IMG/VR virus record: IMGVR_UViG_3300010354_000060
Coordinates: 1-64,000 of that record
Length of the DNA stretch: 64,000 nucleotides
Origin: a virus
Reading direction: 5' to 3' (one strand)
In this document: positions 1 to 64,000 of the stretch, piece by piece
Layout: every line of letters begins with the position of its first letter
Position numbering within the stretch: the stretch's first letter is position 1
Made by a program: the position numbers and the translations under genes
The notes under the pieces: model-generated
Told to the model about the DNA's origin: nothing
Databases searched by the model: none
What the model saw: only the letters and a program-made list of their open reading frames with translations

Positions 1-150
1 AATCTCATCATATTCCTCACAGAATTGATTCATTCGTTCTTGATGTCCATCGTCATCATAGTTAGTTTCTTCACGAATTTCCCATTCAATATCAGAAAGT
101 CGTGCCTGAGTGTCATCAATGAAGTATTCAAGAGTATCAATTAGGGACAT
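1..150 (-). CDS. Hypothetical protein, C-terminus cut by window edge
   Basis: Open reading frame starting at the ATG at 150 and running off the left edge, so about 50 N-terminal residues are visible. They are acidic and rich in Asp/Glu (motifs EWEIREE and NYDDDG). The start overlaps the end of the next gene upstream by 14 bases, as is common in this tightly packed block. I do not recognise the family. Confidence 0.6.
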   Translation of the reverse strand, partial: MSLIDTLEYFIDDTQARLSDIEWEIREETNYDDDGHQERMNQFCEEYDEI

Positions 151-400
151 CTTCTTCCTCGTCAAGTCGTTCCCAATTCCAAGTATATTCAACAAACCCA
201 ATATCAAATCCAAACTTATATGCCCAGAACATAATGCTCAAAAGGCTACCAGTTCCAGATTTGATTTGGATATAGGGCCAACCAGGAAAATCATTCCAAC
301 TTACAGATGCTTGAAGAAGCGCCCATCGTTTATTGTGAAGAACTTGAACATACCATTCTTGCCCGAAATCTTCGCGATGCTTAAATGAAATAAGATTCAC
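137..400 (-). CDS. Small hypothetical protein (87 aa)
   Basis: 87 residues, Trp- and Phe-rich (WPYIQIKSGTGSLLSIMFWAYKFG), with an acidic C-terminus. The start overlaps the stop of the upstream gene in an ATGA arrangement at 397-400, which suggests coupled translation and supports the gene being real. No recognisable domain and no convincing signal peptide. Confidence 0.65.
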   Translation of the reverse strand: MNLISFKHREDFGQEWYVQVLHNKRWALLQASVSWNDFPGWPYIQIKSGTGSLLSIMFWAYKFGFDIGFVEYTWNWERLDEEEDVPN

Positions 401-822
401 ACTCCTTCCTCCAGATCAGTCAGTTCATTTTCACTCAGTACCGTTCCCATCGGACCCTTAGGTGCTTTCATCAGTCGTGCAATCTCTTCATCACGCACTT
501 TCCATTCCTTGAACTTATCTTCAAGATCTTCATCCATCGTCAGTTCGTATTCCTTACAGACCTTGCGTTGTTCTTCTTCACTGGTCCAATCATTAAACAC
601 CAGAGACATCGCACCACTGCGAATACTTGCAGGATTCATACCTACACACAGCATAAACTTCTCAAACAGTTTGAAATACTGTTTGCAGTTCAAATCAGCA
701 GCAGGTGCAGTAATCAGATAGTGCTCTTCGGGAATGAAGTCATCATCAGAGAACGATGATCCATAACCGCTGTAAGTGTAGGTAGCATCAAACTTAAACT
801 GAACTTCTGCGTTGTAAGTCAT
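397..822 (-). CDS. Hypothetical protein (141 aa)
   Basis: 141-residue protein with a highly charged C-terminal half. It contains two Cys residues in the centre (DLNCKQYF, FMLCVGM). First gene after a hairpin terminator at 850-880, so it probably heads a new minus-strand transcript. I do not recognise the family. Similar small proteins are common in accessory parts of cyanophage genomes. Confidence 0.65.
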   Translation of the reverse strand: MTYNAEVQFKFDATYTYSGYGSSFSDDDFIPEEHYLITAPAADLNCKQYFKLFEKFMLCVGMNPASIRSGAMSLVFNDWTSEEEQRKVCKEYELTMDEDLEDKFKEWKVRDEEIARLMKAPKGPMGTVLSENELTDLEEGV

Positions 823-849
823 TGTGAAGGTGTTTCAATACAGATACTA

Positions 850-880
850 TAAAACCCCTTGACCAAAAAATCAAGGGGTC
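850..880 (-). terminator. Rho-independent terminator, minus strand
   Basis: Perfect 9-bp stem (ACCCCTTGA / TCAAGGGGT at 854-862 and 871-879) with an 8-base loop. On the minus strand it is followed by TTTTA. It lies between the genes ending at 889 and starting at 822, so it would separate two transcripts. Confidence 0.75.
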
Positions 881-888
881 TTGTGCCA

Positions 889-1206
889 CTAATCCCGCTG
901 TCTCCAGTCGTCTGGTTTATCTCCAGTAAAGAAATCAATAATATCATCTACGCTTTCAAAGCGACTACGATGATTAGAAGGATCTGGATCTCCAAGATCT
1001 AATGCGTTCATAAATTCATCAAGTCCGTTTTCCTGCATATTAGGGTTTGCTGCCTTTCTTCTTGCTTGTCGCAGCAGAGTGGCAGCACTTCTATTTGCTT
1101 TTGCCAACTTCTCTGCCCATATCATTTCGCTTAATTCTACTGTCTCTCCTGCTACAATCTTATCACAAATTGCTTCAACACGAAGACGATACTGGGTAGA
1201 GAGCAT
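889..1206 (-). CDS. Hypothetical protein (105 aa)
   Basis: 105-residue protein, basic and helical in its N-terminal half (QYRLRVEAICDKI, AKANRSAATLLRQARRKA) and acidic at the C-terminus (DDIIDFFTGDKPDDWRQ). Ends just before a strong terminator, so it is probably the last gene of the small-gene transcript from about 3.2 kb. I recall similar proteins in cyanomyoviruses but cannot give a function. Confidence 0.65.
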   Translation of the reverse strand: MLSTQYRLRVEAICDKIVAGETVELSEMIWAEKLAKANRSAATLLRQARRKAANPNMQENGLDEFMNALDLGDPDPSNHRSRFESVDDIIDFFTGDKPDDWRQRD

Positions 1207-1226
1207 ATGTATTACCAGATATAGTG

Positions 1227-1466
1227 TTATTTAGAGTTAGATTCTAACTCCTTTTGCAGTTCTTCTGCAAGTTTATATGCACGTCTCCACATCAACCATT
1301 TCACAATTGGATTTGTTGGAGAGTATTGTATCCACCACTGAACTTTGCGAAACTGAACTTCTACAATTTTAGTGAGTAAGATGAATAACCTTGCCACAGA
1401 TTGGTCAGTTACAATTAAGTAACCAACACAAAAGAAGATTATAAACCAGAGATAAAGTGAACTCAT
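1227..1466 (-). CDS. Small membrane protein (79 aa)
   Basis: Begins with a hydrophobic segment of about 20 residues (LWFIIFFCVGYLIV), consistent with a single N-terminal membrane anchor. A basic cytoplasmic-type tail with several Trp residues follows. The start overlaps the upstream stop as ATGA at 1463-1466. Function unknown. Confidence 0.65.
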   Translation of the reverse strand: MSSLYLWFIIFFCVGYLIVTDQSVARLFILLTKIVEVQFRKVQWWIQYSPTNPIVKWLMWRRAYKLAEELQKELESNSK

Positions 1467-1636
1467 TTGCGTAAAGTTTTTAGATATTCTAACACATGTT
1501 CACGAACTGCCATGAGTTCATTGTAACATTCTTGGTTATGAGCACATTGTCTCAATTCTGTGTCAGGTTTTAAAACACTTTCCTCAAACAGAGTGAGTCC
1601 CCTGTTCCATTTCTCCTCATAAGTTTCACTTTTCAT
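1463..1636 (-). CDS. Small hypothetical protein (57 aa)
   Basis: Short ORF of 57 codons read directly from the sequence, starting MKSETYEEKWNRG and ending KTLRK. Its stop overlaps the start of the downstream membrane-protein gene (ATGA). Its own start lies inside the end of the upstream 56-codon ORF. It is placed in a run of coupled small genes, which is the main reason to believe it. Charged, probably helical, two Cys residues. Function unknown. Confidence 0.55.
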   Translation of the reverse strand: MKSETYEEKWNRGLTLFEESVLKPDTELRQCAHNQECYNELMAVREHVLEYLKTLRK

Positions 1637-1796
1637 CTTTCTTAATGATTACTGGACAGAAAGGAATAGTTTTGCGAACCTCTGCAACTATCTCACTCTT
1701 TTGAGATTCAGTTAAACCTACAACTTTTGTGAGGCGATGAATGACATTCAATGCTTGTGAGCAAGAAATAATGGCTGTTGAAAATAAAACAACCAT
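1626..1796 (-). CDS. Small hypothetical protein (56 aa), hydrophobic N-terminus
   Basis: 56-codon ORF with a good ribosome-binding site (AGGAGA, about 7 bases before the ATG at 1796). The N-terminus MVVLFSTAIISCSQALNV is hydrophobic and could be a signal or membrane segment. The remainder is charged and ends IIKKDEK. It overlaps the next gene by 11 bases. Function unknown. Confidence 0.55.
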   Translation of the reverse strand: MVVLFSTAIISCSQALNVIHRLTKVVGLTESQKSEIVAEVRKTIPFCPVIIKKDEK

Positions 1797-1828
1797 AGCG
1801 TTCTCCTATTCTTCTATTATTTAACAGA

Positions 1829-2185
1829 TTAATCCCAAGATACGTTTTCAAGAAGGAATCCAGGCATCACATATGTATGAGCACCAAGTTCACCAACTCC
1901 ACCAACTTTATATTCAAATTTGTATTCAAACTTATTATGACTATCCCAAGTCACAAATCCCTTTTCTTTGTCAAAACGTGATTTGATTGTGAGTGAGAAT
2001 TGATTTGAATAAATGTTTCGTGTCTTCAGTGCTCCACCCTTTTCACGAGTTTCTACTACAGTACATACATCCTCCAAATACTCATTTTTAGACTCAAGAT
2101 AACAGTTTGTTTGATACTTGAATGCAGGTCCAGCAAAAGCAGGAGAAGCAGTCAAAAGTGCAACAATAAAAAGAAGTTTTTTCAT
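1829..2185 (-). CDS. Secreted/periplasmic hypothetical protein (118 aa)
   Basis: I place the start at the ATG at 2185, which overlaps the stop of the RlpA-like gene (GGATGA), rather than 18 bases further up. From that start it has a textbook signal peptide: MKKLL, a hydrophobic core, then ASPAFA-G as a likely signal peptidase I site. The mature part has two Cys (TNCYL, EDVCT) that could form a disulphide, and is predicted beta-rich. Coupling to the RlpA-like gene suggests a joint role at the host envelope. No family recognised. Confidence 0.7.
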   Translation of the reverse strand: MKKLLFIVALLTASPAFAGPAFKYQTNCYLESKNEYLEDVCTVVETREKGGALKTRNIYSNQFSLTIKSRFDKEKGFVTWDSHNKFEYKFEYKVGGVGELGAHTYVMPGFLLENVSWD

Positions 2186-2493
2186 CCAATTACTCTCCAA
2201 CAAACAGTAGCGTTGCCCTTACTCGTAGAAGAAATATGAGCAAAGGCAGCATAAGAAAGATCCAAGTCAGCGTGACTATATGGACCACGATCATTTACTC
2301 TTACAATAACTTGTTTTCCGTTATTTTGGTTTGTTACCCTAATTTTGCTACCCATAGGTAGATAAGGGTGAGCTGCAGTCCAACGATAAGCATCAAACCG
2401 CTCACCGTTAGCAGTTGTTTGTCCATGAAATCCGTCTCCTACTCCATAAAATGTAGCAACACCACAGGCAAGTCCAGCAATCAATCCAATCAC
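2182..2493 (-). CDS. RlpA-like double-psi beta-barrel protein
   Basis: 103-residue protein that is almost entirely an RlpA (rare lipoprotein A) domain. It shows the family motifs YGVGDGFHGQTTANGE, TAAHPYLPMGSKI, VTNQNNGK and VRVNDRGPY, followed by DLSYAAF. In bacterial RlpA this fold is a septal lytic transglycosylase, and the Asp of the NDRGP motif is catalytic and present here. A short hydrophobic N-terminus could act as an export signal, but it lacks basic residues. There is no SPOR domain. Coupled by ATGA to the secreted protein downstream. Likely role (inference): remodelling or degrading host peptidoglycan, perhaps in lysis. It could instead be a virion component. Confidence 0.8.
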   Translation of the reverse strand: MIGLIAGLACGVATFYGVGDGFHGQTTANGERFDAYRWTAAHPYLPMGSKIRVTNQNNGKQVIVRVNDRGPYSHADLDLSYAAFAHISSTSKGNATVCWRVIG

Positions 2494-2699
2494 TTAACAA
2501 TCTCCCAATGTTCATTACCAGTCTTCTGAATCCAAAAACAGTATTGACGATTCAGAGAGACAAGAAAGAATTTATCGTTAGTCTCTTGTTCAACCTCACA
2601 AGCATGAAAAGAATTCATGTTGTTGACAAAGCGATTTTTAGCTTTGGAACTTTTTGGATTTACGTTAACGAATCGTTTCTTAGTAATCATTGATTTCAT
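2490..2699 (-). CDS. Small hypothetical protein (69 aa)
   Basis: I choose the ATG at 2699. The longer frame would start at a GTG that is itself part of the GGAGG ribosome-binding site. The protein is basic (MITKKRFVNVNPKSSKAKNRF) with an aromatic C-terminal half (FFLVSLNRQYCFWIQK). The stop overlaps the start of the RlpA-like gene. No family recognised. Confidence 0.6.
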   Translation of the reverse strand: MKSMITKKRFVNVNPKSSKAKNRFVNNMNSFHACEVEQETNDKFFLVSLNRQYCFWIQKTGNEHWEIVK

Positions 2700-2726
2700 T
2701 GTGTCTTTAACCTCCACAAGGCAATT

Positions 2727-3164
2727 TTATAGGGATTGATGGGTGTCTGTCAAGTAGTTCAGAAATTCTTCATACAGAACTACCTCTATTTGATGTGCTT
2801 GAACTTCCCAGGGTTGCTCTGAATAGTCCGTCTCCGTATAGTCTATGCCCCTCCAGAGACGCTTTCCATACTTATCCTTAAGAACACCCGTAACATGCTG
2901 ATAAACGTGCCAGAGTTCATGTAGAAGGGTCTGAGTGTAGTGTTCAGGCGTCATGAAGTTGTGCATTTCAATCTCAAATGCACGAGGTCTATACCCACAA
3001 TCAGTTGCCCAAACCCATCCATAAACACCTTCACGATACAGTCCACGATGATGAACTGAGATCTCCAGTTTGTGTCTTGGAAGATGTTTGGAAATGAACC
3101 AATTGACTATACGTTGGCAGCGTTTTTTGCTATAATTGTATCCAGAAGTTTCAAGAAAGAGCAT
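2727..3164 (-). CDS. Zincin-like metallopeptidase (HExxH) protein
   Basis: 145-residue protein with the zinc-binding motif HELWH at residues 82-86 (LLHELWHVYQH). Further on is PWEVQAHQ, whose Glu could be the third metal ligand. The layout resembles SprT-like or WSS1-like minimal zincins, in which two His residues bind zinc and the Glu between them activates water. The N-terminus is basic. No signal peptide, so it would act in the host cytoplasm or be packaged. Substrate unknown. It overlaps the upstream small membrane peptide by 14 bases. Confidence 0.7.
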   Translation of the reverse strand: MLFLETSGYNYSKKRCQRIVNWFISKHLPRHKLEISVHHRGLYREGVYGWVWATDCGYRPRAFEIEMHNFMTPEHYTQTLLHELWHVYQHVTGVLKDKYGKRLWRGIDYTETDYSEQPWEVQAHQIEVVLYEEFLNYLTDTHQSL

Positions 3165-3258
3165 AGATCAGAACAGATTGAGTCAAACGAACGCCCCAGT
3201 TCATCAGAACCATGAAGGACGCAAAGAAGATCAGTCGGTCTAAATTGGAGAACCTCAT
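3151..3258 (-). CDS. Short membrane peptide (35 aa)
   Basis: Starting at the ATG at 3258 gives a 35-residue peptide that is mostly one hydrophobic helix (RLIFFASFMVLMNWGV). A longer frame reaches back to 3339 but would overlap the start and ribosome-binding site of the plus-strand oxygenase gene, so I prefer the short form. It overlaps the metallopeptidase start by 14 bases. Could be a small membrane protein or simply a non-coding leader. Confidence 0.4.
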   Translation of the reverse strand: MRFSNLDRLIFFASFMVLMNWGVRLTQSVLIYALS

Positions 3259-3314
3259 CGGTGCCTTGCGTATGAACTCATTATAGAACGCTTCAAGTCG
3301 GAAAAAGGAGGACA

Positions 3315-3878
3315 GTGGACAGTTATCTAAGTGGCACACCCATTCAAGTTATTGACAATTTTGTATCAATTTATGATGTTAAAAATTGTTATAATGATCT
3401 GGCATCAACTCATTGGGAAGTTGTATTTGATCATGCCTGGAGTAAAGTAAAACGTCGTGCATTTGGTCGTGGAATTGAGCACGAAGAATTGGAAATTGCT
3501 CTGAAAGAAAATGAAATGGTCAAATATTTTTATGGATTAGTTAAGAGTAGAAACCTTGAGGGATGTGGAACTCTTCGGCAATTTTATCTGAACTGTATTA
3601 AACCTGGTGATTCCTTTGAGTATCATCAAGACGTAACTCCTGGCAAGACTGAACTTGCTGGGAGTACAGTTTTAATCTACATGAACCCCGTGTGGAAATG
3701 GTGGTGGGGTTCAGGAACAGAATTTTTATTGGATAATAAAAAAACTCGTCTGGTTAGACCTAAACCTGGACGAGCAATTATATTTCCTGCAAAGATGCAA
3801 CACAGAGCAGTTGCACCAAACTTGCTATTAAATGATTTTGGAAGACTATCTATTGCTCTTCAGTTTTATAAGGACTGA
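3315..3878 (+). CDS. 2OG-Fe(II) oxygenase family protein (1 of 5)
   Basis: 187 residues, starting at a GTG preceded by AGGAGG. Seen: an HxD pair in EYHQDVTPG, then a beta-rich core (TVLIYMNPVW), and a distal His in MQHRAVAP followed by Arg in GRLSIALQF. This is the His-Asp...His...Arg order of the double-stranded beta-helix oxygenases that use 2-oxoglutarate and Fe(II) to hydroxylate their substrate. It is the only plus-strand gene in this part. Its 3' end overlaps the convergent oxygenase gene by 29 bases. Substrate unknown. Confidence 0.8.
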   Translation: MDSYLSGTPIQVIDNFVSIYDVKNCYNDLASTHWEVVFDHAWSKVKRRAFGRGIEHEELEIALKENEMVKYFYGLVKSRNLEGCGTLRQFYLNCIKPGDSFEYHQDVTPGKTELAGSTVLIYMNPVWKWWWGSGTEFLLDNKKTRLVRPKPGRAIIFPAKMQHRAVAPNLLLNDFGRLSIALQFYKD

Positions 3879-4404
3879 GATTAAATGATAGGGCAATTCT
3901 TCTCTTATCTGATGTATTTGGTAGTGTGAAATGATGAATTACTGAGGGGAAGATTAGAAGCGTCCCCTCCATAACACATGATGGAGAATACTGCAACGTA
4001 TTTCCTTGCATAAAATCATTGAATGGCGCAATGAACTGTGTTGGGGTATGAACTTCTTGATCATACTCTACGAAGCAAACTGCACTAAATCCCACTGGGC
4101 CATGATTATGAATGACATGGTGCATATTTTTCGTTGATTCTTCAAACCAACAATTCATAAGTTTTAAGTTATGTCCAGTCGTCATTAAAAATTCTGAAAT
4201 CTCGTCTCTTAAAATCTCAGAAACCTCATCAGTATAGTTGTTTCTACTATAATAATCCGTTATAACAGTATTGTTATCAGATAATTTTAAGTAATTATTA
4301 TTACTCTCAAATATGCTCATCAAAGATTCTTTCTTTTCTTCCCAACCTTCTACCATAATGTTAAAGATTGGAACACTGAACATATAATCCTTGTAACCTA
4401 TCAT
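3850..4404 (-). CDS. Putative 2OG-Fe(II) oxygenase, PF13759-like (2 of 5)
   Basis: Start placed at the ATG at 4404, which overlaps the upstream stop (ATGA), giving 184 residues. The pattern HHVIHNHGPVGFSAVCFVEYD, then GTLLIFPSVIHHFTLPN and RRIALSFNLSP, fits the family I know as 2OG-FeII_Oxy_5. There the motif is H-x-H near SGVYYV, followed by a distal FPS..H and RISISFN. The first metal motif is HNH rather than HxD. Forms a pair with the next oxygenase. Substrate unknown. Confidence 0.7.
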   Translation of the reverse strand: MIGYKDYMFSVPIFNIMVEGWEEKKESLMSIFESNNNYLKLSDNNTVITDYYSRNNYTDEVSEILRDEISEFLMTTGHNLKLMNCWFEESTKNMHHVIHNHGPVGFSAVCFVEYDQEVHTPTQFIAPFNDFMQGNTLQYSPSCVMEGTLLIFPSVIHHFTLPNTSDKRRIALSFNLSPYKTEEQ

Positions 4405-4991
4405 CCTAAATCCTCCAATACATACCAACCAGTCAAAATATACTTGGTTTTTGTTTTACTTATAACACCTTTATGTGTATGAGTCCAATCAGCGGGCCAA
4501 ATAAGCAACGATCCAGTTTCTGCTGATGCCTTAAATCTTTGGTGTAGAAAAATAGTTCCACCATCATAAACATCATTTAGATAGAACATCCAAACAACTT
4601 TTCTGTCTGCATGATTTGTTCCTCCAGATTCTGAGTGCCATCTTTTAAATCCTTCGCCTGGAAGATATCTCTGAATGTTAAATTCTTGCCCTATTCTAAA
4701 TGGATCAATAAAACTTAGTCCAATATATTTTTTAGAATAGTCTTTAATTCTTTCCGATAAAACTTCCATGAATGGTGAAAGCAATCTTCTCCATTCGGGG
4801 TCTCTTGAATCTTCTTTGGTGATGTAGATATCTGTAGAATCTTTTACATTTGGTTTGTATTCGTTCTTACCAGACATTCCCTTTTCATGTCTTTCGGGTG
4901 TCTGTTCAAACTTTTCTATTAAATTCTGGCAGTGTATTGGATCTATGGAATTTTTTATTTCACAAATAAACTCATGATAAGATGGAATCAT
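4401..4991 (-). CDS. Prolyl-4-hydroxylase-like 2OG-Fe(II) oxygenase (3 of 5)
   Basis: 196 residues. Seen: QRYLPGEGFKRWHSESGG, then VVWMFYLNDVYDGGTIFL, then GSLLIWPADWTHTHKGV and KTKYILTGWYV. This matches the P4Hc layout (YxxGexF..H.D, YLND...GGeT.F, P..G.ll.fp....H.g..v..G.RY....W). The proximal ligand pair is H-x-E (HSE) instead of the usual HxD, and Lys rather than Arg precedes the tyrosine that normally binds 2OG. Overlaps both neighbours in ATGA fashion, so it is co-translated with the methyltransferase. Could hydroxylate proline or lysine in a structural protein, or a sugar (inference). Confidence 0.75.
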   Translation of the reverse strand: MIPSYHEFICEIKNSIDPIHCQNLIEKFEQTPERHEKGMSGKNEYKPNVKDSTDIYITKEDSRDPEWRRLLSPFMEVLSERIKDYSKKYIGLSFIDPFRIGQEFNIQRYLPGEGFKRWHSESGGTNHADRKVVWMFYLNDVYDGGTIFLHQRFKASAETGSLLIWPADWTHTHKGVISKTKTKYILTGWYVLEDLG

Positions 4992-5617
4992 ATTTTCACA
5001 CTTGGTTCAAACTCCCACATTTTTTTGTGAATGATACACAGTTCCTTTTCAAAATGAATAGAACGAATCCACCAAGATAGTTCCGTAAGATAATTTGGAG
5101 TATCTTGACAGTCTATAATACCATTTGATGTCAACATTAGATTTGACATATAGTTTTGTAGGTTAGAGTTATTATACTCTCCACTACCAGTATAATACAA
5201 GTTTTCAATACTATAATATCCATCCTCTCTCAGGATTGGAAATAGATTTCCAAATGCAGTGATGATGTCATCTCCTTTATGTGATCCATCATCAATGATT
5301 AAATCAAAACCACCATACATTTTGATTGTGTTATAGGTCTCTACTTTGGTTAGATCACCTTCAACCAACCTAATTTTTTTATTTGATTGAACTCTACATT
5401 TACTCAAATCAATATCAACTCCCAAGATGAGAGAAGCATTTGGGAAGTACTGTTCCCAAAGTTGTAGTGATCCTCCACCATCAATACCAAGTTCAAGAAT
5501 TCTTAAATCTTTCTTAGTCTTTAATCTGGAGAATTTTTCTTCATAAGTTTCTATAAAGTTATTTCTTTTATTGAATGGCTCTCTATTCCAACCATCACAA
5601 AGTTCTTTCAAATTCAT
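4988..5617 (-). CDS. Class I SAM-dependent methyltransferase, macrocin/MycE-like
   Basis: 209 residues. The SAM-binding glycine loop reads LELGIDGGGSLQLW, followed by LILGVDID as the acidic residue that binds the ribose. Then come LVEGDLT and FDLIIDDGSHKGDDI. The GxDxGGS...W, GVDID and DDGSH signatures are those of the sugar O-methyltransferase group (MycE/TylF/CmcI-like), several members of which need a metal held by the DDGSH residues. Suggested substrate: a sugar hydroxyl or a hydroxylated side chain made by the adjacent oxygenases (inference). Overlaps the downstream oxygenase start by 4 bases. Confidence 0.75.
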   Translation of the reverse strand: MNLKELCDGWNREPFNKRNNFIETYEEKFSRLKTKKDLRILELGIDGGGSLQLWEQYFPNASLILGVDIDLSKCRVQSNKKIRLVEGDLTKVETYNTIKMYGGFDLIIDDGSHKGDDIITAFGNLFPILREDGYYSIENLYYTGSGEYNNSNLQNYMSNLMLTSNGIIDCQDTPNYLTELSWWIRSIHFEKELCIIHKKMWEFEPSVKI

Positions 5618-5621
5618 AAAG

Positions 5622-6626
5622 TTAGTATGTAATAATATTTGGACAAAGTGCGACTAAGTAACCATTGGCATTATAACCTATATTTTCTCCCCACCACCAA
5701 TCTGTAGGAGCTCCAGAAGATCCATAATTTGAATTGACTGTTGCTGTGAAATATGTTGGGCTCACATAACTGGAACCGCCTCCACCATATGCAGCACCTC
5801 TACAGTCACCGCCATCAGCACCACCGCCGCCACCACCATACCAACCATCATATCCTGGTCCGTATGAGTTTCCTGCTCCCTGACCGCCAGCAAATCCGTT
5901 TCCTGGTTGTGGATCGGTGCCTGAGCGGTGTGGACCTCCCCCTGCCCCTCCAGCGCCGTTCTGAGACCCTCCACCGCCTCCTGAGGCGTTTCTGCATCCA
6001 GACCCGTATGATTCGCCTGTTCCTCCTGTAGGACCACCAGCGTTTGATCCGCCACCATTTCCAGATCCTGCCAAGAGAATAACTCTATTTCTTGTTGGAG
6101 TGTCATTCAACATTGTGGTTGGTGAATTTCCCGTAAGAACAGCGCAAACACCACCGTTGAAGAATGTTACCTGAGAGAAAAATGTATAATCTGCATTATT
6201 TGGATTTAAAGTTCCCTTAACATATCCAGGACTTGGACCATGACCATTCATAGCCATCATCCAGTTATGCCCAGATTTTGTTGTAAATGGAATTCCAGCG
6301 TTTGTTGCTGCTGAGAGTTTATCAACTCTATATGAAACGAAATTTGTCACATATGGGGCAACAAAAGCTGGACTTGTTCCTCCATTATATTTGCTGACAA
6401 TTCCACCAACATCTGCAGGTGAGCAATAGCGAATGATTAGCACAGATTTAAAATCTGAATATAAGAATTGTATTCCGTATACAGCACTTGTGTCTGCTGC
6501 TGAAGTTGAATTTACACTGGATGCCAGCGAATTTGAAAAGGTTATTGGAAAATCAAATTCTCTTCCCCCTCTTCTCTTTTTAGTAATACCACTGATTGAA
6601 GATGCTATAGAATTAAGAAATGGCAT
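5622..6626 (-). CDS. Glycine-rich adhesin-like tail protein
   Basis: I set the start at 6626, just after the upstream stop, because the resulting N-terminus MPFLNSIASSISGITKKRRGG resembles the N-termini of the glycine-rich proteins at 11.4-13.0 kb. 334 residues. The first ~190 are beta-rich and unlike anything I recognise. The last ~130 are a glycine-rich stretch with GGGGG runs, SGRN/GRN turns, and an ending SYVSPTY...WWWGENIGY. T-even gp38 adhesins use glycine-rich loops to bind receptors, so a host-recognition tip is a reasonable inference. It sits between the methyltransferase and a fibre gene. Confidence 0.65.
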   Translation of the reverse strand: MPFLNSIASSISGITKKRRGGREFDFPITFSNSLASSVNSTSAADTSAVYGIQFLYSDFKSVLIIRYCSPADVGGIVSKYNGGTSPAFVAPYVTNFVSYRVDKLSAATNAGIPFTTKSGHNWMMAMNGHGPSPGYVKGTLNPNNADYTFFSQVTFFNGGVCAVLTGNSPTTMLNDTPTRNRVILLAGSGNGGGSNAGGPTGGTGESYGSGCRNASGGGGGSQNGAGGAGGGPHRSGTDPQPGNGFAGGQGAGNSYGPGYDGWYGGGGGGADGGDCRGAAYGGGGSSYVSPTYFTATVNSNYGSSGAPTDWWWGENIGYNANGYLVALCPNIITY

Positions 6627-6627
6627 A

Positions 6628-7536
6628 TCAATAATAACCTCCGACAACAGTTCCAAATACTTCGTAGTTAGCAGTTGTTGATGCTGAACCTACTGTGTTA
6701 ATGCCTGTAAAGTTATATATTGCATATCCATTTGAAGTTGTAACTCCAGAAATCGCATTCGCAAGAGAACCACCAGTCCACTTAATAGTTCTTGATACAC
6801 CATTCAGAGTTACTGTAGTGCAAGTTCTTGCAGTTCCTGTTGAATTAACAACAATTGACATTGACACTGCATGATTATTAAAATCATTGCTTGTTGGAAT
6901 ACCTGTAAGATTTACTGCAATATTTGCCGTTGGATTTGTACAGATAGCAATATTACCATTTGAACTGTTATAAGTTAGATTAACAGTATTTCCACTGACG
7001 ATCTGAGATTTTTCTGCTCCAGTAATAATTCTAAGTTCATTTGTTGCAATCGGAATATTTGCTTCAAATGCCTTTTTAGTGTCACTATAAGTGAAAGTTT
7101 TGCTTGTAGTTCCATAAATCTCAATTCCTGCACCATCAGCAGTAGTATCTGTTGCTGTTGCTGTGGATGCAATACCTACCGTTTTATCTGCAACATCAAG
7201 AACGGTGGTATTAACAATGGTTTGAGTTCCATTTACTCTCAGATTTCCATTGACCGTCAGATTTCCTGAAAGAGTAAGTGCAGAACCTACAATGTTATTG
7301 ACGGTAAGATCTGTAGCAGATAGTGTTGGAAAGAAACCTGTTCTACCAAAGAAAGACGTTGCACTAACAATTCCACTGTTCCCATACATCGTTACCCCAG
7401 AACCCACTTGTAGGGTTGCCTGGGGATTTGTGGTTCCAATACCAACACGTTGATTTGCAGTATCAATCTGAATTGTTGCGCCTTGAGTTCCAATACCAGA
7501 TGCAAAATCAGATAATCTGGATGCGTTTGTAGGCAT
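6628..7536 (-). CDS. Tail fibre-like protein (302 aa)
   Basis: N-terminus has ASRLSDFASGIG and the trimeric-fibre motif VGIGTTNPQATLQV, followed by beta-rich Val/Thr/Asn repeats. About 230 C-terminal residues are paralogous to the end of the protein at 13844-14899. They share GFEANIPIATNE-type, VNSTGTAR, TLNGVS+TI+W and TGINTVGSASTT motifs. Ends EVFGTVVGGYY. Late motif AATAAATA 23 bases upstream. Likely part of the distal fibres. Confidence 0.65.
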   Translation of the reverse strand: MPTNASRLSDFASGIGTQGATIQIDTANQRVGIGTTNPQATLQVGSGVTMYGNSGIVSATSFFGRTGFFPTLSATDLTVNNIVGSALTLSGNLTVNGNLRVNGTQTIVNTTVLDVADKTVGIASTATATDTTADGAGIEIYGTTSKTFTYSDTKKAFEANIPIATNELRIITGAEKSQIVSGNTVNLTYNSSNGNIAICTNPTANIAVNLTGIPTSNDFNNHAVSMSIVVNSTGTARTCTTVTLNGVSRTIKWTGGSLANAISGVTTSNGYAIYNFTGINTVGSASTTANYEVFGTVVGGYY

Positions 7537-7558
7537 TATATTTCTACGATTTTTTACT

Positions 7559-7566
7559 TATTTATT
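7559..7566 (-). promoter_or_regulatory. T4-like late promoter motif
   Basis: AATAAATA on the minus strand, 23 bases before the ATG of the fibre gene at 7536. T4 late promoters have TATAAATA at -10; cyanophage versions are commonly written NATAAATA. Confidence 0.55.
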
Positions 7567-7574
7567 AGATACGA

Positions 7575-8759
7575 TCAAGCAGTTCTCATAATAAACGCAA
7601 GAGCATAATATGGTGGACGGTTTTCATGATAAAGATTGCCACCAGTGCTTGATGTATTGGGGCTGCTTTCTCCTTGGTTAGCTGCTACTGCAGTGTTTCC
7701 AGATGTTCCAGTGTTCCAAGCACCATTGTTTCTCTGATATGTGTGAGTGTGAGATGGCATCTCACCAATGGTTAATCTATGTGCTGCTTCTCCACCAGAA
7801 TTTCCTGGAGCATAAGTTCCACTTACCGCACCAGTTGTGCCATCATAAGAATAATTTCCAGATCCATCTGCACCAGCACCAACAATAAATCTATTTCTAA
7901 GATCGGGAGTTCCATTAGAACCATCACAAAGAGCCCATCCAGTTGGAATAGAGGCAATAAATCCAGACCACATAATCACACCACCAACAGGAATGATTCC
8001 ATTGCCAACAAATGATGTGGCAGTAACAACGCCAGCAACTCTTAATCCACTGGAATCAACACTAACTTTATAAGCATCAATTCCAGTTGTTCTAAGGGTA
8101 ACAGCAGCACCTACTTGAATTGTGCTAAAAGTGCTAACTCCCGTTGCAGTAAGATTTGGAGTATTTAAGTTGGAAATTGTTGAAACTCCAACTAAATTGA
8201 CTGAACCTTGAACAGTCAATGTTGATGTTGGATTAGTTGTTCCAACTCCGACATTGCTTAAAGTTGATATTCCTGCTGAAGTCTGAGGCCAATAGTTAAC
8301 CGAACTGTCTGCAATAGCTCTTACAGTGCAAATACCAGCAGAAATCTGACTTACTGTGATATTATCCGCAAAATTAATAGTGGATGCAGTTCCTACTGTT
8401 ATTCCACCAGATTTTACAACAATACCAGAAGATCCTGAACCAACTACATTAGTCAGTCCAGAACCATCTCCTATAAAAACACTTCCAATAACAACACCAG
8501 TATTTGCTGCAATAGATGCGTTTGTCCCAAATCTTGCAATATTATCAGAAGATCTAATAGTAATTGCAGAACCTACATTAATTTGATTTGAGGTTACATT
8601 CCCAGTCAGTGGTCCAACAAAAGAACCTGCTTCAATAGTACCATCCTGAACGTCCAACTTAACATCTGGAGTGGTGCTGCCAACTCCAACGTTATTTGTG
8701 GGTCCAACTGTGAATACTCCACTATTTGATAATCTTGAAGCGTCTCTTGCTCTTGACAT
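7575..8759 (-). CDS. Tail fibre protein with C-terminal tail-collar domain
   Basis: 394 residues. The N-terminus, MSRARDASRLSNSGVFTVG with VGVGSTTPDVKLDV, is almost identical to that of the next gene upstream. The middle is a repetitive Val/Thr/Ser fibre shaft. The last ~140 residues form a phage tail-collar domain: GGVIMWSG, PTGWALCDG, PDLRNRFIVGAG, then the His-rich EMPSHTHTY, and a typical ending NRPPYYALAFIMR. Tail-collar domains bind metal and sit at fibre tips in many phages. Likely host-recognition fibre, paralogous to 8779-10071 with a different tip. Confidence 0.8.
   Translation of the reverse strand: MSRARDASRLSNSGVFTVGPTNNVGVGSTTPDVKLDVQDGTIEAGSFVGPLTGNVTSNQINVGSAITIRSSDNIARFGTNASIAANTGVVIGSVFIGDGSGLTNVVGSGSSGIVVKSGGITVGTASTINFADNITVSQISAGICTVRAIADSSVNYWPQTSAGISTLSNVGVGTTNPTSTLTVQGSVNLVGVSTISNLNTPNLTATGVSTFSTIQVGAAVTLRTTGIDAYKVSVDSSGLRVAGVVTATSFVGNGIIPVGGVIMWSGFIASIPTGWALCDGSNGTPDLRNRFIVGAGADGSGNYSYDGTTGAVSGTYAPGNSGGEAAHRLTIGEMPSHTHTYQRNNGAWNTGTSGNTAVAANQGESSPNTSSTGGNLYHENRPPYYALAFIMRTA
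8585..8759. repeat. Direct repeat, copy A (5' end of collar gene)
   Basis: The first ~58 codons of this gene closely match the first ~58 codons of the gene starting at 10071. The encoded proteins are nearly identical and differ at D/E, T/S and A/E positions. It could serve as a homologous-recombination target for swapping fibre tips. Confidence 0.6.
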
Positions 8760-8778
8760 ATTATTTTCTGGTTATATA

Positions 8779-10071
8779 TTAGTATTTAATACAAGGAAGA
8801 AGTGCTAAGTTGCGTGGACGGGTTTCAGTTTCAGTAGAAACTATTGAAAGTGAAGTTGCACCAGTGGTTCTTGAGTAATTATTTGTTCCAGTCCATGCAC
8901 CACCGCCACCAGCACCACCGCCAGTATTGGAGTTACTTTCATCAGTATAACTATGACTGTGACTTGATGGTGAAACACTCAAGTCATTTGCTGATGTTGC
9001 AAAATTCTGAGAAGAACCAAAGGATCTTCCACTATCAACACCAACTCTGTCATTAGACCAACCACGAATAAACTCACCTCTCAAATCTGGAAGTTTTCCT
9101 GCAGGACCATAGCTACTTCCAACAATTAAGTAAAGAGCAGAGAAGTCAGCAGTAATTCCCTGAACCGTTCCAACTCCAAATGGAACAGTATCGCCATTAC
9201 AAACCAAATACCCAGATGGTGCAAATTGTGATGCAAAGTGAAAAACAGCACCAGTAGGAACAACTCCAACTCCATTAAATGATGTTGCTGTTACAACTCC
9301 ACTTACACTCATTCCGCTTGAGTTTACAGTGGTGTTGAAAACATTAATGCCGCTGGTTGTAATCGTGACACCAGAACCTATGTTAATTCTATTGGTAGAA
9401 CTGTTGATATTGATACTTCCAAATGTACCAACTCCAGTAACAACAATATTTGAAGAATTTAAATTAGAAACTGTCGCAACACCTGTGATGATTGTAGAAC
9501 CAGAAACATCAACAGAACCTCTAACAGTCAATGTTGATGTTGGATTTGTGGTGCCAACTCCAACATTACCTAAAGTATGAATACCCGCTGAAGTCTTAGG
9601 CCAATAGTTAATTGAATTGTCTGATATGGCACTAATAGTGCAGATTCCAGCAGAAATTGGGGATACGTTAATATTATCTGTAAAATTAATTGTTGCTGCA
9701 GTTCCTACAGTAACGCCAGAATATTTAATAACGATACCAGAAGATCCTGAACCAACTACATTAGTCAGTCCAGAACCATCACCAACAAAAACATTTGCCC
9801 TCACAACACCAGTATTTGCTTCAACTGAAATATTAGAACCAAAATTTGCAGTATTTGTTGAAGATCTGATAGTAATCTCAGAACCTACATTAATTTGATT
9901 TGAGGTTACATTGCCAGTCAGTGGTCCAACAAAAGAACCTGCTTCAATGGTGCCGTCTTGGACATCTAATTTTACGTCTGGAGTGGTGCTTCCAACTCCA
10001 ACATTATTTGAGGGTCCTACTGTAAATACACCACTATTAGATAATCTAGAAGCCTCTCTTGCCCTTGACAT
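8779..10071 (-). CDS. Tail fibre protein with divergent tail-collar domain
   Basis: 430 residues. Shares its N-terminal ~150 residues with the neighbouring collar protein (MSRAREASRLSNSGVFTVG, VGDGSGLTNVVGSGSSGIV). It then has an extended shaft with a second VGVGTTNPTSTLTV motif. The C-terminal ~150 residues contain GAVFHFASQFAPSGYLVCNG, LPDLRGEFIRGWS and SPSSHSHSY, ending RPRNLALLPCIKY. This is another branch of the tail-collar family. It probably arose by duplication of the neighbour followed by exchange of the tip. Confidence 0.8.
   Translation of the reverse strand: MSRAREASRLSNSGVFTVGPSNNVGVGSTTPDVKLDVQDGTIEAGSFVGPLTGNVTSNQINVGSEITIRSSTNTANFGSNISVEANTGVVRANVFVGDGSGLTNVVGSGSSGIVIKYSGVTVGTAATINFTDNINVSPISAGICTISAISDNSINYWPKTSAGIHTLGNVGVGTTNPTSTLTVRGSVDVSGSTIITGVATVSNLNSSNIVVTGVGTFGSININSSTNRINIGSGVTITTSGINVFNTTVNSSGMSVSGVVTATSFNGVGVVPTGAVFHFASQFAPSGYLVCNGDTVPFGVGTVQGITADFSALYLIVGSSYGPAGKLPDLRGEFIRGWSNDRVGVDSGRSFGSSQNFATSANDLSVSPSSHSHSYTDESNSNTGGGAGGGGAWTGTNNYSRTTGATSLSIVSTETETRPRNLALLPCIKY
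9897..10071. repeat. Direct repeat, copy B (5' end of collar gene)
   Basis: Partner of the repeat at 8585-8759; see that entry. The two copies are in the same orientation about 1.3 kb apart, so recombination between them would delete one fibre gene. Confidence 0.6.
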
Positions 10072-10089
10072 ATCACACGACTTTTTGAT

Positions 10090-10097
10090 TATTTATA
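10090..10097 (-). promoter_or_regulatory. T4-like late promoter motif
   Basis: Exact TATAAATA on the minus strand, 19 bases upstream of the collar-protein start at 10071. It abuts the stop codon of the oxygenase gene. Confidence 0.6.
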
Positions 10098-10712
10098 TTA
10101 TCTTGCCATATCAAAAGCACAGTGAGCAAAATGTCCATCTCCCAAAACATAATGGAAGAAAATTTGGTGATAATAATCTTCTTTTTTATTCCAAAAAGTC
10201 TTTTTCTTTCCTGGCATTGGTTCTCTCCAATGAGGACGTTCTCTTCCTTTATAGATCATAGCATCTCCAGGATTTAGATTAGCACAGAATGAAGTCCCTT
10301 GAGAACTTTCTATACAAATTGGCCATGGTTCTTTTAAAGAAGTTCCAATATGAACAGTTACAGATATTTCACAAGCATCTCTGTCAACATGTTTTGTTAA
10401 TTCCTGTCCAGGAAAATAAAACCTATCGTAATAATAGGTATTATAAAGTTTTCTGCCAAGAATTTGTTCTAATTTTAATCTAATTTCTGCATGTGCTTTC
10501 TTATATTGTGGGTGCGAATATCTTGCAAGAGATCCATTAACCTGAGTTTCTTCCTCTTGATGATCAAACTTATCTAAAGAACCATAGTAAGTGATTTGAC
10601 CTCTTTCTTCTGGAACTGGGTGATATAAATTTTCAACATTGCATAAATTTGGAACGACAAGATATCCGTTTGCATCAAAAAATTCATTATGAGTCCAAGA
10701 TTTCATTTTCAT
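10098..10712 (-). CDS. 2OG-Fe(II) oxygenase family protein (4 of 5)
   Basis: I start it at the ATG at 10712 (GGAAGTG ribosome-binding site, five bases after the upstream stop), giving 204 residues. Seen: YYYDRFYFPGQELTKHVDRDACEISVTVHIG, with HVD as the proximal metal pair; LNPGDAMIYKGRERPHWREPM as the beta-turn region; and YHQIFFHYVLGDG with a candidate distal His. The fold order agrees with a 2OG-Fe(II) hydroxylase. It is co-oriented with the fifth oxygenase. Substrate unknown. Confidence 0.7.
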   Translation of the reverse strand: MKMKSWTHNEFFDANGYLVVPNLCNVENLYHPVPEERGQITYYGSLDKFDHQEEETQVNGSLARYSHPQYKKAHAEIRLKLEQILGRKLYNTYYYDRFYFPGQELTKHVDRDACEISVTVHIGTSLKEPWPICIESSQGTSFCANLNPGDAMIYKGRERPHWREPMPGKKKTFWNKKEDYYHQIFFHYVLGDGHFAHCAFDMAR

Positions 10713-10716
10713 AATA

Positions 10717-11337
10717 TCACTTCCAGCGAGGTCCAACTACCCAACCAACAATAGATTTGCGAACACCTTTTGTCACTTTCAATACTCTATGTTGTGCTCG
10801 TGAATCAAAGAGAATAATCGTCCCGCGTTGACGAGGAGCAAAATAAGATTTTCCTTGATCATCAATGAATTGAACGTTACCACCCTCATAATCATCTGGA
10901 TCTGAAAGTTGTAGGGTAAAAGAAAGTTTTCTTATAAGTTCTACATTCTCATTCAGAAAGTCCTGTGTCAGTCCATTTGCATGGTTTCCAACTGATTGTG
11001 GTTTATAGTGACAAGAAATTGCAGAATCGTGGTGCCAACCATAGAATTCTCCCTCACCATATTGTGTATATTGGAGGGATTCTCCATCAATGTTTCTCAG
11101 ATCATATAGAAAGTTTTCCCGATTTGCTCTTTGCACATAATGCCACAAAAATCCAGCAACCCAATGTGTAGTTGGAATCCAAGCATTTTTAGAGTTTCTT
11201 TTTTCCTTATTCAAAGCATCTCCCTGCAGCCTTGAATCTTTCATCTTGTTATCAAAATTATCTGAAACATCCTTCTCAATAATATCAACAATTTCTTCGG
11301 GAAGATCTGTGAAGAACCATATAGACTGATATGCCAT
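10717..11337 (-). CDS. PKHD/P4H-type 2OG-Fe(II) oxygenase (5 of 5)
   Basis: 206 residues. Clear prolyl-4-hydroxylase-like core: QYTQYGEGEFYGWHHDSA (HHD carries the H-x-D-type ligands), LSFTLQLSDPDDYEGGNVQF, then GTIILFDSRAQHRVLKVTKGVRKSIVGWV with the distal His and the Arg or Lys expected to bind 2OG. It resembles bacterial PiuC/PKHD-type hydroxylases. Lies directly upstream of another oxygenase and downstream of the glycine-rich adhesin genes. It could hydroxylate fibre proteins (inference). Confidence 0.85.
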   Translation of the reverse strand: MAYQSIWFFTDLPEEIVDIIEKDVSDNFDNKMKDSRLQGDALNKEKRNSKNAWIPTTHWVAGFLWHYVQRANRENFLYDLRNIDGESLQYTQYGEGEFYGWHHDSAISCHYKPQSVGNHANGLTQDFLNENVELIRKLSFTLQLSDPDDYEGGNVQFIDDQGKSYFAPRQRGTIILFDSRAQHRVLKVTKGVRKSIVGWVVGPRWK

Positions 11338-11417
11338 ATTAAATGCATTTTGTTTGTAGTAATTATAAAATCTTTATTCTATACTGTCAAGTTTACCATC
11401 CATATTATATCCACAAT

Positions 11418-12263
11418 TTAAGGTGTGTATAATGTAAATACTACTCTTGAATTTGAACTTGCGCTTCCCGCACTCCCACGATTTGGATCAGATTCATTTG
11501 CAAATGAAGAAGTTGTTCCGCTGACTATATATCCGCCATTGACATATCCAGATCCACCTCCTCCACCTGATGCGTTTCTGGTGCCACTTCCAAAGTCATT
11601 ACCACCACCGCCGCCATAACCACCATAATATCCGCCACCGCCACCACCGCCCCCACCAGCGTTATCATATCCGCCTCTTGAACCTTCTCCTCCAGTTCCA
11701 CCTTGTAGGTATCCAGCGCCGTTACTTTGAGATCCTCCTCCACCTCCACTAGATCCAATCTGAGAATCTGAAGAAGTTGTGCCTGGTGATCCAGAAAGTC
11801 CACCTCCACCTCCACCAGGAGAGTATCCGTGCCCTCTACCTCCCCCTCCACCACCACCTGCAATCAATAGTGGAGTTGATCCAACAAAAACGCCAGCATA
11901 TCCTCCACCTGGTTCACCTGGTCCAACCCAACCATATCCAGTTCCACCAGATCCTTTTCCAGCATTAAGTTGAATTGTGTATGTAGTTGATGAATCTGCA
12001 TATAAAGCACCAGTGGAATAACCTCCAGTACATCCTCCACCACCTTGCCCCCACATTTTGATGGTTACAAGTTTACTTGTTGTTGGGATTATTGTATAGC
12101 TTGTTGAATTTCCACCATCTAGAATGAGAGGTCCATCATCTTCCAAATTCCAAACAGATTTTCCAGAAATTGGTGGGGTAACTGAAAATTGTGTGTCACC
12201 TACTCTCTTCTTTTTAGATGAAGATCTTACTATTGCCTTTGAAAATCCAGATGATAGTGGCAT
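11418..12263 (-). CDS. Glycine-rich adhesin-like tail protein
   Basis: 281 residues. N-terminus MPLSSGFSKAIVRSSSKKKR is shared with the next gene and resembles that at 5.6 kb. About 85 beta-rich residues follow, then ~180 residues dominated by glycine runs with Tyr, Ser and Asn (GGGGG, GYGWVGPGEPGGGYAG, GTRNASGGGGGSGY). The ending VVFTLYTP is short and beta-like. Glycine-rich repeats of this type occur in phage receptor-binding adhesins. GC content rises locally because of GGN codons. Probably a fibre-tip protein. Confidence 0.65.
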   Translation of the reverse strand: MPLSSGFSKAIVRSSSKKKRVGDTQFSVTPPISGKSVWNLEDDGPLILDGGNSTSYTIIPTTSKLVTIKMWGQGGGGCTGGYSTGALYADSSTTYTIQLNAGKGSGGTGYGWVGPGEPGGGYAGVFVGSTPLLIAGGGGGGGRGHGYSPGGGGGGLSGSPGTTSSDSQIGSSGGGGGSQSNGAGYLQGGTGGEGSRGGYDNAGGGGGGGGGYYGGYGGGGGNDFGSGTRNASGGGGGSGYVNGGYIVSGTTSSFANESDPNRGSAGSASSNSRVVFTLYTP

Positions 12264-12264
12264 C

Positions 12265-13017
12265 TTAATATCCTTCCAGATAAGTAACCTTCACTACAAT
12301 CAATCCACCAGATCCTCCTCCACCACCAGCACCACCTGAGGTATTTCCATCATACTCTGCACCGCCACCGCCGCCTCCACCGCCAGCACCATATCCAGAT
12401 CCACCAGCACCACCAGTTCCACCGTAACGATATGCGTTTCCTCCAGCACTTGTTACCGTATATCCTGTTCCACCACTAGATCCAGAAGTATTTGGAACAG
12501 ATGGTAATCTATCTGCAGAAAGAGTTCCATTTGGTGAAAAATAAACTCCACCAGCTCCACCATAACCACCTTTTCCACTCCAACTATCTCCACCTGGTGA
12601 TCCATTACTACCTTGTGGATATGCCGTAATAGTGTAATCACTAAAAACATCTCTAACTGCTTGTGGAATTGTTAAATTTGTTCCACTTGGTCCAGAAACT
12701 GGTGTTGGATAATTTATCCCAATTGATATTGGTGCTGGAGCACCACCAAATTGACTTAATAAGACACTTGCATATCCACTTGTTCCACCAGAGCCACCAG
12801 TTCCACCATCAGTTGACCTTGGAATTCCAGGAGATCCTGAACCTCCACCATTACCAGGTGTGATGCTGAAATAATCAACCTGTTGAATTTGTTGAATTGA
12901 ACCTAAATCAAGAGTGCCTGGGGAAGTGAATTGGAAGTATTTTTTAGCTAGTCTTTTACCTCTTTTTTTAGATGAAGATCCTAGTATTGTCTTTGAAATT
13001 CCAGATGATAGTGGCAT
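12265..13017 (-). CDS. Glycine-rich adhesin-like tail protein
   Basis: 250 residues. N-terminus MPLSSGISKTILGSSSKKRGKR is nearly the same as that of the downstream neighbour, but the rest differs. A beta-rich middle (FTSPGTLDLGSIQQIQQVDYFSI) contains GGSGSPGIPRSTDGGTGGSGG. A long glycine-rich C-terminus ends GGGGGSGGLIVVKVTYLE. One base separates its stop from the next start, so the two are translated together. It looks like a second version of the same adhesin design. Confidence 0.65.
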   Translation of the reverse strand: MPLSSGISKTILGSSSKKRGKRLAKKYFQFTSPGTLDLGSIQQIQQVDYFSITPGNGGGSGSPGIPRSTDGGTGGSGGTSGYASVLLSQFGGAPAPISIGINYPTPVSGPSGTNLTIPQAVRDVFSDYTITAYPQGSNGSPGGDSWSGKGGYGGAGGVYFSPNGTLSADRLPSVPNTSGSSGGTGYTVTSAGGNAYRYGGTGGAGGSGYGAGGGGGGGGAEYDGNTSGGAGGGGGSGGLIVVKVTYLEGY

Positions 13018-13026
13018 AATATTATT

Positions 13027-13842
13027 TTAAGTAGAAGAAATATACATGCTATACGTATATGGTGTATATCCAGAAGCACTAATCTGAACGCTTATAGTAC
13101 CTGCAGAATGTGGATTAGCTAAAGCAAGTAATGCAGATCCATTACCACCACTAAAAGTTCCTGAAGGCGGATTTCCATAATATGAATCAAATGATCCTCC
13201 ACTGAAAGAAGCAGAATATGGGAAAGCAACACCATTTGAAACTTCTTGGAATGTCCTGTTCACTGCAAGAGTAAAATAATCAAAACCATTGCTACTTCCA
13301 TTGTAACTGAAAGAACCATTTACTGTTGGAGCAGGTGCTGGTGCTGGTGCTGGTGCAGGTGCTGGAGCAGGTGCTGGTGCAGGTGCTGGTGCAGGTGCTG
13401 GAGCAGGTGCTGGAGCAGGTGCTGGAGCAGGTGTTGTGCTTGTATCATTAATTGTAACAACAGAACTTGTTGCAACAATCGGTCCAGAAATGCTTCCTGT
13501 TCTAAGTTCTAACTGAAAACTTTCAGATCCTTCAGTTGTTGAATCTGAAGATATAATTCTCGTAATACTTGCTACTCTATTAGTAATGGTTATAGATCCG
13601 CTTGTAGCTCCATCAACAAAATCTGAGGAATTGACTGATCCAGTAGTGGTCCAATAAAGGATATTTCCATCAACAATTGAATTAGTAATATTTGGTATGG
13701 TAACATTGAAAGTTACAAAACTTCCTTCATTGACTGAGGATGCAGAAGGAGTTATTGAATATAATGGCGATATATATCTTCCTTTAGAAAATCCAGAAAT
13801 AATAGAACCTTTAGAAATAAATCTTCCAAAAAACGGTGACAT
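13027..13842 (-). CDS. Calx-beta/Ala-Pro-repeat tail protein
   Basis: Start set at 13842, just after the upstream stop, giving 271 residues. N-terminus MSPFFGRFISKGSIISGFSKG belongs to the same short leader type as the glycine-rich proteins. Residues ~30-125 resemble a Calx-beta domain (NEGSFVTFNVTIP, TTEGSESFQLELRTG, VVTINDT). A stretch of about 18 Ala-Pro dipeptides follows as a rigid spacer, then a ~90-residue C-terminal beta domain. Likely a virion fibre or decoration. The Ala-Pro spacer is a possible target for the prolyl-hydroxylase-like enzymes nearby (speculative). Confidence 0.65.
   Translation of the reverse strand: MSPFFGRFISKGSIISGFSKGRYISPLYSITPSASSVNEGSFVTFNVTIPNITNSIVDGNILYWTTTGSVNSSDFVDGATSGSITITNRVASITRIISSDSTTEGSESFQLELRTGSISGPIVATSSVVTINDTSTTPAPAPAPAPAPAPAPAPAPAPAPAPAPAPAPAPAPTVNGSFSYNGSSNGFDYFTLAVNRTFQEVSNGVAFPYSASFSGGSFDSYYGNPPSGTFSGGNGSALLALANPHSAGTISVQISASGYTPYTYSMYISST
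13327..13434. repeat. Tandem hexanucleotide repeat coding (Ala-Pro)n
   Basis: About 18 copies of a six-base unit, mostly GGTGCT, GGTGCA or GGAGCA on the plus strand. On the minus strand they encode alternating Ala and Pro. In-frame units like these can change number by slippage without breaking the reading frame, so the spacer length may vary between isolates. Confidence 0.9.
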
Positions 13843-13843
13843 C

Positions 13844-14899
13844 TTACCAAAAACCTCCACTTGCAACACCAAATATTTCATAGTTATCAGTTGTTGATGC
13901 TGAACCTACTGTATTGATACCAGTAAAACTAAAAATAGCATGTCCGTTTGTGGTTGTAAACCCAGCAAGTGCTATAGCATTAGTGTAAGAACCACCAATC
14001 CAACGAATAGTTTTAGATACTCCATTCAAAGTGATTGCATTACAACTTCTTGCAGTTCCTGTAGAATTTGTAACAACGGAAAAGGTAATGGAATGATCGT
14101 CAAAATCACTTGTTGTTGGAATTCCTGTAACATTTAAAGTTACATCTCCACTTGGATTTGTAGTATAACCAATATTTGATCCAGAGGAAGAATTATAAAC
14201 AAGGTTTACAGTATTTCCATTTGTTCTAAAGACTTTTTCTGCACCAGTAATTACTCTGGTCTCATTGGTTGCAATTGGAATATTAGCTTCAAACCCTTTT
14301 TTGGTATTATTATATGTTAATGTTTTATTTGTTGTTCCATAAATTGTAATACCTGCACCATCAGCCAAGGAATCTGTTGGAGTAGATGTAGAACCAATAC
14401 CAATATTTTTATCCGCTACTTCTAATGATGTTGTATTGATAATGGTTTGAGTGCCATTTACTGTAATGTTAGTAAATGTTGCAGAACTTCCTACAACATT
14501 CCCTACGTTAATATTAGGACTTCCCGTTAATCCATATGAAGATGTTGCAATAATTGTAGTAATGCCAAGAACATTTAAGTTGCCTTGAATATTGACTGAC
14601 CCACCAAAATTTACATTATCATCACTTGTATTTACAGCATCAGCAATTCTAAATGTATCAAAAATTTGAAATTCTAAGACATCACCAACTGTTGATGGCG
14701 ATAAAAGTGTTACAGTATTTGCATCTCTTGCAGTATAGTCTAATGATTCAACCAATTTGGTTCCATTTCTATAAACTGCAAGATAGTTTAATCTATATCC
14801 ACCCGTTACAGTGAATAAAGTTTGCCCTGCAGTGGCAACAGCACTGATTGTCTTGCTTGCAACATTTGATGTAAGTGTTACTGGATTACCTATTGCCAT
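13844..14899 (-). CDS. Tail fibre-like protein (351 aa)
   Basis: N-terminal ~95 residues carry a module also seen in the next gene: AGQTLFTVTGGYRLNYLAVYRNGTKLVESLDYTA, then GDVLEFQIFDTF. The middle is a fibre shaft with a ...IINTTSLEVADKNIGIGSTSTPT segment. The C-terminal ~200 residues are paralogous to the end of the protein at 6628-7536 and finish YEIFGVASGGFW. This duplicated C-terminal domain with different N-terminal modules indicates domain shuffling among the fibre genes. Confidence 0.65.
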   Translation of the reverse strand: MAIGNPVTLTSNVASKTISAVATAGQTLFTVTGGYRLNYLAVYRNGTKLVESLDYTARDANTVTLLSPSTVGDVLEFQIFDTFRIADAVNTSDDNVNFGGSVNIQGNLNVLGITTIIATSSYGLTGSPNINVGNVVGSSATFTNITVNGTQTIINTTSLEVADKNIGIGSTSTPTDSLADGAGITIYGTTNKTLTYNNTKKGFEANIPIATNETRVITGAEKVFRTNGNTVNLVYNSSSGSNIGYTTNPSGDVTLNVTGIPTTSDFDDHSITFSVVTNSTGTARSCNAITLNGVSKTIRWIGGSYTNAIALAGFTTTNGHAIFSFTGINTVGSASTTDNYEIFGVASGGFW

Positions 14900-14922
14900 C
14901 TTACAGAGACCTCTTTAAATAT

Positions 14923-16164
14923 TTAGATTAAACCACGGAAATCCGTGACTGCAAATCCAACAACAGTAAAGCTGCTATTGGCAATGCTTGGATTTCCATC
15001 ATAAGAAACAATGAATGTTAAGATATCAAGAGCATTTGCAGAGTTTGTTAATAAAATTGTAGATGCTGTTCCAACTTTAATATGTGTGCTGTATCCGACT
15101 CCGCCTTGGGTTACAACAGTTGCCATATTCATACCAATACCATTTGCATTGGCATTATTGTATGGAGTTGAACCTTGCTTCATTAAAACGGTGAATGTAG
15201 TAGCTCCAGGTCTATCGGTAGAAATTCCAGTAAAAGAAACAATACCAATATGATTTGATGTTGTGTGAGTGAATACAGTACCATCACCAGCATTAAGAGT
15301 TAAAACACTTCCAGAACCAAGTGTTGTTGAGACTTGAGTTTCAACAAATCCTTTGACCTGTAAAGTTCCTCCAATACTTACTGTTTGCTTTGGTCTATCA
15401 GTTCCAATTCCAACTTTCTGATTGAAAATCCATGCATCATCTGCATCATACCAAAGAATTGTTTTGGCAGTTGTTGCTGGACCAGTAATTGATGTATTTG
15501 ATCCACCATATACACTAATACCCGATTGATCTGCAATAGAATCTGAATTTGCAGATCTTGCAATACCAATAATTTTATCTTCTACATCCAACACAGTAGT
15601 GTTGAGAATTGTTGAATCGCCTTGAATTGTGAGATTTCCACCAACAACAAGGTTTCCGTAAATATCAACATTTTGCATGGCAGTGAGACCACCACCAACA
15701 GCAACGTCCGTTACTGAAATGTTTGGATCACCAAATAAACCTCTTGCATATGTAGAAATTCCTGCAGTTACTGCATATCCTGCAATGGTTGCTGTTTGTG
15801 CAATACCAGTAAGATTTCCTACAATATTTGTAAATGATCCCGTAAGAGCACTTAATGTCCCACTTACTGATAAATTACCAACTACATTTGGATATGCAAC
15901 GTTATATGCTTTATAAGCAACAAGTTCAACAATATCACCAGAACCTGCTGGGCTGATGAAATTGACATTACTACCATTTGTCGCAAGATAGTCGTATCCC
16001 TCAACCATTCTTGATCCATTCAAATAAACATCAATATATCCAATTTGATATCCTGATGCGAATGTAAATGAAGTTTGAACGCCCGTAGGTTCAAAAATTT
16101 GTCTTGCAACTACTATTGGACTATTTGCTGGATTATTACCAACGTAACCGTATCTTTCAGACAT
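14923..16164 (-). CDS. Tail fibre-like protein (413 aa)
   Basis: Starts MSERYGYVGNNPANSPIVV, followed by the same receptor/fibre module as its neighbour (TSFTFASGYQIGYIDVYLNGSRMVEGYDYLATNG). A shaft comes next, with ILNTTVLDVEDKIIGIARS and VGIGTDRPKQTVSIGG. The C-terminal ~120 residues are beta-rich (TFTVLMKQGSTPYN, ILTFIVSYDGNP) and occur in many cyanophage virion proteins as far as I recall. The start overlaps the upstream stop as TGATG. Confidence 0.65.
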   Translation of the reverse strand: MSERYGYVGNNPANSPIVVARQIFEPTGVQTSFTFASGYQIGYIDVYLNGSRMVEGYDYLATNGSNVNFISPAGSGDIVELVAYKAYNVAYPNVVGNLSVSGTLSALTGSFTNIVGNLTGIAQTATIAGYAVTAGISTYARGLFGDPNISVTDVAVGGGLTAMQNVDIYGNLVVGGNLTIQGDSTILNTTVLDVEDKIIGIARSANSDSIADQSGISVYGGSNTSITGPATTAKTILWYDADDAWIFNQKVGIGTDRPKQTVSIGGTLQVKGFVETQVSTTLGSGSVLTLNAGDGTVFTHTTSNHIGIVSFTGISTDRPGATTFTVLMKQGSTPYNNANANGIGMNMATVVTQGGVGYSTHIKVGTASTILLTNSANALDILTFIVSYDGNPSIANSSFTVVGFAVTDFRGLI

Positions 16165-16691
16165 CAGCTAACTCCCGTTAGAATGCTTAGGGATACATCA
16201 AGTGCATTTTGTGCATCACAACCAACACGAACTTCGTCACCTGAATTTAGAACAATTTTACCAGCATCACTGATAATTAAAGAACTTCCTGCAGGAACGG
16301 GAACTTTATAAAGGAAATTATAGCTTGTAGATGCTGTTGCAACCTGAACCGTTGCTGCAACTTGATTATTGGTATTATTTGAGATTGTGCCACCAACAAG
16401 AATACTCTTTAGACCAGATGATGTATATGCTGTTGTTAACCCAATAAACCGAATTGTTTGTGCCGAAACTAAAATACTATTTGTTGAAGATCTATCAACA
16501 GCAATTTGCCCTACACCAATTGCAGTGATTTTAGTGCCTCCAATATAACTTGCAGTATCAACTAACTGTCCTATGGAAAGACCAACCGTAGAAATTCCAG
16601 TAATTACTGAAGCATTTGCTCCAATATCTGCAACATACGAAGTTGTAACTCCTGCTGCTCTTACTAATGCGTTTGTAAATGACTCTGCCAT
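16164..16691 (-). CDS. Tail fibre-associated protein (175 aa)
   Basis: 175 residues in two parts. The N-terminal half has VTGISTVGLSIGQLVD and AVDRSSTNSILVSAQTI, a small beta module. The C-terminal half (SYNFLYKVPVPAGSSLIISDAGKIVLNSGDEVRV) resembles the small beta-sandwich used for virion decoration in cyanophage structural proteins. Short for a fibre, so it may be an adaptor or cap. Preceded by a late motif and translationally coupled to the next fibre gene. Confidence 0.55.
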   Translation of the reverse strand: MAESFTNALVRAAGVTTSYVADIGANASVITGISTVGLSIGQLVDTASYIGGTKITAIGVGQIAVDRSSTNSILVSAQTIRFIGLTTAYTSSGLKSILVGGTISNNTNNQVAATVQVATASTSYNFLYKVPVPAGSSLIISDAGKIVLNSGDEVRVGCDAQNALDVSLSILTGVS

Positions 16692-16711
16692 TGTCCTTTA
16701 TTTGTTGTGAG

Positions 16712-16719
16712 TATTTATT
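16712..16719 (-). promoter_or_regulatory. T4-like late promoter motif
   Basis: AATAAATA on the minus strand, 21 bases before the ATG at 16691. It overlaps the stop of the upstream gene. Confidence 0.5.
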
Positions 16720-17692
16720 AACCGCCTAAAGCGATTGCAAGACCAAGAGATACACCAGGAATAATTGTAACTGTGGTGATTCCAGTAGTCGTATTTGTAT
16801 CAACCGTTAAGTTTTGACCTGTTGTTGTTTTAAAGTCAAGAATTGCAGTTCCAGTTGTTCCTCCAGTGCTGATTTGAGTTCCCTCAGATCTTACACCAAC
16901 ACGAACTCCTGTAAGATTTGAACCAACTCCATAATAAGTAACAACTCCAGAAACTGCAGTTACAATTCCAGAAGAAATTCTTACAGATCCTAAAGTAGAA
17001 ACTCCAGAAACATTTATGTTAATAAAAGACTGGACGGATAATGTAGCAATTCCTGCTTGAATCGTTGCAGTAGTTGTAGGGTCAAGTGCAAGAATATTTT
17101 TTAATTGTCTATTTGTATCAATAACTTCAGTAGTGCCAATACCAATTGAATTATATTGTAAGGAATTTCCAGATAAAGAAGCAATTGTTCCAACGCCAGT
17201 GTAAATGATATTTTCGCCACTTAGATAAGTGACAATACCACTCGCAATTGTCCCTACATTAGAAACATAAAGATTGGCAGCAGTAATAATTCCACTGACC
17301 TTAATATACTCAGTCTCATCAAAGAAAATATCATTAACTCTTACATCACCAGTAAAAATTGCATCGCCTTTGACATAAAGTGCAGTTTGCCCAACACTTA
17401 CTGGTCCTCTAACATCTAACAAATATGCTGGATTGGTTGTTCCAACTCCAGCTCTTCCAGTTGATGCTAAAACACTAAAGACTGTTCCAGAAGAACCAAC
17501 TCTAAGTTGTCTTCCTGCCGTGATAATTCCAATGGCATTTACATCAGTAACGCCAATTCCACCACTTACTTCAAACAAATACGCTGGTTGTGTCGTACCA
17601 ATACCAACCTTTCCTGTCTCTGCATTTGCAAAAAAAAGATCGGTATTGACCTCAAAACCGTTTTTGACTACAAAATTCTTATTAATAGCCAT
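16718..17692 (-). CDS. Tail fibre-like protein (324 aa)
   Basis: N-terminus MAINKNFVVKNGFEVNTDLFFANAET followed by two VGIGTTQPAYLFEVSGG / VGTTNPAYLLDVRG motifs. The shaft is rich in Ile-Thr-Ala-Gly repeats. The end, TTGQNLTVDTNTTTGITTVTIIPG...LAIALGG, is typical of cyanophage fibre proteins. The 'FVVKNGF...T' opening recurs in long-tail-fibre-type proteins of these phages, to my knowledge. Probable structural protein of the distal tail apparatus. Confidence 0.65.
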   Translation of the reverse strand: MAINKNFVVKNGFEVNTDLFFANAETGKVGIGTTQPAYLFEVSGGIGVTDVNAIGIITAGRQLRVGSSGTVFSVLASTGRAGVGTTNPAYLLDVRGPVSVGQTALYVKGDAIFTGDVRVNDIFFDETEYIKVSGIITAANLYVSNVGTIASGIVTYLSGENIIYTGVGTIASLSGNSLQYNSIGIGTTEVIDTNRQLKNILALDPTTTATIQAGIATLSVQSFININVSGVSTLGSVRISSGIVTAVSGVVTYYGVGSNLTGVRVGVRSEGTQISTGGTTGTAILDFKTTTGQNLTVDTNTTTGITTVTIIPGVSLGLAIALGG

Positions 17693-17723
17693 TCGGGTTC
17701 ACTCTCCCCCGCAATATTTTAAC

Positions 17724-17731
17724 TATTTATC
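17724..17731 (-). promoter_or_regulatory. T4-like late promoter motif
   Basis: GATAAATA on the minus strand, 32 bases before the ATG at 17692. It overlaps the end of the upstream gene. Confidence 0.55.
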
Positions 17732-19316
17732 AATCCGCACTTCTGATAATTACTTTCGCGACTCCATTGTTCCCACCTTGCTGAGTATATGAGACAGTAA
17801 CAGATCCATCTGTGTATCCAGATCCACCGCCACCTCCTCCACCACCGTTACCACCGTTACCACCACCAGCGCCACCACCACCGTTGCCACCGCCATTAAT
17901 TCCAGCACCTGCAGTATTACGAATACCATATCCAGCTTTGAATCCTCTTGAAATAGAAGCACTATTTGTAACTACGTTTCCATTAGCTCTATAAAGTTGA
18001 ACATTGCCCACATCTTGGCAAGGACTGTATCCTCTACCATACCAATATCCCTTGGGACAAGGTAGAACTCTTCCGCCATATGGATAATTCGCATAAGAGT
18101 CTCCAGAATATAATCCAGTTATTCCGTAAGCAAGAGATCCAAATACTCCATTAGATGGTAATGTTCCTGGGGCATATACTGGAGCACCATCTCCAGCACC
18201 TCTACCAGACCCAGCCTGACCAGGAACATTGATTCCACCACCACTACCACCATTTCCACCATTTCCAGCAGAACCGCCACCAGCTACACAAGCAATTAGT
18301 CTTGATTTTCTATACACAAATACTGCACCAGTTCCAGTTGATTGTGGTAATGATGTAATCACATATTCTTCATTTTGTCTCATTGTGAATCTAATTATAG
18401 AAACACCACCTTCACCGCCACGATATCCTCCATTATCAGATCCTTTTTGTGCATATATTTCCATAATCACATTAATATCTTTCTCTGGAGCATAGAAACT
18501 TGCCAGTCTTCCTGGTTGATCTCCTGCTGCAAGAGTGTAACTGTTATTAAACAAGTTTACTGACCCAAGATCTCCACCACCAGAACCAGTTTCACTTGCA
18601 TATTCATAGTTAACAATTTGCCTCGCATTTACAACCGTAAATGTGGCATTATCGGAATAGACTGGGGAATTGCAAGCTGTTGGATGAGTTAGTTTTGCTC
18701 TAACATTATATGTTCCAACATCAGATGAAGATATTGCCAGTGATGAGGTTCTTGATCCAGAGACGTTTCCACCATCACTCAAATCTGATCCATTTAGTTG
18801 CCATTGATAAATTACATCTGATGGTGTTGCGCCAACTGTAAAGTATGCAGTCCTTGTCTGTGCAGCCGTCGCAGAAGCTGGTTGTCCGACAATAATGATT
18901 GATGGATAAACTGTAAGAATTACAGTATCTGTGGTTAGTGGTTCATTGATTGCATTTGCAGTTGCTCCAACATTATATGCTGATGGAACATAATCAATTA
19001 ACGCATAGAACTGCCTATCATTATCATTAGCATTTGTCAGGTTACTTAGTGTAAGTGTGGAAGTGGAAGATCCAGATACATTTGCACCATCTGTTAATGC
19101 ACCTTTACCGACCTCATACCAGCGATAACTGATTGTACCATTATTAATAGCTGGGTTTGCTGGATCTTGTGTTGGAAATGTTGCAGTTGCAGATGTAGTA
19201 AAGGTAGCAGTCCCATTATCACAAGCACCGTAATTATTTGGTTGCTGTGTGATTGATAAAATGGGACCGTTAAGTTCTACTTTTGTGGGTATGTTTCTGA
19301 AGAAAGAATTTTCCAT
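17730..19316 (-). CDS. Ig-like domain, glycine-rich tail protein
   Basis: 528 residues. Residues ~15-225 hold two Ig-like repeats with the pattern SYRWYEVG...ANVSGSSTSTLTLSNLT and YQWQLNGSDLSDGGNVSGSRTSSL. Both are seen in bacterial and phage surface proteins. A beta-rich middle follows, and the C-terminal ~190 residues are glycine-rich and end GGGGGGSGYTDGSVTVSY. Combines an Ig-like binding region with the glycine-rich tip of the other adhesins here. Likely cell-surface attachment. Cysteines near residue 30 and in the tip region (CPKGYWYGRGYSPCQD) may be structural. Confidence 0.65.
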   Translation of the reverse strand: MENSFFRNIPTKVELNGPILSITQQPNNYGACDNGTATFTTSATATFPTQDPANPAINNGTISYRWYEVGKGALTDGANVSGSSTSTLTLSNLTNANDNDRQFYALIDYVPSAYNVGATANAINEPLTTDTVILTVYPSIIIVGQPASATAAQTRTAYFTVGATPSDVIYQWQLNGSDLSDGGNVSGSRTSSLAISSSDVGTYNVRAKLTHPTACNSPVYSDNATFTVVNARQIVNYEYASETGSGGGDLGSVNLFNNSYTLAAGDQPGRLASFYAPEKDINVIMEIYAQKGSDNGGYRGGEGGVSIIRFTMRQNEEYVITSLPQSTGTGAVFVYRKSRLIACVAGGGSAGNGGNGGSGGGINVPGQAGSGRGAGDGAPVYAPGTLPSNGVFGSLAYGITGLYSGDSYANYPYGGRVLPCPKGYWYGRGYSPCQDVGNVQLYRANGNVVTNSASISRGFKAGYGIRNTAGAGINGGGNGGGGAGGGNGGNGGGGGGGGSGYTDGSVTVSYTQQGGNNGVAKVIIRSAD

Positions 19317-19317
19317 A

Positions 19318-22300
19318 TCATCCGAAGTTTTGACCGCCGACTACGCCGTATAGTGTTGCACCATTATCAAATGTTTTGAATGAATACATATCAGTTCTAT
19401 TTGGAATTGTTGTTACCTGAGGAACAACACCACCACCAGGCCAATAAACAGGAATTGTTGATCCTCCAGATGTTCTGAATGTATCAATTCCAACTCCATA
19501 TCCAGTGCTATTTTGAGTAATCTTAAGAGTAAATGATGTGGATCCTGAAGGTGGATTAATCAATATAAACTGATTGATAGCACTCGTAACGTCAAGAGTG
19601 AATGTTTGTGCCTTTGTGAGGTCAATGGTGACAACATTGGATGAAATTGTGAGAGGTTCTACATTTTCCGAATATGTTTTCAGTCTTGTATGCCCTTCAA
19701 TATCAAGTTTTGCTCTTGGTGATAAGGTTCCAATACCGACAGAAGTTGAAGTTGTGCGAATAACCGTAGCACCTGCACCAACAGAAAGAAGAGATGATGT
19801 AATAATACCAGCAGTTACTCTTCCAGATGCTGATTGTAAATCAAAGTTTGATGCTGTGATAATTCCGATTACATTTACAAGATTTGCGTCAACTCTATTT
19901 GCAAATTGAGCGATGTTTCTAACATAAAGATCAATATTTCCAGTGCCTGTTACACCAAGATCAAGATTATATTGTGGTTGTGAATTGCCAATACCAACAC
20001 TATTCAATGCGGTATTGTAAATTCCACCAGCAACGTTAGTCCATCCAGTTGAAGAGGCATTCAGATTTGTTAAGTTGCTACCATCTCCATAGAAGTATGA
20101 TGCAGTAACTGCTCCTGATACATTGGTATTGCCAGATACAAATAACTTATATCCATTATTAGTAGTTGTTCCAATGCCAACTCCATTAGAATCTACATTA
20201 AGAACATTGCTGATTCTTAAGAAGCTACTATTTGGACTTGTTGTTCCAATACCAATCTGATCAAACAGATTAATGTTAGCATCCTTAGATAGGCTGACAT
20301 TTCCTACACGATACCAACCATTTTCTACTGTGTATACCCAACCAAGATATGCACCTTTCTTTGGATTTTCATAATAAACTACATCACCTGGGTTTCCTGC
20401 AAGAGTTGGAGTTCCAACACCAACAGTATATTTTCTTGAAATTGTTGCATCACCTTGAAGGTAAAGCGAATTTGATTCAAATCCCTTAGATGAAGTTGAT
20501 GTTACTTTATTGTTGAAAACAACAGGACCATTAAATTCAGATGCTACCTTACCAGTATCTCCACCATCAACTTTAATTAATCTTGAAACATATGACTCAA
20601 GGGACTGTATGACATTAACTGAAGATGAATTGCCAATATCTTCTCCAGTAATAGTTTGAACTGGGGTATCAAAAATTTCTTCATTTCCAGTGATTGTACT
20701 CAGTCTCTTATTTCCACTATATGAAATGCCCTTATCATTCATTCCAGTGTAGAAATTAATTCCACCAGATTTTCTTGTAGACTGTGAAAGAAGTTCTTCT
20801 TCTGGAGTAATCAGACGATCTTGTTTGTCTGGGAAACCAGTTGAATAGTTACCTGGTCCAAATCCAAGATATTCAAATGTGTGTGCCGAAGCACGAATAA
20901 TTGAATGTCTTCTTAATTCAACTGGTCTAACACTTACTTTCCTTACTACAGAGTTAATATCATGGAAGGATGCCTTTGTTCCTGCAACACCACGGAAAAC
21001 ATAAATTGGATTTGCTGCTGGATTTGTTACTGTTGTTTTTACTCTAACAATCTCATCATCAATTTGTAGATAATCGCCAATATTAATGTCAAGATTTTGA
21101 ATGTTTAGAACATTAACTTCATCAGTTGTTGTGTTTGAAACAATTGCAGAGAGAGTAGTAGTAATTCCTGCATAGGTGGTTACCATTCTTCCACCAACAT
21201 TTTCATTGTCGTTGGTGATTGAACCATTTTGTGATGTTACACCTTCACGATAAGCATAGAGAGTTCCTGTTGCTGCTGGTGCTGTGGTTCCAACGCCAAC
21301 ATTTAATGTGAAGGTTGTTACGTCTCTATTTTCATCAACTATAAAACTATTATTGTAAATGCTTTGATTTGCACCAACAATTCTAATCTTATTGTCAACT
21401 CTAAATCCATGACTACCTACAGTTGTAACTGTTGCAATTCCAGTTACGTTATTGTAGTTGAATGATGCAATTCTAACTGATTTGCCAGTTAGATACGTTA
21501 CTGCGCCTAAAGTAGCCGTGTATCCAATACCGATTGATTGTCCAGTAGTGATTGAACTTGCCGAAGAAACAACGAAACTATTGGCAGCACCAACTTGAAC
21601 ATCAGTAATTCTATACAGAGTATTGAACGGTTTTAATGTTTCCGAAGTAATTCCAGTAATGCTAACTACTTCATCAACACTATTGTATATTTGAGATACT
21701 GTAACTACTGCTTGAGAATATCCAGAAGTAGTTGCAACCCCAACCACTGCAAGATTGTTACCAATCCCATAAGAACTACCACCATCAAGAATTTTAACTG
21801 ATGTGATGTTTCCAGAAGCATTGACAGTTAATTTTGCTGTCGCATGTTTACCAGTTACTGATGCTCCAATGGCAACTAAACGTGCATTATAGATATCACC
21901 AGCAGCACCACTTCCGTATCCAGCACCACTATTTGCAATACTTACATTAACAATTCTATTAAATCCGTGGTCAATATTTGTATGGATAATATGTGAAGAT
22001 GAAGATGTAGATTGAATATCAGTAATACCGACTCCAACATCAATATCATTCAGCAGTTTTGTAGTGGTTTCTTTTGTAATACTCTTGCGGACATCATTAA
22101 CAGATACTTGACCAATTAATGATGAAGATGCAAATGATCTTGCTTCTTCTGGATCAGATTCTGGATTATCTCTATTGAGTTGTGGATACAGTTCCTTAAT
22201 TGGTTGAGAATATTTTTCTTCAGTGAATGGTGCAACAGTTGGAGAGTTTGATGCATTTAATACTGTTAAGTAATAGATACCATCTTGTTGACCTGTTACA

Positions 22301-25137
22301 TATCTCTGAACTTCTTGAGTTCTAAAGACATAATAGATATCTTTAAATTTCTTTCTCTTGAAGTATGGTAGATCAATATTTCTTGCACTGGTATCATTTG
22401 TAAAAGTTCCTGGATCAGTCCCTATACCAACAGTAAATTGTTTGGCACTACTAATTCCAACGACTGAGTAACTTCCATTATAACCAGAATTTGGAACTCC
22501 ACTTGTGTTTGAAGTACTTCTAATATTGATAAGTTCTACTTCAGATCCTACAGAAAGATTATGTGGTAGTTCTGTTGAAATTTTTGCAAAATTTGAATTC
22601 CACTCAGCACCAGAAATGAACCTAAAGTTTCTCTGTTGATTTACGTGATTGAGTGATCCACTTCCAAAATAAGTGAGAATCTCTGAAGAAGTTGATCCAA
22701 TAGAAGTATTTGATTCCTGGATAATATATCCCTCAGTTGGTGGTCTTCCATATGAACCACCAGTTGATGCTGGAATTACATATCTAAACCTATAGATCTT
22801 ATCTGAAGCACTTCTATTGTCAGATCTTCTTGTAATAAACGTTCTTGGAGTAGCTTCACCAAGATTTGAAGTTCCAAGAGAAGTAATTGCAGAATAAATT
22901 GTATTCTCAGTTGCTGTGGTGGAAACCTTTACATACCATTGAGAGTTTGTTTCATCATATTGAATTGGGTGACCAATATCGCCAGAATTTTTATCTGAAA
23001 CTCTTGAAACAACTTTTAATACTCCACCTTTGCTATTGATTGAAATTGCATTTGCAGTAAATGCATCATTTTCAGTCTTTGCAAGTTTAATTTGGGTTGT
23101 TGTTGTAAGTCCACTATTTCCATTGTCACTTGTAATGACATAATAAACAGTATTTGTTTCTAAACCATCTGGAATTTGACCACTATCACTATAAACACGA
23201 ACAGACTCTGCATTAATAAAAGTATGTGACTGAGTTAATGTGAGCGTATTGCTTGTGATGCTGTTAATGCCAGCAGATCTCCCAACAGTAAATGATTTTT
23301 CTGAGGAAGATTGTGATCCTGGCATCACAATTCTTGATTTGTATTCAGTTACGGTTCCACCAACAGAAAGAAGAACTTTTAACTCATCATTTTCCTTTGC
23401 ACCAAAACGATATCCTTCCAAAACGTTTTCTGGTGGAATATCTGAATTTGAAGCATTATAAATGTATAGATTTCCAGTAGAAGCAATTCCAACTGTTTTT
23501 GTGACATCAAGAGAAGTGAACTCAATAGATCCATCAAGAGTTGTGATTTGTTTTGGTGGAATTATATGAGTAATGTATCCAACATCGTCTTGTGGGAAAG
23601 CATTAGTTTTAAATCCATCTGCAACAAGTGCTTTGGCGCCAAAATTGGAGTTGGAGTTATTGATTGATTGATCTCCACCACTTGCGGTAGAGAAGTGTTC
23701 TGCATATCCAATCGCAAACACCGATACGTTTTGAACGTAAGCGTCATTAATTGTCTTAATGTGGAAGCTACGATATGATGGTTTGTATATTGCTCTTGAA
23801 TTTGTGCTGAGAGTTTCATTCCCAGGAACAGTATTATCCTGATATGTGCCACTATCGCGATCATAAACTACAAAAGCGTTATCATCTTTTTGCAGTCCAA
23901 TACCCGTAAATTGGGCAATAACCATTGACTTGAATCCACTTGCCTTGGATCCATCTGCTAAAGCACCACACAAACCAAATACTGATCTCAATGAAATATT
24001 GAAGATGTATGGAGAAGCAGAACTAACTGTATCAGATCCAAGAGTTAAGGTTGCACCAGTTACTGAAGGTAGAGCAACTGATGGTGAATTTTGTACTTGA
24101 TATACAATTTGAGTATCACTGATCTTTTGAGATACTGTATATTGCCCATTATATCCCGAAGCAGGAATACCTGAAATTCTGAATGCAGTATCTACATCAA
24201 GACCAGGAACAGGAATCGTTGTTGTAACAGTAATTTGATTTGTTGATACTACACCATTTCCTGCTTTGATGCTGCTAATTCCTACAACATCACCAGGGGA
24301 ACCAACAATTCTAAATTCATCAATTTTTGGTTGAATATCTAAGTTTGGATCTGGGTAATCTGGTTCAATTGGTCTACCAGAAGATTGTCCATATGCAAGA
24401 CCAACCTTCTCATAATACATTTCAAGGTCAGTTCTATCAGTAGTATACTGTAAGAAAGGATCAGAAATTTTTACTTCATTAACACCGTCAGCATATTCAA
24501 AGCACGTTAATTTGCTGTGAGAGAAATTGGGAACGAACTGATTGGAAGTATAATCAATATACGATTTGCCGTTTGGATCAGCATCAAATAAAGAAAACTG
24601 CCAGAAGTAGCAACCACCAGTTACACGGAAAATCGCAGATCTTGGAATATTATCGTTTGTAGGATCTGGAACATAACTTGGACGAATCTTTGTTTTTCTT
24701 AGATCAAGTCCAACAATTGAAGTTCCACGAGGAACAATGACACCACCGTGAATACTATTAAACTTATGCAAAGCATTATCACTTGTGCTTAAGTCAAAAT
24801 TAGTTGTAAGGTCAAATGGTGCAAAGTCTGTTGAAGTAGCACCACTTCTTAATCTGAACGATCCAGATCCATCAGGAATCCAACCTGGACGGTTATCTAC
24901 TAAGTGATCACCAGGATAAAGTAGAACTGTGGTTTTATTGAATCTATCGTTGTTTAAACCTTTTTGATATGAAAATCTTGATGCCTCAATCAGTGCCCTT
25001 TGAATAGTCTTAAAGGGACGAGTTAGTGAGTTTCCTTGGTTTTCAATGCTATCTGTAGCATCTAAGTCATTGGGGTTAACGTAGAGGATTGTTCCCCTTG
25101 CTGACTTCAAAAAATTATCTAATCTGGAGAGACCCAT
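19318..25137 (-). CDS. Very large virion/tail-fibre protein (1939 aa)
   Basis: Starts MGLSRLDNFLKSARG. A pectate-lyase-like beta-helix opening follows: TILYVNPNDL, RPFKTIQRALIEASR, TTVLLYPGDH. Many ~80-120-residue beta repeats then occur, several with PxGYNGxYxV motifs (SGYNGQYTV, SGYNGSYSV) that recur in the 1673-residue protein. The C-terminal ~400 residues contain three fibre motifs (IGIGTTSPNSSFLRI, VGIGTLSPRAKLDIEG) and end in a beta domain. A protein with this N-terminus is widespread in cyanomyoviruses to my knowledge. Its position just before the distal fibre genes suggests the proximal long fibre. One base from the next gene. Confidence 0.75.
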   Translation of the reverse strand: MGLSRLDNFLKSARGTILYVNPNDLDATDSIENQGNSLTRPFKTIQRALIEASRFSYQKGLNNDRFNKTTVLLYPGDHLVDNRPGWIPDGSGSFRLRSGATSTDFAPFDLTTNFDLSTSDNALHKFNSIHGGVIVPRGTSIVGLDLRKTKIRPSYVPDPTNDNIPRSAIFRVTGGCYFWQFSLFDADPNGKSYIDYTSNQFVPNFSHSKLTCFEYADGVNEVKISDPFLQYTTDRTDLEMYYEKVGLAYGQSSGRPIEPDYPDPNLDIQPKIDEFRIVGSPGDVVGISSIKAGNGVVSTNQITVTTTIPVPGLDVDTAFRISGIPASGYNGQYTVSQKISDTQIVYQVQNSPSVALPSVTGATLTLGSDTVSSASPYIFNISLRSVFGLCGALADGSKASGFKSMVIAQFTGIGLQKDDNAFVVYDRDSGTYQDNTVPGNETLSTNSRAIYKPSYRSFHIKTINDAYVQNVSVFAIGYAEHFSTASGGDQSINNSNSNFGAKALVADGFKTNAFPQDDVGYITHIIPPKQITTLDGSIEFTSLDVTKTVGIASTGNLYIYNASNSDIPPENVLEGYRFGAKENDELKVLLSVGGTVTEYKSRIVMPGSQSSSEKSFTVGRSAGINSITSNTLTLTQSHTFINAESVRVYSDSGQIPDGLETNTVYYVITSDNGNSGLTTTTQIKLAKTENDAFTANAISINSKGGVLKVVSRVSDKNSGDIGHPIQYDETNSQWYVKVSTTATENTIYSAITSLGTSNLGEATPRTFITRRSDNRSASDKIYRFRYVIPASTGGSYGRPPTEGYIIQESNTSIGSTSSEILTYFGSGSLNHVNQQRNFRFISGAEWNSNFAKISTELPHNLSVGSEVELINIRSTSNTSGVPNSGYNGSYSVVGISSAKQFTVGIGTDPGTFTNDTSARNIDLPYFKRKKFKDIYYVFRTQEVQRYVTGQQDGIYYLTVLNASNSPTVAPFTEEKYSQPIKELYPQLNRDNPESDPEEARSFASSSLIGQVSVNDVRKSITKETTTKLLNDIDVGVGITDIQSTSSSSHIIHTNIDHGFNRIVNVSIANSGAGYGSGAAGDIYNARLVAIGASVTGKHATAKLTVNASGNITSVKILDGGSSYGIGNNLAVVGVATTSGYSQAVVTVSQIYNSVDEVVSITGITSETLKPFNTLYRITDVQVGAANSFVVSSASSITTGQSIGIGYTATLGAVTYLTGKSVRIASFNYNNVTGIATVTTVGSHGFRVDNKIRIVGANQSIYNNSFIVDENRDVTTFTLNVGVGTTAPAATGTLYAYREGVTSQNGSITNDNENVGGRMVTTYAGITTTLSAIVSNTTTDEVNVLNIQNLDINIGDYLQIDDEIVRVKTTVTNPAANPIYVFRGVAGTKASFHDINSVVRKVSVRPVELRRHSIIRASAHTFEYLGFGPGNYSTGFPDKQDRLITPEEELLSQSTRKSGGINFYTGMNDKGISYSGNKRLSTITGNEEIFDTPVQTITGEDIGNSSSVNVIQSLESYVSRLIKVDGGDTGKVASEFNGPVVFNNKVTSTSSKGFESNSLYLQGDATISRKYTVGVGTPTLAGNPGDVVYYENPKKGAYLGWVYTVENGWYRVGNVSLSKDANINLFDQIGIGTTSPNSSFLRISNVLNVDSNGVGIGTTTNNGYKLFVSGNTNVSGAVTASYFYGDGSNLTNLNASSTGWTNVAGGIYNTALNSVGIGNSQPQYNLDLGVTGTGNIDLYVRNIAQFANRVDANLVNVIGIITASNFDLQSASGRVTAGIITSSLLSVGAGATVIRTTSTSVGIGTLSPRAKLDIEGHTRLKTYSENVEPLTISSNVVTIDLTKAQTFTLDVTSAINQFILINPPSGSTSFTLKITQNSTGYGVGIDTFRTSGGSTIPVYWPGGGVVPQVTTIPNRTDMYSFKTFDNGATLYGVVGGQNFG

Positions 25138-25168
25138 CTTATTAGTTCTTATAGTTTCCGTTATGGAT

Positions 25169-25176
25169 TATTTATC
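25169..25176 (-). promoter_or_regulatory. T4-like late promoter motif
   Basis: GATAAATA on the minus strand, 32 bases before the ATG at 25137. It comes directly after a strong terminator, so late transcription of the 1939-residue protein and probably the fibre genes beyond would begin here. Confidence 0.6.
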
Positions 25177-25177
25177 A

Positions 25178-25203
25178 TACAACAAAACCTCCCGAAGGAG
25201 GTT
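25178..25203 (-). terminator. Rho-independent terminator with UUCG loop
   Basis: Seven-bp stem (AACCTCC / GGAGGTT) closing a TTCG tetraloop on the minus strand, followed by TTTGTTGT. It ends the tRNA/small-gene transcript and is followed by the late motif for the fibre block. Confidence 0.8.
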
Positions 25204-25260
25204 CTGAAGCACACGGAAGGGGTCTTGGTTAGTATCGCCAAATATAGTATACTTTACTTT

Positions 25261-25425
25261 TTAATTTTTGTCAAGTATATATTCAACTGTGGTTGCAACG
25301 TCATTCATAGCATCTCTAAGGTTTGGACGTTGACCAGATTCCATTTTGACAATTGGGCGATGGTCGTCAACAAGAGTCCAACGCCATTGTTCCATACTAT
25401 TACAATACCAAAGATTAATTTTCAT
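25261..25425 (-). CDS. Small conserved cyanophage protein (54 aa)
   Basis: 54 codons, starting MKINLWYCNSMEQWRW and ending VATTVEYILDKN. The start overlaps the upstream gene's end by 11 bases. The composition (WYCNSMEQWRWTLVDD, SGQRPNLRDAMND) looks like a folded small protein, and I recall close relatives in other cyanomyoviruses. Function unknown. Last gene before the terminator. Confidence 0.6.
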   Translation of the reverse strand: MKINLWYCNSMEQWRWTLVDDHRPIVKMESGQRPNLRDAMNDVATTVEYILDKN

Positions 25426-25570
25426 ATTTAGTATTCTCTAATTTAATCCAATTAATAAGAGCATTGACTTCCATTCGTTTTTCTTCAGTAAAATCAAATT
25501 GTTTATTGAAGAGATAAAAATCTAATGCCTCAATAGCAAGGTCTCTATCTTTTTGTGATATCAGAGACAT
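25415..25570 (-). CDS. Small hypothetical protein (51 aa)
   Basis: I start it at the ATG at 25570, which has a strong AGGAGG ribosome-binding site. The open frame reaches back to 25660, but that part is just the tRNA-Leu gene read as protein. The 51-residue product, MSLISQKDRDLAIEALDFYL...NWIKLENTKYEN, is helical and charged. No family recognised. Confidence 0.6.
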   Translation of the reverse strand: MSLISQKDRDLAIEALDFYLFNKQFDFTEEKRMEVNALINWIKLENTKYEN

Positions 25571-25584
25571 AATACCTCCTAAAG

Positions 25585-25666
25585 TGCCCAAAAGAGGACT
25601 TGAACCTCCACGAATAAATCCACTGGAACCTAAACCCAGCGCGTCTACCAATTCCGCCATTTGGGC
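25585..25666 (-). tRNA. tRNA-Leu (anticodon TAG)
   Basis: 82-base class II tRNA. Acceptor GCCCAAA pairs with TTTGGGC, discriminator A. The anticodon stem CTGGG/TCCAG carries loop TTTAGGT with anticodon TAG. A long variable arm and a GGTTCAAGT T loop are present. No CCA is encoded. Reads CUA/CUN leucine codons. Confidence 0.9.
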
Positions 25667-25670
25667 GAAG

Positions 25671-25742
25671 AGCCCCCGATCTGATTCGAACAGACGACCA
25701 ATGGTTTACAAAACCATTGCTCTACCACTGAGCTACAAGGGC
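25671..25742 (-). tRNA. tRNA-Thr (anticodon TGT)
   Basis: 72-base class I tRNA. Acceptor GCCCTTG pairs with CGGGGGC (two G-T wobbles), D arm GCTCAGTGGTAGAGC, anticodon arm ATGGT-TTTGTAA-ACCAT, T loop GTTCGAATC. Discriminator T. CCA not encoded. Lies four bases from tRNA-Leu. Confidence 0.9.
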
Positions 25743-25743
25743 A

Positions 25744-26019
25744 TTAATCGCAAGGTAAGCAATCTGGATTTTCCAGATCAACTTCAAAGAAACAAGGATG
25801 ACACTCTTCCATTATAAGGTATCCAGATGATTTATACAACCTTTGAGGATCGTAACGAAGATTATTATTTGCTTCGTCAATTAAATCTGGATCTTCCTGT
25901 GCAATAGAAGGAAGTTCATCAAATGTGAAAGGAACGTCATTCATGAAAAACATTTTGACAATTGCCCATTCACCTTCAAAATCATACCAGCAATATCTGT
26001 GAGTGATTTTGTGTTTCAT
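25744..26019 (-). CDS. Hypothetical protein (91 aa)
   Basis: 91 residues, acidic, with a WYDFEGEWAIVKMFF core and a Cys-containing C-terminus (EECHPCFF...PDCLPCD) that could bind metal. Ribosome-binding site GGGGAGA before the ATG. Preceded by a late-type motif inside an inverted repeat (26029-26051). Its end lies two bases from the tRNA-Thr gene. Function unknown. Confidence 0.6.
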   Translation of the reverse strand: MKHKITHRYCWYDFEGEWAIVKMFFMNDVPFTFDELPSIAQEDPDLIDEANNNLRYDPQRLYKSSGYLIMEECHPCFFEVDLENPDCLPCD

Positions 26020-26028
26020 TTGTTTCTC

Positions 26029-26051
26029 CCCACATACAATATTTATGTGGG
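26029..26051 (-). promoter_or_regulatory. Late-type motif CATAAATA inside an inverted repeat
   Basis: Perfect 8-bp inverted repeat (CCCACATA / TATGTGGG) with a 7-base centre. On the minus strand the second half and the centre together contain CATAAATA at 26040-26047, 21 bases before the ATG at 26019. Either a promoter with an operator-like arm, a hairpin in the transcript, or both. Compare 55340-55378. Confidence 0.45.
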
Positions 26052-26053
26052 AA

Positions 26054-26126
26054 TAGGGATGGTGGGATTCGAACCCACCCTGGACAGATTTTAAGTCTGC
26101 TGCCTCTTCCGCTGGGCTACATCCCC
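26054..26126 (-). tRNA. Class I tRNA with UAA anticodon (nominal tRNA-Leu)
   Basis: 73-base tRNA. Acceptor GGGGATG pairs with CATCCCT (terminal G-U), discriminator A. Anticodon arm GCAGA-CTTAAAA-TCTGT gives anticodon TAA, decoding UUA. The D stem is only three good pairs and the T arm is GTGGG-TTCGAAT-CCCAC. Unlike normal leucine tRNAs it has a short, five-base variable loop, so the amino acid assignment is less certain than for its neighbours. Confidence 0.75.
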
Positions 26127-26132
26127 AAGGAA

Positions 26133-26339
26133 TTAACCTTTATAGGTTACTGGATGATACTTCAGATATTCAAAGAATGTCAACTTCATTTCTTTTTGTG
26201 ACATTCCACAGTGTTTTGCTGCGGCAGGCAAATTCATTTTTGAGTAAAATAATCCCTCGTTTGCTTCCTTCACGTTTTGTGGCGTTGTTTTCACTGGTTC
26301 TTCTCTCAGGGTCTTGTGACTAATGTGATAAAGATTCAT
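26133..26339 (-). CDS. Small hypothetical protein (68 aa)
   Basis: 68 residues with a helix-turn-helix-like middle: GLFYSKMNLPAAAKHCGMSQKEMKLTFFEYLKY. The AAKHCGMSQKEM portion resembles the turn of a small DNA-binding HTH, but the match is short. Lies between two tRNA genes. Possible small regulator, unproven. Confidence 0.5.
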   Translation of the reverse strand: MNLYHISHKTLREEPVKTTPQNVKEANEGLFYSKMNLPAAAKHCGMSQKEMKLTFFEYLKYHPVTYKG

Positions 26340-26412
26340 GAAAAAGTAATAGAAGTAAAATTTTACTGGATTTTTTTTCGGACCAAAATGGAATTTAATT
26401 CCGATTTTGGTA

Positions 26413-26483
26413 AGCGGGTGACGAGGATCGAACTCGTGATTCCAACTTGGAAGGATGGCGTGTTACCGCTACACTACACCCGC
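26413..26483 (-). tRNA. tRNA-Gly (anticodon TCC)
   Basis: 71-base tRNA. Acceptor GCGGGTG/CACCCGC is fully paired, D arm GTGTAGCGGTAACAC, anticodon loop CTTCCAA (anticodon TCC) in a stem with one T-T mismatch, T arm ACGAG-TTCGATC-CTCGT. Discriminator T, as usual for glycine. Reads GGA/GGG. This fits the heavy GGA/GGT glycine use of the adhesin genes. Confidence 0.88.
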
Positions 26484-26549
26484 AATAAAGACATAGTAGC
26501 ACAAAAGCATTACCATGTCAAGTACGCAATAACCAAATGAACTTACAAA

Positions 26550-26753
26550 TCAACTAACTACCAGAGGATCAGAATAACTGAGAACATCATCATCAACAGT
26601 GGCACGAACGAAAGAAAGAACATTCATGAATTCGTTAACGTTGTCGCAAGTTACAACCTTTTCACCACCAAGATTTGAATACATGTAAACTTTACGAGAT
26701 GCTGTGTCAATAACGCAACGAGTCAGGAATTCTTCTTCGTTTTCGTGGGTCAT
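26550..26753 (-). CDS. Small hypothetical protein (67 aa)
   Basis: 67 residues (MTHENEEEFLTRCVIDTASRKVYMYSNLGGEKVVTC...), a probable small alpha/beta protein. Good spacing from its neighbours and no overlap with the tRNA. Conserved-looking but no family recognised. Confidence 0.55.
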   Translation of the reverse strand: MTHENEEEFLTRCVIDTASRKVYMYSNLGGEKVVTCDNVNEFMNVLSFVRATVDDDVLSYSDPLVVS

Positions 26754-26804
26754 GTGAGATCCGTTTCAATTACCTATGTATCATAGGGCATCCCCGCCCC
26801 TTTG

Positions 26805-27545
26805 TCAAGCGATCCGCCCGTTGATTACGTATTGTGAATTGTCACCTGGGTAGTCCGCTGGGGTCTGACCAGCATATTCTGGAATGTTCTTCTCAACATC
26901 CTTACGCTCGCCATAAACTATGTATGAGCAATTGATTGCCCCACCAGCATTGTTTTTGACAATGATCTTTGTTCCCCATTCAATTTTTTCAACAAATAAT
27001 TCTTGATAAGAACCAATTGGAGTTAATACTACTCCAACAGATTCTAAATCAACCAATTCTTTCCAATATTCTGGAAGTTCAATCACAGTATTGTTGACAA
27101 GTTTTCCTCTATGATATACCTCTGCCTGAGGACCCTCCAAACAAATATAGCGAAGTCTATGATTTTCTTTTGTTGGGTGTGAAATATCAAAAGACTTTTT
27201 GCTGTTTACGTTTGAAATTAAAGCTGACCAAGCAGCCCCAGCAAATGCGGGTGCTGTAATTGTTCCTGTTGCAATAATATTTCCACTAAAATATGAGTTA
27301 GTAGCATTAACTGTAAAAGATGGAATAGGACCATAGCTTGCTTCAAGGGTCACACTTGCAGTACTCGTCCCTGCAAGGTGCAAATAGACATAATCTGAAG
27401 GAGAATCTGTATTAACAAGACACATAGAAACGTCATTCAGATTAAATCCTCCATCAAAAATATTGGAGAAGTCGTCATTATCTCTGTATGCAAAATTTAC
27501 ACCTGGACCTGTAAATGTTCCATACTTTTGAAAAGTGTATGCCAT
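26805..27545 (-). CDS. Fibre-like virion protein with C-terminal GERKD module
   Basis: 246 residues. N-terminal ~110 residues are unique beta structure. The C-terminal ~130 residues share a module with the gene upstream: ...DISHPTKENHRLRYICLEGPQAEVYHRGKL, IELPEYWKELVDLESVGVVLTPIG, and SYIVYGERKD near the end. I know this module from many cyanophage fibre and baseplate-periphery proteins. Its HP(T)...L.H.CLEGP pattern is distantly like tail-fibre chaperone/peptidase ends (inference). Start and upstream stop overlap (TAATG). Confidence 0.65.
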   Translation of the reverse strand: MAYTFQKYGTFTGPGVNFAYRDNDDFSNIFDGGFNLNDVSMCLVNTDSPSDYVYLHLAGTSTASVTLEASYGPIPSFTVNATNSYFSGNIIATGTITAPAFAGAAWSALISNVNSKKSFDISHPTKENHRLRYICLEGPQAEVYHRGKLVNNTVIELPEYWKELVDLESVGVVLTPIGSYQELFVEKIEWGTKIIVKNNAGGAINCSYIVYGERKDVEKNIPEYAGQTPADYPGDNSQYVINGRIA

Positions 27546-28207
27546 TATGCTCTAACCTCAGGAATCAATGTCGGAATGTCTTTTCTTTCTCCAAAAACAT
27601 GGAAGTAGCAATTGATTGGAACTCCAGGTTTTGCTTGAAGATATACTTTATTATCTCCAATTCTCTTTACAATTATATCTTGATGAGCACCTATTGGGGT
27701 AATAGAAACTGTAATGCTATCATCGTGAACTAATCCTTCCCAATAATCGGGAAGTTCAATTTCTGTTCTATTTACCAACCTTCCTCTTACATAAACACCA
27801 TTCTCTGGACCTTCCAAGCAAGTATGAATTAGTTTCATACCTTCTTGCGTTGGATGATTAATTTCAAAATTTTTGACTGAAGCAAGTAATACTCTTGTTC
27901 TAACTATATCTGCTTCAATAAATCTTGACTTGAGTAGTTCATCCACGCGAACAAATTTTTCAAATCTTGAATAAAGTTTGCACCAAAGAGAATAGAGTGG
28001 TGATGAACTTACATCACCATTACTAAGTTTTCCTACAAGGAGAGATGCTTGTGCGGAAGAATAATCACTTGCAGATCCAACTTGAACAGGTCCTTCAATA
28101 TATGCAGCACCTCTTACCTTACTATCACCAACACCAAGAACAGCAGGAGTTCCTGCTCCACACATAAACTGACCACCTACAGCGTGGTCATCTGTCATAA
28201 AAGCCAT
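27545..28207 (-). CDS. Fibre-like virion protein, paralogue with GERKD module
   Basis: 220 residues. N-terminal ~90 residues include VGGQFMCGAGTPAVLGVGDSKVRGAAYIEGPVQVG. The C-terminal ~120 residues carry the same module as the neighbour (FEINHPTQEGMKLIHTCLEGPENGVYVRGRL, IELPDYWEGLVHDDSITVSITPIG, YFHVFGERKD). The tandem pair looks like an old duplication with different N-terminal adaptors. Located next to the spike gene, so it probably belongs to the tail tip. Confidence 0.65.
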   Translation of the reverse strand: MAFMTDDHAVGGQFMCGAGTPAVLGVGDSKVRGAAYIEGPVQVGSASDYSSAQASLLVGKLSNGDVSSSPLYSLWCKLYSRFEKFVRVDELLKSRFIEADIVRTRVLLASVKNFEINHPTQEGMKLIHTCLEGPENGVYVRGRLVNRTEIELPDYWEGLVHDDSITVSITPIGAHQDIIVKRIGDNKVYLQAKPGVPINCYFHVFGERKDIPTLIPEVRA

Positions 28208-28215
28208 ATTACCTC

Positions 28216-28866
28216 CTAAGTTTTAATTTGTTTGCTCTGGAATTGTTTTGCTCCACCATTCTTGGAGTCTTTACTGTGAACAGCATCAGTAACACCTTGA
28301 ATCATTGAACTGTAGATTCTCATGGAACTGTTTGCAGTGATAATTGCTTGTCCAGTTGTTGCTAATCTATATGATGCAGAACCATCAATGGTAATATTTT
28401 TACCTTTTAACAGGATTGACTCGTTTGCTTTGAGTTGTATATTCCCCTGAGTATTGTCTGGACCTTTAGCAATTAAATCAATGTCAAGAGCTTCAATGCG
28501 AACTCTTCCATTGTCTGCTTTAATAATTATATCACCATTTAACGCATGATAAAAGAGTGCGTTCTGGTCTTTCTTGATTTCATCACCACATTCTACTTGA
28601 AATGCTCCTGGAGCAGTCATAGTAGTCCATCCCTTTCTCTGACCATCTTTATCCATGGATATTTGATGGCGACCATCAGATCCTTGAAGAATTACATCTG
28701 CAGTTACATCTGCTTGTTTATGGATATGTCCAAAAGTTATAGATCCGTGATCATTTCCATAAGTAATTGCAGTATAATTCTTTTTGGTCGTATCCTTGCT
28801 GGCATTTGGATCATAACCTGCATAGTTTGCAACTCTATTATTTTTTATATTCTGTGGTGTTGCCAT
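28216..28866 (-). CDS. Beta-helical tail spike (gp5C-like)
   Basis: 216 residues. From about residue 60 it is built of short repeating beta segments (GDIIIKADNGRVRIEAL, IQLKANESILLKGKNITIDG, QAIITANSSMRIYSS). This is the octapeptide-like pattern of the intertwined triple beta-helix in T4 gp5C and VgrG spikes. The region GRHQISMDKDGQRKGWTTMTAPGAFQVECG resembles the start of the helix. It lies two genes from the OB-fold hub protein, so in this phage the needle seems to be a separate chain rather than the C-terminus of gp5. Confidence 0.7.
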   Translation of the reverse strand: MATPQNIKNNRVANYAGYDPNASKDTTKKNYTAITYGNDHGSITFGHIHKQADVTADVILQGSDGRHQISMDKDGQRKGWTTMTAPGAFQVECGDEIKKDQNALFYHALNGDIIIKADNGRVRIEALDIDLIAKGPDNTQGNIQLKANESILLKGKNITIDGSASYRLATTGQAIITANSSMRIYSSMIQGVTDAVHSKDSKNGGAKQFQSKQIKT

Positions 28867-28868
28867 TG

Positions 28869-31800
28869 TTATTGTTCAGGGTTGGTGATATTTCTAAGAG
28901 TTCCTGGAATATTGAGATTTGGATTGTTATTGTTAGTATCAGTACCAGATCTTTCAATTGCACTTGGAGCAGTAGTAATTCTTGCGGTGATGCTTTCTTG
29001 TAGAGTGTCGTATACTCTTACAGGATCTCCAATCGTCTTAAAGTATCCAGCATACTTGAGTCCACTTTCATAATAAACTGCACCATAATAAGATCTTCCA
29101 TCAATGTATCCTGTTTGTTTTAATCCAACAAGATCTGTTACTTGAATTAGTTTTTCTTGTGGTAATCCTGCAATTTCTCTAACTGGTGTTAATATTGGTC
29201 TTGCCGAAAAATTAATTCCTGTGTCAGTTTCAACTTGAATAATTGGAAGTGAAGTATATCCAGATCCTGGTGTTACTACATTGACTTCAGAAATTCTTCC
29301 GAAGGAATCGCATTTATACGAAAGAGTAGCACCGTTATCTGGAACTATCGTAATCTTATCTATACCACAATTATAATTGATTCCTGGATCATCCACAACT
29401 ACCTTATCTAATACAAGAATAACTGGATAACCATCAGGAGATTCTGGAAGATCAATATAATTATTCCCTGGGTCATCTACAAGAACTTCATCAACAACAC
29501 CTTTACCACCAGTGATCTTTGGACAAGGAGGGGCAATCAGGACTGCAGAAGCACCCATTGGATTTCCTTCAGCCCAAGATGCTGCTGATGTTGATTGTAT
29601 AACTATATCCTTGGTAACTTCTAAGGCAACACCTGTTGGATTTATATCAAAATCATCATTTCTATTTGGAGGTGGAAGAGGAACGTTGACTAATTGAATT
29701 TTGACATCATAATTTCCGTTACTAATATTTGCAAGAACAGGAATGGGTTCTCCACCAGAAAAGTCGGTGGTTTCATAGATTTTATCGTTACCAATATAAA
29801 CAGTAGCAATATTATCTCCCTGCATTTTTAATAGATATTGACCACTTTCTGGGAAAGAAACATTTTTCCAGAGTAAAGTTCTCTCTCCATTAACATCACC
29901 TTTTTTAAGAATCTTTGATTTCTTTGGTGCTTCTGTCAGTCTCTTAAAGGTTCCAATATTTGTTGAGATGACAAAATCATCCCAGTCGTCACCTTTTTCC
30001 TCACAAACAAGTTGAGTATTTGGTCTGGATCCAGATCCCCTAACATCTTTTACTTTTTCATCACCAACATATAATTTTGCGCTATTGGCAGTTGGTTTAC
30101 ATGGTCCGTATATTTTCCCCCCAGCAACAGTATATTTTTTTGATCTTATGTTCTCATTAATGGTGTCTATTCCTGGGATAGTAATTCCATGAAAAATACT
30201 TGAATCGTTAGCAACATTTTTTAGTTCTATTTCAACAGAACCTTCATAATTACTCAAATCAAGATAGACTCCACCACCATTAAATCCAGAAACATTCTCA
30301 TCTGTTTCCGTATCTTCAATAATTGGGGATACATTATACTCATTCATAAATGTTGACCAAGCTTTATGGCGATAGTTATATAACTTTGGTCCAACATAAG
30401 TAATCCCGTCTTTTACATTGTCAGATAACAATCTTGAATCTGAGAGATTTTTAGTAGCAACAATCTTTAGTGATGCATTAATATCAGATCCTCCTGCATC
30501 TAAGAAATTAAGAGTTTGCCATCCCCCAGTTTTTCCAATAACAATCCAAGCATCATCGGCAAAAATTGGTGCTTTTTGATTTCCAATTAACTGAATGGGT
30601 CCATATTCTCTATTAACTTTAAAAACAGATTTTGAACTAACGTTACCCTTTTCTCTAAAACTTCTCCCACTCTTCTCTCTTTCTAAAATAATTGGAGATC
30701 CATCTGGATTAGGGATGACAATTTTTGAAATGGCGATGCCATTATCATTTGGATTATCATCATATTTTAAAGATATTGAAACTTCTGTGTCAGTATTTCC
30801 ACCAACAGTCATATAATATCCATCACCTTTGAGATGGAAATGCGCTCCAGCAACTTGAGTTTCTTTTGTTAGTTGATTTTGCCAGTCTTTTGTACTGAAT
30901 ATCTTTTTATTGATTACCGAACTTGTTGTAATTGGTTGATTGAAAACCTCAACTGTAATTTTGTGAGATCCTTTTCTCAAAAACTTTTTGGTTGTTGTTG
31001 GATTTTCTACCTTAAATCCTTGTAGTTTATAAACCTCTTCGTTATCAATTAATATTCTTCCCTTATTATCTACGCAACCCTTCACGCCATAGTATCCATC
31101 ATAAGGAATCTCTACGTCCCAGGTATTTGTAAAATTAATTCCAGCTCTGTCACTACCTGGGGTATCAAGTGGTGGAACAGGTGAAATTGCATACCTGTTC
31201 ATGAACCTGCTCCAAGTGTTTGGAACTCTATACTTTACAGGATACCATTTCTGAGCAGACTTTGGAAATCTTGTAGACCAAATTGGATTAGTAGGACACC
31301 TTCCAAGTTGTTGGGTTGGTGGTTCTTGTGGTATTGGTGGTTCTGGAGCATCAATGGTTAGAGAAACTCCCAATGGATTTTCATACCAAGATTTAGCAGA
31401 AACAACTTTTGTTTCAGTATAAGATGATTCAATATTGATAGCAAGAGTCATTGGGTTACCCTTTGATAGGGGTGCTCCAGGAATTTGTTCTAACTCAGCA
31501 CGAATTCTATAACTTCCCGCTTTAAAATAACGAGTTTCATTTAGATCTGGAGTTCCAATTGAAGTTCCAGGAAGAAATCCTCTCTTTCTAATAATAACTT
31601 CATCTCCACCTTCATTTACATCACGAAGACCAGTTTCATTTCCTACGTTTCCACCAGTTTCACGATTTCCAATGTAGATTGTAACGTTGTCGTCAACAGC
31701 AACTTGAACTTTATAATATCCATCAATAGGAAAGTTTACATTTTGCCATCTAATGACATGAACCCCCGCAAAAGAATTTGTTTGTGCTTCTTTAGTATTT

Positions 31801-33461
31801 GAATTGAAAGGAGTAATTCCATAACGATCAGCTAAAGAAGACGTTGCAGATGCTGTTGGATTAGTTCTCCACAAAGGTCTATCTGCTTTTCCAATATAAT
31901 CAACGGTATTAAAAACATTTACATTTTTAATTGGAGTTGATGAGAGTGGATTAATTACTCTTGGTGGTGAAAGTTGTCTTGCATTTGTGGCAACTAAACT
32001 AACATTTGTAATAGGATCGTTTGGATCATTATCATATAATGCAATTTCTTGATTGAATTGTTCTGGTAATGGTCCACTATTTCTAATTACAGTATCTTTA
32101 AATCTTGAAGATACTCCTTCAAAAATAATAGGACCATATTTCCTATTTGCTTTAAATGTTCCTGTTGCACTAACCGATCCTATGGATCCTGTTAAAGGTC
32201 TGGATAAAACTACAGGTTTATTACTTTCAGTTGGAATAATAATTTTGGTTGCAGCATATCCAAAATTTGCATCATCCTGCCAATAAAAAGTAAAATCAAC
32301 TTCAATAATATCATTACCGCTCGTAAGCATATAATATTGACCATTCTCTTTAATAAAAAGAGTTCCTACTTTTTGTTCTTCTGTTCTGGGTTGTAATGCT
32401 TTAGATTCATAAATTGGTTGATTTAATAAATCAATTCTAATTTTATGATTACCTTCTTTTATTGTTTTAATGAATGGTATTGGATTTTCATTAAAATTTT
32501 GAAGATCTGAAACGAATTGATTATCTAGATATAATTTTCCGTTATTATCTCTACATCCTCTAAAGACATATTCTCCAGTATATGGGAAATTTTCTTCCCA
32601 TTCCATAGAGAAAAGTGTTCCCGCAAAATCACTTCCAGGCAAATTTGATTGAGGAACTGGAGAGACTGCATAAGAATTCATGAAGTCACTCCAAGTTTTT
32701 GAAGTAGATCCTTTTGCTGGATGGGTGACTTGATAAACTTTTTGATATGATTTATTTCCGCCAGTTACCAATCTTGGTGCTTTTTTTCTGGTAGTCCACC
32801 AAGGTCTTTTTAATTTGGAAAGTTGTTTTTGATACTGGTAAATTTGTGCAGCAATTGGATCTTCTCCTTCACCAGTGAAATCATCTGGGTTCCAAGATCC
32901 AAGATCTTGACCATCTTCACCCCAGTCTATTGGATATGTAACATCCTCAGACTGAATATTGTAGACTTCATAATCATCTTCTTGATCATAAACTTCAATT
33001 GCAGTTGTTGTGATTCCAACGTTGGAAGTAAAAACTGCTCCTGCTCCAATATTACAATCATCTACAACTGATACGAATGGTGGATACTGATATCCATGTC
33101 CACCGCGAACAAGGTCCACTGCAAGAATAGATCCATTTACGATTACTGGATTTGCTGCAGCACCAATTCCACCGCCTCCCCAGAATTGTATTTTAGGGGG
33201 ACCACAAGGTTTTGGATCTGTATTACATCCCTCTACAGATACCAAATCTTGTGGAGTTAACTTATTAACTTCATTTATATTTAAGTATCTTAGTTGCTTG
33301 TTTCCGTCTAAAAATAAAAAGAGTGTTCCTGGGTTTAATTTGGCATACTTATTCGCATCATCAATGGAAACTCCATCAATATACCCCTTTTCTGGGTCAA
33401 TATATCCTACAGTAACAACTGAAGAAGGTGGTGGTCCAAATAGCGTGCTTTTCTTCCCCAT
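28869..33461 (-). CDS. Large PA14-like repeat tail protein (1530 aa)
   Basis: N-terminal ~60 residues: VGYIDPEKGYIDGVSIDDANKYAKLNPGTLFLFLDGN. Several modules then recur near residues 256, 542, 750, 1035 and 1193. They have a FMN.Y.(V/I)SPVP opening, a beta-sandwich with YTGEYVFRGCRDN.GKLYLDN or YDGYYGVKGCVDNKGRILIDN, and EGNHKI+I.L.NQP. This is the PA14-type beta-sandwich (often carbohydrate-binding). The C-terminal ~200 residues include VVDDPGINYNCG and TPGSGYTSLPIIQV. Its position between spike and hub suggests a baseplate-tip or fibre protein that binds cell-surface glycans (inference). Confidence 0.65.
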   Translation of the reverse strand: MGKKSTLFGPPPSSVVTVGYIDPEKGYIDGVSIDDANKYAKLNPGTLFLFLDGNKQLRYLNINEVNKLTPQDLVSVEGCNTDPKPCGPPKIQFWGGGGIGAAANPVIVNGSILAVDLVRGGHGYQYPPFVSVVDDCNIGAGAVFTSNVGITTTAIEVYDQEDDYEVYNIQSEDVTYPIDWGEDGQDLGSWNPDDFTGEGEDPIAAQIYQYQKQLSKLKRPWWTTRKKAPRLVTGGNKSYQKVYQVTHPAKGSTSKTWSDFMNSYAVSPVPQSNLPGSDFAGTLFSMEWEENFPYTGEYVFRGCRDNNGKLYLDNQFVSDLQNFNENPIPFIKTIKEGNHKIRIDLLNQPIYESKALQPRTEEQKVGTLFIKENGQYYMLTSGNDIIEVDFTFYWQDDANFGYAATKIIIPTESNKPVVLSRPLTGSIGSVSATGTFKANRKYGPIIFEGVSSRFKDTVIRNSGPLPEQFNQEIALYDNDPNDPITNVSLVATNARQLSPPRVINPLSSTPIKNVNVFNTVDYIGKADRPLWRTNPTASATSSLADRYGITPFNSNTKEAQTNSFAGVHVIRWQNVNFPIDGYYKVQVAVDDNVTIYIGNRETGGNVGNETGLRDVNEGGDEVIIRKRGFLPGTSIGTPDLNETRYFKAGSYRIRAELEQIPGAPLSKGNPMTLAINIESSYTETKVVSAKSWYENPLGVSLTIDAPEPPIPQEPPTQQLGRCPTNPIWSTRFPKSAQKWYPVKYRVPNTWSRFMNRYAISPVPPLDTPGSDRAGINFTNTWDVEIPYDGYYGVKGCVDNKGRILIDNEEVYKLQGFKVENPTTTKKFLRKGSHKITVEVFNQPITTSSVINKKIFSTKDWQNQLTKETQVAGAHFHLKGDGYYMTVGGNTDTEVSISLKYDDNPNDNGIAISKIVIPNPDGSPIILEREKSGRSFREKGNVSSKSVFKVNREYGPIQLIGNQKAPIFADDAWIVIGKTGGWQTLNFLDAGGSDINASLKIVATKNLSDSRLLSDNVKDGITYVGPKLYNYRHKAWSTFMNEYNVSPIIEDTETDENVSGFNGGGVYLDLSNYEGSVEIELKNVANDSSIFHGITIPGIDTINENIRSKKYTVAGGKIYGPCKPTANSAKLYVGDEKVKDVRGSGSRPNTQLVCEEKGDDWDDFVISTNIGTFKRLTEAPKKSKILKKGDVNGERTLLWKNVSFPESGQYLLKMQGDNIATVYIGNDKIYETTDFSGGEPIPVLANISNGNYDVKIQLVNVPLPPPNRNDDFDINPTGVALEVTKDIVIQSTSAASWAEGNPMGASAVLIAPPCPKITGGKGVVDEVLVDDPGNNYIDLPESPDGYPVILVLDKVVVDDPGINYNCGIDKITIVPDNGATLSYKCDSFGRISEVNVVTPGSGYTSLPIIQVETDTGINFSARPILTPVREIAGLPQEKLIQVTDLVGLKQTGYIDGRSYYGAVYYESGLKYAGYFKTIGDPVRVYDTLQESITARITTAPSAIERSGTDTNNNNPNLNIPGTLRNITNPEQ

Positions 33462-33496
33462 TCCGTATATTAATTACAACTCTAACACGTTTTTAT

Positions 33497-33504
33497 TATT
33501 TATG
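33497..33504 (-). promoter_or_regulatory. T4-like late promoter motif
   Basis: CATAAATA on the minus strand, 36 bases upstream of the PA14-like gene start and overlapping the end of the hub gene. Candidate start of the tail-tip transcript. Confidence 0.5.
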
Positions 33505-33507
33505 ACT

Positions 33508-35340
33508 CTAACCATAATCCCTATAATTCAAATCCTCAATACCTTTTAGTGGAGTAGCATATGGTAATTGAGTGGATGGAGTTTCTGGAGTATAGTTTGC
33601 TGCTTGATTTTCAACACTCCTTTCGTTTGGTTCCTGTTGTTGAGTGGTAGAAGCAGCTCCATTATTCAATGTATGTACATCAGCAGATGGGCACTTGGGT
33701 TCATCATCGCAAGAGAAGAACTGTAGGATTTGATTTACGAATCCTAAAGCAGCAGTTACATTGCCAGTCATTCCACCAATCAGAGATGTTGCTTGATCTA
33801 AAACTGAAGTTGCAGCAGAGATAGAATTATTAATAGAACCTGTAGCAGCGTCTACTTGATTGTTCAGAAGAGAAGTCAAATTGCCAGCAGCACCAGCAGA
33901 TAAACCAGATAGTTGTGCAGCACCACCCCCAAGAGATTGGAAATTATTATAGTAAGAAGAAATGTTAGATGAAATTGGAGCAATTGCTTTATCTACGCCA
34001 TCAGTAATATCATTAATTGTATTCCCCAAAACATTTCCAACTAAAGATTCAACGCTACAAATACGAACCTTTGGAGAAGTTCCTGCTGGTGCTACATTTT
34101 TTACTGTTCCATCACTATTGTTTAAACTTTTTGAAAGAAACTTACTGATAAGATCTTTAAGTTTTCCGATAATTTTATTGAAAAGACACATTAATTTTTG
34201 AGTTCCTTTATCCTTTAATTCAAGAACTTTATATCTTGCATTGGGAAGAACCTTATCAATAGCAGGTGCTATGGTTTTATTGTATTCTTTGACCACATAC
34301 GCACGCACCTTTTCAAAAATATTTTTCATAAACTTTGCAATCTGTGTTGATGCACTATCAATCAAAGACTGAACATTTACTGATCTCAATTTATTACTAA
34401 CAGCATCAATGTAACTATTTGCTGCTTGTTGGATTTTATTAATGTCGTTGGTTAGATTTTCAATTACAACTTGAATATTCTTTAGATCGGTTTTCTGTTT
34501 CTCACATGGACTTGAGAGTGGAGTCTTTCTAATGTATTTGTCATGACGAGCAACATCAGCCGCTGTTGTTTGATGAACAGAAGCTGAACTTTCTAATGTA
34601 GCACCAGGAGAAGGTGGAGTTTGTGGACTTGCTGCAGCAGATGCTTCCTGACGAGTAGCAGCAACTGTTCTTTCTGCAATCAGTCTTTCTCTTGCTTCTC
34701 CTGTCAGTCCAATTTTATCGGCATCTGCTCTTGCAGACTGTGCTGCAGCAAGTTCTGCTTTTGTTGGAGGTCTTGATGGATCTCTACCATACTTATCAAG
34801 AACTACTCCTGGTTTAGAAGAAGATGATGGAGTTCCTGTTGATGATGGTTTTTCAACTTTCAATCCAAAGTCAGGAGCTTTGATGTTAGGATCTGGAGTT
34901 GTTCCTTTTGCATACCCACTGATAGGAACAAATCCCTTTTCACCAATCTTTGTTCCTAATGCGGTTTGTGCATTGTTACCAAGAACGCCCATGATAACGG
35001 GGTTCTGACCATCAGATCCGTCTAAGAAAAATCCAAATACAAAATTACCCTGTCTTAGGTTAGGGGTCTGAACACTCTGCCCCTGCCCACCACCAGCGGT
35101 GATTGGATACATGACCTGTGCCCAAGGCAGTTGATCATTTGGAATGCTTTTATTTGCATCCTGATCATGATATCCAATGATCCTAACCTTATAGCGGTAT
35201 CCCCAACCAGAGATTGCCTTATCAGTTGAATATTTTCCTGGGACAATATTATCCCTCCAGGTAGAATCGTCAGCAATCTGACCTATCCACCAGTTAAATG
35301 TCCCACCAAGAAAACCTGGATTATATAAAGCCCCTTCCAT
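33508..35340 (-). CDS. Baseplate hub protein with gp5-type OB fold
   Basis: 610 residues. Residues 1-145 match the gp5/VgrG OB-fold region: FNWWIGQIADDS, GWGYRYKVRIIGYHDQD, LPWAQVMYPITAGGGQG, NFVFGFFLDGSDGQNPVIMGVLG. A low-complexity Pro/Ser/Ala linker (~170-260) and a helical region (~280-430) rich in Lys/Asn follow, then a hydrophobic Ala/Gly/Ser region. No lysozyme domain is visible between OB fold and C-terminus, unlike T4 gp5. That activity seems to have moved to the tape-measure-like protein at 36934-39717. Start AUG is seven bases from the upstream stop. Confidence 0.75.
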   Translation of the reverse strand: MEGALYNPGFLGGTFNWWIGQIADDSTWRDNIVPGKYSTDKAISGWGYRYKVRIIGYHDQDANKSIPNDQLPWAQVMYPITAGGGQGQSVQTPNLRQGNFVFGFFLDGSDGQNPVIMGVLGNNAQTALGTKIGEKGFVPISGYAKGTTPDPNIKAPDFGLKVEKPSSTGTPSSSSKPGVVLDKYGRDPSRPPTKAELAAAQSARADADKIGLTGEARERLIAERTVAATRQEASAAASPQTPPSPGATLESSASVHQTTAADVARHDKYIRKTPLSSPCEKQKTDLKNIQVVIENLTNDINKIQQAANSYIDAVSNKLRSVNVQSLIDSASTQIAKFMKNIFEKVRAYVVKEYNKTIAPAIDKVLPNARYKVLELKDKGTQKLMCLFNKIIGKLKDLISKFLSKSLNNSDGTVKNVAPAGTSPKVRICSVESLVGNVLGNTINDITDGVDKAIAPISSNISSYYNNFQSLGGGAAQLSGLSAGAAGNLTSLLNNQVDAATGSINNSISAATSVLDQATSLIGGMTGNVTAALGFVNQILQFFSCDDEPKCPSADVHTLNNGAASTTQQQEPNERSVENQAANYTPETPSTQLPYATPLKGIEDLNYRDYG

Positions 35341-35346
35341 TAGTTA

Positions 35347-35565
35347 TCAATCTTCATAAATTCTACATTCAACTGCTTCTGGATTTGCGTCACAGTAAAG
35401 TTCTAATCCAGTTGGATCATGATCATCTTCTGGATGATTGCTGCGATAGCTTTCTAAACTTTGTAGTTCGTCTTCTAAATGGCGACGACGTTGAGCACTG
35501 AGATTTGAGTCATCTAACTCTGTTTTGTCAGCATCTATGTGCTGGTGAATTGTGCGGTCGGTCAT
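35347..35565 (-). CDS. Small acidic hypothetical protein (72 aa)
   Basis: 72 residues, acidic and helical (LDDSNLSAQRRRHLEDELQSLESYRSNHPEDD) with a Cys-containing tail (LELYCDANPEAVECRIYED). Lies between two hub genes and overlaps the gp27-like stop in ATGA fashion. A possible hub-assembly or chaperone role is inference from position only. Confidence 0.6.
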   Translation of the reverse strand: MTDRTIHQHIDADKTELDDSNLSAQRRRHLEDELQSLESYRSNHPEDDHDPTGLELYCDANPEAVECRIYED

Positions 35566-36905
35566 AGTGGTATCCGTGATGGTGCCTTTCTTCCGTATGA
35601 ATCTCTAACAAGATTCAGTTTTGTAAATGTTCGGCGGGGTGTAATGTAATGACAAAGATCTGCTATCATATATATACCACCAAACTCCTTACTTGTTTCT
35701 TTTTGATCCTTTTCTGCAACTTCTGGGGTATCAATGAAGATAGAATCGCCCGCATGTAAACTAAAATCACCAGGAATTGTAATAGTAATTCTTACAGTAA
35801 ACAATTGATTATATCTCATTGTTGACTGATTCAAAATATTTTTAGGATCAAAATTCTGTTCCTTTGCTTTATTGATTTGTTCCTTTGTACTTCCAACTGG
35901 AAGAGTCCCCTTATCAATCAGCATGTAGGTTGTTCTTGAATAATCTTGATCACCCTGACCTGCTCTATCAAATTCTTTATTCAGCACTGGTAATTCCTTA
36001 CCAGCAAGTTTAAGATTTTTTTCAGTAGATGCTGATCTTGGATTTACAATTTCATAGTAACAATTAAAAGGATCAAACAAAATCACTCTTGTAGAATAAG
36101 CTCCAGACTCAAGTTTTCTTTTAACATCACTGGTATTGTCTAAAGAAAGTTCTACAATCTTACCATCATATCCAGCAGGAATACTATCTCCTCTACTATC
36201 TGGAGTCTCATTATAAACTAATTTCTTGACTGGAGGAGTTGATAGTATTTTTTCTATAGATTTGAAATTAAATCCCTTTGATGTCTCCCAGAAAAAATAT
36301 CCAGCACTGTTTCCTTTTGCACCAGAAATATTTGGAATTGATTTCTTAGACAACCAAGTGCAGGCATAGAAAGGTTTTCTATTATTTCCTATAAAATTAT
36401 AGTTGTTTTCTGTATCTTCAATGTTCAGTGTTTTTTGACTATCAAGGAATTTTTTATCAGTGAGAATTCTTTGAATATGATTTGAAATCTTTCCATCAAA
36501 TCTCACATTCAATCTTGTCTTTTCATTTAAAATATATTCCTTTGATACCAAAGTAACTCCAATTAGATTCTTTCGTGTATCTTGGAAAACTGGATTGACC
36601 TTATCAACATATAGATCCAAGTCTAATTTATTGTCAGAGTTATCCGTAAGAACTACTCTACTTTTTTCTTGACCAACAAGTGGCAATCCTTCAAGGACAG
36701 TTTTACCATCCAATTCTGGAACACCCGTGTCAGCGAGCATAATCTCAACCTTTATAGTTTCCTGCAAAACACTTTCATAATAATATAGATCTGATATTCC
36801 AGCAGAAATGTCTATCGGTTTTTTTGTTTTATTTGAAATAACTGATAATTGATTGATGGTTGAAGAACCACCTTTGTAACCAGTTAATAACTCTTGGTCT
36901 GCCAT
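35562..36905 (-). CDS. Baseplate hub protein, gp27-like
   Basis: 447 residues. Organisation: an N-terminal beta domain (KPIDISAGISDLYYYESVLQETIKVEIMLADTG), then VSKEYILNEKTRLNVRFDGKISNHIQRIL, and a C-terminal beta barrel (FTVRITITIPGDFSLHAGDSIFIDTPEVAE). The last part reads like the domain of gp27 and related tail proteins that forms the ring under the tail tube. The gene is beside the OB-fold hub gene, as gp27 partners gp5 in T4. Sequence similarity to T4 gp27 is low, so the call rests on architecture and position. Confidence 0.65.
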   Translation of the reverse strand: MADQELLTGYKGGSSTINQLSVISNKTKKPIDISAGISDLYYYESVLQETIKVEIMLADTGVPELDGKTVLEGLPLVGQEKSRVVLTDNSDNKLDLDLYVDKVNPVFQDTRKNLIGVTLVSKEYILNEKTRLNVRFDGKISNHIQRILTDKKFLDSQKTLNIEDTENNYNFIGNNRKPFYACTWLSKKSIPNISGAKGNSAGYFFWETSKGFNFKSIEKILSTPPVKKLVYNETPDSRGDSIPAGYDGKIVELSLDNTSDVKRKLESGAYSTRVILFDPFNCYYEIVNPRSASTEKNLKLAGKELPVLNKEFDRAGQGDQDYSRTTYMLIDKGTLPVGSTKEQINKAKEQNFDPKNILNQSTMRYNQLFTVRITITIPGDFSLHAGDSIFIDTPEVAEKDQKETSKEFGGIYMIADLCHYITPRRTFTKLNLVRDSYGRKAPSRIPL

Positions 36906-36933
36906 CTTTTAATTTTCCTATATCTTATTTACA

Positions 36934-39717
36934 CTACTGACTCATACTAATGGATTCGTAAGGATCAGAAAATCCTCCAGATCCTCCACCACCAAAAGAA
37001 TCTCCCATTGGAATTGGAATTGGTTGGACAATTGTATTTTGGCCAGAATCTTCAACCTCAACTTCTTGAGTTGCTCCAAATTCATACCCAGCATAAGTTG
37101 AGAGGATTTGCATTAAACTCTGAGCAGCACTTCTTCTCTGTGAGATATTCTCAGTATCGTTGAGAATATCCATAAATCTTCTGCCGAAAAGATCAACAGA
37201 GTCTTTATCAATTACATATTCTCCTGGGTGAGTAGTAATATTCCCACCTCTACCAACAAAACCACCACCAAAATATGCTACGTGAACATGATCACTGTGT
37301 CCAGGATCTCCTGCCTTTAAAAGTTCAACAGGTCTTACTCCTTTCATTCTATTGAAATCGGAAATTACTTTAAGAATTGGTCCTTGTTCCCAAGAATATG
37401 CACCAATATCAATTGCTCTTCCCTCATAATGGAATGATTTATTTGCGTGGGTTCCTTTTACACCACCAAATTCTGGGTGTTCTTTAACTGCTAAAAACTG
37501 CTCAGGAGTCTTTAATCTTTGATATATAAATCTTCCAAGTTCTCCAGCAATTTTACTTCCTGCAGAACCATATCCCTTTCCAAGTTGAGAAGATCCACCA
37601 CCTCCAGGAGTGAATGTTCCTTTTTCACCTCTTTGAAGTGCTGCCAGAATTCTTGCAGATTGTTTCCAACGATCACCTTCTATTCCCCATCCAATATACT
37701 TATATGATGCTCTCTTAAGTTGTTCTTCAGTAGACTTTGGATCCAGGAATTCGTCAAGAAGCCCATACTGCTTCAATTCTTCTTTGATCCATTTAACCTG
37801 CTCAGCGTTGCTTGCCTTTTCAAGTGGTTTACCTAAGAATTTCTCTGCATTTGTAATTCTTGTACGGTTCCAACTAATAAGTCCTTTGTTAGTTCCTGCG
37901 CCATCATTTAAAACCCAAGGAGTTCTTTGACCTTTCCATGCAGATTCTGCTTGAACATTTCCAGCAAGAATAGCAGCAGCAAGCATTGGGAATCCTGCTG
38001 CCATAAACAATCTTGCACCGCCGACAGCATCAGATGCGTCACCACCCAAATCTTCTCCAGGAACCATTGGTTGTTGACCAGGGGTTTTTTCTCTTTCTAT
38101 AGTATATTCCTTCAACCCCAATTGTTTCATCAACTCATTAATACTTTCATCAATTTTAGCAGAAGAACTTTCTTCAACAGATTTAGAAATTACTTTTGTT
38201 AGATCTTCTCCACCCATAAACATAGCAGAGTCAACACTGCCACCAGAAGCAAAGGCACCACCAGTTCTCATGACATCTGAACTAAATGTTCTCTGCATCC
38301 ATGCACTTAATGTTGATCCAATGTTGTCATAATCAACAGTTGATGGTTTTTCTCCAAGCAGAACTTTAGTTGCTATTGCAAAGAATGGTCCAAAGAATGG
38401 AATCTCTGATGTTGCATCATGAGATTTTTCCATATATTTCAATGGACTCATTGTTTGATCGTCTTTTTGTTCTGGGAAAATTTTCTTAATTACTTTTTCT
38501 CCACCAACATCAGCACCTGGTTTTACTTTTGTTGGTTTTGCTGTAACTCTTCTTACTGCTTTGGATTTCTTTACAGTTCTTCTAACTCCACCAGTTAATC
38601 TTCCACCTCTAGTTGCTGGACCACCAGTTGCCATTTTAGCAGATGCTCCAGCAAAGGCATCATACAGTGCTCCACCAGCCCAATCTCCCATCCAACCACC
38701 AAGAGCAGATCCAATCACACCACCTAGAAAGGTCCCTGCAAAGGGAACTACGCTGCCGATAGCACCAGCAACAAGACCACCTAACGCACCTCCAGCGGTG
38801 GCACCCGCTGCTCTTGCCGCTGCCCTTCCTGGGTCTTCTCCAAGCAGTATATTGATTCCAAAGTCAATCAGTCCACCAATAATAGGTATCTTCTGCAATA
38901 CTTTAGAGAGAGTTCTGGTAACTCCTTGTGCTGCCATTCCACCTGCTTTACCAGCAATTGATATTCCTAAACGAGTTCCTGCTCTACCAACTCCTCTACC
39001 TAAAATTCCAGCAGCACCTTTTTTAGCACCCTCTCCTATCAAGGTCTTCCATAATCCTCTGGACTTCAAAATAATCATTGAGAGGATCAAAGCACCATTT
39101 ACAAAAGTTGCAAATGCACCTGTAAATTTATCAAATAGTTCTAAAGTCCTATCACCACCAACATTTTTAATAAATCCACGAACAGAATCTACAGCCTTAT
39201 ATCCCCAATCAATAAAAGTCACTAAGGCATTGAATAATGCTCCACTTATATTCACAATAAAATCAAATGCTGGTGCTATGATTTTTACAAATCCAATAAG
39301 TTTTGGAAGTAGAGGTATTAATCTATAGACAACATACCCAAGAAGAATATTGAATATAAAACTTTTGATCCTATCAAGAAATCCAATCTTAGGTGCTTTT
39401 ATTAATCCACTTTTCTCTTTCTTCTCATCTGGTTTTTCTTCTAACTTTTCTTCTCTCTCTTTAAATTTTTTCTTCTCTTTTTGCTTTCTTAAATTTTCAA
39501 GTTCTTTTTTCTGAAGTAGAGTTGAATCCTTTAACAGATCACTAACATTAATTAATTTTTCTTTAATAGTAAATAGACTACTTGTGGATATGGTAATAGA
39601 TCCACCATTACCTGTAGATAAAGATTCTGGTTTGATCTTATCCGCAGAAGATCCCCCACCAAGAAGTTTAACTGGGTTTATCTTTTTAGATCCTGGAAGT
39701 AGTGCTTTAGGTGCCAT
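36934..39717 (-). CDS. Tape-measure-like protein with lysozyme and M15 peptidase domains
   Basis: 927 residues. Lys/Glu-rich coiled coil at ~45-105; hydrophobic, membrane-like helices at ~110-260 and ~280-350. The catalytic part starts near 560. It holds a tail-lysozyme-like domain with E591 in GNVQAESAW and GLISWNRTRI. An M15-type zinc peptidase domain follows, with SFHYEGRAIDIG (H763, D770) and HSDHVHVAY (H810, H812). Near the C-terminus is TTHPGEYVIDKDSVDLFG, similar to a motif in the neighbouring tape-measure-like protein. Likely ejected or exposed at the tail tip and used to open the host wall. Six bases after the previous gene. Confidence 0.75.
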   Translation of the reverse strand: MAPKALLPGSKKINPVKLLGGGSSADKIKPESLSTGNGGSITISTSSLFTIKEKLINVSDLLKDSTLLQKKELENLRKQKEKKKFKEREEKLEEKPDEKKEKSGLIKAPKIGFLDRIKSFIFNILLGYVVYRLIPLLPKLIGFVKIIAPAFDFIVNISGALFNALVTFIDWGYKAVDSVRGFIKNVGGDRTLELFDKFTGAFATFVNGALILSMIILKSRGLWKTLIGEGAKKGAAGILGRGVGRAGTRLGISIAGKAGGMAAQGVTRTLSKVLQKIPIIGGLIDFGINILLGEDPGRAAARAAGATAGGALGGLVAGAIGSVVPFAGTFLGGVIGSALGGWMGDWAGGALYDAFAGASAKMATGGPATRGGRLTGGVRRTVKKSKAVRRVTAKPTKVKPGADVGGEKVIKKIFPEQKDDQTMSPLKYMEKSHDATSEIPFFGPFFAIATKVLLGEKPSTVDYDNIGSTLSAWMQRTFSSDVMRTGGAFASGGSVDSAMFMGGEDLTKVISKSVEESSSAKIDESINELMKQLGLKEYTIEREKTPGQQPMVPGEDLGGDASDAVGGARLFMAAGFPMLAAAILAGNVQAESAWKGQRTPWVLNDGAGTNKGLISWNRTRITNAEKFLGKPLEKASNAEQVKWIKEELKQYGLLDEFLDPKSTEEQLKRASYKYIGWGIEGDRWKQSARILAALQRGEKGTFTPGGGGSSQLGKGYGSAGSKIAGELGRFIYQRLKTPEQFLAVKEHPEFGGVKGTHANKSFHYEGRAIDIGAYSWEQGPILKVISDFNRMKGVRPVELLKAGDPGHSDHVHVAYFGGGFVGRGGNITTHPGEYVIDKDSVDLFGRRFMDILNDTENISQRRSAAQSLMQILSTYAGYEFGATQEVEVEDSGQNTIVQPIPIPMGDSFGGGGSGGFSDPYESISMSQ

Positions 39718-39723
39718 ATCTTA

Positions 39724-42210
39724 TTAGAAAATCCCCAAAATCTTTGCTGTTCTTGGTCTATCCGATGCCTTACAAGTTGCACCAAATCTTGGAACTTTAG
39801 TTCCAGATCTCTTATTAATTCCACCAGAACCAGTTCCAATTGTATTTGCTTTTGTTCTTACAACTACTTTTGGTTTTGCTGGTGGTGTTGGTGCCTTTAG
39901 TTTTGGTTTGGTTTTTGCCAACTGCACTTGAGTTCTTCCACTTGTTGGAGTTGGTGATTGCTTACTGAGAACCTGTTTTCCAGTGTTATCAACTTGACCT
40001 ACAACTCTCCCACCTCTATCTCTAATCAAATTCTTATCTTTAGTTCTTTTATCCTTATAAGATAGATCATTCTTTGCTTGAGAAAGATTTAGATTTAATT
40101 TCTTGAATTGTTTAGAAATTTCATTATCTGACATTCCACTTGCTCTATAATATTGAAGAGAATTCATAGCAGCCGTTCTCATCTTCTCTTTATTTGAGGC
40201 ATCTTCACGACTCTTAGCACCACTTGGATTAAAGAAATCTCCAATGTTCTCTAAGAAACCTTTACTTCTTTGCTCAGGTCTCTTATAGAATGGTTTGCCC
40301 CTATAGAAAGAAAGATGCCCGACAAATGGTTTTCCATCTGATCCAGTCATAACCTGAGTTTTTGGTAAACCTCTCTTATCAATCTTATTCAGTCCACCAC
40401 CACCCATCAATCCACCACCAGCTCCCATATAAGATTTGTTTGTAGCACCAAATCTGTCAGTCTGACTTGCTAATCCTTTAGCATAATTGGATGTGTAGAT
40501 TACATCTCCACCTCTTACTTGTCCAAAGTATCTCATTCCACCAATGGTAATCTCTGGTTCCCATCCAGTTTTTGCTGCACCAGGAACAACTACAGATTGT
40601 CTTCCTTTGTAAGTGGCACCAAATCCTTTTCCAATCTTAGTGCCAAATGAGGAACCTTTAATATTAATACCCTTTCCAGAAGACAGTGCTCTTTGTGCTT
40701 GGATCTGTCTTTCAATTCTCTTAAATCTTTCTTCAAAATAATCTTTTCTAAAATCACTTGATCCAGACATTGATGAAGGTTTCACGTCTTTAGTTGGATC
40801 TGGTCTTCCTAATCCATAAGACTCTTTTTCTTTCTCAATAGTTTTTGGTTCTTTACCAATTAAACCACCACCATAAGCATGTGGAATTCCTTTGGCAATT
40901 TTGGGGCGATTGGTTCCACCACCAGCAGCATTCATTGCCTCAAGAGTATCTACGCCATACTTCTGTACAGCACCACGAGACATGACAAATTCACCATCAG
41001 AAAGCATGGCAGGAATTTTATCAACTCCTTTCTCACCACTTACAAATCCTTGGATTTGACCTGCTAAATCACCGCCTTTACTGCCTGCTACCGCACCTAA
41101 TATAGATCCAAGTGGTCCAAGAGCAGACCCCGCAGCAGCACCTATTGCAGACGCCAATGCTTTATTTTTGAGTAGTCCTTCTTTTAATCCACCAAGAAGT
41201 CTTGCAAGTCCACCACCCGCAAACTTCTGAGTTGGTTGTGGTGGTTCTTTCTTTGCTTCTTCTGGAGCATCTTCTTGTTGTGGTGTTACTTTAGCAGCGT
41301 CATCTTTCTTTTTGTCTGCTAATGTTGCGGCACCACCAAGTAATCCACCACCAATAATTGCTCCAAGTGCTACTGGATTTCTACTTACTAATGCAGCAAT
41401 TCCTCTTAGTAGAATGCCAGTAATGTTTGCAACAAATCCACCAAGTCCTGTTCCAAAAATTAAAAATGCACCAATAAGAGCAGGCCACCAGTCACCTAAG
41501 AATCTAATAATACTTCTTACTTTTTGTTGATTATCTTTATCACCAAACCACCCTATTAACTTATAGACCATTCTTCCCATCAGAAGAATTACAAAGAAGT
41601 CTATAATTTTTTGAAGAAGATTCTTGACTGGAGCAAGCATCTTCTCAGCAACCTTCTGAGCAAACCCAAATTTCTTTTCAAGACCTGCTTCTAATCCAGC
41701 CCTTGCTTCACCCTCTTTATTTTTTCTATCTTGTTCTGTCTTCTTTCTTAAGAGATCATTTTGTAACGAGAGACTGTCAAGAATGTTTGAAAGAATTCCA
41801 GAGATTTCTTCCAGGGGATTTGATTCTGCTGCTGGTGGAAGTGCAAGTGGTTTGATTCCACCCAAAAGTTTTTGGGTATTTAATTTTATTCCAGCAGCAG
41901 ATCCTTTCTTAAAATTCTCTGCAGATATTTTTTTCTTCTTTACTTTAAATCTTCCCTTCTTTCCTTTGACTCTTTTCCACTCGTCAGTTAGAAGTTCGGT
42001 TTCTGCTGTGGGAATTTTAGACTTTGCCATTCTGGCAGCAGCCATTCTCTCTCTTAAAAGAGAAGCATACGTATCATAATCAATGTCAAAAATATCCTCA
42101 AGTCCTAATAACCTGAGGATTCTTTCATCTATTTTTTCGTTGACGAGATCAGTCCCTATTTTCCCAGTGTAGGGAACCAATGCATTGGTTTTAGAAGAAC
42201 TGACCGCCAT
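39724..42210 (-). CDS. Tape-measure-like tail protein (828 aa)
   Basis: N-terminal basic, helical region with KKGRFKVKKKK; coiled-coil-like stretch ~130-190; several hydrophobic segments (~200-330: IIDFFVILLMGRMVYKLI, LIGAFLIFGTGLGGFVANI, AIIGGGLLGGAATLA). The motif AMLSDGEFVMSRGAVQKYG (~440) is typical of tape-measure and tail-tip proteins. The rest is basic and Gly/Lys-rich. Long helical, membrane-active character and a place directly downstream of gp26 and its frameshift ORF fit the tape-measure role. T4 gp29 is the equivalent, though I see no clear sequence match. Confidence 0.65.
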   Translation of the reverse strand: MAVSSSKTNALVPYTGKIGTDLVNEKIDERILRLLGLEDIFDIDYDTYASLLRERMAAARMAKSKIPTAETELLTDEWKRVKGKKGRFKVKKKKISAENFKKGSAAGIKLNTQKLLGGIKPLALPPAAESNPLEEISGILSNILDSLSLQNDLLRKKTEQDRKNKEGEARAGLEAGLEKKFGFAQKVAEKMLAPVKNLLQKIIDFFVILLMGRMVYKLIGWFGDKDNQQKVRSIIRFLGDWWPALIGAFLIFGTGLGGFVANITGILLRGIAALVSRNPVALGAIIGGGLLGGAATLADKKKDDAAKVTPQQEDAPEEAKKEPPQPTQKFAGGGLARLLGGLKEGLLKNKALASAIGAAAGSALGPLGSILGAVAGSKGGDLAGQIQGFVSGEKGVDKIPAMLSDGEFVMSRGAVQKYGVDTLEAMNAAGGGTNRPKIAKGIPHAYGGGLIGKEPKTIEKEKESYGLGRPDPTKDVKPSSMSGSSDFRKDYFEERFKRIERQIQAQRALSSGKGINIKGSSFGTKIGKGFGATYKGRQSVVVPGAAKTGWEPEITIGGMRYFGQVRGGDVIYTSNYAKGLASQTDRFGATNKSYMGAGGGLMGGGGLNKIDKRGLPKTQVMTGSDGKPFVGHLSFYRGKPFYKRPEQRSKGFLENIGDFFNPSGAKSREDASNKEKMRTAAMNSLQYYRASGMSDNEISKQFKKLNLNLSQAKNDLSYKDKRTKDKNLIRDRGGRVVGQVDNTGKQVLSKQSPTPTSGRTQVQLAKTKPKLKAPTPPAKPKVVVRTKANTIGTGSGGINKRSGTKVPRFGATCKASDRPRTAKILGIF

Positions 42211-42370
42211 TTGCTTGCTGCTGTTTTAATTTTTCTTCTTCAAGATGCTCTTTCAGCAACTCAACATATACGTCTCTTTCCCACGGAATCATATTTTCAA
42301 TCTCCGTTAATGAGTATTTATGGTACTGCATTAAGGCAAAATTCAAACGAAAGTAGTTCTCAAGGTCCAT
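42191..42370 (-). CDS. gp51-like ORF (59 aa), probably a -1 frameshift extension of gp26
   Basis: Open frame starting MDLENYFRLNFALMQYHKYS and ending QQQANGGQFF. The segment IENMIPWERDVYVELLKEHLEEEK is typical of short tail-assembly partners. The ATG has no visible ribosome-binding site. The frame is open upstream of the ATG (…FFRIALVH) back through a T TTT TTC site at the end of gp26, so it is best read as the tail of a gp26 fusion of about 303 residues. In T4, gene 51 follows gene 26. The stop overlaps the tape-measure start by 20 bases. Confidence 0.65.
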   Translation of the reverse strand: MDLENYFRLNFALMQYHKYSLTEIENMIPWERDVYVELLKEHLEEEKLKQQQANGGQFF

Positions 42371-42381
42371 GTGGACCAGGG

Positions 42382-43101
42382 CTATGCGAAAAAAGACGCT
42401 AACCCTTCCAGAACCACTTCACTTTCTACGTTAGTTTTTGGATTCTTTACTGTAATTTTGTGCGAAAGTTTTGGCATCGTCTCAAAGAATGTCTCAATTT
42501 CTTTGAATTGTGATGAATTCATTTGCTCCAGGAATTCAAGAAGTTCCTTTTTGCTTACATCAGCTGCTGCCCAAACTTCATCTTCTGTATAAATCTTATC
42601 AATACAAGACGCAATCAAATCAAATGATTGGTCCATAGCATTGTCACTCTTAAAGTCAAAATTTGCTTTAATGAATTGATCCAATGATGGATACTTCATC
42701 TCCATCATGATTGAACTATCTACTTTGATCTTGTTTGTATGCTCTTCGTTCCTTTGAACTTTAATATCATCCAAATCAATTTGGACTGATGTTGGAGTTT
42801 CTTCATCATCGGGACAAATGATATTAACTTCAATTTCTTCACCAACAGACTTGCCACGAATATTAAGGAACAAATATTCAATATCAAAAGTCGGCAGTGA
42901 TTCTACTTTGATATTTTTTGTAAGAATACAGTTCTTAATTACTGTCTTAATCGCATTAGAAATTTGCTTTGTATCTTCGCTTTCTAAAGCAATAACCAAT
43001 ACTTTTTCCTCTCTTACAAGGAAGGGTCTATACTTAACAGTCTCTCCAGTTGAGGGCAACTCAAGTTCATATGACGGTGTAGATATCTTTGGTAATGGCA
43101 T
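42382..43101 (-). CDS. 26: Baseplate hub/tail-assembly protein gp26
   Basis: 239 residues. Opens MPLPKISTPSYELELPSTGETVKYRPFLVREEKVLVIALES, which is the signature start of the T4-like gp26 family (T4 gp26 is 208 residues). The middle has NIICPDDEETPTSVQIDLDDI, a Cys-containing beta hairpin, and the C-terminus is helical (KKELLEFLEQMNSSQFKEIETFFETMPKL). Immediately precedes the tape-measure genes, the classical place for tail-assembly chaperones. A slippery site at its end probably yields a longer form. Confidence 0.85.
   Translation of the reverse strand: MPLPKISTPSYELELPSTGETVKYRPFLVREEKVLVIALESEDTKQISNAIKTVIKNCILTKNIKVESLPTFDIEYLFLNIRGKSVGEEIEVNIICPDDEETPTSVQIDLDDIKVQRNEEHTNKIKVDSSIMMEMKYPSLDQFIKANFDFKSDNAMDQSFDLIASCIDKIYTEDEVWAAADVSKKELLEFLEQMNSSQFKEIETFFETMPKLSHKITVKNPKTNVESEVVLEGLASFFA
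42388..42394 (-). promoter_or_regulatory. Probable -1 ribosomal frameshift site T TTT TTC
   Basis: On the minus strand gp26 ends with codons TCT TTT TTC GCA TAG. T TTT TTC fits the X XXY YYZ slippery pattern in the right phase. Slipping back one base avoids the stop and enters the gp51-like frame. Ten bases downstream lies a GC-rich hairpin, GGTCC-ACAT-GGACC, that could stimulate slippage. See the finding. Confidence 0.65.
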
Positions 43102-43145
43102 AATGACCTATAGAAAAATTCAGGTATGATTATTTAGAATGAAAA

Positions 43146-43970
43146 TTAGAATAGTTTTAAACCCGAAGAATATGCAGTTTTGATATCTATTGCATTTCCA
43201 GATGCACCTGCAGCAGTAAATGGAACTCCACCTGTTGTTGTATAATTTCCAAAATTTAACCCGAGATCAGTCGTATATGCTTTGTTAATTTGTGCCTGAG
43301 TTAAAGGATTTACATTACTGAAATTATTGGTAGTAGTATTACTCTTAGCTGCTTCTCCTCCACTACCTTGAGGTTCAACATAATATCTTAAATAAGTAAG
43401 AGAAACTGAGCATTTCAATAAAGAAGACGAATCATATGATATTGGAATAGATGCTACAGAAATTGGGAATGGATCTACAAATACATATTGTAATTCTGAC
43501 TTATAATCTCGTTCAAATTTTGTAATTTTTAAAGGAGACCCTACATATTCTGAATGATATCGCATTGAATATGTGTAAACTGAACTTTTAACACTATTAC
43601 CACCATTTTCGGATATTTGCTCATTAGATGCAAATTTCATCCAAGTTTCAAAAAATCTAATGGGAAGATAATTATCAGCATCAACATAAAATGTTAGATC
43701 AATTCTATCATCAAATACTCTCCTGTGAACATGCCTTTCAGTTACACCATGAAAATCATTATTAATTTCCATGGTTGCTAAACTTGATCCAGGTAAAGAA
43801 GCCTCAGAACAAGATAAATGAAGTCTAATTTGATCAAAACTTAGATTATAATCACGAAAATCTCTCCATGCACCACTTAGCGGTTGTCCAATAAAAACAT
43901 CATAATGAGATGTTAAAGCTGGGCGTAAAAGATTTGCTTTTATGTTTGATATACCCTGTGGCGTAGGCAT
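43146..43970 (-). CDS. Baseplate tail-tube initiator-like protein (gp54-like)
   Basis: 274 residues with tail-tube-type beta organisation: HYDVFIGQPLSGAWRDF, VTERHVHRRVFDDRIDLTFYVDADNYLPIRFFETWMKF, then VFVDPFPISVASIPISYDSSSLLKCSVSLTYLRYYVEP. The 'linear movement, then tail-tube beta-sandwich' layout is that of gp54/gp48/gp19 family members. Placed between gp26 and the divergent gp4-gp48-gp53 block. Called gp54-like with reserve. Confidence 0.55.
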   Translation of the reverse strand: MPTPQGISNIKANLLRPALTSHYDVFIGQPLSGAWRDFRDYNLSFDQIRLHLSCSEASLPGSSLATMEINNDFHGVTERHVHRRVFDDRIDLTFYVDADNYLPIRFFETWMKFASNEQISENGGNSVKSSVYTYSMRYHSEYVGSPLKITKFERDYKSELQYVFVDPFPISVASIPISYDSSSLLKCSVSLTYLRYYVEPQGSGGEAAKSNTTTNNFSNVNPLTQAQINKAYTTDLGLNFGNYTTTGGVPFTAAGASGNAIDIKTAYSSGLKLF

Positions 43971-43971
43971 C

Positions 43972-43979
43972 TATAAATA
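43972..43979 (+). promoter_or_regulatory. T4-like late promoter (TATAAATA) for gp4 block
   Basis: Exact TATAAATA on the plus strand, 31 bases before the ATG of gp4, within the 40-base divergent gap. It is the clearest late promoter in the window and would drive gp4, the 126-residue gene, gp48 and gp53. Confidence 0.75.
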
Positions 43980-44010
43980 TTTTTAACCTTATATATTATG
44001 TAGCATAGAT

Positions 44011-44454
44011 ATGGCAGAAAGTATTAAAAGTAGATACATCCCATCTTATCCGCAGAAATACAAAGGAAATCCAAATAATATTATCTGTAGAAGTAGTTGG
44101 GAAAGAAAGTTTTGTCGTTGGTGTGACTTGAATGAAAATATTTTGGAGTGGGGAAGTGAAGAATTTTTCATACCATATCGTTCTCCAGTTGATAACAGAG
44201 TTCATAGATATTTTCCAGACTTTATAATTAAGATCAGAGAACAGACTGGAAACATCAAATCATATGTGATTGAAGTGAAACCAAAAAAACAAACCGTTCC
44301 ACCAAAACAAAAATCAAGAGTTACTAAATCATATCTTTATGAAGCAAAAACCTATGCTGTAAACCAAGCAAAATGGAAAGCAGCAGATGAATGGTGTAAG
44401 GATAGAATGTTAGAATTCAAAGTTATCACAGAAGAAGAACTGGGTATTAACTAA
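44011..44454 (+). CDS. 4: Head completion protein gp4
   Basis: 147 residues, close to T4 gp4 (150). Motifs KSRYIPSYPQKYKGNPNNIICRSSWERKFCRWCDLNENILEWGSEEFFIPYRSPVDNRVHRYFPDFII and VIEVKPKKQT. The RYFPDF...IEVKP pattern resembles the PD-(D/E)xK nuclease core found in this family. In T4 the protein finishes the head before tail joining and may trim the packaged DNA end. First gene of the plus-strand late block. The stop overlaps the next start (TAATG). Confidence 0.85.
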   Translation: MAESIKSRYIPSYPQKYKGNPNNIICRSSWERKFCRWCDLNENILEWGSEEFFIPYRSPVDNRVHRYFPDFIIKIREQTGNIKSYVIEVKPKKQTVPPKQKSRVTKSYLYEAKTYAVNQAKWKAADEWCKDRMLEFKVITEEELGIN

Positions 44455-44834
44455 TGGCAGAGGGTTTCGGTCAGTATACAAAAACATACAATCGTGTTGA
44501 ACCTGTAAAGGATAAAATTAGAGAACTTAGAGATCCTGAAGATATGATGTTGGAAATTATGGATATTCTGAAAGAAAAATCTTGGGTTCCTGAAGTTGGT
44601 AAGTTTTATACCTTTGTTTATAATCCAAAGACCCCTGATATTAGATATGACCAGCATCCTCTGATTGCATGTACAGAACTTCAAAGGTGGGGGTTCAAAG
44701 GAATCAATTTTCATTTGAGAAAGTCAAGAAATTATACTTGGGAAGAACTTGCTGGTCAACTTCATTTAGTAAGAGACAATGAACTTGATGATTTGTTGTC
44801 TATACCATATGAAAAAATCCGTCTAAATAAATAA
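44454..44834 (+). CDS. Conserved hypothetical virion-block protein (126 aa)
   Basis: 126 residues: MAEGFGQYTKTYNR, ...PEVGKFYTFVYNPKTPDIRYDQHPLIACTELQRWGFKGINFHLRKSRNYTWEELAGQLH. The PGKFYTFxYxPKTxxxxYDxHPL pattern recurs in cyanophage proteins I have seen annotated only as hypothetical. Translationally coupled to gp4 and followed by gp48, so a head-tail or baseplate assembly role is possible. Confidence 0.65.
   Translation: MAEGFGQYTKTYNRVEPVKDKIRELRDPEDMMLEIMDILKEKSWVPEVGKFYTFVYNPKTPDIRYDQHPLIACTELQRWGFKGINFHLRKSRNYTWEELAGQLHLVRDNELDDLLSIPYEKIRLNK
44826..44833 (+). promoter_or_regulatory. T4-like late promoter motif
   Basis: AATAAATA in the run TAAATAAATAAAA, 30 bases before the GTG start of gp48 and overlapping the previous stop codon. 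Confidence 0.5.
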
Positions 44835-44862
44835 AACCCCCTTATCGGCGGGAGGAATTATA

Positions 44863-46212
44863 GTGCCAGGATCCGAGTATACTTCATATACAGAAAAAGC
44901 TGACGGAGCAAGAACTTCTCAAAGCAGACCTTTTATTCTGAGTGGGAAAAAGTATGATGTTAAGGTTGAGGCAAATTTAAATAATGGAAACGTAACACAA
45001 TCTTCTATCACACTAAGAAAAGAAGTTTCTGGAAGAAGTGGAAAGCAATATACAGAATATGCAACAAGTTATGACGGAGGAAAAACTTGGAGCGAACCAG
45101 GATCAAAACCACCGAAGACAATTACTCCTGGAGGTCTGACTGAAGATGAAATTAAAAGACTTAAACCTGGTGGAAATTTAAATTCTGAAATCAAAAAAAG
45201 TGCTATTAGTGCAGTAAAGACTCAAGGTGCTAACGAAAAACAGGCATCACAAGCAACAAGTGGAATAAAACCAAATCAAGCATCCCCGACAACAGATCCT
45301 GCTAATGCTGGTATTGGAACTACATCTGCAAATGCTGCTGCAGCAGAGGTTGCAGCACAAAAGGCACTTGCAGAAGTTGAGCAAAGAAAAGAATATGGAA
45401 ATTTAACATATCCAAAAACTTTAAATGTAGTTGAACAGGATTTTATTAGGTTTTCTATGTTGGAATATGTTGCAAGAGGTCTTGGCAATGAAAAATTAGT
45501 TGTAACTTCTGAAGCAAGAACCAAAAATAGAAAAACTAAAGGAACAGTAACACTTCCAATTCCTGCTGGTATATCAGATTCAAATACTGCTCAGTGGGGA
45601 GACTCTGAATTGGGCATTCTTGAATCAGCATTAGCGGGATTTGGGGAAGCTACCATCACTGGTGGTCCAGGTGCAGGCGCTGATGCTGCACAAAAAACTG
45701 CAGATAATCTTGGTCCAGCTGCTGGAGAAGTTCAAACTCTTGCTGCTGGAAAGTTTGTTCAAATGGCAACGGGTGTTGATCCATTAACAAGAAAATATGG
45801 ATTGGTTCAAAATAGCAGTTTAGAACTCCTCTTTAAAGGACCTGCACTTAGAAACTTTACATTTTCATTTAAATTATCACCAAGATCTAAACTTGAAGCG
45901 GATGAAGTGATGAAAATTATTAGGTTCTTTAAGCAGGGAATGGCAGCAAAGAAAACAAAAGAAGGAGTATTCTTAAGATCTCCAGATACTTTTAAATTAG
46001 AATATTACCACAAGGGAACTGTTCACCCATATCTGAATAAATTTAAAGAGTGTGCGTTAACATCATGCAATGTAAACTATACTCCCGATGGTAACTACTC
46101 AAGATTCTATGATGGTCCAATGACATCATACGAATTGCAATTATCATTCACCGAACTTGAACCAGTCTTTGATAGTGATTATACTAACGAAAGCACAGAA
46201 ATAGGATACTAA
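44863..46212 (+). CDS. 48: Baseplate tail-tube cap protein gp48
   Basis: 449 residues (T4 gp48 is 364), starting at a GTG with GGAGGA seven bases before. N-terminal ~160 residues are an extra low-complexity Ser/Thr/Ala-rich region. The conserved part starts near YPKTLNVVEQDFIRFSMLEYV. Later comes LELLFKGPALRNFTFSFKLSPRSKLEADEVMKIIRFFKQGM, then FLRSPDTFKLEYYHKGTVHPYLNKFKECALTSCNVNYTPDGNYSRFYDGPMTSYELQLSFTEL. This is the tube-like domain that lets gp48 sit between baseplate and tail tube. Confidence 0.85.
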   Translation: MPGSEYTSYTEKADGARTSQSRPFILSGKKYDVKVEANLNNGNVTQSSITLRKEVSGRSGKQYTEYATSYDGGKTWSEPGSKPPKTITPGGLTEDEIKRLKPGGNLNSEIKKSAISAVKTQGANEKQASQATSGIKPNQASPTTDPANAGIGTTSANAAAAEVAAQKALAEVEQRKEYGNLTYPKTLNVVEQDFIRFSMLEYVARGLGNEKLVVTSEARTKNRKTKGTVTLPIPAGISDSNTAQWGDSELGILESALAGFGEATITGGPGAGADAAQKTADNLGPAAGEVQTLAAGKFVQMATGVDPLTRKYGLVQNSSLELLFKGPALRNFTFSFKLSPRSKLEADEVMKIIRFFKQGMAAKKTKEGVFLRSPDTFKLEYYHKGTVHPYLNKFKECALTSCNVNYTPDGNYSRFYDGPMTSYELQLSFTELEPVFDSDYTNESTEIGY

Positions 46213-46214
46213 AA

Positions 46215-46886
46215 ATGGCAAAACCTTATTTCAGACAAGTACCAGATTTAGATTACGTTAGTAGAGTTCCTAACGCAAAAATATCAGACTACGTTCGTGT
46301 AAAAAATCTTTTTAGAAAAGGTAAACTACGTGATGATATCTTTCAGGATCTGAACTACTTTACTAAGTATCAGATCAATGGCAATGACAGACCAGATAAT
46401 GTTGCTTTTAAAGTTTATAATGACTCAACTTTGGATTGGGTAATCCTTATTGCAAATAATATTCAGAATATCCAATCAGAATGGCCAATGTTACAGGAAG
46501 AGTTTGATAGATATCTTCTTGATAAGTATGGTGATTATGAGACTCTTTACAGTGGAATTCATCACTATGAAACAATCTCAGTGAAGAATAGTGCTGGAGT
46601 TGAAATTGTTCGTGCTGGATTGGTTGTTCCTGAAGATTTTAAAATGATCTTCTATGATGATGACAATCAAAGACAGATTACTGCAAACAATATAACAGTT
46701 CCAGTCACTAACTACGAATTTGAAGATAGAAAGGAAACTGATAAGAGAAATATCTATGTTCTAAAACCAGGGTATATTCATTTGGTCTTTGATGATATGG
46801 AAGATATTATGCAATACAAAAAAGGTTCCAGTCAATATGTGACTGAAACCTTGAAGAAAACTGATAATATTAGACTTTATTCTTGA
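46215..46886 (+). CDS. 53: Baseplate wedge protein gp53
   Basis: 223 residues (T4 gp53 is 196). Opening MAKPYFRQVPDLDYVSR, then YQINGNDRPDNVAFKVYNDSTLDWVILIANNIQNIQSEWPM, the conserved gp53 core with the LDWVILIANN signature. The C-terminus forms a small beta domain (IYVLKPGYIHLVFDDMEDIM). gp53 joins the wedges around the hub. Last gene of the plus-strand block; its stop is adjacent to that of the convergent gp32 gene. Confidence 0.85.
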   Translation: MAKPYFRQVPDLDYVSRVPNAKISDYVRVKNLFRKGKLRDDIFQDLNYFTKYQINGNDRPDNVAFKVYNDSTLDWVILIANNIQNIQSEWPMLQEEFDRYLLDKYGDYETLYSGIHHYETISVKNSAGVEIVRAGLVVPEDFKMIFYDDDNQRQITANNITVPVTNYEFEDRKETDKRNIYVLKPGYIHLVFDDMEDIMQYKKGSSQYVTETLKKTDNIRLYS

Positions 46887-47837
46887 TCACTCTTCAGCAA
46901 GACGCTGGAAGTATGCGAGAGCATCATCTTCATCTTCATCAGATTCTTCCTTAGTCAATTGGGGAAGAGAAGGAGACTTGCTACGAGAATATGACTCTTC
47001 AAGTTCTGCAGAAACACGACTCTCAACACTTGGAGATTGTGCATAAGATTCATACTCATCCTCTTGCTCAACAACAGCACGAGACTGTGTAGGAGCAACT
47101 TTCTGACCAAGAACACTCTTGAGACGACGCTCAAGATCCTCATAGGACTTGAATTGATCGGGAGCGACTACGGCAGCAAGAGAGTATTCTTTCTTCCAGA
47201 TTGCTTCCATTGCTTCATCATCTTCAAGAAGAGGAGCAACACGATCAAACTCAGACTTATCGTAGTTCCAGTAACCATCCTTCTTCACAATCTTCAGTTT
47301 GAAGTTTGCACCTTGCCAGAAGTCAAAAGGATTGATAGGAGTCTCATCTTCAAACTCAGGTTGCATTGCTTCCATGATTTTGTCAAAGATCTTCTTGCCA
47401 TACTTAAACAGGAAGACTTTACCTTCGTTTGCAGGATTTACGGGATCCTTCACCACATAGATGTTGGAGTAGTAAGACAGTTTACGCTTCTGCTTACGAA
47501 CAGTTTCTTTATTTGCTTCAGAACCAGTGTTCCACAGTTCACGGTTGTATTCGCCCAGAGGATCTTTACCACCAATAGTGGTCAGAGAGTTCTCAATATA
47601 CCAACCACCAGGACCTTGGAAGGCGTGAGAATACATTTTTGCCCAGGGAAGTTCTTCACCTTCAGGGGCAGGAAGGAAACGGATGACTGCAAAACCGTTG
47701 CCTGTTTTATCCATCTCTGGTTTCCAGAGACGCTCATCAGCACCACCAGAAGTAGTGCTCATTTTTTCAACTTCTTTTACCAGTTTGCTGGTAAGAGAAC
47801 CAAGTTTGGATTGCTTTTTAAGATCAGCAAAAGACAT
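46887..47837 (-). CDS. 32: Single-stranded DNA-binding protein gp32
   Basis: 316 residues (T4 gp32 is 301). N-terminus carries basic KKQSKLGSLTSKL, the part needed for cooperative binding. The core has FAVIRFLPAPEGEELPWAKMYSHAFQGPGGWYIENS and KLSYYSNIYVVKDPVNPANEGKVFLFKYGKKIFDKI, and the C-terminus is acidic (ESDEDEDDALAYFQRLAEE). The zinc-binding Cys cluster of T4 gp32 is not seen here: its place reads GKDPLGEYNRELWNTG. Coats ssDNA in replication, repair and recombination, and recruits gp59 and others. Confidence 0.9.
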   Translation of the reverse strand: MSFADLKKQSKLGSLTSKLVKEVEKMSTTSGGADERLWKPEMDKTGNGFAVIRFLPAPEGEELPWAKMYSHAFQGPGGWYIENSLTTIGGKDPLGEYNRELWNTGSEANKETVRKQKRKLSYYSNIYVVKDPVNPANEGKVFLFKYGKKIFDKIMEAMQPEFEDETPINPFDFWQGANFKLKIVKKDGYWNYDKSEFDRVAPLLEDDEAMEAIWKKEYSLAAVVAPDQFKSYEDLERRLKSVLGQKVAPTQSRAVVEQEDEYESYAQSPSVESRVSAELEESYSRSKSPSLPQLTKEESDEDEDDALAYFQRLAEE

Positions 47838-47888
47838 GTGTATACCTCGGATTAATTGGATTTGGCTTTTGTGTATTCCTTTTGTAGT

Positions 47889-48233
47889 CTACCTGTCGGA
47901 ACCAGTTTTGTCAATCTGTTCGCGCATAACCACAATCAGCTTGCTCATGTTTCGGAATATGACTGATATATCAGTTCCAGGAGGAAGTCCCATTGTCACG
48001 GCAGAATCTGCGATTCTTTTTTTCATTTTCTTTGCTTCTGGATCATCAGATAAACTTAAACGAGTATAAAGAACTTGTTGTTTCTCTAACAATCTTTGAA
48101 GCAGATCTACGTGAGCAATTTTATCTTCCTTGCTCATGCTGGGAAAAGTAAATACGTTTTTGTAAATCTCTTCCTGCAATTCTGTAATTTCAGTCATCTC
48201 AGCACGGACGACTTCGGAACTAAAAAAACTCAT
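47889..48233 (-). CDS. DUF1825 family protein
   Basis: 114 residues opening MSFFSSEVVRAEM, the M(A/S)FF.SE.V..E start characteristic of DUF1825, a family I know from cyanobacteria and cyanophages. It is predicted almost wholly helical (LLQRLLEKQQVLYTRLSLSDDPEAKKMKKR). Function unknown. Position between gp59 and gp32, overlapping the gp59 stop by 4 bases, may link it to replication or late transcription (inference). Confidence 0.75.
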   Translation of the reverse strand: MSFFSSEVVRAEMTEITELQEEIYKNVFTFPSMSKEDKIAHVDLLQRLLEKQQVLYTRLSLSDDPEAKKMKKRIADSAVTMGLPPGTDISVIFRNMSKLIVVMREQIDKTGSDR

Positions 48234-48832
48234 GTATCTCCTATAACTATTTCTTTCAGGATTTTTTTATATCGGAATACATCAATATTTAGAAAGGGTG
48301 CATACTTTTTAATACGCATGGAAGTTAGATCCCACACAGGGTCCTGTAGTTTCTTATCAAAGTTATTCCCGTACAGGAATATTCTATCATAAATGACCAT
48401 TGTTTCCAGGCTAATCTTCCCGCTCAGGAATTTTTTGAGAATGATTGGATGAGATCCTTTTTTGCAATCAAAGATCTCATCAAATTTATTCTCGGAAAAC
48501 AATTCATTTGATTCTTCTTTAAAGATATACGAAAGAGATTGAATTCTCTTTTGCCAATTTGTATATCGTTTTTCCCCTTCTTTAATCATTTCACCAATCC
48601 ACAAAGACTGTGGATCATCACATGATACAAAGTTTGCAACAAAAAACTCTTCTACTTCTTTATCAGTCTTTTGTCTTGAAATTTTTTCAAACCAATACCG
48701 ATCTCTCCTTTTATAAAAGGAATTAAGAGATGCTCTACTCTTACCACAATACTTATGATAGTCGTAAGTATTCTTAGTAAAGTGGTTTTTTAAAGAGAGA
48801 TAGCATTTATAGGCATCAAAAGGCATCATCAA
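48230..48832 (-). CDS. 59: Helicase loader gp59
   Basis: 200 residues (T4 gp59 is 217). Opens MMMPFDAYKCYLSLKNHF, similar to other T4-like gp59, followed by a basic helical N-terminal half (KYCGKSRASLNSFYKRRDRYWFEKIS) and the C-terminal helical domain (FDEIFDCKKGSHPIILKKFLSGKISLETMVIYDRIFLY). In T4 it loads the gp41 helicase on gp32-coated forks. Located beside gp33 and gp32 as in T4. Confidence 0.85.
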   Translation of the reverse strand: MMMPFDAYKCYLSLKNHFTKNTYDYHKYCGKSRASLNSFYKRRDRYWFEKISRQKTDKEVEEFFVANFVSCDDPQSLWIGEMIKEGEKRYTNWQKRIQSLSYIFKEESNELFSENKFDEIFDCKKGSHPIILKKFLSGKISLETMVIYDRIFLYGNNFDKKLQDPVWDLTSMRIKKYAPFLNIDVFRYKKILKEIVIGDT

Positions 48833-48868
48833 AAAAGTAATATAGGGATTTTTTTCTGGGAAAATTTT

Positions 48869-48897
48869 TGCCCCCTAAAAGGAATTAAAGGGGCAAT
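48869..48897 (-). terminator. Possible terminator/hairpin between gp33 and gp59
   Basis: Seven-bp stem TTGCCCC/GGGGCAA with a 15-base loop, overlapping the last codons of gp33. Minus-strand sequence after the stem is A-rich then TTTT, so termination would be weak. It may instead stabilise or process the transcript. Confidence 0.35.
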
Positions 48898-49166
48898 TTT
48901 GCTCTGGAGCTTCTTTTTAGAAAGTTAAGTTCTGTTGCCTCGTAACGAATCTTTTCTTTAAGTGGTTTTGAAATTAGTTTCGGAACAGACTCAACATCAA
49001 TATTGTTCTGTTCGCAGAAATAGACAATCGCATCAATATAATTCATATCAATGTTAGTCTGAACTAATTTTTCAATTTCTTGAGCGAAACGTGTTGGACA
49101 GAAGAATTTACTTTCTAAAACTTTTTCTAATTCATTCTCCATCTGACCTAGTATTGTGAGATACAA
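48885..49166 (-). CDS. 33: Late transcription co-activator gp33
   Basis: 93 residues (T4 gp33 is 112). The core IEKLVQTNIDMNYIDAIVYFCEQNNIDVESVPKLISKPLKEKI aligns well from memory with T4 gp33 (MVEEFGMSYLEATTAFLEENSIPETQFAKFI), and the end is a hydrophobic LP(L) tail. In T4 this C-terminal tail binds the sliding clamp, and gp33 with gp55 directs RNA polymerase to TATAAATA promoters. Its presence supports the late motifs listed here. Overlaps the nuclease gene by 35 bases. Confidence 0.85.
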   Translation of the reverse strand: MYLTILGQMENELEKVLESKFFCPTRFAQEIEKLVQTNIDMNYIDAIVYFCEQNNIDVESVPKLISKPLKEKIRYEATELNFLKRSSRAKLPL

Positions 49167-49812
49167 ATTCTTTGATATAGCGAACTAATAATTTAATATA
49201 GTCGTTTTTGTTCCGTTTGTCAAATACTTTAACTTCACCACTGGGAGTAACCATTAAAGTGATTAATTTGACAGGAGGAATATTAGTGAGTTCATAATAC
49301 GCAGCAGCATAAAACATTTCTTGGACGAAATAGTTTTCAATCCACGCTTCTGGTTTTATTTTTTCTGAAGTCTTAAAGTCAATGACTGCAAGTTCTCCTT
49401 CGTATTCTGCAATACAATCAACTCTTCCCGCCAATCCAAGATACTCTGAGTAGAGTGTTCGTTCAATTGCATGAATATTATTTATCTTATCCAGATAAGG
49501 TTTAGCATGAATGAACATAATCTTTGTCATTGGTTGGTAATTATTCCAATCCAATTCTTTATTTTCCAAGTAGTCCTGACAGACTTGGTGAAAATCAGTT
49601 CCTCTTGCAGTTGCCTTGCGAGTAATATTATTGGCTTTTTCTTCACCAACACGCTTTCTCCATTCAACAAAGATCTGCCGATTATAAAAAGAAGTTACTG
49701 AAGTAATGGAAGGCACCCATTGACCATCAGGTAGATGGTATAGACGCATTCCATTTGTCTCTTTCTTTTCTAATTCAAGTTCACCCAAGTAATTATGATG
49801 AATAAAACTCAT
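49132..49812 (-). CDS. PD-(D/E)xK family exonuclease (RecB-like)
   Basis: 226 residues. N-terminal LPDGQWVPSITSVTSFYN, GTDFHQVCQDYLENKE. Nuclease core: YLGLAGRVDCIAEYEGELAVIDFKTSEK, i.e. G-x-x-D...(E/D)-x-K with D in GRVDC and the DFKTS motif, followed by QEMFYAAAYY. This matches the Cas4/RecB-type single-strand exonucleases found in cyanophages. Probably processes DNA ends or degrades host DNA. Overlaps the phoH stop (ATGA). Confidence 0.8.
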   Translation of the reverse strand: MSFIHHNYLGELELEKKETNGMRLYHLPDGQWVPSITSVTSFYNRQIFVEWRKRVGEEKANNITRKATARGTDFHQVCQDYLENKELDWNNYQPMTKIMFIHAKPYLDKINNIHAIERTLYSEYLGLAGRVDCIAEYEGELAVIDFKTSEKIKPEAWIENYFVQEMFYAAAYYELTNIPPVKLITLMVTPSGEVKVFDKRNKNDYIKLLVRYIKEFVSHNTRSDGE

Positions 49813-50561
49813 ATGTTCAGTTCCAGTTTTGCGAGAATATATTCTTTAACCAGTCCAGAACGAACAATATCTTCTGCACCAAACTCAATGACATTAAACG
49901 ACGGCATGATCCGAAGAATTCTCATGAAGTCAATAATACCATTCTTTTCATTCGTCTTTACTAAGTCCGACTGAGTAGCATCACCACAGAAAAGAATCTT
50001 AGAGTTTTCACCAACACGAGTGATAATAGAATCAAGTTCGTGGAAATTCAGGTTCTGGAATTCATCTACAATAATGATTGCATTGTCCAGAGTAGTTCCC
50101 CTAATAAAAGAAGTACTCCAAAAACTAATAGTTCCTTGAGTTTTGAGGTTTCCATATAGCATTTCAAATGCAGAATCATCAGGCATTTCAAACATATACT
50201 TCACCATATTCTTATAAGGAATCTGATAAAGTGAAGACTTGTCTTCATGGTCTCCAGGAAGAAATCCAATTTCCCTTGTTGCTACCAGAGAACGGACAAT
50301 ATAAATCTTCTCATAGGGAGACCTTTCATCAAGAACATCTTTCAATGCATTATAAAGTGCGATGAAAGTTTTACCTGTTCCTGCACAACCATAAGCAACG
50401 ATGTTTTGATCTTGCTTATAGTCTTTGAAGAACTGTTCTTGATTATCAGTCAGCGGTTCAATCGTCCGCATGATATCAAGATTGATTGGCTTTTTGCGTT
50501 TCATTTGACGGTTACTCATACCAAATGGAACAGGATTTTTGGGAGTATTTTTTCTTGGCAT
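49809..50561 (-). CDS. phoH: PhoH-like ATPase
   Basis: 250 residues. Walker A G58-CAGTGKT-65 and Walker B IIIVDEFQN, with sensor-like ILFCGDATQSDL, the pattern of PhoH/superfamily-1-type ATPases. The basic N-terminus (KRKKPINLDIMRTIEPLTDNQEQFF) is typical of phage PhoH. In bacteria phoH belongs to the phosphate-starvation regulon; in marine phages it is very common with unclear function (RNA metabolism and phosphate stress proposed). Confidence 0.9.
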   Translation of the reverse strand: MPRKNTPKNPVPFGMSNRQMKRKKPINLDIMRTIEPLTDNQEQFFKDYKQDQNIVAYGCAGTGKTFIALYNALKDVLDERSPYEKIYIVRSLVATREIGFLPGDHEDKSSLYQIPYKNMVKYMFEMPDDSAFEMLYGNLKTQGTISFWSTSFIRGTTLDNAIIIVDEFQNLNFHELDSIITRVGENSKILFCGDATQSDLVKTNEKNGIIDFMRILRIMPSFNVIEFGAEDIVRSGLVKEYILAKLELNI

Positions 50562-50570
50562 TATAATTAA

Positions 50571-50819
50571 TCAGATTGGTTTTACTTTTGAACCTGGTGC
50601 TTTTGATGCTTGGCGGAGAACATCATTCCATCCTGGGTGAGACTTCTTAAGTCTATCATAAACTTCACCAACTTCTCCAGAATTAGGACAAGTTGATGGG
50701 TCAGACCAGTCTCTATCCCAGTCAGGATTATCTTTTTTCCATTGATCCCAATCGTGAACACTCATAGTAACTTCTTTTTGATCACCAGTTACTTTATTAA
50801 TGACGGGGTAAGTTGCCAT
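50571..50819 (-). CDS. Small hypothetical protein (82 aa)
   Basis: 82 residues: MATYPVINKVTGDQKEVTMSVHDWDQWKKDNPDWDRDWSDPSTCPNSGEVGEVYDRL. The opening YPVINKVTGDQKEVTMSVHDWDQW resembles the start of phage FmdB-like/zinc-ribbon proteins, but the usual CxxC is missing. Lies between thyX and phoH behind a late-type motif. Function unknown. Confidence 0.6.
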   Translation of the reverse strand: MATYPVINKVTGDQKEVTMSVHDWDQWKKDNPDWDRDWSDPSTCPNSGEVGEVYDRLKKSHPGWNDVLRQASKAPGSKVKPI

Positions 50820-50841
50820 AGATTACATTAAAATATAGGGA

Positions 50842-50849
50842 TATTTATT
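50842..50849 (-). promoter_or_regulatory. T4-like late promoter motif
   Basis: AATAAATA on the minus strand, 23 bases before the ATG at 50819, overlapping the thyX stop. Confidence 0.5.
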
Positions 50850-51561
50850 CAATGGTGATGGAAGGAGCATCTACACACTCTGGGCATTCTTCACGAGACC
50901 ATTCAAGTGCTTTGGATACAGCAGGAAACTGGCAAGTGAAAATGCAACGAATTGCTTCTGCAATTTCCATGTGTTCCTTCTGAGTACCGTGCGAAGAACG
51001 TAGATCAATGTAATGGATCCATGACCTTACAGAGCCTGTCATATAGAGGCGTGTGGGCGTTGCTAAGGGCAATACGAACCTTGCACACTCCTTTGCCACT
51101 CCCTTCTCTAGGAGGCGATCGTAGAGTCTCTGAGCGTGTTCAAAATGAACTCTGATGTCCTCCAGTAAAGTCAGTTTCAAGTAATCGCCAATATCATCAA
51201 TTGAGTTCTGGCGATTCTTTGTATCCTGACGACGAAGTTCGGGAAGAGGAATAGTCTTACTCAGCAGATTTGTATCTGCATATCGTTGTGAAAATTCCTG
51301 ATATGTGAAGCTCCTATGTCGGAGTATCTGTGCCGCGATGCCTCTTGTCGTATTGATCTCTACTGTCATTGTTGCCTGCTCAAAGATGCTCCAATGTTGA
51401 TGTTGAATACAATACTTCAACAGTCCAGCAAAGTTTTGATTGTCTTGATTGTTTGGATTACTCACACGAGCACAATACGCCATATGCTTTTCTGCATCTG
51501 GAGTAACGCTAATGAGTTTTACTTCTGGTTTCATAAATTCAAACTCAGTCAGGATATCCAT
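50845..51561 (-). CDS. thyX: Flavin-dependent thymidylate synthase
   Basis: Start at the ATG at 51561, preceded by AAGGAG; the longer frame back to 51591 contains that site. 238 residues. The ThyX motif reads RHRSFTYQEFSQRY (consensus RHRxxSxNxxSxRY, with Thr and Gln here). Also seen: TRGIAAQIL and a C-terminal CARFVLPLATPTRLYMTGSVRSWIHYIDLR typical of the FAD/dUMP-binding half. Makes dTMP from dUMP using methylene-THF, NADPH and FAD for phage DNA synthesis. Confidence 0.9.
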   Translation of the reverse strand: MDILTEFEFMKPEVKLISVTPDAEKHMAYCARVSNPNNQDNQNFAGLLKYCIQHQHWSIFEQATMTVEINTTRGIAAQILRHRSFTYQEFSQRYADTNLLSKTIPLPELRRQDTKNRQNSIDDIGDYLKLTLLEDIRVHFEHAQRLYDRLLEKGVAKECARFVLPLATPTRLYMTGSVRSWIHYIDLRSSHGTQKEHMEIAEAIRCIFTCQFPAVSKALEWSREECPECVDAPSITIE

Positions 51562-51727
51562 CGTCATCTCCTTCATAAAATACTTCATCATAATCAGTCA
51601 GATATTGATCCCCAACATTCCGAGGATCTTGTTTATACAAATCAACATCTGAATAAACTTCTGACTTAAGACAATCAACAAGAGACTCTAAATTCCTAAT
51701 AATTAGTTTTAGTTTTTCTTTGTCCAT
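51545..51727 (-). CDS. Small acidic hypothetical protein (60 aa)
   Basis: Start set at the ATG at 51727 (MDKEKLKLIIRNLESLVDCL), giving 60 residues. N-terminal helix, then a strongly acidic end (YDEVFYEGDDDGYPD). Its end overlaps the thyX start by 17 bases. Similar small acidic proteins precede thyX in other cyanophages as far as I recall. Function unknown. Confidence 0.6.
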   Translation of the reverse strand: MDKEKLKLIIRNLESLVDCLKSEVYSDVDLYKQDPRNVGDQYLTDYDEVFYEGDDDGYPD

Positions 51728-51756
51728 ATCTCTTTTATACACCAAATAATTCTATA

Positions 51757-51786
51757 CAAAAAAAGAGAGGATGTCAATCCTCTCTT
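51757..51786 (-). terminator. Strong rho-independent terminator
   Basis: Perfect 9-bp stem (AAGAGAGGA / TCCTCTCTT) with a 6-base loop, followed on the minus strand by seven T residues. Ends the transcript carrying speD, the DUF4278 gene and the 33-codon ORF. Confidence 0.85.
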
Positions 51787-51791
51787 AAATA

Positions 51792-51893
51792 TCAAGCAAC
51801 TTGGGGTTGCTTTGCCATATTCAGTTGTGCGATACGAAGAAGATGTTCTTTCTTTGCTTTTTTCTTAAGGTAACGAACGAAATAAGTATTCAT
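51792..51893 (-). CDS. Very small basic protein (33 aa)
   Basis: 33 codons with a perfect AGGAGG ribosome-binding site seven bases ahead. The start overlaps the stop of the DUF4278 gene (ATGA). Product MNTYFVRYLKKKAKKEHLLR...PQVA is strongly basic and helical. Close to its terminator. The good signals argue for a real microprotein; function unknown. Confidence 0.5.
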   Translation of the reverse strand: MNTYFVRYLKKKAKKEHLLRIAQLNMAKQPQVA

Positions 51894-52048
51894 TTTGCTA
51901 CCTCCTGATTGTTGCAAGGACGGTATGCTACACCACGATATACGTTTTGTGGATGAGCGGGAGCATGTGTTTTGTTATACCAAGATACATACTCTTTTTT
52001 TGCATCTTCAGTGTTGTACTTACAACCTCTATAAGTAACTTGTGACAT
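51890..52048 (-). CDS. DUF4278-like small protein (52 aa)
   Basis: 52 codons, GGAGAAA ribosome-binding site before the ATG at 52048. It contains two copies of the TYRG / YRGVAYRP type motif (VTYRGCKYN near the start, VYRGVAYRP near the end). This is the hallmark of DUF4278, a small family I know from cyanobacteria and their phages. Probably binds nucleic acid or metal through the Cys residues, but no function is established. Confidence 0.6.
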   Translation of the reverse strand: MSQVTYRGCKYNTEDAKKEYVSWYNKTHAPAHPQNVYRGVAYRPCNNQEVAK

Positions 52049-52079
52049 TAGGTTTTCTCCTTAGTTTTTTAGGTTAAAG

Positions 52080-52195
52080 AGCGTTCCTTCAGTCGGCGTT
52101 TGCGTTCGCTATTTGCGAATAGCGAATGAACGATCCGTTCCGCGTCGGCTTACTTCCGTCGCATTAATGCGATGAACGTGTTGGTATTTAGTATA
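52080..52195. other. Structured GC-rich intergenic element
   Basis: The 165 bases between the speD end and the DUF4278 start are unlike the AT-rich flanks. They hold a perfect 9-bp stem-loop (TTCGCTATT-TGCG-AATAGCGAA at 52105-52126), a 14-bp palindrome (TCGCATTAATGCGA at 52159-52172) and repeated GTCGGC/GTTCC/GAACG words. On the minus strand a 26-codon open stretch (ADAERIVHSLFANSERKRRL...) has no start codon. Candidates: a structured RNA, a regulatory site or a gene remnant. Confidence 0.5.
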
Positions 52196-52213
52196 AAACT
52201 TTTGTAACATTTG

Positions 52214-52540
52214 TTACCGTTCTATGTAACTTAATGTATGATCAGTTGCATAGAGTTGTTGGATGATTATATCACATCCAATTTTAGGATTACAATCACC
52301 ACATGTGTAGACATCAACTGCTGCCTTGCCTTCCTCAGGCCATGTATGAATACTAATATGACTCTCAGAAAGCAAGCAAATAACAGTGACTCCCTGTGGT
52401 TCAAACTTCTTAGAGATAGTCTGAATCACAGTCGCTCCACTTGCTGCTGCTGCGTTTTCCAGTAAGTCTATAAGACAACGCTCGTCGTCCAAAAGAACGA
52501 ACGAGCATCCATAAAGGTTTAGTAGATAATGCTTGCCCAT
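52214..52540 (-). CDS. speD: S-adenosylmethionine decarboxylase proenzyme
   Basis: 108 residues, typical of the short bacterial type. E59-S60 in LLSESHISIHTWPEE is the self-cleavage site that yields the pyruvoyl group; H65 and C80 (VYTCGDC) are the expected processing and catalytic residues, and their spacing matches the Thermotoga enzyme I remember (62-63, 68, 83). Decarboxylates AdoMet for spermidine synthesis, a frequent cyanophage auxiliary gene. Start abuts the next gene. Confidence 0.92.
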   Translation of the reverse strand: MGKHYLLNLYGCSFVLLDDERCLIDLLENAAAASGATVIQTISKKFEPQGVTVICLLSESHISIHTWPEEGKAAVDVYTCGDCNPKIGCDIIIQQLYATDHTLSYIER

Positions 52541-52731
52541 TAGTCTATAGGGTTCTCCTCTGCTTCTTTTACAAGTGAACTAATAACAGTTTCAGTGCCA
52601 TCAATAGTCTTCACTGTAAACAGAGTAGACCTTTTATACTTATTCAATTTTTTATATTTTTTTAGAATTTTAGCAAGTTCATCAACATTTACATTGACCT
52701 TTGCTTTCCCATCATTAAAACCTTCACTCAT
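52540..52731 (-). CDS. Small hypothetical protein (63 aa)
   Basis: 63 residues: MSEGFNDGKAKVNVNVDELAKILKKYKKLNKYKRSTLFTVKTIDGTETVISSLVKEAEENPID. Basic helix then beta hairpin. Shares ATG/stop overlaps with both neighbours (speD and the 85-residue gene), so probably translated with speD. Function unknown. Confidence 0.6.
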   Translation of the reverse strand: MSEGFNDGKAKVNVNVDELAKILKKYKKLNKYKRSTLFTVKTIDGTETVISSLVKEAEENPID

Positions 52732-52985
52732 TTCTTTTTCTTAGATTCCTTTGCTTTGTATCCCCACAGTTTAGGATTTACTCTCCCCTCTGTCCACTCA
52801 ATTTTTTTTAGGTTTTCACGATGCTTATCCCAATACATATCAAAAACATCTGCTCTTTTATGGCAGATTACAATATCATGTTGAACAATATTGTCTTTTA
52901 GATAGGTAACAAGGTAAGAATTTGATGGCAGAGATTTATCTTCTGCTACAGATCTATCACAGTTTTCTGCATGAATCATGCACAT
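52728..52985 (-). CDS. Hypothetical protein (85 aa)
   Basis: I start it at the ATG at 52985, nine bases after GGGGAGG and overlapping the upstream stop; the longer frame begins with TTG and is less likely. Product MCMIHAENCDRSVAEDKSLPSN...VICHKRADVFDMYWDKHRENLKKIEW...KAKESKKKK, with His/Cys residues at both ends of a small alpha/beta fold. I recall similar proteins in other cyanophages. Function unknown. Confidence 0.6.
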   Translation of the reverse strand: MCMIHAENCDRSVAEDKSLPSNSYLVTYLKDNIVQHDIVICHKRADVFDMYWDKHRENLKKIEWTEGRVNPKLWGYKAKESKKKK

Positions 52986-53554
52986 TAAGAACGACCTCCC
53001 CAAGTAATCTCAGGATAAGCCTCCTTTACATTTTCATGTGAGATTTTATATTTAGTCTGAAGTTTTTTATCCTTTACAAGACACAACAGTTCTGCTTCTT
53101 TGGGATGAAGACCTTGAAGGAGATTGATAAACATCATCTCCCTACGAATCGTATTGATGGTATTGTTTCCACCCTGAACATAATGATAAAGATTTTGATA
53201 TTCCCTACGAAGAGATGTGCGTCCCCTACCTTGTAGATCTTGTGTTGTTGCAGATTCCCCGCCACCAGCTTCTCTGGAAAGATTTTCAGAAAGAGTTCCA
53301 GAGTAAACGTTTTGATCCTTCAAATCACCATAAGGAACTTCTCCCTCAGGAAGAAGAGAAATTACAGTATCATCAAAATTCCAAATAAAAATAGTCTTTA
53401 ACGAGTCGTGTTCATAAGTTTTAAGAACTTCAACTTTTTTTGCATTAGAACGTTGCTTAGATACCAGTTCTAAAATTTCAAAAACAAAAGGGTTTGTTGG
53501 AAGAGTTGCTACTGGTGCTTCCTCAGTCTTCTTCCTCGTCTTCGTAGTCGTCAT
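52985..53554 (-). CDS. Conserved cyanophage hypothetical protein (189 aa)
   Basis: Start at the ATG at 53554; the longer frame uses TTG. The protein has FVFEILELVSKQRSNAKKVEVLKTYEHDSLKTIFIWNFDDTVISLLPEGEVPY and a C-terminal NTIRREMMFINLLQGLHPKEAELLCLVKDKKLQTKYKIS. The latter is a characteristic block of a family found in nearly all T4-like cyanophages by my memory, without assigned function. Location near other middle/late genes gives no further clue. Confidence 0.7.
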   Translation of the reverse strand: MTTTKTRKKTEEAPVATLPTNPFVFEILELVSKQRSNAKKVEVLKTYEHDSLKTIFIWNFDDTVISLLPEGEVPYGDLKDQNVYSGTLSENLSREAGGGESATTQDLQGRGRTSLRREYQNLYHYVQGGNNTINTIRREMMFINLLQGLHPKEAELLCLVKDKKLQTKYKISHENVKEAYPEITWGGRS

Positions 53555-53747
53555 AATCGTTTTCAAATCGTACTGCTATAATTTCATCTGGGATTACATT
53601 CCCATTATTATCAAACATTTCTGGGTGCATTGAAGTGATATAACTTCTCTCATAGAAATGCTGCTTTGCCATCCATCCTAACATACCTCCAACAAAAAAG
53701 AACAACACTGAGATTAATGTTGTGATGGTGAGAGTTACTGCTAACAT
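53523..53747 (-). CDS. Small membrane-anchored protein (74 aa)
   Basis: 74 residues: an N-terminal hydrophobic helix of about 25 residues (LTITTLISVLFFFVGGMLGWM), then MHPEMFDNNGNVIPDEIIAVRFEN, then a very acidic end (DYDDYEDEEED). GGGAGAAAG ribosome-binding site. The MHPEMFD.NGN....EI..VRFE block is conserved in cyanophages to my memory. Probably sits in the host membrane; function unknown. Confidence 0.7.
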   Translation of the reverse strand: MLAVTLTITTLISVLFFFVGGMLGWMAKQHFYERSYITSMHPEMFDNNGNVIPDEIIAVRFENDYDDYEDEEED

Positions 53748-53894
53748 CTTCTTTCTCCCGAGAGTTACTTTTTACAATATCTCTCAGAACATGAGAGATA
53801 CAAAAAAACCGTTTAGTTTGCTTGTCTCCCTCCTTTAGTGGCAAATCAAGGTTTCTTTTGAACCTGATCTATTTAGATGCATCCTACAACAAAA

Positions 53895-53902
53895 AATAAA
53901 TA
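53895..53902 (+). promoter_or_regulatory. T4-like late-type motif for bilin reductase
   Basis: AATAAATA on the plus strand. If used as a -10, transcription would start near 53908. That favours the ATG at 53924 over the more upstream GTG as start of the bilin reductase. Confidence 0.45.
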
Positions 53903-53923
53903 GTGTCAATGATGACCTGGATT

Positions 53924-54583
53924 ATGAAATTAAAGGATAAAATTCTTGAATTGTTTCCAGATGCCGAACCATTAGAACTTCCAAGTTGGTTAAATCAAGA
54001 AGTCAGTAAAGATAATTCTACCATCAAATCGTATATTTGGAAGAGTGATAAAATAAGAAAGATTAGATTGTGTGAGTTAGATATACAAAATAAATTTTCT
54101 GCCGAAACCTTAGTCATATATCCAGATTTTTGTTACGACGTTCCTATTCTTGGGACAGAATACCTAAGAATAAACGATAAAAAGTTTTTTGGTGCAGTTG
54201 ATCTACATCCATTACGAATGGATATTGATTATATTGAAAAGTATATACAAAAATATCTTGGAGATTTCCCCAACAGAGATAGGGATACCTCCAAGATATA
54301 TGACTTAGAAAAATTTTTCTCAAAAAAATTTTGGATCAAAAAGCAATCCAAAGATTTTTATGATGATTACTCTTTAGTTGTTGAGAAATATTTAAAGAAG
54401 TTTCAGTCCTGCTTAGAAGAAGCAGAACCAGTTCAATCTTCATATGAATACCATAAAGGATACGATACTCATTTGTCAACTACCGATCCAGCATATGGGA
54501 TTCTAAAGTCTTATTATGATAAAAACTTTGCAGAGAAATATATAAGCACTTTTTTGTTTGATTTAAATCCTCTTGAAGTCTAA
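53924..54583 (+). CDS. Ferredoxin-dependent bilin reductase (HY2/PcyA/PebA/PebS family)
   Basis: 219 residues from the ATG at 53924. Family blocks: KIRLCELDIQNKFSAETLVIYPDFCYDVPILGTEYL, then KKFFGAVDLHPL, and the C-terminal YDTHLSTTDPAYGILKSYY...EKYISTFLFDLNP. Such enzymes reduce biliverdin or dihydrobiliverdin with ferredoxin electrons to make phycobilins. The C-terminal Asp (D188 in TTDPAYG) corresponds to a conserved catalytic Asp of PebS. At the place of PebS Asp105 there is Glu79 (LGTEYL). KIRLCELD and GTEYL make me favour a PebB-like enzyme over PebS or PcyA, but this needs a tree. An auxiliary gene for host pigment metabolism. Confidence 0.8.
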   Translation: MKLKDKILELFPDAEPLELPSWLNQEVSKDNSTIKSYIWKSDKIRKIRLCELDIQNKFSAETLVIYPDFCYDVPILGTEYLRINDKKFFGAVDLHPLRMDIDYIEKYIQKYLGDFPNRDRDTSKIYDLEKFFSKKFWIKKQSKDFYDDYSLVVEKYLKKFQSCLEEAEPVQSSYEYHKGYDTHLSTTDPAYGILKSYYDKNFAEKYISTFLFDLNPLEV

Positions 54584-54766
54584 GGAAATATCAAACTCAA
54601 AAGAAATTTCTCTTCCAAAGAAAGCAAATAATTTACCGAATCTAATTCTAAATTTCTTGGGGCAATCTTCTGCCTTCTTTTTCCGAGAAGAATTTCTTAG
54701 CATCAACTCAAAACCTCTATTGATTTCAAGTTGTTGTTTTTTTTCTTCTGCCTGGTCTTCTGTCAT
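54563..54766 (-). CDS. Small basic hypothetical protein (67 aa)
   Basis: Start at the ATG at 54766 with GGAAG nine bases ahead. 67 residues, with a charged helix (MTEDQAEEKKQQLEINRGFELMLRNSSRKKK) and a beta/aromatic end (RFGKLFAFFGREISFEFDI). Overlaps the previous gene and the convergent bilin reductase by 21 bases. Function unknown. Confidence 0.55.
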   Translation of the reverse strand: MTEDQAEEKKQQLEINRGFELMLRNSSRKKKAEDCPKKFRIRFGKLFAFFGREISFEFDISLDFKRI

Positions 54767-55091
54767 GACTATACTTCCAAGCATCTTCTAATATTTTATG
54801 CAAATAATTTCTTATTTTCCTTGCATTTGGTTTTGGAATATGTCCATAAGCTTCTCTAAGTTGCTTATGCTCGTTGTCTGCACCACCTTCAAGGTAGCTA
54901 TCTAAGTCCATCACGACTTCACTGATGTTAGAAGCAGTTTTACTATTAATAAATTCTTCTACTTCAAATTTTCTTGCACCCTTTACCTTTAAATACTCAT
55001 AAAAATTAAGAACAAAGTGACCATCAAAGGCAAGGTCAATTGCCCTTTCTACATCAAAATAAACTTCATTGAAAGTGCTGATTGAAGCCAT
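54726..55091 (-). CDS. Hypothetical protein (121 aa)
   Basis: 121 residues: FNEVYFDVERAIDLAFDGHFVLNFYEYLKVKGARKFEVEEFINSKTASNISEVVMDLDSYLEGGADNEHKQLREAYGHIPKPNARKIRNYLHKILEDAWKY and a basic RRPGRRKK tail. The central region looks like a folded helical domain. It starts within the stop of the glutaredoxin gene (TAATG), so the two are coupled. I do not recognise a family. Confidence 0.6.
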   Translation of the reverse strand: MASISTFNEVYFDVERAIDLAFDGHFVLNFYEYLKVKGARKFEVEEFINSKTASNISEVVMDLDSYLEGGADNEHKQLREAYGHIPKPNARKIRNYLHKILEDAWKYSHDRRPGRRKKTTT

Positions 55092-55330
55092 TAGACTATA
55101 CTATTCTCCTGTAGATATTTAATAGTATCTGTGCATCCACCAATTTTTTCTTGGTCATTTAACATTACTTGAGGAAATGTGGACCCATCCCCGAAAGCGT
55201 TATAAAACTCATAACGGGTGTAGTCCTCATCAAGATAATAAACTTGGTGTTGCAGATTTGCTAACTCTAACACCTGTTTGATTTTTTCGCAATAGGGGCA
55301 ACCGTGTTTAGAATAAACTGTAAATCTCAT
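55091..55330 (-). CDS. Glutaredoxin
   Basis: 79 residues with the CPYC redox motif at 11-14 (YSKHGCPYCEKIKQ), then TFPQVMLNDQEKIGGCTDTIKYL, matching the TVPQ..I....IGG..D motif of monothiol/dithiol glutaredoxins. Reduces ribonucleotide reductase and other targets with glutathione; T4 NrdC plays this role. First gene after the inverted-repeat/late-motif element at 55340-55378. Confidence 0.9.
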   Translation of the reverse strand: MRFTVYSKHGCPYCEKIKQVLELANLQHQVYYLDEDYTRYEFYNAFGDGSTFPQVMLNDQEKIGGCTDTIKYLQENSIV

Positions 55331-55339
55331 TTCAAGTAG

Positions 55340-55378
55340 TGACGTACTGTGAGATATTTATTCTAACACAGTACGTCA
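55340..55378 (-). promoter_or_regulatory. Late-type motif inside a 12-bp inverted repeat
   Basis: Inverted repeat TGACGTACTGTG / CACAGTACGTCA (12 bp, 55340-55351 and 55367-55378) around a 15-base centre holding the minus-strand AATAAATA (55355-55362), 25 bases before the glutaredoxin start. There is no T run, so it is not an ordinary terminator. Confidence 0.55.
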
Positions 55379-55382
55379 AGAA

Positions 55383-58300
55383 TCAAGCTTGTGCTTCCGC
55401 CCAACGAAGAACAAAGTTACCTGTAATATTTGAACCTGTTGTAAGGTAAGCATTAATTGCAAGAACATCAGGTCCATTCGGGAATGTGCCTCTACCACCA
55501 ATTGGGGTATTATTCAATTCCTTCAATTCATTGAGTTCAATGTTTGCCTTATCTACAGCAGTACCAACGAAGGAGAAAACAGTTTCTCCAGGTGCAGCAG
55601 ACAGAGTGTTTGCAGTAAAGGTATAACTAATTGAACCAGCGGTTCCTGAGTTAACAGAGTTTGAGAACTGAATGTAGTTGTTATTTACATCATATTGGAA
55701 GATATTAATAACTCGTGTGCCTCCAGGGACTCCAGTACCAGAAACAAAGTAACCAATACGGGCATTTGCCGTCGCAGTTTTATCAAAAATTTGATACTGA
55801 GTGAAGTAGTTTTGAGTTACTGTAGTTGATGCGCTAAAGGATGCTGCACCACCAGCCCAAGTAATGTTAGATGCGTTAGCAATTTGTGCGAATGATGGTT
55901 GTCCACCTGCACCCTGAGAACTCAAACCAAACCAATTAACCGATGATGGGTTTGTTGGATAGTTGGATGGATTCAATACACCTTCAATAACAACTGCCTG
56001 AGAAGAAGCACCACCTGTTGGAGTGAATTCCAGAGATTTAAGAAGTAACTGTGCTCGGTTAATCAATTCTCTTTGTCCAAGATCTCCAACAATAGCATTA
56101 GAAACACTTGGAGAAAGACGAATCATAAACAGTGTTGATTTTGTGGTTGTAATCGTGTTACCAACCTGCTGATAGTTAAAAATGTATCCACGGTCAGTAT
56201 CAAATAAACCATCGGTGAGGAATGCAGAACCCCAGTGACTGATAACAGGAGTAGCAGTGTTACTTACAAAAACTGCTCCTGTTGTTCTTTGATGCCCTGC
56301 TGCACTACCAGCAGAATATGTTCTCTGTGATCCACCAGCAAAGTTGCTAAAAGTTGATGCTCTTGTTGCACCCGTCAAAGTGTTTCCACTCTTATTTGTA
56401 TAGGTAATCAATTCATTGTCAAGATAAATTGTACCCGATGTTGGATATAGACTTGCATCTACAAGTGGAATTGTATTCTGAGAAGAACTAATCTCTTCAG
56501 AAATTTTAGATTTTGGACCCTCATTAATAACTTCATATCGCACTGGCAGGTTACCAGATCTCATATATGCTTCAGTATTTTTATTATTATTCTTGAGTCT
56601 ATGAACGAACAGATAATTTCCATCAGGACCACGAAGCATCCAGTCAATAAATCCAGCACCATACCAAGTATACTGGAATCCAATCATTTGCATCTTATTA
56701 ATTTGGATATCATATCCACTTGCACCAGTTCCATCTGCACGGTCAAGGTTCCATTGACTTTGTGGAATAATAATATCCTGCACCAAAGATGCTCTTGCAC
56801 CAGTGATAGACGATACTCCTCTATAATCAGGTGTTACTGTCATTGAAGTATTATTTGCAACCGCAGTTACAATATGAGTCATACCACGAATAACAATTCG
56901 GTCCCCAGCAGTTAACTGATCTAAGAATCTTGTATTGGTACCAGTAATTGAGTTGGAATCTGGATCTGCATTAATTGTTCCTGCCAATTGGAAGGTTGCA
57001 GATCTTAATCCAACAGCAAGATTGATTCCATCATATTGCCAGAAGATGCCATTTTGATCGTCAAATGCACCTGCTCTTACAGTAGCACCTTTCCATTTGT
57101 ATAAAGATACTTGAGGAGGTCTCCCCAATGTTGGTGTAGTAGATCCAAGAACGCCTCTTGATAATACTGTAAACGTATTTTCATCAGCAATACTATTAAC
57201 AGTATATGTTCCAGTGTATCCCGAAGTTTCAAGACCACTCAATTGAACTTCTGCACCTACTTGCAATCCATGTTCAGTATCATCCGTGACACAAGTAATG
57301 ACGCTACCAGTTGAAATTCCAGAAGAAGTTACATTTCTCAAATCATAACTTGGAGCAAAAAGACATCCAGTGGTATACATGATACCTTTACCAGATTGAT
57401 AACGAATATATTTCTTTGATTGGCGAACTGCATGTGCTCCATGAGCTGGACCACCAGTTCCTAATTGAACTCCACCATCAAATGGTCTATGAACGTAGAA
57501 ACAATCAGGTCTTGGATAGATTGTTCCAGCAAGTCCAGCTGATGTAATTGTTCCTGTTGACTTCGCACTGTAAACAATCTGATTTGAATTTGGTACGTTA
57601 TCAACAATAAATGGACCTGATGCTAAACTATGACCTGAACCAACACTGGTGATGGCAGAAAGAACTGTATCGCCAGGAACAAGTCCATGATTACTGGAGA
57701 ACTGTACCAAAATTCTTGCCAAAGAACTAAATGATATTGTTGCAGCATCCGCAATCTGACCTGTTGTTGTTTCTGAAATACTGACTGTTGGATAGAATAC
57801 TGCTGCAGTTCCTGCAACAGGTGTTCCTGATGAAGACACAGAAGAAATTGCACCAGGAGTTCCTGACAAATCAATTCCAGTCACAGTCATTGTCAGGTTA
57901 TTCGTTGGTATCACTCCACCAAGTACAGTTCCTGCAGCAAATAATTGATATCCAGGGTAATATCCAGATCCACCATTAACTGGTGTGGCAGTGTATACTC
58001 CACCCTCTTTAGAGATGGAGAATGTTGCTCCAGATCCAGAATTTGTTACACGACGATTTGCATAGAATATATTTCCGCTTACAGCAGTTCCTGTATGAGT
58101 AAACCCTGTAATTCCACCAACAACGTCAACAGAAGTTACTGTAATAGTAATATCATTAGTGACAGAAGATCCGTTGAGTACAGATCCATCAATTGTAATT
58201 ACGTCAGAAATACTATATGAACTTCCAGTTGATGCTTGCCCCGCTACAAAGTTTACAGTATATGTTGTTGTAGCACCACCAACTCTAACAATATCAAAAA

Positions 58301-60404
58301 CTGCACCAAAACCAACACTTGTTGAAATACCACTTGTATTATAATATGTTGAAGAACTTGATATAGCAGTTCCATAAGCATTATCTGGAAAATCTACATC
58401 CCCAGTATTTCCATTAAATGGCACCAAAGCTTTGGTGTAAATATCCGTTACATGTGCTGCAGGTACGGCATATGTAGAAGATGTATATCTGGATAATCCT
58501 ACAGTGAATCTAAAGTCATCAATATAAGCATAGGTTCCATTACTACTATCGTATGCAGAACCAATTCTAATTGCCCTTTGGGGATAATTATTTGAGTCTG
58601 CATAATTAGTGCTCTCCTGAGTACCATTAAGATAAAGTCTTGTTACATTAGATGTTCTTGATAGTGCAACATGGTTCCAAGAACCTGCAGTAATAGTATT
58701 TGAACTTTCCTTAACATCAACACCATTTAAATGAAGAACAAGCGTATTGTTAGTACTAATCTTTAGACAAGGAGAAAATTCTGTCAGCACATTTCTCATG
58801 TCAAAAATGGTTTCGGCAGTACCATTTCTGTTTCTATAAATCCAAAATTCAATTGTAAAGTCCTGTGTTCCAATTTCAAAATCTAAATTAGAAGCACAGG
58901 AGACATAATCAACTCCACCAGAAGTAGGATTCAGAAGAAGGGATGCATTTCCATACTTATACTGCGTTTGAGATAATGCAGCTTCATTTGCTGGAGCAAA
59001 ATACTTTGATGTTGTAAAAGTTGTAATGCCACCACCAGCATCAATTCCCCTAACGTAAATGATAAGATTATTTGTTGGAGATGTGCCACCCAATGAAGAA
59101 CCAAGGGCAACGACTCTATCACCAACTACATATCCATAACCTGTATTCACAACTGTTGGAGTATATCTTCCATTATATCTGTCAATATTAAAGATAGCGG
59201 CTGCACCGTTTCCAAAATTAACATTGGAGGCTGTTATAATGCCAACATTTGTAGAGTTACCAATGGCAACAGCATTATAAGGCGATGATAATGTGAGAGT
59301 ATTTCCATCAATGTTAGTAACAAATGTTGATTTTCCAGTGCCATCATCAATAGCATTACCAATACTAATGCCTGAATTACTGGCAACTTGGATTAGGTTA
59401 GTTGGTGGAACAACATTTTGTGCGAAAACTGTTGTGGCAGATGATGACGTAATACCAGTTACCTGAGTTCCAGTAAGGAGTCCTGCTGCAGTTAAAGGAG
59501 AACCTACAATTGAATTATTAACTCCAGTATATGCAATTCTTGTTGATCCAGTTTGAGTAATTAATTTAGATGTAAATGTTCCAGTATTACCATTAGACTG
59601 AATACTATATGTTGGAGATCCAATTGAAGCTCCAGTATAGAAACCACCCTTTCTTAATTGAGTGTATGTAGCGAATAAAGAATCGCCTGGGTTTACTCCC
59701 ACTTTACCCTTAGCAAAATAGGTAAATGTGGTTGAAGAAATAACAGTCTCTACAATAAAAGATCCTTCTGCTCTTGAAGATCCTCTTATACTTTCTGCAA
59801 GACCAACGATTCTAAATGGACTTCCAGGAGAAAGACCGTGAGTTTCTGTAGTGGTAACACTAATTAAAGATGCACCAACCCCACCAGCAGGGAAACTTGC
59901 GTCCGTAACAACTGCTGAAACTGTAACATCGGATCCAGCAATCTCATAGATACTTGGATATCCACGGATTAAATCAATAGTTTGCCATTTAGTTGGTTGA
60001 ATTCCATACTCAAAGTCAGCGTCAATCATAGATTGCGGAGTTGCAACCCTCATTCTTTCAATAGCATCAGTACCAAAATCATAAGGTCTGAATTTAGTTT
60101 CTTCTACTTCAATAAAAATTGAGATAGAATCTGAAGCACTTTGATCCGAAGTATCAAACTGAAAATGTATAGTTGTTACACCATTTGATGCTGATGTTGC
60201 ATATGGGAACGAAGAATCAAAACTATCACTAAATTCAACTACGATTTTATTCGTTGGATCAGCAAAATTGTAAAGAACTCTATTATCTGTAGTGTTGGTA
60301 ATAAGAAGAATCTGATTCAGTTGGATTTTATCCAACACCTTAATACTACCAGCTCCAGCAATACCAGGAGTAAAAACATAATCTCTAATCTGTCTCTTAG
60401 CCAT
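55383..60404 (-). CDS. Very large virion structural protein (1673 aa), LamG-like domain
   Basis: N-terminal KRQIRDYVFTPGIAGAGSIKVLDKIQLNQILLITNT, then a FAD..NKIVVEFSDSFDS block. About residues 490-670 form a LamG/concanavalin-like domain (FTIEFWIYRNRNGTAETIFDM, SWNHVALSRTSNVTRLYLNG, IDDFRFTVGLSRYTSS). The C-terminal ~400 residues (ISSSQNTIPLVDASLYPTSGTIYLDNELITY, SPSVSNAIVGDLGQRELINRAQLLL) are beta-rich. The ending SNITGNFVLRWAEAQA is compact. Probably a fibre or baseplate-edge protein that binds glycans (inference). Many MGxG-type repeat modules (YTVNSIADENTFTV) recur in the 1939-residue protein. Confidence 0.7.
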   Translation of the reverse strand: MAKRQIRDYVFTPGIAGAGSIKVLDKIQLNQILLITNTTDNRVLYNFADPTNKIVVEFSDSFDSSFPYATSASNGVTTIHFQFDTSDQSASDSISIFIEVEETKFRPYDFGTDAIERMRVATPQSMIDADFEYGIQPTKWQTIDLIRGYPSIYEIAGSDVTVSAVVTDASFPAGGVGASLISVTTTETHGLSPGSPFRIVGLAESIRGSSRAEGSFIVETVISSTTFTYFAKGKVGVNPGDSLFATYTQLRKGGFYTGASIGSPTYSIQSNGNTGTFTSKLITQTGSTRIAYTGVNNSIVGSPLTAAGLLTGTQVTGITSSSATTVFAQNVVPPTNLIQVASNSGISIGNAIDDGTGKSTFVTNIDGNTLTLSSPYNAVAIGNSTNVGIITASNVNFGNGAAAIFNIDRYNGRYTPTVVNTGYGYVVGDRVVALGSSLGGTSPTNNLIIYVRGIDAGGGITTFTTSKYFAPANEAALSQTQYKYGNASLLLNPTSGGVDYVSCASNLDFEIGTQDFTIEFWIYRNRNGTAETIFDMRNVLTEFSPCLKISTNNTLVLHLNGVDVKESSNTITAGSWNHVALSRTSNVTRLYLNGTQESTNYADSNNYPQRAIRIGSAYDSSNGTYAYIDDFRFTVGLSRYTSSTYAVPAAHVTDIYTKALVPFNGNTGDVDFPDNAYGTAISSSSTYYNTSGISTSVGFGAVFDIVRVGGATTTYTVNFVAGQASTGSSYSISDVITIDGSVLNGSSVTNDITITVTSVDVVGGITGFTHTGTAVSGNIFYANRRVTNSGSGATFSISKEGGVYTATPVNGGSGYYPGYQLFAAGTVLGGVIPTNNLTMTVTGIDLSGTPGAISSVSSSGTPVAGTAAVFYPTVSISETTTGQIADAATISFSSLARILVQFSSNHGLVPGDTVLSAITSVGSGHSLASGPFIVDNVPNSNQIVYSAKSTGTITSAGLAGTIYPRPDCFYVHRPFDGGVQLGTGGPAHGAHAVRQSKKYIRYQSGKGIMYTTGCLFAPSYDLRNVTSSGISTGSVITCVTDDTEHGLQVGAEVQLSGLETSGYTGTYTVNSIADENTFTVLSRGVLGSTTPTLGRPPQVSLYKWKGATVRAGAFDDQNGIFWQYDGINLAVGLRSATFQLAGTINADPDSNSITGTNTRFLDQLTAGDRIVIRGMTHIVTAVANNTSMTVTPDYRGVSSITGARASLVQDIIIPQSQWNLDRADGTGASGYDIQINKMQMIGFQYTWYGAGFIDWMLRGPDGNYLFVHRLKNNNKNTEAYMRSGNLPVRYEVINEGPKSKISEEISSSQNTIPLVDASLYPTSGTIYLDNELITYTNKSGNTLTGATRASTFSNFAGGSQRTYSAGSAAGHQRTTGAVFVSNTATPVISHWGSAFLTDGLFDTDRGYIFNYQQVGNTITTTKSTLFMIRLSPSVSNAIVGDLGQRELINRAQLLLKSLEFTPTGGASSQAVVIEGVLNPSNYPTNPSSVNWFGLSSQGAGGQPSFAQIANASNITWAGGAASFSASTTVTQNYFTQYQIFDKTATANARIGYFVSGTGVPGGTRVINIFQYDVNNNYIQFSNSVNSGTAGSISYTFTANTLSAAPGETVFSFVGTAVDKANIELNELKELNNTPIGGRGTFPNGPDVLAINAYLTTGSNITGNFVLRWAEAQA

Positions 60405-60429
60405 TGATAATTATCTCCTAATAGTGCGA

Positions 60430-61512
60430 TTAAGAAAGTGCGATTGAAAATACAGCAGCTCTAGCATCAACATAATTTTTGTTGGCAGCATCGGTGCCTG
60501 TTATTGCTGTTCCTACATTTGTAACCCTATTATTTAGAGCGTTGATTGTTCCCCCAACACTCAAATTCCCCGATAAAGTTGCTGAGGTAATATTGATATT
60601 ATTATCTAAGTTTACCGTTGCAACTCTATTATTATTAACGACATTCAGGTTACTATTGAAGTTAATCGTAGTTGCAGCTCCGACTGCAACCCCCTTAGAT
60701 TCAACTGCAACATTTAAACCAGTTACTGATGTAGAAATAGTGCCAACCAAATTCGCAGCATTCACAGATCCACTAAATGCTGTTGCTGTTAAAACCCCAG
60801 TAACAACACCACCATTCTGAACGATTAACTTATTTGCAGTTAAATCATCAAAAGTTGCATCAAGAATTGGCGTAGATACTGTAGTTTTGACTCCATAAAC
60901 AACAAAGTTAACATAAGAATAGTCACTTGAAGAACAAACTAATGTCTGACCTGGAGATAACTTCAGATCTTTTCTAACATATGTTTGACCTGGTTCAATT
61001 GCTGCATCATATTCAAGGAATTGTGATGTAGTAAACCCAGCAAGAACACCTGTAGTAATTCCAAGTCTTGCTACAGCAGGGACAGAATTAAGATTACAAA
61101 CAACAACAGTAGCAGTAGCGTTATATCCTTCTGGAGATGTGTATAAAGTTAACTCAGTTTTTCCTGCAGTCTGAACAGAGGATAAGAATCCAGAGTTTGT
61201 AGAGTCGGATGCTGTCTCACCATACAAAACAAAGTTTGTATTAGGATCACTTGATCTAACAAGAATACTTTGACCATTTCCAAAATAAATAGTGTCAGTC
61301 TCAAAGGTTTCCCCATAATTGATAATCCTGTTATAATGTAAGTATTCCTGATCAACACCGTTTGTGGAGATCGCAACACGGACCTTAACAGGATTATAAT
61401 TTTTATGAGATATGGAAATCTTTCCTTCAACTAAATTCCCAGCAGACGAAGTATACAATGCTGTATCTTTGTTTATAACTGGTATATTTGAAGCGAGTAG
61501 GCCAAATGCCAT
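60430..61512 (-). CDS. Virion structural/fibre protein (360 aa)
   Basis: N-terminal ~200 residues form two beta domains with recurring LYTSSAGNLVEGKISISHKNYNPVKVRVAIS and LYTSPEGYNATATVVVCNLNSVPAVARLGI. The C-terminal ~140 residues are fibre shaft (ASGVLTATAFSGSVNAANLVGTIS). It ends with TGTDAANKNYVDA, a motif very common at fibre ends of phages. Two internal repeats with YVVYG/VNFVVYG. Likely a decoration or fibre protein coupled to the neighbouring 1673-residue protein. Confidence 0.65.
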   Translation of the reverse strand: MAFGLLASNIPVINKDTALYTSSAGNLVEGKISISHKNYNPVKVRVAISTNGVDQEYLHYNRIINYGETFETDTIYFGNGQSILVRSSDPNTNFVLYGETASDSTNSGFLSSVQTAGKTELTLYTSPEGYNATATVVVCNLNSVPAVARLGITTGVLAGFTTSQFLEYDAAIEPGQTYVRKDLKLSPGQTLVCSSSDYSYVNFVVYGVKTTVSTPILDATFDDLTANKLIVQNGGVVTGVLTATAFSGSVNAANLVGTISTSVTGLNVAVESKGVAVGAATTINFNSNLNVVNNNRVATVNLDNNINITSATLSGNLSVGGTINALNNRVTNVGTAITGTDAANKNYVDARAAVFSIALS

Positions 61513-61536
61513 GAACCTATAATTATAAATTTTAAC

Positions 61537-61544
61537 TATTTATC
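61537..61544 (-). promoter_or_regulatory. T4-like late promoter motif
   Basis: GATAAATA on the minus strand, 25 bases before the ATG at 61512. Also in this 39-base divergent gap is TATAAATT on the plus strand (61524-61531), a weaker candidate for the hldD-like gene. Confidence 0.5.
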
Positions 61545-61551
61545 ATTCCCT

Positions 61552-62346
61552 ATGATTGTATTAACAGGTCACGCTGGATTTATTGGACAGAATTTTCTAA
61601 AAAAATTAGAAGATAAAGATGTAATTTTGATTGAAAAAGATGATGCCTTTAGATTTATTAGAGAGTTTGATGCATGGGATAAGGTAGAACTGATTTTACA
61701 TCAAGGTGCTATCTCATCAACAACAGAAAAAAATATTCGCACAATCTATCATAACAATGTTGCATTTACTCTATTCCTTTTAGAACATGCAATGGGATAT
61801 GAGATTCCAATGAAGTATGCATCGTCTGCTTCAGTTTATGGAAATACTCAGGGAGAAATCAATCCACTAAACCAATACGCAATCTCAAAACTTCAGATTG
61901 ATTACTGCGTGTTAGATAACCTTGATAAGTTTCCTTTGATTCAAGGATTCAGATACTTTAATGTCTATGGTAACGGGGAAGATCATAAGGGTGATCAAGC
62001 TAGTCCAGTAAGTAAGTTTACAAAACAGATCAAAGAAACTGGAGAACTCAATCTCTTTGAGGGATCTGATAAGTTTCTTCGCGACTTTGTTTGTGTTGAT
62101 GATGTAGTAGATATCGTTCTAAACAACAATGCCCCAAGTGGAATCTACGATATTGGTACAGGCGAACCTATCTCATTCCAAAAGGTAGCAGAACTGGTTA
62201 CAAAAAAAGAGAATGGTAAAATTAATACCATTCCCTTTCCAGATCATTTAGTTGGTAAATATCAGACTTATACTTGTGCAGACATGAGTTGGTTAGGAGA
62301 GTATAATTTCAAAACTGTCGAAGACTATCTCCTGGAACAACCCTAA
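61552..62346 (+). CDS. hldD: NAD(P)-dependent sugar epimerase, HldD (ADP-heptose 6-epimerase)-like
   Basis: 264 residues. Rossmann start MIVLTGHAGFIGQNFLKKL (GxxGFIG), then ILHQGAISSTTEKN, ASSASVYGN, and YAISKLQID (YxxxK). FRYFNVYGNGEDHKGDQASPVSKF is the diagnostic block of HldD/RfaD; bacterial HldD (310 residues) is longer. The family makes ADP-L-glycero-D-manno-heptose from the D,D form for LPS core. Faces the kinase and nucleotidyltransferase genes; its end overlaps the cupin gene by 38 bases. It could be another SDR-type epimerase. Confidence 0.75.
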   Translation: MIVLTGHAGFIGQNFLKKLEDKDVILIEKDDAFRFIREFDAWDKVELILHQGAISSTTEKNIRTIYHNNVAFTLFLLEHAMGYEIPMKYASSASVYGNTQGEINPLNQYAISKLQIDYCVLDNLDKFPLIQGFRYFNVYGNGEDHKGDQASPVSKFTKQIKETGELNLFEGSDKFLRDFVCVDDVVDIVLNNNAPSGIYDIGTGEPISFQKVAELVTKKENGKINTIPFPDHLVGKYQTYTCADMSWLGEYNFKTVEDYLLEQP

Positions 62347-62683
62347 TACTATCAGTTTCAAAGTGCTGAGTTGAGAATTCAAACAACTCAGTATCTTCCA
62401 AAGCAATCATCTGATGTCTCAATCCTCTCCTAACGTGAAATTTGTCACCTTGGGAGAGGATTATTTCGTTGGCATCATCTAAATCATCAATGTCATTATA
62501 CTTAAGGATAATCTTTCCACTTTGAACATAGAAAGTTTCATCTTTAAGGACATGATAATGGAAGGAACACTTACCACCCTTTACAAAATAAAGTAGTTTG
62601 CCACAATACTCTGAGTTGTTGACGATCCATTTCTCAAATCCCCAACCCTTAGATACAATTTTAATTGAAGAATCCTTTGACAT
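62309..62683 (-). CDS. Cupin-domain sugar-enzyme-like protein
   Basis: 124 residues with a cupin core: KGGKCSFHYHVLKDETFYVQSGKIILKYND, then LSQGDKFHVRRGLRHQMIALEDTELFEFSTQH. The G(X)5HxH...E and G...P/R..H layout is present (HYH, E, H). Close to the cupin part of mannose-6-phosphate isomerase/GDP-mannose enzymes (SKGWGFEKWIVNNSEYCGKLL is typical). Suggests sugar phosphate isomerisation or binding. Overlaps the kinase by 23 bases and the convergent epimerase by 38. Confidence 0.7.
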   Translation of the reverse strand: MSKDSSIKIVSKGWGFEKWIVNNSEYCGKLLYFVKGGKCSFHYHVLKDETFYVQSGKIILKYNDIDDLDDANEIILSQGDKFHVRRGLRHQMIALEDTELFEFSTQHFETDSIRVVPGDSLRQF

Positions 62684-63419
62684 CTTCCTCCGTTAACACA
62701 TAAGTTCCTTGATTTTGAACTGCGATAGCTGCTGCTTTATTCGCCAACAGTATTGCTCTTTCAATACTTTCATAACAAAGATATCCATATACTAAAGCAG
62801 CAAGGAAGGTATCGCCAGCACCTGCCACATCATATACCTTTACTTTTTCTGCAGGATATAAAGTATTATTATATAGACACCCCTCTCCACCTTTGGTAAC
62901 AATCAAATTATCTATGCGGCAATCTTCATTCAATTTAGAATATTCTAAGTCATTGATTTTAATATAACAATTTTCTTTGTTTGGTAAGAGTGTTTTCTTA
63001 CTATCAATAAAGATGGGAACCTCACAATTACTAACAATTTCAAATAGTTTTTGAGATGTAATATACCCTTTATTGTAATCTGAAATTACAACAGCATCAA
63101 AACTATCCGTTGATACTGGTAGAAGAAGAGGTTTTACAATGTCCTCAACATCTACACGAAGAAGTTGTTGATTAGATTTCTCATCAATCATCCTCGTTTT
63201 GATAATCTTTTCGGGGTTAGTAAGGAATGTAATGTGCATATCAAATGACTGAAGATTGAGACACACATTACCCGCCATACCAGATTTCACTTCAGTTCTT
63301 GAGAACTTCATCACAGGAACAGGAGCCTCTGGACTTAGACGCTCACACTTCCCATAGATGTACTCATCCTCACAACTATCCCCGATCAATAATACTTTGT
63401 ATTGTTTTTGTTGAGGCAT
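62661..63419 (-). CDS. PfkB-family kinase, HldE kinase domain-like
   Basis: 252 residues. Signature 1: GDSCEDEYIYGKCERLSPEAPVPVMKFSRTEVKSGMAGNVCLNL, matching the RfaE/HldE kinase domain (YGxxxRISPEAPVPV...GGAANVA). Signature 2: YDVAGAGDTFLAALVYG, the ribokinase-family anion-hole/catalytic motif (Asp). VVISDYNKGYI resembles HldE 'DYGKG'. In HldE the kinase makes heptose 1,7-bisphosphate. Slightly shorter than the ~320-residue domain, with a compact middle. Adjacent to the nucleotidyltransferase, which is fused to it in HldE, with a 44-base overlap. Confidence 0.8.
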   Translation of the reverse strand: MPQQKQYKVLLIGDSCEDEYIYGKCERLSPEAPVPVMKFSRTEVKSGMAGNVCLNLQSFDMHITFLTNPEKIIKTRMIDEKSNQQLLRVDVEDIVKPLLLPVSTDSFDAVVISDYNKGYITSQKLFEIVSNCEVPIFIDSKKTLLPNKENCYIKINDLEYSKLNEDCRIDNLIVTKGGEGCLYNNTLYPAEKVKVYDVAGAGDTFLAALVYGYLCYESIERAILLANKAAAIAVQNQGTYVLTEEDVKGFFN

Positions 63420-63777
63420 ATTCTTCTATACGATCAAAAAATACTAATTCAGTTGCGTAATGAGATCCGATTACTGTTTTACCTTTCCAGTCAGACCCAA
63501 CAATCATTATATCAGGTTTTACAATTTTGACAAGACTTTCTAATTGTTCATCACTTGCAAAAGAAAGAACTACATCTACAGGTTTGAGATTCTGTAGATG
63601 AAATATTCTCTCTTGTAGATTATAAACAGGTCTTGATGGTCCTTTCTTTTCTTTGACTCTTTCATCAGTATCAATTGCCACATACAAAAAGTCTCCTAAA
63701 CTTTTTGCATAGCTTAGGAGATGTATATGACCCGAATGAAGTAAATCAAAAGTGCCATTTACAAAAACTTTTTTCAT
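63376..63777 (-). CDS. Cytidylyltransferase-like, HldE adenylyltransferase domain
   Basis: 133 residues, typical length of the domain. FVNGTFDLLHSGHIHLLSYAKSLGDFLYVAIDTD has the (H/N)GxFDxxHxGH nucleotidyltransferase motif; VVLSFASDEQLESLVKIVKPDIMIVGSDWKGKTVIGS fits the TagD/RfaE2 family. HldE uses it to make ADP-heptose from heptose-1-phosphate; GCT/TagD would use CTP and glycerol-3-phosphate. Its neighbours favour the heptose role. The start overlaps the carbamoyltransferase stop as ATGA. Confidence 0.85.
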   Translation of the reverse strand: MKKVFVNGTFDLLHSGHIHLLSYAKSLGDFLYVAIDTDERVKEKKGPSRPVYNLQERIFHLQNLKPVDVVLSFASDEQLESLVKIVKPDIMIVGSDWKGKTVIGSHYATELVFFDRIEEYASTKTIQSIIDRG

Positions 63778-64000
63778 TCGTTAGGAATATAAGCAAGTTT
63801 CTGAATTTCAGGAAGATACATATACTCAATGTCACACCTCTTCAAGGTATTAACACCATCCTCAACAGTCTCAACCAGTGGATCGCCACCAAGATTAAAA
63901 CTTGTATTGAAGAGAATAGGAACTTCACTCAATTTTTCAAAGGCATCAATCAGATTATAGTAGTGTTCATTCTGTTCTGTAGTTACAGTTTGAATACGGC
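63774..64000 (-). CDS. NodU/CmcH-type carbamoyltransferase, C-terminal end only
   Basis: Only the last ~74 residues are in the window. RIQTVTTEQNEHYYNLIDAFEKLSEVPILFNTSFNLGGDPLV is the diagnostic C-terminal block of carbamoyltransferases (Rxx...N..Y..I..F...GxPxLxNTSFNxxGEPxV), and the end reads MYLPEIQKLAYIPNE. These enzymes add a carbamoyl group from carbamoyl phosphate to sugars or antibiotics. Coupled to the heptose nucleotidyltransferase gene, so a carbamoylated surface sugar or nucleotide sugar is plausible. Confidence 0.85.
   Translation of the reverse strand, partial: RIQTVTTEQNEHYYNLIDAFEKLSEVPILFNTSFNLGGDPLVETVEDGVNTLKRCDIEYMYLPEIQKLAYIPNE

Follow-up and report, generated by a model that had tools for sequence, protein, structure and literature searches.

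Cyanophages carry up to 24 2OG-Fe(II) oxygenases per genome, without a proven substrate (PMC9602691). The locus described here, in which oxygenases and a methyltransferase lie among fibre genes, raises the question of whether such enzymes decorate the phage's own fibres. We analyzed a window of 64 kb (the whole stretch of DNA under study) out of an 82.5-kb record of a marine T4-like cyanophage, for which no near-identical phage was found in INPHARED. The best explanation of the fibre block, to which we assign a probability of roughly 0.55, is that it constitutes a small fibre-tailoring module. Fibre self-modification by the window genes is plausible, and it is well supported for a collagen-type branch found in S-CAM9 and its relatives.

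Gene order in the late fibre operons

The six open reading frames singled out by the earlier note, i.e., five oxygenases and one methyltransferase, are all present. They are interleaved with fibre genes, with the exception of 3315, which is on the plus strand and outside the module (genes are named by their lower coordinate). The genes and promoter-like sites are as follows:

3315 to 3878, plus strand: 2OG-Fe(II) oxygenase (PF13640 5e-7, over the curated cut-off)
3850 to 4428, minus strand: 2OG-FeII_Oxy_5 (TIGR02466-like) oxygenase with an HxH motif (PF13759 9e-11, over the curated cut-off; PHROG_81 6e-32)
4401 to 4991, minus strand: 2OG-Fe(II) oxygenase with an HxE motif (PF13640 2e-9, over the curated cut-off; PHROG_61 1e-35)
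4988 to 5617, minus strand: MycE/TylE-like SAM-dependent sugar O-methyltransferase (PHROG_21658 2e-19)
5622 to 6656, minus strand: glycine-rich fibre-like protein, candidate substrate (composition score 0.51), 4 bp upstream of 4988
6628 to 7536, minus strand: fibre-like structural protein (PHROG_36132 of unknown function 1e-25; PHROG_6002 virion structural protein 3e-10)
7559 to 7565, minus strand: late-promoter-like ATAAATA upstream of the run 6628-5622-4988-4401-3850
7575 to 8759, minus strand: tail fibre/collar protein (PHROG_5795 9e-23)
8779 to 10071, minus strand: tail-collar fibre protein (PF07484 2e-8; PHROG_523 5e-27)
10090 to 10096, minus strand: late-promoter-like ATAAATA upstream of fibre gene 8779
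10098 to 10736, minus strand: divergent 2OG oxygenase (T4-GC 615 type)
10717 to 11337, minus strand: PKHD/P4H-type 2OG-Fe(II) oxygenase (T4-GC 412 type; PF13640 9e-15, over the curated cut-off)
11418 to 12263, minus strand: glycine-rich fibre/adhesin-like protein, candidate substrate (composition score 0.58), directly upstream of 10717
12265 to 13017, minus strand: glycine-rich fibre-like protein, candidate substrate (composition score 0.57)
13027 to 13881, minus strand: fibre-like protein with an (Ala-Pro)n repeat, seen in the translation
16712 to 16718, minus strand: late-promoter-like ATAAATA upstream of the run from 16164 down to 10098

The minus-strand run of fibre genes, in which no gap exceeds 80 bp, also includes the methyltransferase and four of the oxygenases. 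The gene overlaps reported previously are real and measure 4 bp (4988/4401), 28 bp (4401/3850) and 20 bp (10717/10098). The latter two use TTG starts; an ATG eight codons inward, a possible start for both 3850 (position 4404) and 10098 (position 10712), would instead leave an overlap of 4 bp in the first case and a gap of 4 bp in the second. Since 3315 is on the plus strand, tail-to-tail with 3850, it is probably outside the fibre operon. Twelve of the 16 ATAAATA sites sit 10–50 bp upstream of a same-strand start, compared to 0.5 expected. These late-promoter cores precede fibre genes and none stands directly before an oxygenase; 3850, 4401, 10098, 10717 and the methyltransferase 4988 are distal genes in late fibre operons. 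This placement supports the pairing of these enzymes with fibres.

According to the mechanism that we propose, the fibre genes and enzymes would be transcribed together in the late phase. The oxygenase pair 10717/10098, followed by 4401 and 3850, would add hydroxyl groups to side chains in adjacent fibre proteins that are rich in glycine or in repeats, and 4988 may methylate such a hydroxyl or a sugar carried on one. The observations behind this proposal are the gene order, the late-promoter placement, the fold and metal-site motifs, the association of the 10098 family with fibres, and the pairing of lysyl hydroxylase/glycosyltransferase enzymes with collagen-like fibres in related phages. From these we infer that the adjacent fibres are substrates of the window enzymes, which residues are targeted, and that the methyltransferase shares that target.

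As for substrates, 11418 and 12265 had no PHROG match. The (Ala-Pro)n repeat of 13027, at 13.3 kb, had been put forward as a hydroxylation target; this is not specifically supported, and the repeat was rejected as a conserved substrate. Because it is missing in every other phage examined, nothing ties it to the enzymes, and tblastn searches with the low-complexity filter on found no phage relative of the protein. Collagen was likewise rejected for the window fibres, in which no collagen repeat was found.

Predicted activities of the enzymes

Four of the five genes previously described as oxygenase-type (3315, 3850, 4401 and 10717) exceeded a Pfam curated cut-off, and the fifth, 10098, was recognized by its predicted fold. 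The 10717 profile matched the PDB entries for a PKHD hydroxylase (3dkq, 5e-12), PiuC (8e-9) and PBCV-1 vCPH (5c5t, 4e-5). Its AF2 model (pLDDT 84) had P. putida P4H as the top Foldseek match (6e-11), with PHD2, PBCV-1 vCPH and PiuC also among the fold matches, and the putative ligands H102/D104/H183/R193 are invariant. The AF2 modelling covered window and IMG/VR loci, and the fold predicted for 10717 most resembles those of protein prolyl hydroxylases. By sequence, its best relatives are PKHD-type hydroxylases (PiuC, YbiX, Sbal_3634), although these are cellular genes and 10717 scores under the curated equivalog cut-offs. PBCV-1 vCPH offers a virus-encoded 2OG prolyl hydroxylase fold, but comes from a eukaryotic algal virus, and by sequence the 10717 family is nearer to PKHD/PiuC. 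In work attributed to Eriksson 1999, which PMC9301287 cites, vCPH is said to act on Pro-Ala-containing repeats in viral proteins.

The product of 10098 falls in PHROG_2954 (T4-GC 615; 2e-62), which is named 'ferrochelatase', as it is in GenBank; it had no Pfam match. The best PDB match of its AF2 model (pLDDT 93) was again P. putida P4H (9e-9), with AlkB and AsqJ also matched. In a 45-sequence alignment of the family, H116, D118 and H169 are invariant, with no invariant Arg/Lys about ten residues past the distal His, and an HxD..E motif occurs in 80 of 80 IMG/VR relatives. Eighteen of these 80 homologues are long, and all five long ones scanned carry a C-terminal PF13640 domain. On the basis of its predicted DSBH fold and HxD...H motif, 10098 is a 2OG oxygenase. 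Since both its fold and its motifs point to a 2OG oxygenase, the name 'ferrochelatase' misfits, and that assignment was rejected given the DSBH fold and the lack of a Pfam ferrochelatase match. A role in nucleic-acid modification or repair through AlkB-like activity, in keeping with a DNA-repair function proposed earlier (PMC9146016) and with the appearance of AlkB in the structural matches to 10098, is highly improbable: P4H ranks above AlkB, and the genes are in late fibre operons, away from repair genes.

Both models best match the P4H that was solved with EF-Tu, which would suit a role in host takeover or metabolism. The oxygenases would then have host proteins or small molecules as targets; they might tune 2-oxoglutarate (NtcA), or hydroxylate EF-Tu or ribosomal proteins, and their proximity to fibres would be accidental. 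This is the published view on cyanophages (Sullivan 2010, PMC3037559), and many cyanophage oxygenases are located elsewhere in the genome. We nevertheless consider it unlikely for this module, which sits within late fibre operons; the 10098 family tracks fibre genes, and the 2-oxoglutarate idea also leaves the gene position and the pairing of PLOD with collagen unexplained.

The remaining oxygenases also retain conserved putative ligands: H119/E121/H173/K183 in 4401, H104/D106/H163/R177 in 3315, and H107/H109/H166/R177 in 3850, where HxH...H, without a carboxylate, takes the place of HxD/E...H, a point against the fibre-tailoring proposal. Sequence searches of the PDB returned no relatives of 4401 or 3315, and the weak matches of 3850 were to unrelated folds and were discarded. 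3315 matched an FlmC-family NCBIfam model at 4e-15, under that family's cut-off; we found no paper in the literature on this 'FlmC' lead and set it aside.

The methyltransferase 4988 matched MycE (3ssm, 2.7e-17) and TylE, a demethylmacrocin O-methyltransferase (8ia9, 1.7e-15), in the PDB. Judged by sequence, its catalytic domain is homologous to these macrolide sugar O-methyltransferases, so that the previous 'MycE/TylF-like' label was essentially right. Unlike MycE and TylE, 4988 is short and is encoded by a phage, within a fibre operon, and no macrolide pathway was seen. Because its closest relative among cyanophages is found within a cluster of glycosyltransferases, a sugar is at least as likely a substrate as a hydroxylated residue. 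The oxygenases and methyltransferase might accordingly tailor glycans, either on the fibres or on host LPS in a superinfection block. The record encodes an epimerase, a PfkB kinase, a cytidylyltransferase and a carbamoyltransferase at 61.5–65.5 kb that would fit such a role. However, none of the module genes was seen to encode a glycosyltransferase and the predicted fold of 10717 is nearest to protein hydroxylases, making glycan tailoring distinctly unlikely.

Association with fibres across cyanophages

Cyanophage oxygenases overall showed no significant fibre enrichment (p = 0.19 within 3 genes; 158 oxygenases, 13 records), and global enrichment beside fibre-like genes was therefore rejected. 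The 10098 family, in contrast, is strongly fibre-associated. Among 80 viral contigs, a fibre-like gene was at most 3 genes away in 39 of 55 loci (71%), compared to 19% of non-fibre genes (nominal p 8e-17; 12 complete cyanophages) and 40% in a same-contig control. The fibre nearest to the family is glycine-rich (median G 0.21 vs 0.12 in all fibre-like proteins). A Gly_rich_2 adhesin was less than 3 kb from an oxygenase in 14 of 17 cyanophages (5.05 expected), and the largest oxygenase cluster was closer to fibres than under random placement (p = 0.007). These counts are phylogenetically non-independent, and the narrower tests were picked after the overall test came out negative. Relatives of 3315, 3850 and 4401 are near fibres only sometimes; those of 3850 and 4401 frequently lie at a distance from them, and the nearest relatives of 3315 are 4–11 genes away.

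The region flanking tail fibres is a known hypervariable region of gene acquisition (PMC7029224), and this alone could be enough to explain co-location. The oxygenases would then be generic cargo piling up in a host-recognition region, functionally unrelated to fibres, as the non-significant overall enrichment might suggest. We regard this as improbable given the conserved catalytic motifs, the fusions in the 10098 family, and the specific association with Gly-rich fibres. Moreover, 10717 and 10098 are adjacent in 10 of the 12 cyanophages viewed with both, and share one island in the other two; S-SM2, Bellamy and S-MbCM6 are phages with this pair.

Returning to the fibre-tailoring module, the commonest Pfam-recognized companions of the 10098 family are O-carbamoyltransferases and Trp halogenases. 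We tentatively suggest, at somewhat below even odds, that tailed phages of marine bacteria have late 2OG hydroxylases that decorate their own fibres together with O-methyl-, O-carbamoyl-, halogen- or collagen-type Gal/Glc partners, the window being a non-collagen, glycine-rich version.

A collagen-type enzyme in related phages

The strongest support for fibre self-modification comes from outside the window. S-CAM9 and its relatives encode a single protein with GT25, GT_PLOD and lysyl-hydroxylase (LH)-like domains, which matched LH3 (5e-33), COLGALT1 (1e-19) and mimivirus LH (1e-8) in the PDB. Wherever a contig offers 2.5 kb or more of upstream sequence (13 of 13 such contigs, Roseobacter phage CRP-6 among them), a collagen-like G-X-K-G fibre rich in Lys-Gly is encoded immediately upstream. 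Cultured phages of this branch include S-CAM9, S-PRM1, S-8S55 and CRP-6. By its domains, the protein fits a PLOD glycosyltransferase and LH with a collagen-like partner. Given oxygenases in the fibre block and an LH/sugar-adding enzyme beside a collagen-like fibre in related phages, decoration of the phage's own fibres may therefore occur.

The earlier idea of own-fibre hydroxylation thus gains from the late fibre operons, the 10098-family association, the prolyl-hydroxylase-like fold of 10717 and the LH/collagen pair, but not from general oxygenase enrichment, the Ala-Pro target or the fibre proximity of 3315, 3850 and 4401 relatives. We found no mass-spectrometric evidence for fibre hydroxylation in the publications consulted. 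Published virion spectra of S-CREM1 and S-SCSM1 were matched to ORFs with Mascot, and the descriptions consulted mention no search for hydroxylation. With a subset of oxygenases tied to fibres and a collagen-type enzyme in cultured phages, the long-open substrate question becomes answerable by virion mass spectrometry. If experiment shows it, own-fibre decoration would be new for phages, which would alter their adhesins post-translationally in a manner invisible to sequence comparison alone.

The S-CAM9-type proteins share their glycosyltransferase and lysyl-hydroxylase domains with mimivirus L230 and animal PLOD/LH3, and adjoin a collagen-like protein, but have an additional domain resembling GT25 collagen galactosyltransferases. 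The oxygenases of the window, in contrast, consist of a single domain and lack a GT part; the window's record yielded no GT25/PLOD domain, which sets them apart from the PLOD type and argues against glycan tailoring, and which, like the lack of collagen repeats in the window fibres, also counts against the fibre-tailoring proposal. The oxygenase domain of the S-CAM9-type enzyme aligns with the 10717 family by profile.

Identity and arrangement of the window enzymes

The window forms the first 64 kb of a viral record of 82,539 bases. T4-like genes of this record include a tail fibre (PHROG_529), a gp32-like ssDNA-binding protein and baseplate genes, and PhoH, Thy1 and a bilin reductase were also found. 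Megablast against INPHARED returned no relative of the window; its protein-level matches are cyanomyoviruses. The earlier note had described five predicted 2OG-Fe(II) oxygenases and a methyltransferase, and all six genes are present at the coordinates it gave (each is named here by its lower coordinate):

10717, minus strand: PKHD/P4H-type oxygenase
10098, minus strand: oxygenase of the 'ferrochelatase'-labelled family
4988, minus strand: methyltransferase
4401, minus strand: oxygenase
3850, minus strand: oxygenase
3315, plus strand: oxygenase

Pfam recognised four of the oxygenases; it gave no match for 10098, which was assigned by its predicted fold and HxD...H motif. The MycE/TylF-like assignment of 4988 essentially held, its matches being MycE and TylE.

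Both PHROG and GenBank label 10098 as a ferrochelatase. Its AlphaFold model (pLDDT 93) is a double-stranded beta-helix with a Pseudomonas prolyl hydroxylase as top PDB match (9e-9), HxD...H is invariant across 45 aligned sequences, and HxD is seen in 80/80 IMG/VR relatives; the ferrochelatase label is therefore ill-suited to this protein. Relatives longer than 360 aa (18/80) carry a C-terminal PF13640 domain in all five scanned. PHROG_2954, PHROG_3531, PHROG_274 and PHROG_2297 are labelled 'ferrochelatase' or 'DNA endonuclease (V)' yet match 2OG oxygenases, and these labels have spread across GenBank cyanophage records. For 10717, profile searches retrieve PKHD hydroxylases and PBCV-1 vCPH, and the best fold matches of its predicted model are protein prolyl hydroxylases (P. 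putida P4H, PHD2, vCPH and Chlamydomonas P4H). In 3850 (3850-4428), HxH replaces HxD/E and is kept in ten relatives, raising the question of iron binding mode.

The reported interleaving with fibre genes was borne out for four oxygenases and the methyltransferase, which lie inside a minus-strand fibre-gene run (25137 to 3850) whose genes overlap slightly or are separated by no more than 80 bp. We left 3315 out of this module: it is on the opposite strand, and in its nearest relatives the distance to fibres is 4-11 genes. By number alone, the window shows no excess of ATAAATA, the T4-late-promoter core (16 seen, 22 expected); 12 of the 16 sites, against 0.5 expected, fall 10-50 bp ahead of the start of a gene on the same strand. 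Sites of the fibre block precede fibre genes and none lies directly ahead of the block's oxygenase genes, which are distal; the module oxygenases are thus probably expressed late, together with the fibres.

Oxygenases and fibre genes across cyanophages

We surveyed 158 oxygenases in 12 complete cyanophage genomes and the record. Across all of them, 40 lie within three genes of a fibre-like gene compared to 33 expected by rotation (p = 0.19), a real negative against any broad claim of oxygenase-fibre proximity. Subset tests gave p values that are nominal, since related genomes are not independent and the subsets were picked once the overall test had come out non-significant: each genome's largest oxygenase cluster is closer to fibres than under random placement (p = 0.007) and within two genes of one in 7/12 (3.9 expected; p = 0.05), and a Gly_rich_2 adhesin lies at most 3 kb from an oxygenase in 14/17 cyanophages (5.05 expected; nominal p = 6e-6; p = 0.004 at 1 kb; p = 0.012 for per-genome values combined by Fisher's method). 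Under the same caveats, of 80 IMG/VR loci of the 10098 family, 55 were testable and 39 of these have a fibre-like gene within three genes, compared to baselines of 19% (non-fibre genes, complete genomes) and 40% (same contigs); the nearest fibre is glycine-rich.

Counterparts of 10717 and 10098 are adjacent in S-SM2, Bellamy, S-MbCM6, ACG-2014b, ACG-2014g, S-CAM8, P-RSM4, S-SSM5, S-RIM50 and Sf-CH11, and share one island, but apart, in S-SM1 and S-RSM4. Most neighbours of the 10098 family match no tailoring-type family; the O-carbamoyltransferases (5/144) and tryptophan halogenases (4/144) among them agree with a tailoring role. In the oxygenase islands of P-RSM4, S-SSM5 and S-CAM8, the 10717/10098 pair is separated from the Gly-rich fibre by a Nol-like O-carbamoyltransferase on the opposite strand. 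Tryptophan halogenases occur near Gly_rich_2 fibre genes and oxygenases at:

Sf-CH11 105111-106667
S-WAM1 31495-32742
P-TIM40 36774-39507

Their position suggests a fibre-related rather than antibiotic role. A further gene set, adjoining a second fibre cluster, resembles a cassette for O-carbamoylation and heptose-type nucleotide sugars:

window 61552-63777 and record 63774-65459: epimerase, PfkB kinase, cytidylyltransferase and carbamoyltransferase genes

A lysyl-hydroxylase-like glycosyltransferase beside collagen-like fibres

In Synechococcus phage S-CAM9, a tail fibre and two oxygenases are directly followed by a protein combining GT25, PLOD-type glycosyltransferase and lysyl-hydroxylase-like parts, annotated as hypothetical there and as hypothetical or 2OG oxygenase elsewhere:

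S-CAM9 (NC_031922) 34407-36254
S-8S55 7501-9366
CRP-6 7426-9195
IMG/VR contigs L144-L158

Its C-terminal domain matches mimivirus lysyl hydroxylase (PDB 6ax6, 1e-8); matches to its remaining parts are human LH3 (5e-33) and, at 1e-19, collagen galactosyltransferase. The protein is present in 15 IMG/VR contigs, with an FkbM methyltransferase adjoining in three, and in the cultured phages S-PRM1, S-8S53/55/56 and Roseobacter phage CRP-6. A collagen-like G-X-K-G fibre lies upstream in 13/13 contigs that extend 2.5 kb or more in that direction, a count that includes S-CAM9 itself and several close relatives; L150, L152 and L155 were too short to count, and no such fibre was seen within the 1.2-1.8 kb upstream in L158 and AG-345-L05. 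S-8S55 and CRP-6, inspected after the pattern appeared in IMG/VR, carry upstream fibres with 55 and 99 G-X-Y repeats, respectively, rich in K-G. Among the 12 complete genomes, enzyme or collagen-like fibre occurs only in S-CAM9. The pairing is not exclusive from the fibre side, as some 10098-family loci have G-X-Y repeats with no such enzyme in view. On the simplest reading of these sequences, this branch would modify its own collagen-like fibre, forming hydroxylysine and then adding galactose and glucose. Our literature search, with subscription journals mostly outside it, found no description of a phage enzyme of this type.

Possible hydroxylation of the window's fibres

The 10717 family aligns with the oxygenase domain of the S-CAM9 protein; both 10717 and 4401 hit the oxygenase portion of PHROG_61, a profile that the S-CAM9 protein spans almost completely. 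The window enzymes share with it a superfamily and a similar kind of position beside fibres, but the window fibres, unlike those of the S-CAM9 branch, lack collagen repeats. By this analogy, we consider it somewhat favoured (probability roughly 0.55) that the window enzymes hydroxylate fibres, as the earlier note had proposed.

Cyanophage 2OG oxygenases have been proposed to modulate 2-oxoglutarate (PMC3037559), to aid DNA repair (PMC9146016) and to serve many functions (PMC9602691). The idea of phage fibre hydroxylation is not wholly new, because a Baltic Sea study had already drawn attention to viral prolyl 4-hydroxylase and to tail-fibre collagen, terming their use cryptic (PMC9301287); the gene-level evidence is new. 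Pro-Ser repeats resembling the window's Ala-Pro repeat occur in putative minority-strand ORFs of S-SM1 (3188-4084) and Syn30 (54119-55072).

Follow-up and report, generated by a model that had tools for sequence, protein, structure and literature searches.

How is the gp51-like protein of this phage translated, and what purpose would it serve? In the 64,000 nucleotides of viral DNA analysed here (hereafter, the window; positions 1 to 64,000 of IMG/VR virus record IMGVR_UViG_3300010354_000060), the gp26 gene is followed by a 59-codon gp51-like open reading frame (ORF) that lies in the −1 frame relative to gp26. An earlier, sequence-only reading proposed that the two are joined by −1 ribosomal frameshifting and that both products act as chaperones of the tape-measure protein. 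The analysis presented here leads to much the same view. With a probability of roughly 93%, judged from sequence comparison and by analogy with lambda G/GT, the gp26 mRNA carries a programmed −1 frameshift, gp26 being the short tail assembly chaperone (TAC-N) and the gp26-51 fusion the long one (TAC-NC). What was observed is the sequence signal and how widely it is conserved, an open −1 frame with coding selection acting there, and an in-frame equivalent in T4.

Gene Order and the Putative Chaperone Role

The window's gp26 matches the Pfam family T4_baseplate (PF12322) with an E-value of 2.9e-76 (256 bits versus a curated cut-off of 24.5) and phrog_150 with an E-value of 9.7e-81. There is one PF12322 copy in the 82.5-kb virus record containing the window. 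For the 59-aa ORF, the match is to phrog_634 (gp51, "baseplate hub assembly catalyst"), with an E-value of 1.1e-26. Directly upstream of gp26 lies a tail tube protein gene, while the gp51 end overlaps by 20 bases an 828-aa gene that matches several tape-measure families, weakly (Table 1). The order of tail tube gene, gp26, gp51, and large tape-measure-like gene corresponds to the position of a TAC pair.

Table 1. Features of the gp26 locus, in window positions.
Feature	Coordinates	Strand	Remarks
Tail tube protein gene	43146..43970	minus	Directly upstream of gp26; PF23849 Phage_TTP_2, E 1.9e-13; phrog_45 tail tube, E 2e-31
gp26 gene (putative TAC-N)	42382..43101	minus	239 aa
Whole open −1 frame	42191..42418	minus	Begins past the TGA at 42421-42419 and ends with the gp51 stop; translation would cover it from the slip onward
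Internal Shine-Dalgarno-like GGAAGGG	42403..42409	minus	Candidate stimulator, 8 nt ahead of the heptamer
Slippery heptamer T TTT TTC, zero frame	42388..42394	minus	One codon ahead of the gp26 stop
Hairpin GGTCC-ACAT-GGACC	42364..42377	minus	10 nt past the heptamer; holds the gp51 ATG; candidate stimulator
gp51-like ORF, 59 codons from ATG	42191..42370	minus	C-terminal domain of the predicted fusion (TAC-C)
828-aa gene, candidate tape measure	39724..42210	minus	phrog_35029, E 6.6e-61 (function unknown)
927-aa gene, lysozyme-like domain	36934..39717	minus	PF18013, E 4.3e-5 (sub-threshold); phrog_167, E 1.4e-7

Two further genes of the neighborhood deserve mention. The 927-aa gene also has several weak tape-measure matches, so that two large candidate clients for the chaperone would be available. 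On the plus strand, at 44011-44454, a gp4-like head completion gene includes an endonuclease domain of TnsA-like type (PF08722, E 3e-23).

The chaperone role is backed by gene position and, weakly, by the predicted fold. For the AlphaFold model of gp26 (pLDDT 85), the PDB offers a single plausible match, 2ob9, the tail assembly chaperone of HK97. Given an E-value of 0.58 (prob 0.80; TM-score 0.24 by query and 0.49 by target), this fold evidence is only suggestive, and 2ob9 differs from gp26 in length, with 107 residues compared with 239. A sequence search for a solved structure of the gp26 family found none, the best E-value of 0.09 being that of a chance match, and a search of NCBIfam returned no match.

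The resemblance to lambda gpG/gpGT is one of arrangement. It comprises two overlapping ORFs in a series running from the tail tube to the tape-measure genes, a −1 shift late in the first ORF, and what would be a short major and a long minor product. The short and the long form also share their N-terminal domain, both in the fusion reading and through T4 gp51, which is discussed below. Unlike lambda, the window virus is a contractile-tailed phage, and the slippery heptamer of lambda G/GT differs from T TTT TTC. Frameshifted tail chaperones were reportedly treated by Xu, Hendrix, and Duda in 2004, grouped with lambda gpG/gpGT.

It is conceivable that the frameshift is real but yields baseplate hub components or hub-assembly enzymes instead of tape-measure chaperones. 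The T4 names of gp26 and gp51 and the annotation of most records examined point in this direction, and the T4 literature places gp26 possibly in the hub, but also describes it as a hub assembly chaperone. The position between tail tube and tape-measure-like genes, the two-product arrangement, the weak match to the HK97 TAC fold, and the published TAC assignment argue for chaperones, and we regard a hub function as improbable.

The Slippery Heptamer, the −1 Frame, and Candidate Stimulators

The gp26 gene ends in the codons GCG TCT TTT TTC GCA TAG, which give the first ORF an in-frame X XXY YYZ heptamer close to its end, exactly as the sequence-only reading had described. A −1 slip at T TTT TTC would carry the ribosome past the gp26 stop into the 59-codon ORF through a frame that is open throughout. 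The resulting gp26-gp51 fusion would comprise 303 residues, with a junction reading ...SFF-RIALVH-MDLEN and ...SFFRIALVHMDLE... as the junction-spanning peptide. The −1 frame had been said to be closed by a TGA about a dozen codons upstream, and the last upstream stop is indeed a TGA, 11 codons ahead of the slip. The hairpin was likewise found where it had been placed. Among the 68 window ORFs of at least 100 aa, seven XXXYYYZ heptamers occur in the last 12 codons, and gp26 is the only ORF (1/68) that combines a heptamer with a −1 frame open for at least 40 codons past the stop.

The comparison with relatives, which had been proposed as a check, revealed broad conservation. TTTTTTC and an open −1 frame are present in 80/80 close relatives (80–88% identical). 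Among the 262 loci with a readable gp26 end, 259 have an in-frame T TTT TT[C/T] at the same Phe-Phe pair (204/207 once near-copies are removed), and all 259 of these have a −1 frame that continues into a gp51-like tail. Both heptamer and open frame are kept down to ≈22–30% protein identity. Phages of other lineages in which the heptamer is present are P-SSM2, S-WAM2, S-B68, phiM7, pf16, PhiW-14, Aeromonas 65.2, Mendera, VH7D, ORM_20, SH-Ab 15599, and Xanthomonas X1; Sf-CH8, S-CREM1, and S-CAM9 have it too. Its position is fixed, while that of the zero-frame stop shifts (0, 1, 2, or 8 codons past the slip).

Two apparent complications were dismissed. A sequencing error at the heptamer in the window is ruled out by the occurrence of the site in all 80 close relatives. 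The seeming absence of the heptamer from 29 loci was an artefact of restricting the view to the 15 terminal bases; these loci have the heptamer at its usual place, with a zero-frame stop that comes 8 codons later. A related observation concerns L203, L232, L235, L242, L245, and their relatives, whose zero-frame stop lies 8 codons past the heptamer, not 1, so that ≈25 bases would be coding in two overlapping frames.

The choice of codons at the heptamer is highly constrained. The codon ahead of Phe-Phe is AAT, AGT, TCT, GAT, GGT, or ACT and always ends in T, even as the encoded residue varies among Asn, Ser, Asp, Gly, and Thr, and the first Phe codon is always TTT; the corresponding log10 p values of −36 and −28 are naive and only a guide, since related sequences are not independent. 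Phe-Phe pairs elsewhere in the gp26 genes are mostly TTC TTT. As judged from these sequences, protein coding alone would not explain the fixed heptamer codons. Past the slip, variation follows the codons of the −1 frame (376/156/853 at positions 1/2/3), and ahead of the gp51 ATG this frame encodes a conserved R-[IVL]-[AGSI]-[LM]-x-H. The −1 frame past the slip is open and under coding selection.

Candidate stimulators lie on both sides of the heptamer. Upstream, pairing with the anti-Shine-Dalgarno sequence reaches its maximum over the unique loci in 9-base windows ending 5–7 bases ahead of the heptamer, with −4.41 kcal/mol versus −3.80 (sd 0.08) for a synonymous-codon null, a comparison that ignores relatedness. 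Downstream, all five hairpin pairs are intact in 53/65 unique close loci, with nine G-C/A-T double changes, and the paired cells number 305, compared with a mean of 295 and a maximum of 302 in 5000 permutations of the close group. In all three groups tested, no stretch has a lower folding z versus shuffles than the one at +3 to +6 (−1.6, −3.5, and −1.3), and a control stretch 90 bases on ranks second lowest in two of them (−1.2 and −2.5). The stems differ in sequence between lineages, and the window's own is modest (z −0.4). Upstream Shine-Dalgarno-like element and downstream structure both recur across lineages above controls, and GGAAGGG and the downstream stem are candidate stimulators of the slip. 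The z of −2.5 is that of the S-WAM2-like loci L095-L174, whose second stable stretch lies in gp51, ≈90 bases past the heptamer; like the modest stem of the window, it counts against the frameshift reading.

Possible Other Routes to gp51, in the Window and in Relatives

Could gp51 instead be a small protein of its own, translated from its own ATG (42370) by re-initiation, the heptamer being incidental? The window's ATG lies 11 nt past the gp26 stop, and gp51 could also be translated by re-initiation there. Moreover, an ATG overlaps the gp26 stop in 10/196 unique relatives, Vibrio phages devoid of the heptamer have TAATG, and a separate gp51 is annotated in most records. Nevertheless, no Shine-Dalgarno sequence precedes the window's ATG in TTCGCATAGCCCTGGTCCACATG, which agrees with the earlier remark that the ORF has no ribosome-binding site, and just 6 of the 87 relatives having an early ATG show a Shine-Dalgarno-like 4-mer. 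Of the 196 unique tails, 72 lack any start codon (ATG, GTG, or TTG) within the 13 codons that follow the slip, so that gp51 cannot be a separate gene in them. The conserved −1-frame residues upstream of the ATG and the fixed codon choice of the heptamer also speak against a separate gp51, which is very unlikely as an explanation of this locus. No record examined, whether of a cyanophage or of a relative, annotates a joined gp26-51 product; these records list gp51 as a gene of its own, start it late, or, as in S-WAM2, omit it altogether. The missed or late-start gp51 of L083 (S-WAM2, 1914-2092) and L267 (Sf-CH8, 1768-1899) can be attributed to the joined frame not being recognised.

Least probable of all is that slippage on the T run occurs during transcription and not on the ribosome, giving access to the −1 frame in that way: the run has six T (seven in some relatives), short for RNA polymerase slippage, which would favor longer runs, yet the last base of the heptamer is C in 183/204 unique loci, and a Shine-Dalgarno-like element upstream and a stem downstream fit ribosomal shifting.

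The T4 genes provide a further view of the fusion predicted by ribosomal frameshifting. The sequence-only reading placed T4 gene 51 after gene 26, which is misleading, as the two are separate and divergently transcribed, and T4 gp51 is composed of a gp26-like domain and a gp51 tail. T4 gp26 (208 aa) consists of PF12322 alone, whereas T4 gp51 (249 aa) has PF12322 at residues 1–201 (E 3.9e-52) and phrog_634 over 147–246 (E 1.2e-23). The phrog_150 profile itself extends into the gp51 segment. By its domain composition, T4 gp51 appears as the in-frame counterpart of the gp26-51 fusion. Since it carries both domains, two divergent T4 genes encode, with no frameshift, what the window phage apparently makes by frameshifting. 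In a 32-row tree, the gp26 and gp51 of the T4 group cluster together (91/91, not starred), a placement compatible with a gp26/gp51 duplication in that lineage. The abstract by Vladimirov and co-workers is said to state that frameshifting is apparently conserved in several T4-like groups, genes 26 and 51 serving instead in T4. The frameshift reading has survived every comparative test run, namely the 259/262 loci, the T-ending codon, the missing gp51 starts, and the in-frame equivalent of T4.

The Vibrio phages L089, L091, and L092 have no heptamer (CTTTTC or CTTTTT), and their gp51 frame opens with a TAATG stop-start overlap. Because the tree nests them among heptamer-bearing phages, the heptamer was probably lost there, and a switch from frameshifting to re-initiation is possible. 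In L086, L088, and L090, the heptamer is found together with a TGATG or TAATG overlap at the gp26 stop, and frameshifting and re-initiation could coexist. A tentative and rather doubtful generalization would be that T4-like phages have at least three routes to a short and a long chaperone: an ancestral frameshift at T TTT TT[C/T] with a Shine-Dalgarno-like element and lineage-variable stems, a duplication in the T4 group, and re-initiation in a nested Vibrio clade, perhaps splitting the long form. Should re-initiation in the Vibrio phages be true, covalent fusion would not be a requirement for the TAC-C domain.

Proposed Mechanism, Earlier Reports, and Significance

In the mechanism that we propose, the two tRNA-Phe decoding TTT TTC would slip back by one base on T TTT TTC. 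Slipped ribosomes would bypass the TAG and read the gp51 frame to give the minor 303-aa gp26-51 (TAC-NC), and unslipped ribosomes would give the major 239-aa gp26 (TAC-N). The GGAAGGG upstream and the stem-loop downstream would probably make slipping more frequent. With lambda gpG/gpGT as the model, the gp26 parts may form a coat on the tape-measure protein, and recruitment of tail tube subunits may fall to the gp51 tail, neither gp26 nor gp26-51 being expected to remain in the virion. The occurrence of the slip, its rate, and the chaperone action are the elements that we infer.

The sequence-only reading knew of no description for T4-like cyanophages. This does not hold in full, as T4-like TAC genes with poly-T signals have already been published. 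The same arrangement is reportedly described for T4-like phages by Vladimirov, Gautam & Davidson (2022, Virology 566:9-15). Another paper mentions poly-T −1 frameshift signals in T4-like TAC-N genes, crediting Vladimirov et al. 2022 (PMC12846349), and the PRFect paper (PMC10885494), crediting the same study, mentions some T4-like phages in which frameshifting is replaced by two genes, one for a short TAC and a separate, longer one for a fusion. With the T4-like TACs as these papers cite them from Vladimirov et al. 2022, the present case shares a gp26-family short form, a gp51-bearing long form, and a poly-T signal; it differs in that its source is a genome fragment of a T4-like cyanophage not in culture. 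No direct match came from literature searches for frameshifting described specifically in cyanophages or for T4 genes 26/51. In light of the prior T4-like TAC reports, the finding is real but known in kind. What is added here is a new instance, the breadth of conservation, and two candidate stimulators, that is, the Shine-Dalgarno-like element and the lineage-specific stems.

The frameshift reading would correct the annotation of gp26 and gp51 in cyanophage records. The heptamer signal is among the most conserved features of the gp26 gene in the T4-like phages sampled, and silent changes in a single heptamer would directly probe the influence of the chaperone ratio on tail length and assembly.
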